Positions 1 through 24,356 of a stretch of 24,356 bases of DNA are shown here, one piece after another; position 1 is the first letter of the stretch; every line of letters starts with the position of its first letter. The DNA lies in contig MU646500.1 in NCBI GenBank assembly GCA_026770585.1, positions 427,923 through 452,278 of the forward strand, given 5' to 3'. Both the position numbers and the translations under genes were made by a program. This stretch comes from Baffinella frigidus (lineage: Eukaryota > Cryptophyceae > Cryptomonadales > Baffinellaceae). The notes below the pieces were generated by a model that was not told the origin of the DNA, made no database searches, and saw only the letters and a list, made by a program, of their open reading frames with translations.

Positions 1-34
1 GGGAGGGAGAGAGAGAGAGAGAGGGAGAGAGAGA
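1..34. repeat. (GA)n microsatellite
   Basis: Purine-rich GA/GGGA simple repeat at the left edge, just downstream of the last visible exon of the minus-strand WD40 gene. Confidence 0.85.
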
Positions 35-44
35 TGGAGCAGAC

Positions 45-1199
45 CTTGCCGGCGCGGGTGTCCACCTCGACGATCGCGCGGCAGCAAGTCCTCTCGAGCC
101 CCCCCGGCGTCACGATGGGCGCTGTCGGCACCTGGTTGAGGGTTAAGGGATTACGGTTTAGGGATTAGAGGTTAGGTTTTAGGTTTTAGGGTTTAGAGTT
201 TAGGGAGTAGGGTTTAGGTTTTAGGGTTGAGGGTGTAGGTCGTAGGGTTTAGAGTGTGGGGTTCAGGGTGCAGGGTCAAGGGTTTAGCATTTAGGATTCA
301 AGGCTAAGGGTGTAGGGGTCAGGGTCGAGGGTTTAGGGTATCGGGTTTAGAGTACCCAGGTGCTGCATACGAGGCGCACCCCGTCCTTGAGAAACACGAG
401 GTTGTCAACCTCCCCCGCGCCGCCAGGACAGAGCATGACGGTGTGCGCCGGGAACCCAGCGCACGCGTTCCACACTATCACGCGCCCGTCCTGCCCGCCC
501 GTCGCGAGCCGCGCCCCGTCTGCGGAGAAGCACATGGCGACGATGGGCGTCCTGTGCCCTGAGACGGGGCAGCCCCCGGCGGTGTCGGTGCCGTGGAGCG
601 TCGCATGCGACAGCGTCGCGGCCGAGTTCGGGAACTCGGCCTGTTGGACGACGGCCGCGGCGCAGTGCAGCTTCCCGCGGAGCGCGCGGACTCCGCGCTC
701 CAGCTCGGCGGCCTGGTGCAGAGCCGCCTCGAGGCGCTGCTCGAGGCGCTGCTTGAGCGCCTGGTTCGCCACGGTGTCTTGGTTCGCCGCATCGTCTTGC
801 GCGTTGGGAGGAGCTGCGGCGCTCGCCACCACCTCGCGCTGCAGCGCGACGACGTGCGCGTTCACAGACGCCAGGCGCCTCTCGTCGTGGCGGAGCTCCA
901 CGCAAACGGTGCTGACCCGCCCGCGGGCCGTCACAAATTCTTCCGTGCGAGCAGGTTCTTGGTCCCGATATAACTGGCGCGGTATGGCTGGCGCGGTTGC
1001 TGTCGAACAGCTCCCAGCCGAGCCCGGTCCCGCACGCGACGAAGAGTCCGTCCTTTGAGATCGCGAGGCAGGATGCCCTCAACGTGCCCCCCGTCCCCAC
1101 CGTTCCCCCCGCTCCCCCCGGCAGAAGGGTGGAGTGCGCCTCGCCCGTGATGATGTCCTGCAGGTCGATACCACCGCCGTGCCTTCCGATCGCAATCAT
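45..1199 (-). CDS. WD40-repeat protein with internal coiled coil, partial (3' end off left edge)
   Basis: A minus-strand gene in three segments. The upstream segment begins at an ATG at 1199 and contains a WD-like blade (CLAISKDGLFVACGTGLGWEL). The middle segment (about 911 to 356) has an Ala/Gln/Glu/Arg-rich stretch that looks like a coiled coil (ALKQRLEQRLEAALHQAAEL), then a clear WD40 blade (SADGARLATGGQDGRVIVW) and the start of another (VDNLVFLKDGVRLVCSTW). It ends TGG|GTACTC at 356. The next exon starts after CAG at 131 in the same phase, continues VPTAPIVTPGG...RAIVEVDTRAGK, and may use a GTCTGC donor after 45. The reading frame changes between the first two segments. A phase-compatible intron from 1008 to 912 (GTTCGA...GTCAG) would solve this but is not proven. 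WD40 proteins are scaffolds, so no specific function can be given. The start at 1199 is a guess; coding may begin further upstream. GC-rich codon use matches the other exons in the window. Confidence 0.55.
132..355 (-). repeat. Intron filled with TTTAGGG-like heptamers
   Basis: From about 135 the sequence is a degenerate run of TTTAGGG, TTTAGAG and TTCAGGG units on the plus strand. It is bounded on the minus strand by a GTACTC donor (355) and a CAG acceptor (132), so it looks like one intron made almost wholly of telomere-like repeat, C-rich in the sense strand. Confidence 0.7.
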
Positions 1200-1422
1200 C
1201 TCGCTCCGGCAGGAGGGAGGAGGGTGGGGACAGGACGGACGTGGTGGTTTGGAAATTTGTTGGCACTTTTCAGCGAAAACCTAAGAAACCTTGAAACTTG
1301 GTTCGCGAGTATCAAAAGTCAAAAGGGTGACTTTTGGGTCCCCCGTCCCGAGGCGGGCCCGGCGTTGGAGCCATTTGTCAACTTTTGGCGCAGCAACTTT
1401 TGGGCGAAGCTTTCCTGACGCG
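1200..1422. promoter_or_regulatory. Possible divergent promoter region
   Basis: This lies between the putative starts of the minus-strand WD40 gene (1199) and the plus-strand small gene (1423). It contains a short inverted repeat, CAAAAGTCA...GTGACTTTTG, near 1313-1336, and a copy of GTCCCGAGGCGGGCC, the unit of the minisatellite at 10951. If either start codon is misplaced, this is partly intron or coding sequence. The regulatory role is inferred from position only. Confidence 0.25.
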
Positions 1423-2018
1423 ATGCTGTTTCTTGTGATGCGGGCACCAATGCTCCATGGCACCGACGTGGACGCCTGGAACCCGTGAGTGCCGACTAGA
1501 CAGTCCGATGCTGGTGTTGAGCACGTGTTTTTCCATGTTCAAGGCACCAGCAGCCCTCGCACATGGAGCTGGCTCTTATGTTCTGAGGAGGCGTCGGCCT
1601 GGAGAGACAGGAGGGTGGGGTTTGAGGATGGCTGGGTTGGAATGGCTGGGTGTTCTAGTCTCTCAACCCCTTGCGATGCCTAGCCGCAGCCGCAGCTGGC
1701 ATCAGCCACGCAGATTTTTCAGCTGCAAAGCGGTGTGTCGCAGAGCCCTACTTGCCGGCAAGTAAGTAAGCATGGCCTGGTAGCCATCCCTCGCCCTAGA
1801 GCAGTGCTGCGTGTGCCGGCCAGCCCCCTCGGGGCAGAGGCAAGCTGGCCGAACATGCCCCTCCTCTTCCTCCTCCCCCATTTCCCTGAAGTCTTTCCCT
1901 CCCTCCCTCCCGCAGGTTCCCCGAGGTCAAGGGCTCGCCGTACCAGTACCCGGGCATCCATGAGCCCAGCAACTGGAACCCGGACCCCCATCCGTACCGC
2001 CCCGCCCTAGAGTTCTAG
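1423..2018 (+). CDS. Small two-exon gene of unknown function (join 1423..1484, 1916..2018)
   Basis: Exon 1 runs from an ATG at 1423 to a GTGAGT donor at 1485 (MLFLVMRAPMLHGTDVDAWN plus CC). Exon 2 starts after a strong pyrimidine tract and CGCAG at 1915. The split codon CC|G restores Pro, and the frame continues FPEVKGSPYQYPGIHEPSNW, then NPDPHPYRPALEF and TAG at 2016-2018. The protein would be about 54 residues, with a C-terminus rich in Pro, Tyr, Trp and His. I do not recognise the family. The start is uncertain: the frame stays open upstream to 1291 without an earlier ATG, so an upstream exon may be missing. The matching phase, strong splice sites and duplicated copies of exon 2 downstream support a real terminal exon. 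Confidence 0.5.
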
Positions 2019-2130
2019 CGTCCTCGCCCCCAGCGAACGTCGTTGCTAGCGCCCTAGCGCCCTATCGTCGTAGGCGTCGCCCTGGCGTCTGTTCACTGTC
2101 GGCGTGTGCGCGATCAATATGTGCTGCACA

Positions 2131-2205
2131 TGACCCGCACACCCTCCCGCAGCTCCCGCACAACTGGAGCCCGGACCACCATCCGTTCCGCCCCGCCCGT
2201 TCACT
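2131..2205 (+). pseudogene. Decayed duplicate of the terminal exon at 1916-2018
   Basis: CCCTCCCGCAG is followed by a shortened, altered copy of the end of exon 2 (NWSPDHHPFRPA against NWNPDPHPYRPA). The acceptor is kept but the stop is lost. The flanking GTTCACTSTCGGCGTGTGC sequence is also repeated (2090 and 2201), so a segment of about 110 bp was copied. Confidence 0.6.
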
Positions 2206-2292
2206 CTCGGCGTGTGCACACGATTGAGGCACTAGTTGATATGATTGAGGGACTGGACTAGTCGAGGCACTAGTTGATGGGGACTAGTTGAT

Positions 2293-2330
2293 GGGGGACC
2301 CCCATCCGCCCCACCCCGACCGTTCACTGT
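2293..2330 (+). pseudogene. Second, more decayed fragment of the same exon
   Basis: GGGGGACCCCCATCCGCCCC followed by CCGTTCACTGTC matches the DPHPYRP-coding part and its downstream flank, but is shortened. Related GCGTGTGCACGATCAA... CCCACCCTGCTGCAG sequence recurs at 2476-2527, so at least three copies of this flank are present. Confidence 0.4.
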
Positions 2331-2469
2331 CTAGCTCTGCCTCACTCGGGTTGGATGACTATTCTCATGTTGACAATCCGTTTTTGCGGTACAAAGCCGT
2401 CCACTTTGGAGCGGAAACGAACCCGGGCTCACCAAATTGGTGAGCCGAAATAGACAGAGACATAGCTAG
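2331..2469. mobile_element. MITE-like element, CTAGCTCTG family, copy 1
   Basis: The sequence begins CTAGCTCTGCCTCACTCGGG and ends GACAGAGACATAGCTAG, giving imperfect terminal inverted repeats. The interior (GTACAAAGCCGTC, TTTGGAGCG, CCCGGGCT, TGGTGAGCCG) aligns with the reverse complement of 8323-8465, which shows it is a mobile or dispersed family. A fragment of one end is at about 2788-2830. There is no coding capacity. Confidence 0.7.
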
Positions 2470-2571
2470 CCTGTGGGCGTGTGCACGATCAACTTGCGCA
2501 TCACATGATCCGCCCACCCTGCTGCAGCTTCCACGCCTGCAGAGGTCATGCGTTAGGGGCACCCGGGTGTA

Positions 2572-2688
2572 CAGGGGTACCTCGCTCATAAGAAACCGCC
2601 CCCCTCCAGGACCCTACAGTAGGCCTATGCCGAGGGCACTATGCAGGTCCTGGAGGGGAGGCGCTTTCTTATGAGTGAGACAAGCCTG
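2572..2688. mobile_element. MITE-like palindromic element, CAGGGGTA family, copy 1
   Basis: Flanked by TA on both sides (2570-2571 and 2689-2690). The arms CAGGGGTACCTCGCTCATAA and TTATGAGTGAGACAAGCCTG are inverted repeats that extend into near-complementary CCCCCTCCAGGACC and GGTCCTGGAGGGG. The whole element can fold into a hairpin. A TA target is typical of Tc1/mariner-like non-autonomous elements; that assignment is inference. Confidence 0.7.
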
Positions 2689-2787
2689 TAGTGTTGATCG
2701 CGCTAGGACCGAATCATCCTCGTGTCTGGTCCTCGCACGAGTCCCGTTTCCTGCCGAGGTTCTTTCGCTGCCACACGTCCCACCACT

Positions 2788-2830
2788 CCTAGCTCTGCCT
2801 GAGTCGTGTTGACTGATGGTTTTACTCCAA
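2788..2830. repeat. Fragment of CTAGCTCTG-family element
   Basis: CCTAGCTCTGCCTGAGTCG followed by TGTTGACTGATGG matches the first 40 bases or so of the element at 2331, with substitutions. Confidence 0.45.
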
Positions 2831-2916
2831 AAGTTAACGGATTTTCGCCAGAATCCCAGGGAATTGACTTCCGTTAAATTGACGAGACAAAATCGTGTGG
2901 GAGAGAGCTAGAACGC

Positions 2917-2917
2917 C

Positions 2918-2952
<35 letters not shown>
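2917..2952. repeat. (CT)n microsatellite
   Basis: An uninterrupted CT run of about 34 bases. Confidence 0.9.
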
Positions 2953-2954
<2 letters not shown>

Positions 2955-2976
2955 CCGCAGCTTGCCGGAAACCCCG

Positions 2977-3045
2977 TAAACACTGAACGCTAAACGCTAA
3001 ACCCTGAACCCTGGACTTTCACCGTCAACGCTAAACCCTAACCAA
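2977..3045. repeat. Short CCCTAAA-like array
   Basis: Degenerate CCCTAAA, CGCTAAA and CCCTGAA heptamers on the plus strand, not attached to a recognisable exon. Confidence 0.65.
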
Positions 3046-3110
3046 TACCTCAGGTATGCGGAGGGGGGGATCTGGCCGGCGATGGGGGGAGACAACATGT
3101 AGATTCCACA

Positions 3111-3151
3111 TGAGAGGGGGAGAGGGGGAGAGGGGGAGAGGGGGAGAGGAC
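3111..3151. repeat. Minisatellite, 9-bp GAGAGGGGG unit
   Basis: GAGAGGGGG is repeated about four times in tandem. Confidence 0.85.
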
Positions 3152-3397
3152 GTGGGGGGCGAGCGGGCAGTGGTTGTTGTTTAATTAACAGTTTCTGCCA
3201 ATTCCACACGGTGGACTACGAACCTTTCACCAAAAGTCGACTTGCCTTGAGACGATTAACTTTGAGGATCTTCTGGTGCAATTTGGTCACGATGCACCCT
3301 GAATTCCAGCCCCAACGAAACCTTCGTAGCCCACTGTGTGATGTTGGAATGCGGCTGTGGGACCGTGAGGACTGCCGGGGGGGGTAAGCCTGCTTTA

Positions 3398-3586
3398 CAG
3401 GGGTATCTGGGCTACAAGAGCACGGGTGTTCCGACATCGGTCGGCGTCTGTTTTCTTACATTAGTGCCGGATGGTTTACTCGACGCAAAATTTAGTCAAC
3501 CCTCCGGTACTAAATTAAGAAAACGGGAGACCCAAACTCCGGTCTGTGTTCTTAAGTTCTGCTTTCTTATAGCCCAGATACCTCTG
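3398..3586. mobile_element. MITE-like element, CAGGGGTA family, longer variant
   Basis: TA dinucleotides flank the element (3396-3397 and 3587-3588). The ends CAGGGGTATCTGGGCTACAA and TTATAGCCCAGATACCTCTG are inverted repeats, and internal TTTTCTTACATTAGTGCCGG and CCGGTACTAAATTAAGAAAA are also complementary. It shares its outermost CAGGGGTA with the elements at 2572 and 5848. No coding capacity. Confidence 0.7.
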
Positions 3587-3588
3587 TA

Positions 3589-3616
3589 GGTCCTTTAGGT
3601 TCTTTGAGCTCCCACA
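3589..3616 (+). repeat. CCTTTAGGT dispersed repeat, short copy
   Basis: GGTCCTTTAGGTTCTTTGAG followed by CTCCCA matches the longer copies at 4768 and 6038. It directly abuts the MITE ending at 3586. Confidence 0.55.
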
Positions 3617-3945
3617 GATCTCCCTTCGTACACATGTGCAGAGTGTGCATGATCTCTCGCTGGATCCTAGTTGGTGCATACATGGCGGCCTTGTTGGTAT
3701 TAATGACGGAGAGAATACATGTATGTTAACCCAGATCGAAATATGAATGACCACCATCTCTTCCCTTTACACTTGATTTTAAGACCCGCACACCGACGGG
3801 TTTCAAAAATCTTACCTTAATTTCCAGTAACCCCTGTACTGCATGGATTAGGACAATAAATTTCTCTCAGAGGGAACATGTAGCAACACACGGACCCGCG
3901 AATGTGAGAGAGACCCAAGACCTTCATCACTGAATTTACCAAGAC
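3617..3945. other. No gene seen; AT-richer spacer with a repeat fragment
   Basis: No exon with splice sites or WD motif was found. At 3676-3691 GCATACATGGCGGCC matches, in inverse orientation, the start of the dispersed repeat at 3947 and 10304. Confidence 0.5.
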
Positions 3946-3946
3946 G

Positions 3947-4034
3947 GGCGCCACGTATGCACCCCGACCGAGGCTGTGTCTGAGGAGCGAGCACCTCGAG
4001 AGAGTCCATGTGCACGCTACACGTTGTGTACGCA
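3947..4034 (+). repeat. Dispersed repeat, GTATGCACCCCGACCGAGG family, copy 1
   Basis: GCCACGTATGCACCCCGACC, then GAGGCTGTGTCTGAGGAGCG and GTGCACGCTACACGTTGTGT. The same order of motifs occurs at 10304-10495 (plus, interrupted by a MITE) and 9500-9565 (minus). A partial copy (CACGGCCGCCGTGCATGCAC) is at 4297-4340. Confidence 0.6.
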
Positions 4035-4580
4035 CGGAGACAGGAGCGCAACTTGAAGGCGTGTGACCTCTCGAGGGAGGGGAGAGAGACGTGGGCCCGA
4101 GGATGGAGAGAGAACGATTGACTCGGGAACCAAGAGGCAGAAGGCTTTAAAGGGTCTCGCCCGTGTAACCTAGCTACTTTAGGAAGCTACTTGGTTGCAC
4201 AAATGCCCCCATTCCCGTGAGGAGGGAAGAAGTCCCTGGCAAGGGGCGAAACTTGCCGCTTTGCGATCTGGCAAGTGCGACCTTCATTTGGTACCAGCAC
4301 GGCCGCCGTGCATGCACCCCACCGGCCGCTGGCTGAGCAGGAAGTAGAGAGAGTGGAATCTACCCCAGGTACCTGGGACTAAGGGGGGAAAGCAGATTTA
4401 TTGTGTACACACACGCCCGCGCACGAGGCAGGAGTCGAGATGGGAGGAGGCAGGGGGGCATGGTCACTAACGGCACCCCGAAGGGGGATGATGGAACATC
4501 GCAGATAAAGAAAGGTTTTAGTAAATTGTCAAACACGACCGCAACGAGGCAGATGGTGAGGTGAGACGAGACGCAAGAGC
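4035..4580. other. No gene seen
   Basis: No convincing exon on either strand. The stretch holds purine-rich tracts and the partial dispersed repeat at 4297-4340 (GGCCGCCGTGCATGCACCCC). Confidence 0.45.
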
Positions 4581-4715
4581 CCTAGCAGCACGCGACAACC
4601 ATAAGGGTGGGGGACGGGAGGAGAACGTGTCGCCCTTTCTCAAGGACGAGGCGGGCGCTTGGCGAGCGCGCTCCTCCTCGAAGTCCCCATCTTCGCGCGC
4701 TGCCACTGCGCCCCC
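4581..4715 (-). other. GC-rich segment with open minus frames, possible orphan exon
   Basis: Base composition here resembles the real exons in the window, and the minus strand stays open (MAAREDGDFEEERARQAPAS). It has no family motif and no neighbouring exon could be joined to it. It may be an exon relic or chance. Confidence 0.2.
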
Positions 4716-4767
4716 AGTGCTTGCCTAGGATTACAGATCTTGCACAGCAGAGATACCGTTCCGGGAG

Positions 4768-4832
4768 GCCTTTAGGTCCTTTAGGTTCTTTGAGCTCCCA
4801 ACTTAGGCGGACACCGGAAATTGTTCTGTAGA
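4768..4832 (+). repeat. CCTTTAGGT dispersed repeat, copy 2
   Basis: CCTTTAGGTCCTTTAGGTTC, TTTGAGCTCCCAACTTAGGC and GGACACCGGAAATTGTTCTG match 6038-6105 closely. Confidence 0.7.
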
Positions 4833-5281
4833 AAGGCCATGCTTCCTTTCGGATCACATCAAGCCCCCCTGTACAGAGGATCGCGGCAGAACCGGCTAAA
4901 GGGTATCCTCGTAGGAGCTCCAACCACGGATACCTCAGATGTCAAACCAAACGCATGTAGAGGTTTCCCCCAATGTACGGAAGTCAGCGAGCGAGAGAGT
5001 GAGAGAGGTGGATGTGTACATGTAGGGGTTTTCCCCAGGCTGTACAGAATGTAGCTGTTCAAAGACACATGGGGAGCGGCTCGTCTCCGTTAGGGTCTAC
5101 CTAGGTACAGCTACTCTTAGCGATTCGCCTCCACCTACAGTTGCGCAACAGCACATCCCTAACTTGAACTTATGCGACATGTCGTCGTCCTCTCAGGCTC
5201 GTACGCCACCTATCCGTGCGACTGTTTACTGGTTCGACTCGCGCAGAGGGCTCAACTAAGCACCGTCTGCTCTCCTCTGTT
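4833..5281. other. No gene seen
   Basis: Mixed-composition spacer with no WD motif, no paired splice sites that keep a frame, and no clear repeat beyond a short CCTGTACAGAGG near 4868. Confidence 0.4.
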
Positions 5282-5550
5282 AGCCCATCCACATGTGTTA
5301 GAGCCCGGCTGTGTTAGCACTCACCCCCGTTAGCACTGTCAAGTACCCATAGTGCCCCGCATTAGCGTTTACGCGTAACGTTAGGTGGTAGGGGGTTAGG
5401 GGTCAGAAATTGGGACACGCGTTAGAGCCCAGCTTTGTTAGAACCCCCCCCCGTCAGAAATCACCCGCGTTAGCACTGTCAGACACCCACCTATTATAGT
5501 GTCCACACCCGTATTAGCATGCACGTTTAACGTCAGGGGTTAGGGGTTAG
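5282..5550. repeat. Tandem duplication of about 130 bp
   Basis: The unit at 5282-5410 (GTTAGAGCCCGGCTGTGTTA, CCCGTTAGCACTGTCA, GCATTAGCGTTTACGCGTAA, then GGGGTTAGGGGT) recurs at 5420-5555 with substitutions (GTTAGAGCCCAGCTTTGTTA, CGCGTTAGCACTGTCA, TATTAGCATGCACGTTTAAC, GGGGTTAGGGGTTAGGG). Both units end in a telomere-like GGGTTAGGGG run. Confidence 0.65.
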
Positions 5551-5847
5551 GGCTTGGCAGTTAGGGTGTGAGCCTTGGTCGGACAGGTGATGAGCCTCAA
5601 TGGTTGACTAATGAAGGTAAGTTCTCTCTCGCTTGTGAGTTGGGCCTGGGCCGGCGCGGCCTCTCTCCTCATAAGCGGGGTCTCATCTGGTAGCGAAGGT
5701 CGTTCCGGGGCTCTGTTCCCCGGAACGATCAACGGATGGCAGAAAAAACGGGCAGGGGCTTAAGGTTAGTGGCAGGGCACACGCGTCAGAACCAATCCAC
5801 CTGCGTTAGATCGCACCCACTCGCGTGAAAACCTCTCTCACGCGTGT

Positions 5848-5953
5848 TCACAAGAAACCGCCTTCCCCTAGGACCCTACAGTAGGACTATGCCTAGGGCC
5901 CTATGGTGGTCCTAGGGGGGGGGGGGCGTTTTCTTATGAACGAGGTACCCCTG
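5848..5953. mobile_element. MITE-like palindrome, CAGGGGTA family, 5'-truncated copy
   Basis: The interior AAGAAACCGCC...CCTAGGACCCTACAGTAGG closely matches 2572-2688. The right end (TTATGAACGAGGTACCCCTG followed by TA) is intact, but the left end lacks the first 15-18 bases. Confidence 0.65.
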
Positions 5954-6037
5954 TAACGTGCTTTTACGGGACTCAAGCAGTTTCAAACAAACCTCAACCC
6001 AGTTCACACGACTGAAAGGGGCTAATGCACCGCTCCT

Positions 6038-6190
6038 TTTAGGTCCTGTAGGTTCTTCGAGCTCCCAACATAGGCGGACACCGGAACTGGTTCTGCAGAA
6101 AAGCCCTTTAGGTCCTTTAGGTCCTTTAGGTCCTTTAGGTTTTAAATGCTCCCAACATATGCCAACGACACACCGTTCCGTAGAAGGGAT
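6038..6190 (+). repeat. CCTTTAGGT dispersed repeat, two adjacent copies
   Basis: The first copy (6038-6103) has TAGGTCCTGTAGGTTCTTCG, AACATAGGCGGACACCGGAA and CTGGTTCTGCAG. The second starts with four CCTTTAGGT units in tandem (6110-6146), followed by a diverged CTCCCAACATATGCC. The nonamer reads as a Pro-Leu-Gly repeat if translated, which is not evidence of coding. Confidence 0.7.
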
Positions 6191-6302
6191 CTGCAGAGTT
6201 ATGAGAAAGCATTTTTGCCCAAAGCCCGATCGAGTTGCTTTACATAAATGCTGTAAAGCAGCTCGACCCCTAAAAGCCGCGCGCCAGGTTTTGGCTGTTG
6301 AG

Positions 6303-6850
6303 AGAGGGCAGTTCAGGAGAATCTATACAAAATCTTCTAGGCGACTTCAAGGCAATCCGCCTAGAAGATTCTTCTAGGCCCCCCTCAAAATCTTCTAGGC
6401 GGCGTTTTACAAGTATTATAGGGGCCCATAATAGGTATTATAGGGCTTCCCCATTTCAGTCCAGAAGGCCTGCGACGCCTTCTTAAGCAGGTCTGATGAC
6501 ATCTGGTGCATTGTAGGGGTCATCATGGTGGGCCGTTACCCTATCTGGTGCATTGTAGGGGACATCTGGGAGATCTGGTGCATTGTAGGGGTCATCATGT
6601 CATCAGAGAGGCCGCCTGTGTAGTAAATTGGGACATGATGATGGCAGGCGAGACCCCAACAATGCACCAGCCGTCATCAGACCTTCTTAAAAAAGCGTCA
6701 CGGGCGTTCTGGAGTGCCCGTCACGGGGCCCCTACAATACTTGTAAAACGCCGCCTAGAAGATTTTGAGGGGGGCCTAGAAGAATCTTCTAGGCGGATTG
6801 CCTTGAAGTCGCCTAGAAGATTTTGTATAGATTCTCCTGAACTGCCCTCT
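6303..6850. mobile_element. Foldback (long-TIR) non-autonomous element
   Basis: The left arm 6303-6427 and right arm 6726-6850 are 125-bp inverted repeats; I found one mismatch by eye (TATTATAGG against TATTGTAGG). The ends are AGAGGGCAG and CTGCCCTCT. The flanks are GAG at 6300-6302 and 6851-6853, a possible 3-bp target duplication. Each arm has its own internal CTTCTAGGC hairpins. The centre holds three direct copies of ATCTGGTGCATTGTAGGGG (6501, 6543, 6573) and one inverted copy (near 6655). No transposase frame is present. It lies about 60 bp upstream of the putative start codon at 6910. Confidence 0.85.
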
Positions 6851-6909
6851 GAGACGAGGTTTTGTTTCTCGAGCCAGGTGCAAAAAAGCGCGGGGAGCTG
6901 AACTTGAAG

Positions 6910-9900
6910 ATGTCGACCGCCAAGGTCCGCACCCCACCACACGCCCCCCGGTTCTCGTGCCTGCCTTCAGTCCTCGACGGGTGCGCCCGCGGCAGGGGCG
7001 GGGTTGAGCTCAGTCGCGCGGCAGAAACTTCTGACGGGATTTTAGAAGATCCGCCCGTCGGTCAGAGTTCCTCGTCTACTGTTCGGCCTGATTCGGGTGC
7101 CCGCATGGACAGAAAATCACGGGCGGGAAACTAGTGAAGTACGTCAAGGCGATGCACAAGGATATCTCGCTGCCCATCGAGGAGTGGGTAGACAAGAAGG
7201 TCCGTGCCGCATCACCCCTGCGTTGATAGGGTGACCTTGCGAGGTAGCGTACGGTGCTGGCCTGCGGTAGTTTGGCATTGCTTCTGGAACACACGTGTAA
7301 ATTCTTCCTGCAGAACGCATCACGCCCCCATCCTAGACTCCTGCTCGGGTCGGTTGACAATTAGAGGAGTTCCTTGAACGAAGCCTGCCCGGATTAGAAA
7401 TATCCTGATATCGTTCCTGGTTAAGTCTACAGCCGTGCCTCTCCCAGCACCGCGCAGACAGGGCGACGTTTCGAAAATCGGGTAGTTAGCACGAGGGTTG
7501 GCGGCGCACAGTCCGCGGGTTCCTGGATTCTCCACTGCAGGGATTCCGAACCCGGCTCACCCCTGCCAGCCTCGACACCGCCACGCAAGAGGGCGCGAGG
7601 GAGGAATCGGATCCTTTTTCGTCAGATCTGACGAAAGTCACTCTAGAATCCTTCGTGTTTCCGCTGAAAGATGTCACACGTGGATGTTCGAGCCCTCTGG
7701 CGTGGCGCGGGGAGAGAGGCTTGGATATCGTGCAGCGACAGGACCCCACCAGCAACCCGTCGCAGTTTATCCCGGATCCTTGCAAGGATTCGGAATTGTA
7801 GTTTTTTTTCAAATTCATTCCTTTGAATTTACCGTAGGAAACCCTAGAGACCTACGAATTGCTGACACGAGATACCAATGAGATCTCATTGATTTGTACC
7901 AATATCCGAAAGATTTCAAGACCCGGGATACGCTGCGACGGGTTGCTGGTGGCACTGCCGCAACAGTACCAAAAAAATCACCATAGCGGAGGGCAGCATT
8001 CATCAAGAAGATTGTGCATGTCCTGAAGGCGCCAACCCTGAAGCCTCATGAGTGCGCAGTCAAACAGGCGCCAGCCCGACTGGTAGTACGAGGACCAAAC
8101 CGATCCAGGAATTTGCGCGCCGCGAGGGCTGGTGGCAGCCTCTTTTCAAACAGGCGCATTCGCACTCGCGCATCCGCCTGCCCAGGGTCTGCTTCGCCTT
8201 GTTGCTCAGAGCTAGAAGGCCAGACCAGAATAGATAAAACGGAAGTGTGCACTCGCACGCCCCCACATCTGTCTTGGGCTGTCTTGGGAACAGCATGGGA
8301 AGCTGCTGCTGTGACGACAGACTCTAGCTCTGTCTCGGTCTATGTGGGCGGCTCACCAGTTTGGTCAGCCCGGGCTCGTCGTCGCTCCAAAGCTGACGGC
8401 TTTGTACTGCAGACCCAGCATGCCAACTTAAGAATAGTCGGCCAACCCGAGTGAGGCAGAGCTAGGCCTTCGTTCTTTCTCTGAGCGCGACCCACCCAAA
8501 AGGCTGCAGGGACCATTTTGGACCGGAATTGGAGCCGTTTCTTCAATTTGTGTTGCACATTGGTCACGTTACGCACGGATATCAGGGCTGAGTGGGCACG
8601 GTAGAGCCTTTTGAACGGATGCGTGTCCGAACCCGCACGTCTCGTCCCACCTGTCCACCTGGCGTACAGCGGTCGTATTTCACAATTTATTGAACCTCGT
8701 TTTTTTTTCCGAGCAGATCCAGGGCGATTTGGCCAAGATCGCGAAATTCCTCGCCGACTTGCAGGTACCTGAAACCGAAAAAAACCTGCACCCCCACACC
8801 CGTCACCCCAAATCCCAAACCCCAAACCCCACACCCCACACCCCACACCCCACACCCCACCCCCCCAAACCAAACCCGAAACCCGAAACCTCAACCCCTC
8901 AACCCCCAAACCAACCCCGACACCCGACACCCGAACCCAGCCTGGAGAGGAGAAGGGAAATCACTCAGCCCTGGGTTTGCGTGGAACCCCGAACCCTAAA
9001 CCCCAAACCCTAAACCCCAACCCCTCAACCCCACACCAAACCCGACACCCGAAATCAGCCTGGGGAGGACAAGGGCAAGCCGATCCCGCAACAAAAACTC
9101 TGCGTCATGGTAACTCCCCCCCACTCGAGCCTGGAAGAGGGAGTATTTTAAAAGTGGGGTTGTTTGAATTTGTACCAGTCACGGGCACTTTGGACACGTT
9201 CTGCGGGATATCTCGCAGTAACGTAACCAACTGCGGATATGTGTGTGAAAATTACTACACATCGCCCCACTTGTACAGGAAGCCCGATTTTAAAATACTC
9301 GCCTTTGTAGCCTCGAGTGGCCGTTCCGGAATTCATCTCGAAGTATCAATTAATTAAAGTCTTTGCTGCCAACGAAATTTACTACACAAATGCTTTACTA
9401 TTACTGGTATGATCCAATTGTGTGGTAATTTTCTTTGGAAGAAAGGCTTTGCTTAATTAGTTATCTAGATTGGAATGGAAGCTCAAGGTTCGTAAACAAC
9501 GTGTAGAAGGCACACGGCCGCTGCTAGGTCCTGCTCAGACACAGCCTCGGTGGGCGCGCATACATGGCGGCCGTTTTGGTAGTATTACAGGTCTCTCTCT
9601 AACGCTGGCGCACCTGGGAGTCTAATGAAGAGTGATCTGATTTCAAATGTTTTGATGCTATCCTGATGTTTTGGCTAGTTCCAGGCTTCCGCGGTGCTCA
9701 TCTTTCGGTGTTAATCAGTGCCTTCGTTGCTACTAATCCTTCCCGGGTCAAGTTATCGTTCACCGAAAAACACCTGCCGGGGTTAGTCAACAGTCGTGGG
9801 GTCTACTCCACTTATCAGCCACCGTTGCCCTTTTCACCCAGATTTCCGGGCGAGATTTGCTGACTTTTGGCGTGTTTCCTGGGTGAGAATCGGTGCCTGC

Positions 9901-10946
9901 TAAGTGGCCGCTGACGCATTTTTTGTTCCGCAGCTGAAATTGACGCCGTCTGCCACCAAATGCTCCTGGCAGCTGCTCCTGTAAGACCCGACCCGGAAAC
10001 CATGAACCCTAAAATCTGAACCCTGAACCCTGAACCCTGAACCCTGAACCCTGAACCCTGAACCCTGAACCCTGAACCTAAACCCCAAACCCTAAACCCT
10101 TAACCCTAAATTCTTAACCCTACACCCCAAGCCCTAAGCCCTAAGCCCTAAACTCTAAACCCTGAACCCCAAACCCTCAACCCCAAACCTTGAACCCTGA
10201 ACCCTCAACCCTACAACCTAAACCCCAAACACCAAACCCTAAACCCGCGCTCACCCTGCCTCCCAGACTTTACCCCCCACTGAGAGATAATTGTATTGCT
10301 ATCGACACGGCCGCCATGTATGCACCCCGACGGAGGCTCTGCCAGCGCAGGGCATATCCCTTAAGTGGCGAGTAGGCCCATACGCCCTGCCGTAGGGCCC
10401 TAGGACCTGCCTAGGGACCTCTTGGCCGTCAAATTTGACGGCCTCGCCACTTAAGGGATAGCGAGGTGATGTGCACTCTACACGTTGCGTTTTTGGTGGA
10501 GGCGATAGCCGAATCCGGCTATTTGTCGTTGGGAGAATTTCGGTAGCATCCCGTGATTTCTCTCCCGAAGTGGCCGATTCGTGGTGCAAATAATGGAAAG
10601 ACTCTGTTTCGCCAGCTGAACGCTAGGCTCTTGCGCTAGGCTCTTGCATGAACCCTGCACCCTGAATCCTGAACCCTCAACCCTAAACCCTGGATCCTGA
10701 ACCCTAAACCCTAAACCCTAAACACCCTACACCCTACACCCTACACCCTAAACCCTGCACCCTAAACCCTGAACCCTAAACCCTGGACCCTATACCCTAA
10801 ACCCTAAACCCTAAACCCTAAACCCTAAACCCTAAACCCGAAACCCTGAACCTTCAACCAGGGAGGCGGTGGAGGCGAACCTGGACCCGCACGTCGACAC
10901 TGCCGAAAGCGTCCTCGCCATCCTCAAGGAGCAGGACACTTCCTAG
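6910..10946 (+). CDS. Six-exon gene, predicted 110-residue protein of unknown function
   Basis: Proposed exons: 6910-6924, 7113-7199, 8717-8764, 9059-9109, 9934-9980 and 10862-10946. They sum to 333 nt, with a TAG at 10944. The phases agree at every junction. Exon 2 encodes KITGGKLVKYVKAMHKDISL then PIEEWVDKK, exon 3 IQGDLAKIAKFLADLQ, exon 4 PGEDKGKPIPQQKLCVM, and exon 6 EAVEANLDPHVDTAESVLAI then LKEQDTS. Donors are GTCCGC, GTCCGT, GTACCT, GTAACT and GTAAGA; acceptors end in AG. Exons 2, 3 and 6 look like real helical, charged coding sequence. Exon 1 is the weakest. Exons 4 and 5 also have an attractive alternative frame (TKTLRHAEIDAVCHQMLLAA) that would need an unseen exon upstream. Introns 3, 5 and part of 4 are C-rich CCCTAAA-like repeats. 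I do not recognise the family. Confidence 0.55.
7200..7578 (+). other. First half of intron 2 of the six-exon gene
   Basis: No exon or repeat recognised. The intron continues to 8716 and is largely occupied by the inserted inverted-repeat elements listed below. Confidence 0.35.
7579..7707. mobile_element. Hairpin MITE-like element with perfect central palindrome
   Basis: The ends CCGCCACGCAAGAGGGCGCGA and TCGAGCCCTCTGGCGTGGCG are imperfect inverted repeats. The interior contains a perfect 20-bp palindrome, TTTCGTCAGATCTGACGAAA (7617-7636). No coding capacity. Confidence 0.5.
7746..7952. mobile_element. MITE-like element with 40-bp terminal inverted repeats
   Basis: The left end CCACCAGCAACCCGTCGCAG, then TTTATCCCGGATCC, pairs with the right end GGGATACGCTGCGACGGGTT, then GCTGGTGG. 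The interior has the palindrome CAATGAGATCTCATTG (7877-7892) and TTCAAATTCATTCCTTTGAA. Inserted in intron 2 of the six-exon gene. Confidence 0.7.
8323..8465. mobile_element. MITE-like element, CTAGCTCTG family, copy 2 (inverted)
   Basis: Reverse complement of 2331-2469 with moderate divergence. Shared blocks include GTCAGCCCGGGCT, CGCTCCAAAGCTGACGGCTT and CCAACCCGAGTGAGGCAGAG. Inserted in intron 2 of the six-exon gene. Confidence 0.7.
8795..9050 (+). repeat. Telomere-like C-rich intron repeat (CCCCAAAC/CCCCACA/CCCTAAA)
   Basis: Nearly all of intron 3 (8765-9058). The sub-block 8824-8862 is a CCCCACA heptamer array; others are CCCCAAA and CCCTAAA. It is interrupted by a duplicate of the start of exon 4. 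Confidence 0.8.
8941..8980 (+). pseudogene. Truncated duplicate of exon 4 of the six-exon gene
   Basis: CCCAG|CCTGGAGAGGAGAAGGGAAA repeats the acceptor and first codons of exon 4 (TCAG|CCTGGGGAGGACAAGGGCAA at 9059), giving PGEEKG against PGEDKG, then diverges. It is followed by CCCTAAA repeat. Confidence 0.6.
9110..9807 (+). other. Intron 4 of the six-exon gene, with an inverted copy of a dispersed repeat
   Basis: AT-richer sequence without a credible exon. 9500-9565 is an inverted copy of the repeat at 3947 (CAACGTGTAG, then GACACAGCCTCGGTGGGCGC, then GCATACATGGCGGCC). 9375-9431 forms a weak hairpin (AAATTTACTACACAA and TTGTGTGGTAATTT). Confidence 0.45.
9808..9907. mobile_element. MITE-like hairpin, CCACTTAGCAG family, copy 1
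   Basis: CCACTTATCAGCCACCGTTG...TTCACCCA pairs with TGGGTGAGAATCGGTGCCTG, then CTAAGTGG. The same ends occur at 21493-21636. It sits just upstream of the acceptor of exon 5 (9934). Confidence 0.65.
9996..10250 (+). repeat. Telomere-like array, CCCTGAA then CCCTAAA variants
   Basis: 10017-10078 is a nearly pure run of CCCTGAA heptamers. The rest mixes CCCTAAA, CCCTAAG and CCCAAA. It lies in intron 5. Confidence 0.85.
10304..10495 (+). repeat. Dispersed repeat, GTATGCACCCCGACCGAGG family, copy interrupted by a MITE
   Basis: GACACGGCCGCCATGTATGC, ACCCCGACGGAGGCTCTGCC, then after a MITE GTGATGTGCACTCTACACGT. This matches 3947-4034, with the MITE nested at 10355-10460. Confidence 0.6.
10355..10460. 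mobile_element. Nested MITE with 18-bp perfect TIRs
   Basis: TATCCCTTAAGTGGCGAG at 10355-10372 is the exact inverse of CTCGCCACTTAAGGGATA at 10443-10460. The interior is also palindromic (GCCGTAGGGCCCTAGG, then GGCCGTCAAATTTGACGGCC at 10424-10443). Located in intron 5. Confidence 0.75.
10648..10859 (+). repeat. Telomere-like CCCTAAA/CCCTGAA/CCCTACA array
   Basis: Heptamer array up to the acceptor of exon 6. 10722-10752 is a CCCTACA sub-block and 10792-10842 a near-pure CCCTAAA block. Confidence 0.85.
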
Positions 10947-10950
10947 GTGT

Positions 10951-11195
10951 CTCCGTCCCGAGGCGGGCCTATCCGTCCTGAGGTGGGCCTGTCTGTCCCG
11001 AGGCGGGCCTGTCTGTCCTGAGGTGGGCCTGTGCGCCTCGGCACGACTAGGCCTCTCTGTCTAGTACAGAGGCGCCTAGTCGCCTCACGACTCGGCGCCT
11101 CTGTTCTGAGGCGGGCCTATCTGTCCCGAGGCGGGCCTGTCTGTCCCGAGGCGGGCCTGTCTGTCCAGAGGCGGGCCTAACTGTCCCGAGGTGAG
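10951..11195. repeat. 20-bp GC-rich minisatellite with a central hairpin
   Basis: About nine copies of CTGTCCCGAGGCGGGCCTGT-like units, four on each side and one degenerate. They surround the stem-loop CGACTAGGCCTCTCTGT (11044) and ACAGAGGCGCCTAGTCG (to 11082). It starts directly after the stop codon at 10946. Related units are near 1341 and 11725-11810. Confidence 0.8.
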
Positions 11196-11356
11196 TGCGC
11201 CTCGGCACATCTCTCGGCATCTTCTCTCGTGAGTCCAGCGTGAGGTGTTGTGTCCGAACCGGTCGTGACCTCGGACACGACCCCCATTGGCACCCTTTTC
11301 GGTTCGCACAAATGTACGAGCGGAGAGTGTGTCACAAAAGTGACGGCTGCAGCCGT

Positions 11357-11387
11357 GGAGGTACCAACTTTGAAAGTTGGTACCTCC
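11357..11387. repeat. Perfect 15-bp-arm palindrome
   Basis: GGAGGTACCAACTTT at 11357-11371, one base, then its exact inverse AAAGTTGGTACCTCC at 11373-11387. It lies within a partial duplication: GTGTGTCACAAAAGTGACGG (11317) resembles TTGTGTCGCAAAGGTGACGG (11487). Confidence 0.75.
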
Positions 11388-11601
11388 TCTTAGAGTGCGA
11401 TAACCTCTGTGGGAGGCGTTGGTACGTTGCCGCCGTGTCAGTATCAAATAAAGTGCGGCCGTTTCCAACTACAAGTGCGTTCGTACATTGTGTCGCAAAG
11501 GTGACGGCCCTTCCTGTCTCTGATGCCCTTCGTCAACAACGGCATTGCACTGCACACGGTGTGCGGTTATCTAAGCAGTCTTTATTTTGAAGATTCACTT
11601 C

Positions 11602-11695
11602 ATCTCGAATACAAGAGCCCCCCCTCCAGATCCACCTCAGGGTCCTAAAGACAGCTGTAGGCTCGGAACGGGGGGCGGGTTCATGTATTCGAGAT
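11602..11695. mobile_element. Small MITE-like hairpin
   Basis: ATCTCGAATACAAGAGCCCC at the left pairs with GGGCGGGTTCATGTATTCGA, then GAT, at the right. The arms are GC-rich and the interior is short. Confidence 0.55.
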
Positions 11696-11699
11696 TCCC

Positions 11700-12075
11700 T
11701 TGTAGCTAGGCGCACGACGCACCCGCCTCGGGAGCACGGGCGAGTTCTGAGGCGCACCTCAGGATAGGCCCGCCTCCGGGCGTCCTGCAGCCCGCCTCGG
11801 GGCAAGAGGCCCGTCCTACACTCCGTTCTCACCTCCCTCTCTCTCCCTCTCCCTCTCTCACCCTCTCCCTCTCTCTCTCTCTCACTCCGTCCCCACAACG
11901 CGCCCTGCCCGGGCGTCCCCGCGTCGACTATGTCTACTCTCTAAGTTGTCCTAATGACTCTACACGCTCCCCGCTACACGCTCCCCAGGTCACAGCCCCC
12001 CCCCCTACTTATTCTACACGCTCCCCACGTCTTACTTTACACGCTCCCCAAAGTCACAGCCCCCACCCCCCTACG
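11700..12075. other. Intergenic: GC-rich duplicated motifs, CT tract, CTACACGCTCCCC repeats
   Basis: No gene seen. 11835-11885 is a CT-rich simple repeat. 11959-12052 has four CTACACGCTCCCC-like units, and GTCACAGCCCCC occurs twice. This is between the stop of the plus-strand gene and the last recognisable exons of the minus-strand WD40 gene. Confidence 0.5.
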
Positions 12076-12760
12076 CCTAGGGGTCTGGGCGGATCGTGTC
12101 CTATGTCGTGTCCCTGTGTCTTGCCTCGGGGAATGGACACGAGCACGGACACGGTGCTTTGGATGGACGCACACCCGTGTGGATACCCGGCCAGAAAGCA
12201 AGGGCATTTGCAGGTAGGTTGCGAAACTCCTACGGAGTGGGGAACTCCGACGTAGTCACCCCAACCTACCCACATCGTTGCTGCGCCGGATGACAAGAGG
12301 CTTCCTGAGGCTGTGAGGACCGGGTCCTGGACGGGCCCGCCTCGGGAGAAAAGGGCTCCAAGGATGCCGTTCAGGTCCCTCACAGAGGCAGTGCCCCCAA
12401 GGAATCCGGGCTCGGCAGTGGGTAAATTGGGAAGCTCCAACTGGGTGGGGAACTCTGACATAGTCACCCCACCCACTTGGATTTCCCAACCTACCCACAA
12501 CCGACGACCGCAGTGGCCCGAGGGATCCAGGGTCGGGATCATCCAGGCTGCACGCACTCCTCGAAGGTCGCGAGACACGAGAACGGACAAGGCGCCGTTG
12601 GACGGAATCAGGGCTCGGCAGTAGCCCGGATCCCAAGTGATGCAGGGTCGGGCCATCCGGGTTGAACGAGACCTCCTGAACCATTGCCTCGAGGACAGTG
12701 TCGAGTGCCTCCCGGGACGCCCTCGAGGCTTTGGTTGAGGAGACGTGACGATCATGGGGG
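12076..12760 (-). pseudogene. Downstream part of the WD40 gene: degenerate tandem WD-exon copies, not resolved
   Basis: Several GC-rich blocks resemble WD exons on the minus strand but could not be joined. VQEVSFNPDGPTL is at about 12640-12685. TASGSLLSSGAATMW is at about 12272-12315 and ends in TGG|GTAGGT, and RRLW|GTAGGT at about 12490 has the same donor. Two or three blocks contain VLVSRDLRG- or VLVSIPRG-like stretches (12565 and 12130). GAACTCCGACGTAGTCACCC (12241) and GAACTCTGACATAGTCACCC (12449) are one duplication. The functional 3' end of the gene is probably among these copies, but which are live cannot be told. Confidence 0.4.
12643..12737 (-). pseudogene. Diverged duplicate of exon 12767-12823
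   Basis: AAGCCTCGAGGGCGTCCC and GTTCAACCCGGATG correspond to AGCCTAGAGGGACACC and GTTCAACCCCCATG of the functional exon. A third, weaker copy is near 12535-12575 (CCTGGATGATCCCGACC). Spacing is about 105 bp. Confidence 0.45.
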
Positions 12761-12766
12761 TTGAAC

Positions 12767-15700
12767 GATTTCCTGGATGGTTGCGAGAGCGGAGACGCGC
12801 CCCTGGTGTCCCTCTAGGCTCTTCTGTTGCCGGTTTCCGACGGTCAGGGTTTGGGCATTCGGGGTTCAGGTTTTGGGTTTTGGGATGCGAGAGTCGGGGT
12901 TCAGGTTTCGATTTTCGGTTTTCGGGTTGGGGGGTTTCACGTGTGCGGGTCTCAGGTTTCATTTATTTTCTCGGGTTTTGGGTTTCGGGTTTCGGGTTTC
13001 GTGTTTCGGGTTTCGGGATTCGGCATTCGAGTTTCGGACTTTTTCGGGGATTTGTTTGGGGGGTGGGGGCATACCAGGATGGCGAGGTTGTCCGCACTGA
13101 GGACTACCAGGCCTGCCCCGGTCATCGTCGCCGCTACGATCGCACGCCCCCTGCATTAGGGTTCAGGGCTCAGGGTTCAGGGTTGAGGGTTGCTGCTACG
13201 ATCGTACGCCCTCTGGATTAGGGTTCAAGGTTCTGGGTATAGGGTTTGGGGTTCTGGGTATAGGGTTTGGGGTTCTGGGTATAGGGTTTGGGGTTCTGGG
13301 TATAGGGTTTGGGGTTCTGGGTANNNNNNNNNNNNNNNNNNNNNNNNNNNNNNNNNNNNNNNNNNNNNNNNNNNNNNNNNNNNNNNNNNNNNNNNNNNNN
13401 NNNNNNNNNNNNNNNNNNNNNNNNNNNNNNNNNNNNNNNNNNNNNNNNNNNNNNNNNNNNNNNNNNNNNNNNNNNNNNNNNNNNNNNNNNNNNNNNNNNN
13501 NNNNNNNNNNNNNNNNNNNNNNNNNNNNNNNNNNNNNNNNNNNNNNNNNNNNNNNNNNNNNNNNNNNNNNNNNNNNNNNNNNNNNNNNNNNNNNNNNNNN
13601 NNNNNNNNNNNNNNNNNNNNNNNNNNNNNNNNNNNNNNNNNNNNNNNNNNNNNNNNNNNNNNNNNNNNNNNNNNNNNNNNNNNNNNNNNNNNNNNNNNNN
13701 NNNNNNNNGGGTTTGGGGTTCTGGGTATAGGGTTTGGGGTTCTGGGTATAGGGTTTGGGGTTCTGGGTATAGGGTTTGGGGTTCTGGGTATAGGGTTTGG
13801 GGTCATGGCTGCTTCTACGACGGCACGTCCCCTGAAGGGTTTGGGGTGAACGGTTTAGAAGTTGTGAGAGGGGGTGGAGGGGGGGAGGGTTCAGGGTTTA
13901 GGGTTTGGGGTTTGAGGTTTGGGGTTTAGTGTTTAGGTGACGCACGCCCTCTGCAGCGGGGTTGAGGGTTTGGGTTTAGGGTATAGGGTTTCTCAAACGA
14001 ATGCCCTACCCAACGGCCCTGCGTGGAAACACCAACGCTTAGTGTTTCGGGGTGCGGTTTATCGTTTCGGGTTTTGGGTTTCGGGTTTCGGGTTGTGGGT
14101 TTCGGGTTTCGGTTTTCGGGCTTAGAATTCATGGTTCCCCAAAGTTGTGGTTTCGGTTTCGGGCTCAAGGTTCCCCAAAGTTGGGTTGCGAGGAACCACC
14201 GGAGTGCCCACACGACGCCCTGCTCCCCCTCCACACGGGGTGGTTCGGGTTACGGTGTATGGTTTTAAGGTTGTAAGGTTTTGAGTTTTGGGTTTAGGAT
14301 TTCGGGATAAGGGTTTAGGATTTGCCCCTCCGACCCGAGTGGTTCGGGGAATTACCCGAGGGCCCACGCGATGGCCTGCCCCCCCTCGAGCCCCTGCACG
14401 CGCCGCACTGGGAGGGTCCGCTCTGCTGCGAACGAAAAGATTTGTCAATCGCCTGCTACGAACGAGCCGACGAGCCACGCAGAGAAAAGTCAACACCTGC
14501 GAATGATGATCTCCGCGATTAACCTAGGCGACGGGATGCAACCCCTCGAGCCCCTGCATGAGTCAAACTGGGAGGGTCCGCTCTGCTGCGAACCAGCCAT
14601 ACAATAGTCAACCGCGATCAGCGCGAAAAATATGCAACATCTGCAAACGATCTCTGTGATTAGTCAACCGTGATGCTGCGAACGAGCCGCGCCGCGAATC
14701 CCCCACTCCCTTGTCCAAACGATCGTGGAGTCCCACGAAACCACGGGCGCGGCGCACCGGCGTCGGGCGAGTGGACGCGCCCGGCCACTGCGCGAGCTTC
14801 CACACCAGCGTGTCGGTATCCCCGACGGAGAGCAGACTCTTTCTCGCTCGCGCCTTTCTGGTACCAAAACCTCTGATAAAACCAGGAAATGGCTCCAAAC
14901 TCTTTCTCGTTTCCCTGATATTTGAGGCTGATATCCTGTCCAGCGAGCCTGAAGTGGTTGCGTACCGGCGTCGGGCGAGGGGGCGGCGGACGCGCCCGGC
15001 CACTGGGCGGGCGTCCAGACCAGCGTGTCGGCATCCCCGACGGACAGGAGTTTCGCGCCGTCTGGGGAGTACCTGCGACGGCAGTGAGGATGGCGTGAGA
15101 TCAGGCATGGTCAGGCGCAATAAACATTGTCTCTGTTGCTGAAATGTTGACGATGCTATCCCCTGTGTATATATGGCGCAGGCGTGCAGTCGAGCGTGTC
15201 CCTGAATATGTGGGGCTATCTCCTCAATGAATGGCGCGGGCGTCCACACGAGCGTGTCCGCGTCGCCGACGGAGAGGACTTTCGAACCGTCTGGGGAGTG
15301 TCTACGGGGGGGGGGGGGAGAATCAATCACAACGGTTGCTGACATGTAGACGGCCCTCGATGCAAACGGCGCTCCCGCCTTCATAAACGCCCCCCCCCCT
15401 CCCCAATAAACGGCGCCCGTGCAACCCTAACCCCTGAACCCCAACCCCTAAACACTAAACACTGAACACGCAACGCTCAGTGATCAACGATGAACACTGA
15501 ACGCTAGACCCATCGATACCGGATGCTCCAGACCCGCCCGTGGTGTCCGGGCGCCTGGCAGCTGCTCGCCGCCGCACCGACCTAAACCCTCTCCGTGTGA
15601 CCCAGACCCTAACACCTAAACCCTCATCCCTGAACCCTATCCCCACACCCGAACCCTCAACTCCTCAACCCCACTCCCTTACCTTCGGAACTCTCACCCA

Positions 15701-18700
15701 AACCCTTAACCATAAATTGTAGAACCCCAGAACCCCACACCATAAATCTACCCTCCCGTGGCGTCTGGGCGCCAGGCAGCTGGTCGGTGCCGCGCCGCCC
15801 GGCGCATGGCACCCCAAAACCTAAACACTCACCCCTAGCACGCGAGCACCCTCACCGCTAAACGCTCAACCCTGGAAGTGTAACCTTAAACCCTAGAACC
15901 ACAACCGCACACCATAAACCTTGAACCGTAAACCGTCCGTAAACTAAACGCAATTCCTGAGTAAACTAAGCGTACTCCCTAAGCAAAGTAAGCCTGAATG
16001 ATGGATACCGGATGCTCCAGACGCGGCCGCGGTGCCCGGGCGCCTGACAGCTGGTCGGCGCCGCGCCCCCCGGCGCCGCCTGCATCACGGTATTGTGTTG
16101 AGTCTTCAGTGCTTAAGGTCCTTCTGGTTTAGTTCTTGGTGCGTAGGGTTCAGATTTTCCGGTTCGGGTTCCGGCGCCGCCTGCATCAGGGGTTCGGGCT
16201 CAGAAACCTGGCGGTTTAAACCCTAAAGGTCGAAATAGCTCCAACGCCAAGCCAAAGTCTGAGATAGAATCGGGACTAGAGTATTGAAGGTTTGGGGTTC
16301 CAGGCGCCCAGGCCCAGGGGTCTGGCAGTTGGTCGGCGCCGCGCCGCCCGACGCCGCCTGCATCAGGCTTTCTAGTTCAGGCTGTAGGGCTTACGCTGCT
16401 CCTGGTTAAGGGTTTGGGGCTTAGGGATCCGATGTTCGGGCTTCGGGTTCCGGGTTCCTTGTTTCAGGTCAAGGGTGTAGGGTGTAGGGTGTAGGGTGGA
16501 GGGTGGAGGGTGGAGGGTGGACGTTTTTTGGGGTTTCGGCTTCAGGGTGCAAGGTTTTAGGGTTTTAGGAGTTAGGGGTTACCTGGTATTGGAAGGCGCA
16601 GGTGCACGCGCCCGCACCATCGTGCCCTATGAACCCTTGAAACCGTCAACTGTAAACCCATAAACACGTAAACCCTGAAACCAGTTCAAATCGACTCAAA
16701 CCAATTCAAATCCTCTAAACCCTCAAACCCCAACAAACGTACGACTAACGAATAACACACGTTAGTATTACGGGGCATACGCGACAGTACCTGGTATTGG
16801 AAGGCACAGGTGCACTTGCCCGTGCCGTCGTGCCCTGCGGTTTCGTGTTTCGTGTTTAGCATTTCGGGTTTCGGGCTTCGTGTCTATGGTTTCGGGTCAC
16901 AGACCCTACCGCTCGAAACACTACAGAGAACATGCAAAAGTTGGTTATTGGATCTTTTTTTAAGGAAACATGCCACAAGTGAGCAATTGGTGGTCACGTT
17001 ATCCCCGGATACCAGCGGGAGATGTGAATCGTAGCCTTTCGAGTGGAGTATGAACATGAGGGACCTCATCACGGTTTAGGGTTCAGGAATTTCTGGGTTA
17101 AGAATTGAAGGTTTATCGTTTTAAGGTTCAGGGTTTATGGTTTATAGTTTACATTTTATAGTTTATAGTTTATAATTTATAGTTTAGGGTGTTGAGGGTT
17201 GGGGCGAATGCGCACCTGGAAAGGAGTGCTGGAGGGTGAAGGTGCTCGGGTTCCAGATCTTGATCGTCGAGTCGGTCGACGCGGTTGCGATCGCTGATGA
17301 GTCCGGACTCCAGACGAGAGAGGTGATCTGCGCACCAAAAGCCCGTGACAACTTTTAGCGTGCAACTGACATCCTTTTGGATGAGCCGTGTGTGAAGCGT
17401 GGAGTAGTAAGTCGATCGACGTGGTTGCAATCGGTGACGAATGCGGACTCCAGACCAGAGACGTGATCTGCGAACAAGAATAAGTGCGATTGACTTTTGG
17501 ATTGCTGGTGATCAGGCTTCCGAGGATGCCACCGCATGCGATACGCCAGCACGCCACGAACGGGCATGATTACGTTGCCGCAGGAATCAGGCCGTCCACT
17601 CGTAACGGCATTCATAGGAATAGGCATACTGGAGACTCCTAGGGGGGTGCGGGTTCTTGTATTCGCGAGTAACCTCTCTAAGGGTGGACGCCCCAATTCA
17701 GCATCAACCTCTGAGTAGGACCTTGAGAGAGGGCATGCGCACTCCACCCGTGCTGAGACACAGATGCCCTACAGCCGAATCAGGAATCAGGCCGTACCGT
17801 GCCGCGGTGCTTCATCACCGGACGCAGCCCCCACGTCTCGAGCAGCTCCTGCTTTCGGGCTAGGGTTGAGGGTTTGGGGTTTGATGTCTAGGTTTTAGGG
17901 TTTATGGTTAGGGGGTTTAGGGTTTCAGGTTAGGGGGGTGTAGGTTTTGGGATTTGGGGTCTGGGGTCTGGGGTTTGGGGAGTAGCCTGGTCGCCGCCGC
18001 CGCCGTTTCCACCTCCGGGGAACGCCGACCCGCAGAGTTGATTGGTGTATGTGTTAGGGTTTAGGGAATTCCGTAATGCTTAAAGAAACCTATTGACAAG
18101 AGGGTGGAGGGGTGAGGGGTTAGCCTGGTCGCCCCCGCCACCGTTTCCCCCGCCGGGGAAGGCCGAGCCACAGAGCGTCGAGTCGAGCGGGGGCTGGTAC
18201 CGCTGCGTCGAGCACAGCTCCTGCCACCCGCAACCCGAAGCGCCTCAAATCAGTTTTTTGTACCAGCCATGTATTCCCCTACCTTGGCAAATCTCTAGGT
18301 TTGCCGTCTATTCACCCCGCTACGAAATCCCTAGGTCCCTAGGGATTTGCTACCGTAGGGTCCTGTGGACGGAAACAAACGCCGAGCCGCAGAGCGTCGA
18401 TTCGAGCGGGGGCTGGTACCGCTGCGTCGAGCACAGCTCCTGCTCAAAGGCGAAATCTTTGTTATTACCGTCAGGTTATGATCAATGAAAGGTACCAGCA
18501 CAGCTACCGTAGGGTCCTATGGCACGACCCCCCCCCCGCAGATTGTGGAGTCAACTGGCGAATGGTACAGCTGCGTCGAGCATAGCTCCTGCGCGAGATG
18601 CATCAGGGAGTATCGCTCTGCTACCTCATAACCTTTTGGTATTAATACTGGTACCTCTGCGTCGAGCACAACTCCTGCCCCAAAAGGAGCGACATGTATT

Positions 18701-20908
18701 AATTAATACCAACAATGTATGAGGCATCTGCGGTACCAGCACAGCTACCGTAGGCTCCTATAGACAGCAACGAACACGCATAGCCCCGTCGAATCGAGAG
18801 GTGGCTGGTACCGCTGCGTCCTGCCACCAGGTTATGAGTCAGTTCCAACAGGTTATGAGGTATCTGGGGTACCAGCACAGCTCCTGCCACCCGCAACCCG
18901 AAGCGGCTCAATTTTTTTTTTTGTACCAGCCATCTATTCCCCTACTGTAGCAAATTCCTAGTTCGGCCATCTTTTCAGCCCCCTAGGAAATCCCAAGGTC
19001 CCTAGATTTGCTAGAGCACACCTCCTGCGCGTGGGTTGTGTCAGTTTCCTTTGAAAACCAGAACCCAGCATCCTAAACCATCCAAATTTCGGTTGAGGGC
19101 CCTCAACCCCACACCGCGCACCCTGAACCGTTAACAATGGTTTAGGGAAACCATAAACCATGGTTTGGGGTATAAACCAACCCTGATGCGGACCGCGTTG
19201 CCTTCCGAGACCGCCAAGGAGGATCCCTGCACCCTCAACACTACACCCACTTGTAGGGTTTAGTGGATTAGGGTGTAGGGTTTAGGATATAGGAAGATGT
19301 GGAGGATACCGTCCACGAGGAGGTCTCGAAGAGGCGGACAGCGTTGCCTTCTGAGACCGCCAGGGAGGATCCGTCCGGTGAGAATTGCACCTGGTTTAGG
19401 GAATTAGGGTCTGGGGTTTACACCTGAAACAAACCGGATTCAGGCTGGATTGCACCTGTCGTTTTTTTGACACAGCGGAAAGGATTGCAACGTTTCGGTT
19501 AAACCCTAAACCGTTCCTGACCCGCCACCCACAACGGCGTATGAACCGTGCTCCCAGACAATCAGGTTATCAATCACTCTTGGGAGACGCTTTTCCCAAG
19601 GGTTTAGGGTTTAGGGATTAATGTTTTGGTTTTAGGGTTTGGGAGTGCTTTCCCACGGGTAACCAAGCAATCAGTTTATGTATGACACTTGTGCGAGAGT
19701 CGCTTACCCTGGCAACGTGTTTACTGTTTAGAACAGTAAACCAGTTCTCGACCCGAGTTTAGGGTTTAGGGTTTACTGTTGAGGGTCTAGGGTTTCGGGT
19801 TTCGGAGTTCGAGTTCCAAGTTTTGGGTTTCAGGTTTCGGGTTTCGAGTTTCGAGTTGCGAGTGTCGGGTTTCTGGTTTCGGGTCTCGGGGTTCGAGTTT
19901 CGGGTTTCTGGTTTCGGGTTTCGGGTTTCGGGCTTACCCCGAGGACGATGTCGTTGAGGGACAAGACCATGTTGTAGATACCGTCAAGCACCGACCAGAT
20001 CTTCACCGTCCTGCGGAAGGTTATCGACTCGTGAGTGGCTGCGAACCAAGAGTGGCTGCGAACAAAGGCAGGAACCGCCCTTCGCGAGATCCCCGCGACA
20101 GTTTGGTTCAGGGATCACGGATTTGGGTTTCAGGTTTCGGGTTTGATCTTTCGGGTTTCGAATGGCGGGTTTCGGGTTTCGGGGTTCTTTTCGGTTTCAG
20201 GTTTCGTGTGTCCGCATATAACCTGTCCTTGCCGCCAACGCTCGCGAAGATAGAGTCTTTCTCTCTGGCCTCTGACACTATGGTAGAGCCATCCCGATGA
20301 GCTTTTCACCTTCTTCTTGGTTGCGAGGTACTACTGTACAACGGTTTAGGCTTTCGGGTTTCGGGATTCGGAATCACGGATTAGGATGTTGAGGATTAGG
20401 GATTAGGGATCAGAGTTTCGGGTTTCGGGTTTCGTTTCGGGTGTTGAGTGCGCACTTGTCTTTGCCGCTGGCGCTCGCAAGGAGGGTCGAGTCCGGGTTT
20501 CGGTTTTCGTTTTTACGGGTGTCGGGTGTCAGGTGTTGGGGTTCGAGTTTCGTTTTGATGGTCGAGGGTTTAGGGTTGAGGGTTTCGAACTTGTCTTTGC
20601 CGCCGGCGCTCGCGAGGAGGATCGAGTCTGGCGAGAATGAGAGTGCCACCACCTACACTCGAGGCGTGCTGTAAGTCCATCCCTAGCTCGAACGACGCCT
20701 ACCACTCGAGGCGCTCAAGGCCACCACCTGGGGGGGTGCCGAAGAAAGGTTGGCCGCGGTTCGGAAACAATAAAACCCAATCAGGGTCCACAGGCTTCAC
20801 ACTTCTGGTTTTAGGGTTCAGAGTTTTGGCTACCGGGGTGCTGTTTCAGGGTTCATAGTTCATGTTCTAGGGTTTATGGTTGAGGGTTGAGGGTTGAGGG
20901 TTAAGGGT

Positions 20909-20961
<53 letters not shown>

Positions 20962-23043
20962 GGTGCAGGGTTGTGGGGTTTGGCTCCGTACCGGAGCGGC
21001 GTGTCCCTTGCACCGGCAGTGCTGGCTCACCTGCCACACCCAAAGACCTTGATCAATACCATCTCAAATTATGTTATTGGACAAACCGGGGGTAAATGTG
21101 TCGGATTCGACAAAATTAACCCGTGCCACTTCACCCAGTCCTGTGACTAGGACACCAGCGTTGGTTGTTGGTTCAGAGTTTAGTGTTTAGTGTTTAGTGT
21201 TTAGTGCTTGGGGTTTAGTGTTTCAGGTTTTAGTGTTGAGTGTTAAGTGTTGAGTGAGTGGGGTTCGGCGTCGGATCCTGGTGTAGGGAGTAGGGTTCAG
21301 GGCAACCGAGCAGTCGTCGCTGCCCTGCGGGGCGTCGAGCAAGAGCGGTGGGAGGGGGGACATGTTTTTCAAGTCATTCCCCGTACAAACTGTCACCTTC
21401 AAGACCGTTTTGGCGCCCTAAATCTACTCATCAGTTGACGGTTTGTATGGGGGTAGCCGTTGGCGAAATATTGCCGCTAGCAGGGAACTAATCCACTTAG
21501 CAGCCACCCCACCGACGACCTATTCACCTTGAATTCAAGGCGAAATTTCGGTTAGGTTCCAGGGCAATGGATCAGATTCTAGTACAAATTGTTTAGATGG
21601 ACTGCATGCGTGAAGTCCCCCGTAGCTGCTAAGTGGGTTGGCCGCTCACCGAGCAGTCGTCGCTGCCCACCGGCGCGTGGGCCGAGAGCGGAGGGCACCT
21701 GGTTTCGGGTTTCGGGTGCAGGGTTAAGGGTTCAGGGTTCAGGGTTCAGGGTTCAGGGTTTGGGCGCAAGGTTAAGGATTCAGGGGTTCGGGTTTCGGGT
21801 TTCGGGTTTCGTGTTTCGTGTTTCGGGTTTCGGGTTTCGGGTTTCGGGTCTAGGGTTCAGGGTTTAGAGTTTCGGGGCGAGGGGTTATGGTTTAGGGGTT
21901 GGGGGTTTCGCACGAGCAGCATTGGCCCCCGCGCGCGTGTCCGTCGAAGCAGTAGAGCACCCTCCCCGTGGATGTGTTCCAGACCTGGGGAGTTGGTTGA
22001 GGTTTTAGGGCTTAGGGTTTAGAGTTTAGGGTTAAGGGTTTCGGGTTTAGGTGTTTGGGTAGGAGGTTTTAACGTTTAGGGTTTAGGGTTTAGGTTGTAA
22101 GATTTAGGGTTTAGGGTTTAGGGTTTAGGGTTCAGGGTTCAGGGTTTAGGGTTTAGAGTTTAGGGTTTAGGGTTTAGAGTTTAGGGTTTAGGGTTTGGGG
22201 TTTAGGGTTTAGGATTGAGGGTTGAGGGTTTGGGGTTTAAGGTGTGTGGTTAAGGGTGTATGGTTCAGGGTGTGTGCTTCAGGGTTGATGATTTTGGGTT
22301 CATTGTTTCTGGTCGATGGTTTATGGGGTTTGGTTGAGGATTGAGGGTTGAGGGGTTACTCGGACGGCGAGGTCATCTGCTCCGGATGCGAGTAGCCCCC
22401 CCCCTGATGGTGTAAATGTTCAGTTTTTTGTTCGGGGTTTGGGTCTAGTTTAGGGGTTAGGAGTTAGCGTAGGGTTAAGCTTGTCAGGTCCCTGCGGCAT
22501 CAGCGTGCCAGCGCCAAATTCCTCGTGGGGGTTCGGCTGTTTCCGAGCGCACTTTTGGGCACCGCTGTGGCGTCAGCCTCCAGGCACGCGCTTCGCTTGG
22601 CCTCATGCCACCATTCGAGGTGGTCTTTAACCCCTCTGAAGGTTTAGACGTACCGACGTTGAGGGCGACGGAGCGGACGGGGGCCGTGTGGCCGATGAGC
22701 GTGTGGTAGAGGTGTCCCGATGTGAGGTTCCAGATCTTGATTGAGCAGTCGTCGCTTCCTGTGCAAAGACATCACTCAGAGTGCCTTCCTGCAAAGAGCA
22801 ATCATACAAGAAACACCCAGGCTGTTCACTTCCGTGCAACCCGAAAGAACAGAACTCTGTTTTTGATTCTATTTCTGAGAAAAAAATCATCAGTCACTCA
22901 TGAAAAGGTCGGTAAAGTGAAAGGGTTCAGGGGGGAAAAGAAATCAATCACTTCCGCTCAAGTGAATTATTTGTCAAAAGTCATGGCTCACCGGAGACGA
23001 GGAGGGAGGACGAAGCCTCGGGCGCGATGATCGACTTCGCCGC
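12767..23043 (-). CDS. Large WD40-repeat protein gene; 17 phase-matched exons, 403 codons
   Basis: Exons (minus, 5' to 3'): 23043-22992, 22758-22654, 22403-22360, 21984-21914, 21698-21650, 21030-20992, 20652-20591, 20010-19938, 19390-19310, 18220-18125, 17327-17216, 16834-16791 (or 16626-16583), 16079-16009 (or 15581-15520), 15072-14966, 14425-14356, 13150-13075, 12823-12767. They total 1209 nt without a stop and the phases match at all 16 junctions. Blade motifs run across the junctions: GSDDCSIKIWNLTSGHLYHT, GGGLLASGADDLAVRVWN, VVALSFSPDSILLASAGGKD, KTVKIWSVLDG, VQFSPDGSSLAVSEGNAVRL, ITSLVWSPDSSAIATASTDS, VWSIRYSPDGAKLLSVGD, and KSLEGHQGRVSAL. This gives about nine or ten blades; one has no proper WD (CPPLSAHAPVGSDDCSVSQH) and one carries a Gly-rich insert. 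WD40 domains form beta-propeller scaffolds; the partner is unknown. The last donor (GTTCAA) is weak and the gene continues below 12767. Exon identity is strong; the exact transcript is inferred. Confidence 0.8.
12840..13060 (-). repeat. TTTCGGG-variant telomere-like array (intron)
   Basis: Between exons 13075-13150 and 12767-12823. Mostly GGGTTTC units on the plus strand, with a pure stretch at 12973-13020. Confidence 0.85.
13151..13323 (-). repeat. Telomere-like repeat with 21-bp tandem unit, left of gap
   Basis: 13160-13190 is GGGTTCA-type; from about 13229 it is a pure 21-bp unit, GGTTCTGGGTATAGGGTTTG plus G, running into the gap. An exon-start duplicate (GATCGTACGCCCTCTGGATT, about 13199-13217) is embedded. 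Confidence 0.85.
13324..13708. other. Assembly gap (385 N)
   Basis: Run of N inside the 21-bp tandem array, with the same unit on both sides. The gap is most likely collapsed tandem repeat, and its true length is unknown. Confidence 0.99.
13709..14010 (-). repeat. 21-bp array right of gap, then TTTAGGG-like repeat with exon-start duplicates
   Basis: The 21-bp unit continues to about 13803. Two further truncated copies of the start of exon 13150-13075 are embedded: 13804-13833 (minus strand CTTCAG|GGGACGTGCCGTCGTA) and about 13939-13957 (CTGCAG|AGGGCGTGCGTC). Confidence 0.7.
14011..14340 (-). repeat. TTTCGGG/TTTAGGG repeat with a truncated copy of exon 14425-14356
   Basis: 14050-14130 and 14240-14325 are telomere-like. 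14207-14240 (minus: GAGGGGGAGCAGGGCGTCGT, GTGGGCACTCCG|GTGGTT) duplicates the end of the exon at 14356-14425 (EQGVVWALR against GQAIAWALG). GTTCCCCAAAGTTG occurs twice (14132 and 14170). Confidence 0.55.
14525..14585 (-). pseudogene. Duplicate of exon 14425-14356 with an in-frame stop
   Basis: Same acceptor (TTCGCAG) and first 20 or so bases (CAGAGCGGACCCTCCCAGT), then TGA in frame (ERTLPV-stop) where the live copy reads ERTLPVRRVQGLEGGQ. The donor is not preserved. Offset from the live copy is 160 bp. Confidence 0.7.
14758..14852 (-). pseudogene. Third, 5'-truncated copy of the SPDG exon (copy C)
   Basis: LLSVGDTDTLVWKLAQWPGA is homologous to copy B at 14966-15072 (LLSVGDADTLVWTPAQWPGA). 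The CACGCTGGT and CAGTGGCCGGGCGCGTCC stretches are shared, and it ends CCG|GTGCGC. The YSPDG half is missing; a possible replacement acceptor is GAAAG. Confidence 0.65.
15190..15301 (-). CDS. Alternative SPDG exon (copy A), donor unclear
   Basis: The acceptor CCGTAG gives the same phase as copy B. It reads HSPDGSKVLSVGDADTLVWT, then PAPFIEEIAPHIQGHARL. Differences from copy B in the shared part include many silent ones (GGT/GGC, CTC/CTG, GGC/GGG, GAC/GAT, GTG/GTC). No good GT donor follows, and the frame stays open into copy B. It may be an alternative exon, a fused long exon, or a decaying copy. Confidence 0.5.
15422..15519. repeat. C-rich telomere-like repeat
   Basis: CCCTAAC, CCCTGAA, CACTAAA and CACTGAA heptamers on the plus strand. 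This is the opposite orientation to most introns of this minus-strand gene. Confidence 0.75.
15520..15581 (-). CDS. Alternative exon, copy d of the GHxGRVWSIR exon
   Basis: The minus strand reads TTTAG|GTCGGTGCGGCG...GTCTGGAGCATCCG|GTATCG. It encodes VGAAASSCQAPGHHGRVWSI, with phase 0 in and 2 out, identical to the exon at 16009-16079 (SCQAPGHRGRVWSI). Both splice sites are present. 62 nt against 71 nt. Confidence 0.6.
15582..16008. repeat. C-rich telomere-like repeat between exon copies
   Basis: Apart from copy c, this is degenerate CCCTAAA/CCCCACA/CCCTCAA sequence on the plus strand. GATGGATACCGGATGCTCCA (16000) and CATCGATACCGGATGCTCCA (15511) mark the duplicated exon ends. Confidence 0.65.
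15752..15810 (-). pseudogene. Copy c of the same exon, 3' end lost
   Basis: GCGCCGGGCGGCGCGGCACC, then GACCAGCTGCCTGGCGCCCA matches copy b, but the GTCTGGAGCATC end (VWSI) is missing. Confidence 0.6.
16300..16357 (-). pseudogene. Copy a of the GHxGRVWSIR exon, 3' end diverged
   Basis: The acceptor GATGCAG and AASGGAAPTNCQTPGPGRL correspond to AAPGGAAPTSCQAPGHRGR of copy b, but the GTCTGGAGCATC|GT end is missing. A still shorter piece (GCGCCGCCTGCATCAGG) is at 16174-16190. Confidence 0.6.
16370..16582 (-). repeat. G-rich telomere-like repeat with GGGTGTA and GGGTGGA blocks
   Basis: 16472-16520 is a run of GGGTGTA changing to GGGTGGA heptamers; the rest is GGTTTAG-like. Intron sequence. Confidence 0.8.
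16583..16626 (-). CDS. Mutually exclusive exon candidate, copy b (GHDGAGACTCAFQYQ)
   Basis: 44 nt between CATAG and GTAACC. Phase 1 in and 0 out, the same as the copy at 16791-16834. It provides the GH of the preceding blade and a CAFQYQ strand. Using both copies would shift the frame, so only one can be used in a productive transcript. Confidence 0.65.
16627..16735. repeat. C-rich repeat separating the twin exons
   Basis: Degenerate AAACCCT, AAACCAGTTCAAA and CTCAAACC units. Inverse in orientation to the neighbouring G-rich introns. Confidence 0.6.
16791..16834 (-). CDS. Mutually exclusive exon candidate, copy a (GHDGTGKCTCAFQYQ)
   Basis: 44 nt between CCGCAG and GTACTG. Joins in phase after SFP|G of exon 17327-17216 to make the canonical FPGHDG, and then to the exon at 16079 or 15581. 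It differs from copy b by three silent changes and two amino acids (T to A, K to A). Confidence 0.7.
17075..17200 (-). repeat. Telomere-like intron repeat grading into TTTATAG
   Basis: GGTTTAGGGTTCAGG changes into an AT-rich TTTATAG/TTTATAA heptamer run at 17125-17185. Confidence 0.75.
17412..17467 (-). pseudogene. 5' half duplicate of exon 17327-17216
   Basis: The acceptor GTTCGCAG and ITSLVWSPHSSPIATTSID match ITSLVWSPDSSAIATASTD of the live exon. The copy stops before STIKIWN and has no donor. Confidence 0.75.
17812..17860 (-). pseudogene. Relic of the Gly-rich exon start
   Basis: AAGCAG|GAGCTGCTCGAGACG (ELLETW) resembles GGCAG|GAGCTGTGCTCGACG (ELCSTQ) of the exon at 18220, then diverges. 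Confidence 0.4.
17861..17982 (-). repeat. G-rich telomere-like repeat
   Basis: GGGTTTA, GGGTTTG and GGTCTGG units on the plus strand, between copies of the Gly-rich exon. Confidence 0.8.
17985..18040 (-). pseudogene. 3' half duplicate of the Gly-rich exon 18220-18125
   Basis: LCGSAFPGGGNGGGGDQ is repeated exactly in protein, with silent changes, and ends at the same CAG|GCTA junction. The 5' half (ELCSTQRYQPPLD) is missing here. Retention of CAG|GC in both copies supports a GC-AG intron. Confidence 0.65.
18125..18220 (-). CDS. Gly-rich insert exon with apparent GC-AG intron
   Basis: 96 nt, phase 0 on both sides. It reads ELCSTQRYQPPLDSTLCGSA, then FPGGGNGGGGDQ. It lies between exon 19390-19310 (ending ETSSWT) and exon 17327-17216 (starting ITSLVWS), giving GDQ-ITSLVWSPD, a normal blade start. 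The donor must be CAG|GCTAAC; no GT fits the phase at that point. The part encoding ELCSTQRYQPPLD was amplified upstream (see the array at 18385-19030). Confidence 0.65.
18288..18360. repeat. Hairpin element AAATCCCTAGG...CCTAGGGATTT
   Basis: 18325-18348 is the palindrome AAATCCCTAGG..CCTAGGGATTT. The surrounding GCAAATCTCTAGG and CCTAGGGATTTGC form a longer imperfect stem. A diverged copy is at 18949-19012 (GCAAATTCCTAG ... CCCTAGATTTGC), next to a copied TTTTTTGTACCAGCCAT. Confidence 0.6.
18385..19030 (-). repeat. Array of exon-derived cassettes (GGTACCGCTGCGTCGAGCAC)
   Basis: Copies of the first part of the Gly-rich exon with its acceptor, reading GGTACCGCTGCGTCGAGCAC then AGCTCCTGC on plus, are at about 18412, 18560, 18649, 18803 and 18867, with a short piece at 19012. 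They are interspersed with GGTACCAGCACAGCTACCGT, then AGGGTCCTATGG (18491, 18731) and short palindromes (TTGGTATTAATACTGG; AATACATG.. near 18690). None keeps the whole exon. Confidence 0.65.
19184..19232 (-). pseudogene. Partial duplicate of exon 19390-19310
   Basis: GGATCCTCCTTGGCGGTCTC gives GSSLAVSEGNAVRI against GSSLAVSEGNAVRLFE in the live exon. Silent differences (CTG/TTG, TCA/TCG, GCT/GCG) predominate. No acceptor or donor. Confidence 0.7.
19238..19309 (-). repeat. Short telomere-like repeat between copies
   Basis: Changes from CCCTCAACACTACACCC to GGGTTTAGTGGATTAGGG, that is, it inverts orientation within 70 bp. Confidence 0.5.
19395..19935 (-). repeat. Intron with TTTAGGG and TTTCGGG blocks
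   Basis: 19598-19650 is TTTAGGG-like. 19757-19785 is TTTAGGG, then 19786-19935 is dominated by GGGTTTC up to the donor GTAAGC at 19937. AACCAGTTCTCGACCC and ACCGTTCCTGACCCG at 19500-19760 hint at further duplicated material without recognisable exons. Confidence 0.7.
20100..20345 (-). repeat. TTTCGGG repeat with a decayed copy of exon 20652-20591
   Basis: 20105-20215 is GGGTTTC-like. 20223-20262 encodes KDSIFASVGGKD and ends GACAG|GTTATA, against DSILLASAGGKDK in the live exon; the SFSP part is missing. Confidence 0.6.
20346..20590 (-). repeat. TTTCGGG/TTTAGGG repeat with second copy of exon 20652-20591
   Basis: 20456-20498 encodes PDSTLLASASGKDK with donor CAA|GTGCGC, close to PDSILLASAGGKDK. 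The 5' part (VVALSFS) and the acceptor are lost. Flanks are GGGTTTC and GGGTTGA units. Confidence 0.7.
20810..20975 (-). repeat. TTGAGGG-variant array
   Basis: 20878-20963 holds about twelve nearly perfect GGGTTGA heptamers. Intron between exons 21030-20992 and 20652-20591. Confidence 0.9.
21170..21300 (-). repeat. TTTAGTG-variant telomere-like array
   Basis: 21176-21206 is a TTTAGTG heptamer run, changing to GTTGAGT and GTTAAGT. Confidence 0.8.
21307..21352 (-). pseudogene. Duplicate of the GSDDCS exon end
   Basis: GGCAGCGACGACTGCTCG|GTTGCC repeats the end of exon 21698-21650 (GGCAGCGACGACTGCTCG|GTGAGC). The protein reads PLLLDAPQGSDDCS. The donor is weakened from GTGAGC to GTTGCC and the CGCAG inside could be a new acceptor. 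Confidence 0.6.
21379..21452. repeat. Imperfect hairpin
   Basis: CCCCGTACAAACTGTCA pairs with TTGACGGTTTGTATGGGG. Small fold-back sequence between the two GSDDCS exon copies. Confidence 0.5.
21493..21636. mobile_element. MITE-like element, CCACTTAGCAG family, copy 2
   Basis: CCACTTAGCAGCCACC at the left and GTAGCTGCTAAGTGG at the right are inverted. The same ends occur at 9808-9907. It separates the two copies of the GSDDCS exon, 14 bp from the donor of the live one. Confidence 0.6.
21705..21910 (-). repeat. TTTCGGG/TTCAGGG intron array
   Basis: 21726-21760 is GGGTTCA, 21785-21848 pure GGGTTTC (with GTGTTTC variants), then GGGTTTA. Between exons 21984-21914 and 21698-21650. Confidence 0.9.
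21995..22350 (-). repeat. TTTAGGG array, the most telomere-like block
   Basis: 22074-22210 is mostly exact GGGTTTA heptamers with TTCAGGG and TTTAGAG variants. The intron is bounded by donor GTAACC (22359) and acceptor CCCCAG (21985). Confidence 0.92.
22405..22653 (-). other. Intron between exons 22758-22654 and 22403-22360
   Basis: Partly telomere-like (22430-22480), otherwise unique sequence with a small hairpin GCCACCATTCGAGGTGGT near 22607. No exon copy seen. Confidence 0.5.
22759..22991 (-). other. AT-richer intron without heptamer repeat
   Basis: Donor GTGAGC at 22991 and acceptor TTTGCACAG at 22759. It joins TCC G|GA AGC to give LLVS-G-SDDCSIKIW. One of the few introns here not made of telomere-like repeat. 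Confidence 0.75.
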
Positions 23044-23163
23044 CTGCAACAGACCACGGTTGAGTAATCAGAGGTGGTCTCGTCCTCTTCCTAGTACTGA
23101 TCCTGACCCATCGCGTCCTCCCTCTGGTACAAAACCTGCCCGGGTAAGTCAACTGATGCGCGT

Positions 23164-23208
23164 GACGAGGAGGGAAGAGGCCTCCGGCGCGATGATCGAC
23201 TTTGCCGC
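23164..23208 (-). pseudogene. Duplicate of exon 23043-22992, donor lost
   Basis: The same CTGTTGCAG acceptor and AAKSIIAPEASSLLV with one Ser fewer. The four base changes in shared codons are silent (GCG/GCA, CCC/CCG, GCT/GCC and a Ser codon). The donor GTCTCCG|GTGAGC has become GTCACGCGCATC, so it cannot splice in the same way. Confidence 0.75.
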
Positions 23209-23254
23209 CTGCAACAGACCACGGGGTCACACTTTTTCGTGCTTCCATAATGAT

Positions 23255-23302
23255 GAAACCCTCAACCCTTAGCCTTCAACCCTCAACCTTCAACCCTCAT
23301 CC

Positions 23303-23341
<39 letters not shown>

Positions 23342-23465
23342 ACGCTCAACCCTCAACGCTCAACGCTCAACGCTCAACGCTCAACGCTCAACGCTCAACG
23401 CTCAACCTTCAACCCTCAACCTTGAACCCTCAACCCTCAACCCTCAACCCTATACAATAAACAAT
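23255..23465. repeat. CCCTCAA/CGCTCAA array
   Basis: CCCTCAA heptamers enclose an inner block of CGCTCAA (about 23341-23402). C-rich on plus, opposite to most repeats of this gene. Confidence 0.92.
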
Positions 23466-23611
23466 AAACCTTTCGCAGACCCCATATTTCTATATTCACT
23501 AAAGAGCAACCCCCCCATGGTACAATCGGGGCAGCAGAGCTCGCGGGGGTAGCTTTCCCTACACCCTGACCTCTGCACCCTACACCCTACACTAGAGTGT
23601 AGTGTAGCGTG

Positions 23612-23694
23612 CCCTGCGGGCGATGCCGGCGAGGAGGGCGTAGAGCTGCGAGGTGTGGTTCTGGTTCATCTCCTCCAGTTGGAGGACCTCAATC
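23612..23694 (-). CDS. Coiled-coil exon, copy d
   Basis: EVLQLEEMNQNHTSQLYALL, then AGIARRAR. It shares a 44-base identical block with copy c (23874-23960), while the flanks differ. Acceptor probably TTTAG; the donor is unclear. By position and strand it may encode a coiled coil N-terminal to the WD40 domain. Confidence 0.5.
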
Positions 23695-23870
23695 CTAAAC
23701 CCTACACCTCAAAACCTTGCACCCCAAACCCCTAACCTCTAATCTCTCACACCTAACCCCTAAACCCCTAAACCCTGAGGGCAATGCGGCTCAGGGCAGG
23801 TTTCCTTCACCCCAAACGCTAAAACCTAGATCCTAGATCCTAGATCCTAGACCCAAAACACTAGACCATA
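23695..23870. repeat. C-rich telomere-like repeat
   Basis: CCCTAAA, CCCCAAA and TAGATCC units, with TAGATCC three times in tandem at 23827-23848. Confidence 0.75.
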
Positions 23871-23873
23871 CAC

Positions 23874-23960
23874 CGTAAAGAAGCTTTCCTTTCGGGCGAT
23901 GTCGGCGAGAAGCGCGTAGAGCTGCGAGGTGTGGTTCTGGTTCATCTCCTCCAGTTGCGC
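23874..23960 (-). CDS. Coiled-coil exon, copy c (best-preserved)
   Basis: Acceptor GGAACAG, then AQLEEMNQNHTSQLYALLAD and IARKESFFT. A GTGTAT donor after 23874 is possible. Heptad-like Leu/Met/Tyr spacing suggests an alpha-helix or coiled coil. This copy has the longest open exon and a normal acceptor, so it is the likeliest functional one. Confidence 0.55.
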
Positions 23961-24005
23961 CTGTTCCAGGGATTACGGTTTGAGGTTTAAGTGTTAGGGT
24001 TTATG

Positions 24006-24055
24006 AGAGCGTAGAGCAGGGACATGTGGCGCTGGTTCAGCTCCTCCAGCTGCCC
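24006..24055 (-). CDS. Coiled-coil exon, copy b (diverged)
   Basis: Acceptor GAAGCAG, then GQLEELNQRHMSLLYAL. Shorter, with no clear donor; either a diverged alternative exon or a relic. Confidence 0.45.
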
Positions 24056-24204
24056 CTGCTTCAAGGTTGAGAGTTTCAGGTTCCAGCGCTGATTCAGCCC
24101 CAGCTTGTTTCGTTGACTCTCACAAATTTCACAGTGTGCGGCTTTGATTCAGCTTCGAGCGTGGGGTAAAGGGTTGAGGGTTCCAGCGCGATTCAGTCTT
24201 AGAG

Positions 24205-24248
24205 TAGAGCTGCGAAGTTTGACTCTGGTTCATCTCTTCCAGCTGCCC
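24205..24248 (-). CDS. Coiled-coil exon, copy a
   Basis: Acceptor AAAACAG, then GQLEEMNQSQTSQLYSK. There is no GT donor at the expected place, so it may be a relic. The gene continues beyond the right edge. Confidence 0.45.
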
Positions 24249-24255
24249 CTGTTTT

Positions 24256-24356
24256 GGGGTTTGGGATTGAGGTGTTAGGGATTAGGGTGTAGGGTTTAGG
24301 GTTTGGGATTTAGGGTTTAGAGTTTAGGGTTTAGGGTTTAGGGTTTAGGGTTAGGG
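24256..24356 (-). repeat. TTTAGGG array at right edge
   Basis: The last 75 bases or so are nearly exact GGGTTTA heptamers. By analogy with the rest of the gene this is intron, not a chromosome end. Confidence 0.85.

Follow-up and report, generated by a model that had tools for sequence, protein, structure and literature searches.

The DNA analysed here (the window: 24,356 nucleotides of Baffinella frigidus, contig MU646500.1, positions 427,923 to 452,278) carries a WD40 gene on the minus strand, from 23960 to 12752. The gene model comprises 19 joined exons, not the 17 first proposed, with 453 codons; 17 of its introns are GT-AG and one is GC-AG. The 453-aa product matched the WD40 repeat family PF00400 at 133.5 bits (Pfam cut-off, 27). 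The model is least certain at the D2-D3 junction, where a VWQ stretch immediately before D3 was omitted. The only N gap of the window falls in the intron between K and L. Neither Rfam at gathering thresholds nor tRNA scans gave a match, a phage collection queried with one 567-base sequence yielded none, and of 497 PDB sequences matched, the top 60 were assorted WD40 proteins that offered no lead. The exons of the gene model are as follows.

23874-23960, minus strand: exon A, coiled coil; 5'-most exon inside the window, past which the gene runs on
22992-23043, minus strand: exon B
22654-22758, minus strand: exon C, WD repeat; copy not found
22360-22403, minus strand: exon C2; copy not found
21914-21984, minus strand: exon D1; copy not found
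21650-21698, minus strand: exon D2
20992-21030, minus strand: exon D3; copy not found
20591-20652, minus strand: exon D
19938-20010, minus strand: exon D4; copy not found
19310-19390, minus strand: exon E
18125-18220, minus strand: exon F, GC donor
17798-17848, minus strand: exon F2; copy not found
17216-17327, minus strand: exon G
16791-16834, minus strand: exon H
16009-16079, minus strand: exon I
14966-15072, minus strand: exon J
14356-14425, minus strand: exon K
13075-13150, minus strand: exon L
12752-12823, minus strand: exon M, terminal, stop codon TGA; copies none above control level

An exon-like match was counted as a copy when its local score was at least 20. This score was reached in 16 of 38 pairs of an exon with an adjacent stretch, and in none of 342 non-adjacent, 380 antisense, or 380 shuffled control pairs. 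In total, 22 copies were found, derived from 11 of the 19 exons. They are 77 to 95 percent identical to their own exon, the copied pieces measure 27 to 93 bases (exon parts: median 49), each from one exon, and copy-to-exon offsets range from 95 to 611 (median 224). The preliminary description had placed extra copies beside most exons, and this was borne out for B (23043), D2 (21698), D (20652), E (19390), F (18220), G (17327), H (16834), I (16079), J (15072), K (14425), and the coiled-coil exon A (23960), whose reported four units are the exon plus three copies; the largest family, of six, is F with its five copies. For exon L (13150), local scores reached only 17.0 and 15.0, but Tandem Repeats Finder detected a two-copy 62-bp unit at 13133-13253 (83 percent matches, no indels), arranged head to tail without filler. 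The copies claimed for exon M (12823) were not confirmed; its best score was 16.5 downstream and 10.5 in the intron before it, with antisense controls reaching 19.8. No copy at a score of at least 15 was found for C (22758), C2 (22403), D1 (21984), D3 (21030), D4 (20010), or F2 (17848). As had been noted, whole WD repeats are not the unit copied: the pieces are smaller than a WD blade and lie only beside their own exon, which sets them apart from whole-blade expansion. The copies and related pieces are listed below.

24204-24246, minus strand: upstream half-copy of A; acceptor retained, 3' end gone
24006-24053, minus strand: upstream half-copy of A; heptamer-like filler separates it from the exon
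23599-23681, minus strand: downstream copy of A; acceptor gone, GT retained under gapped alignment
23164-23208, minus strand: upstream half-copy of B; 16 intron bases and acceptor retained, donor gone
21307-21352, minus strand: downstream half-copy of D2; donor retained
20456-20496, minus strand: downstream half-copy of D; donor retained
20224-20258, minus strand: downstream half-copy of D; donor retained
19185-19226, minus strand: downstream internal piece of E; no acceptor, no donor
18874-19013, minus strand: copy of a 130-bp intron flank and the first bases of F; matches 18211-18352, 84.5 percent over 142
18787-18820, minus strand: upstream piece of F; lacks first 11 bases of the exon
18648-18674, minus strand: upstream half-copy of F; acceptor retained
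18536-18588, minus strand: upstream half-copy of F; acceptor retained
18378-18439, minus strand: upstream half-copy of F; 59/62 identical, acceptor retained
17987-18037, minus strand: downstream half-copy of F; 7/7 differences synonymous, GC donor retained
17410-17467, minus strand: upstream half-copy of G; acceptor retained
16583-16626, minus strand: complete second copy of H; both splice sites, equal length and frame, one candidate alternative exon
16299-16357, minus strand: upstream half-copy of I; acceptor retained
15756-15805, minus strand: downstream internal piece of I; no acceptor, no donor
15520-15578, minus strand: downstream half-copy of I; donor retained
15232-15299, minus strand: upstream half-copy of J; acceptor retained
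14758-14847, minus strand: downstream half-copy of J; donor retained
14523-14585, minus strand: upstream copy of K; acceptor retained, in-frame TGA (by eye)
14202-14231, minus strand: downstream half-copy of K; donor retained
13189-13211, minus strand: upstream half-copy of L; score 17.0, too low to be counted, within the 62-bp tandem unit

When the copies were read by hand, they showed opposite polarity on the two sides of their exons. Upstream copies consist of the acceptor and the 5' part of the exon: the acceptor was retained in 10 of 11 (versus 1 of 11 downstream; Fisher P 0.0003), and none of the 11 reached the exon end. Downstream copies mostly hold the 3' part and the donor, which was retained in 9 of 11 (versus 0 of 11 upstream; Fisher P 0.0002). 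The reported single exons with their own acceptor therefore describe the upstream copies, 10 of 11, but fail for all but one of the 11 downstream copies. At least one splice site is missing in 21 of 22 copies; only the H copy is complete. A mechanical read-out disagreed with the hand-read table in three cells. It assigned AG to the 15578 copy from 12 bases beyond the aligned part and GC to the 23208 copy from 4 bases beyond, and it gave the 23681 copy no GT, for which a two-base gap is required. Three copies depart from the pattern and count against the explanation favoured below: downstream copies 19226 and 15805 retain neither site, and in upstream copy 18820 the start of the exon is gone. 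The five introns that hold both kinds of stump at a score of at least 20 (A-B, E-F, H-I, I-J, and J-K) all have them in one order, the preceding exon's stump first and the next exon's second, as local duplication events predict; whole-intron duplication or a haplotype jump-back was rejected on this order.

Past the retained splice site, 7 of the 11 upstream and 10 of the 11 downstream copies were more similar to the intron than any of six shuffles was. This control is weak, and part of the similarity stems from the common AG or GT and from heptamers; zero extension scores at the cut ends follow from local alignment and are no evidence. Beyond 10 bases, mean intron-flank identity over 19 copies was 0.51-0.54 upstream and 0.45-0.59 downstream, versus 0.43-0.53 for shuffled sequence. 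Such near-background values are lower than would be expected at the copies' apparent age if long intron stretches had been included, which argues against junction-straddling duplication; the polarity tables nonetheless show copies joining an intron end to the adjoining exon part, with the intron part short in many of them.

The repeats extend beyond this gene. Twenty 10-kb stretches were sampled elsewhere in the 382-Mb assembly, of which 13 were all N and 7 wholly or partly readable. In about 42.5 kb of readable sequence, 102 direct and 2 inverted local repeats were found (1 to 40 direct repeats per stretch, compared with 24 in the gene-bearing half of the window); Markov controls gave 0 direct and 0 inverted. 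Polarity was read in two of the seven stretches, L040 and L046, one of them a dynein heavy chain gene, and it recurs in both. Of 14 upstream copies there, 13 reached the exon start, 11 retained AG, and none reached the exon end. All 3 downstream copies reached the end with GT, and none of them the start. These exons were picked after the sequence had been read, and copies within one array are not independent. At 19 WD40 loci elsewhere (nine loci in the window itself excluded), 80 direct and 4 inverted repeats were found, and these were left out of the evidence because genuine WD repeats confound them. That the process belongs to the WD40 gene is therefore not supported. The preliminary description's suggestion of exon-by-exon duplication stands insofar as a repeated process is meant, given that copies adjoin only their own exon and range from 77 to 95 percent identity; it does not stand for duplicate exons in the usual sense, the copies being halves with one complete in 22. 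That the process is still acting on the gene is plausible, considering that one downstream half-copy in L046 is identical to its exon (52/52) in this one strain.

Differences between copies and exons were also sorted by codon position. In the WD40 gene, mismatches were distributed 34:33:82, a third-position bias that counts against dead copies. The synonymous to nonsynonymous rate ratio was 2.4 to 3.5 under five mutation models (P 0.0003 to 0.14), and a dead copy beside a constrained exon is predicted to give at most 2. Copy-side changes, for which only two copies were comparable, were distributed 18:19:41, and copy-copy differences 29:27:60 over overlapping pairs. The excess was stronger in the dynein gene (8:5:29 over nine copies, the frame used being non-coding for two of the seven exons; three of the nine gave 0:0:10, 0:0:6, and 0:1:7) and in L046 (6:5:49 over eight copies, common changes being counted repeatedly). 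Changes private to one copy were distributed 11:6:13 in the WD40 gene (exon and at least three comparable copies) and 9:7:7 in L046 (looser rule), much as untranslated sequence would be expected to behave, which favours dead copies. Taken together, these tests give a mixed answer, and we count them on both sides.

We conclude that the introns of the WD40 gene hold broken half-copies of the adjoining exons, probably dead leftovers of repeated short duplications across splice sites; that each copy arose from a local duplication astride a single junction we hold at a probability of roughly 60 percent. Most breakpoints would have one side inside the exon and the other in the intron, so that one member remains a whole exon and the other becomes a stump whose cut end faces it. 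Duplication across the acceptor would leave, upstream, the intron end, AG, and the 5' part of the exon; duplication across the donor would leave, downstream, the 3' part and GT. Duplications inside an exon would alter the protein and presumably be removed by selection, and those straddling a junction or lying wholly within an intron would survive, the latter fading faster because constraint acts on neither side. Of the acceptors, splicing would have to pick the last, and of the donors the first, as recognition of exons as short units would predict. The source may be break repair, in which staggered breaks are filled in and rejoined with heptamer or other filler; since the separation of copy and exon usually exceeds the duplicated block, plain head-to-tail duplication would be insufficient.

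The closest competitor keeps these events and takes a diverged homologue as donor, be it a second allele or a hybrid partner; the stumps would have been acquired by unequal exchange or by repair templated on the other chromosome. Between diverged versions, exons would differ mainly synonymously and introns would barely align, so that a copied piece would appear to end at the splice site. This reading would account for the third-position excess and the near-background flanks, and some copies, such as downstream F, differ from their exon almost only synonymously, so a diverged allele may have been their donor. Against it, private changes lack third-position bias, and so much synonymous divergence would be unusual between alleles within one species. 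Nor was a close paralogue found: among the 69 matches listed to the 453-aa protein (93 of 253 own-genome candidates scored), those outside C198 did not exceed 50 percent identity and all those on C198 lay inside the window, and a close paralogue as donor was rejected. Overall, we regard a diverged homologue as rather improbable. An assembly artefact in which two divergent haplotypes were joined end to end could likewise explain synonymous divergence, and the scaffold contains N gaps; yet two haplotypes cannot yield five F copies here or seven upstream copies in L046, the window's sole gap is the one between K and L, and the stump order is opposite to that left by a jump back across a whole intron. 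Of all the explanations considered, this is the least probable.

Barely more credible is the proposal that the copies are functional, mutually exclusive exons. The third-position excess would fit, and H and its copy share a length of 44 bases, AG, GT, and the frame, which would shift if both were used. However, 21 of 22 copies are deficient in splice sites, the 16357 copy of I and the 15299 copy of J contain frame-breaking gaps, the K copy contains TGA, and private changes lack the bias expected; the H pair appears to be the only live candidate. Palindromic mobile elements (introner- or MITE-like) near junctions, acting through long target-site duplications or through excision breaks that provoke duplication, are unlikely, if less so than alternative exons. 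Inspection by eye showed palindromic elements separating exon copies in L040 and, in the window near 9365-9432, one that looks related. Heptamer arrays common to the introns are simple repeats, and once they were masked no sequence recurred across the introns of this gene, although two fillers matched left-half palindromic pieces: 18315-18372 beside F (5861-5920, 75 percent) and 17615-17660 in the F2-G intron (5850-5895, 78 percent). Otherwise, fillers in the gene-bearing half were not alike at a distance, with 27 of 27 pairs direct and within 1 kb (heptamers masked), and target-site duplications are usually shorter than the tens of bases duplicated here.

The reading of junction-straddling duplications can be set beside known systems, as far as the excerpts available from the cited papers describe them. 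In the potato RdRp gene, a tandem genomic duplication across an intron-exon boundary yielded one new intron with a cryptic donor (PMC4974935); the WD40 gene has many stumps, of both polarities, at most exons, and its frame is continuous without them. In the Rogers model, an intron is gained by duplicating an AGGT-containing exon segment (PMC4974935). Here too the protein is unchanged by tandem duplication, but in that model the duplicate becomes the intron, whereas the stumps lie inside long introns, away from the donor and mostly with their own acceptor (0 of 11 upstream stumps begin at the preceding donor; 10 of 11 follow their own AG); Rogers-type gain was rejected on these grounds. Exonize treats exon-like matches inside introns, a likeness to our copies, as possible degenerate exons, and across 20 eukaryote genomes found partial, inter-boundary, and intronic events in more genes than full-exon events (PMC12343006); its excerpt gives neither a polarity rule nor a per-gene density, and reports generally fewer events in lower eukaryotes. 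Pol alpha-primase action produces small tandem duplications at DNA breaks (PMC8355091), a known source of short local direct duplications and only a candidate in this organism; the fillers between copies would require an extra step. Mutually exclusive exon arrays are tandem copies of single exons in one gene (PMC9013439), but require both splice sites; an acceptor, a donor, and an open same-phase frame were found, by hand, in only 1 of 22 copies, that of H. Among the literature matches listed for the two-polarity pattern, none described it, which is no proof of absence.

Gene finders may mistake stumps with good acceptors or donors for exons. More tentatively, it is possible that introns grow genome-wide mainly by junction duplications, storing fossil pieces of their own exons, dated or marked by allele; that splicing routinely withstands decoy acceptors upstream and decoy donors downstream; and that near-synonymous stumps were copied from strongly diverged alleles by homologous-chromosome repair in a hyperdiverse or hybrid lineage. 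If general, the pattern would offer a direct view of intron lengthening, with each stump marking the breakpoint of a duplication and with two mirror-image classes of stump sorted out by selection on the mRNA. Multi-copy stacks could then date exon changes, and such genes would be natural tests of splice-site choice among many near-identical sites.

The gene half of the window carries, on the minus strand, a WD40 gene (exons labelled A to M from 5′ to 3′) that was read as a 453-codon single open frame from 23960 to 12752, with a stop at its end. The model contains 19 exons, which measure 39-112 bases and average 72, and 18 introns ranging from 215 to 1205 bases; its borders are canonical (GT-AG in 17 introns, GC-AG in one), with splice sites picked by eye and D2-D3 the weakest junction. 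Against the Pfam WD40 profile, for which the cut-off is 27, the 453-codon product scored 133.5 bits, compared with 109 bits for an initial 376-residue draft. The 5′ start lies outside the window, and the 20 kb upstream of it in the assembly read as N. G+C content is 67.5 percent in the exons (85 percent at third positions) and 53 percent in the introns, which contain degenerate TTTAGGG-related arrays; the window's only N gap sits inside one of these.

Genes and arrays of the window
12971-13803 and many introns: TTTAGGG-related heptamer arrays, with local variants
347-1078, minus strand: a further WD40 gene, at the window's left end (PF00400, 33.0 bits, one WD40 repeat); this open frame also has a coiled-coil-like stretch
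1970-2007, plus strand: terminal exon of a small gene (FPEVKG...ALEF, then stop)
2161-2198: partial copy of that terminal exon, 191 bp downstream

Each of the 19 exons was aligned with the 18 introns and with the stretches beyond exons A and M. A score of 20 was reached in 16 of the 38 adjacent pairs and in none of 342 non-adjacent, 380 antisense, or 380 first-order shuffled pairs. Moreover, in an independent self-comparison with heptamers masked, all 27 gene-half pairs were direct and lay within 1 kb. Twenty-two copies, derived from 11 of the 19 exons, scored at least 20; excluded as below 20 were a second match of exon J (15.5) and the matches of exons L (17.0 and 15.0) and M (16.5 and 16.0). 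Duplication of exon L has separate support in a tandem unit of 62 bp. The preliminary description, which had placed extra copies beside most exons, thus holds for these 11 exons and, through the tandem unit, for L, and finds no support at exon M.

The copies fall into two mirror classes. None of the 11 upstream copies (those 5′ of their exon) extends to the end of the exon, the shortfall being 4 to 69 bases; 10 of them begin no more than 2 bases from its start and have AG in position. Nine of the 11 downstream copies run to within 2 bases of the end of the exon and have GT or GC in position; four come within 3 bases of its start, and among these four AG is present in the exon H copy only. When AG and GT were scored by hand, Fisher P values were 0.0003 for acceptor and 0.0002 for donor polarity, in a table that disagrees with a mechanical read-out in three cells: those for the 15578 copy (AG) and the 23208 copy (GC), where the dinucleotide lies outside the aligned part, and that for the 23681 copy, whose GT is present only with a two-base gap. 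On the intron side of the splice site, similarity was higher than in any of six shuffles for 7 of the 11 upstream copies and 10 of the 11 downstream ones (among upstream copies, I scored 46.6 versus 3.4 shuffled, and B 17.2 versus 4.0), a weak control in which AG, GT and heptamers inflate the scores; mean intron-flank identity over 19 copies was about background past 10 bases. Zero extension at the cut ends is evidence for nothing, because local alignment forces it. Both versions of exon H (16834-16791 and 16626-16583) are complete at 44 bases each, and their two residue differences are a T-to-A and a K-to-A change; the two are candidate mutually exclusive exons.

The WD40 gene is not special in having local copies. 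Within the assembly (382 Mb, 1364 contigs; the window is C198:427923-452278), 18 arbitrary 10-kb stretches were sampled, of which 11 were all N and 7 were wholly or partly readable (∼42.5 kb). These 7 yielded 102 direct and 2 inverted local pairs (1 to 40 direct per stretch), and the same count gave 24 direct and 0 inverted pairs in the gene half and 6 and 1 in the left half, pairs inside one array being non-independent. Five first-order Markov sequences served as controls for the gene half and five for each of the 7 stretches, and none contained a local pair. In the left half, the small gene's terminal exon has its partial copy, so the same kind of event is found there. Polarity was examined further in two of the seven stretches: L046 and L040, the latter a dynein heavy chain gene by its match to PF08385 (E 9.3e-22). 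In seven L040 exons and one L046 exon, selected after the sequence was read, 13 of 14 upstream copies extended to the start of the exon, 11 of the 14 retained AG and none extended to its end; all 3 downstream copies ran to the end of the exon and had GT.

Exon stack and palindromic elements
L046 5659-6729, minus strand: eight-member stack, an exon and seven upstream stumps (partial duplicates) in a row
2570-2690, 5848-5955 and 11600-11704 of the window: left-half palindromic elements, by self-comparison
10356-10465 of the window: left-half palindromic element, by eye
9365-9432 of the window, and 915-978 and 1300-1375 of L040: AACGAAAATTACTACAC...GTGTAGTAATTTTCGTTGG-type palindromic elements, by eye

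The L046 stumps all end between bases 52 and 62 of a 120-base exon and are separated by heptamer-like filler; judging by how its members vary, the stack resembles a series of snapshots taken of a single exon over time. In general, filler between copies consists of heptamers in some cases and of other sequence elsewhere, and two fillers (18315-18372 and 17615-17660) match pieces of the palindromic element at 5848-5955. Simple head-to-tail duplication is therefore an incomplete account. The elements at 2570-2690 and 5848-5955 match mutually in both orientations, and that at 11600-11704 matches 2570-2690 inverted. By eye, the AACGAAAATTACTACAC...GTGTAGTAATTTTCGTTGG elements look related and resemble small inverted-repeat transposons; those of L040 sit between dynein exon copies.

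Mismatches between WD40 exons and their copies were distributed over codon positions 1:2:3 as 34:33:82. A third-position excess is expected even for a dead copy, because the constrained exon itself changes mainly synonymously; this predicts a synonymous:nonsynonymous rate ratio of at most 2, and 2.4-3.5 was observed, with P between 0.0003 and 0.14 across five mutation models. Where an exon and at least three copies could be compared, copy-private changes were 11:6:13 (9:7:7 in L046, under a looser rule), and shared changes, unlike private ones, leaned toward third positions. Because of this difference, the copies look like untranslated sequence taken at different times from a changing exon. 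Counting against the untranslated reading, copy-side changes in two-copy comparisons were third-biased (18:19:41), as were copy-copy differences (29:27:60, overlapping pairs). Mismatches summed to 8:5:29 in nine dynein copies and 6:5:49 in eight L046 copies. Three of the nine dynein copies (0:0:10, 0:0:6 and 0:1:7) are not explained by neutral decay of a self-copy; a diverged allele as stump donor would explain such near-purely third-position mismatches. No close paralogue that could have donated the WD40 gene copies was present among the assembly matches listed.

PMC4974935 records duplication across an intron-exon border in a single intron-gain case, and PMC12343006 describes partial and intronic exon duplicates as common across 20 surveyed eukaryotes. 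Such duplicates are common to that survey and to our data; compared with the single event of the former case, copies here are dense and occur at more than one locus. Our literature search found no account of two mirror classes, this dense, at more than one locus of one genome, and it is in this combination that the present case would be new.

Most likely, the duplications are short and span a splice junction, with one breakpoint inside the exon, and they may originate in break repair. Selection would then purge those that alter the mRNA, so that the two mirror classes remain, and splicing would pick the inner sites through exon recognition.
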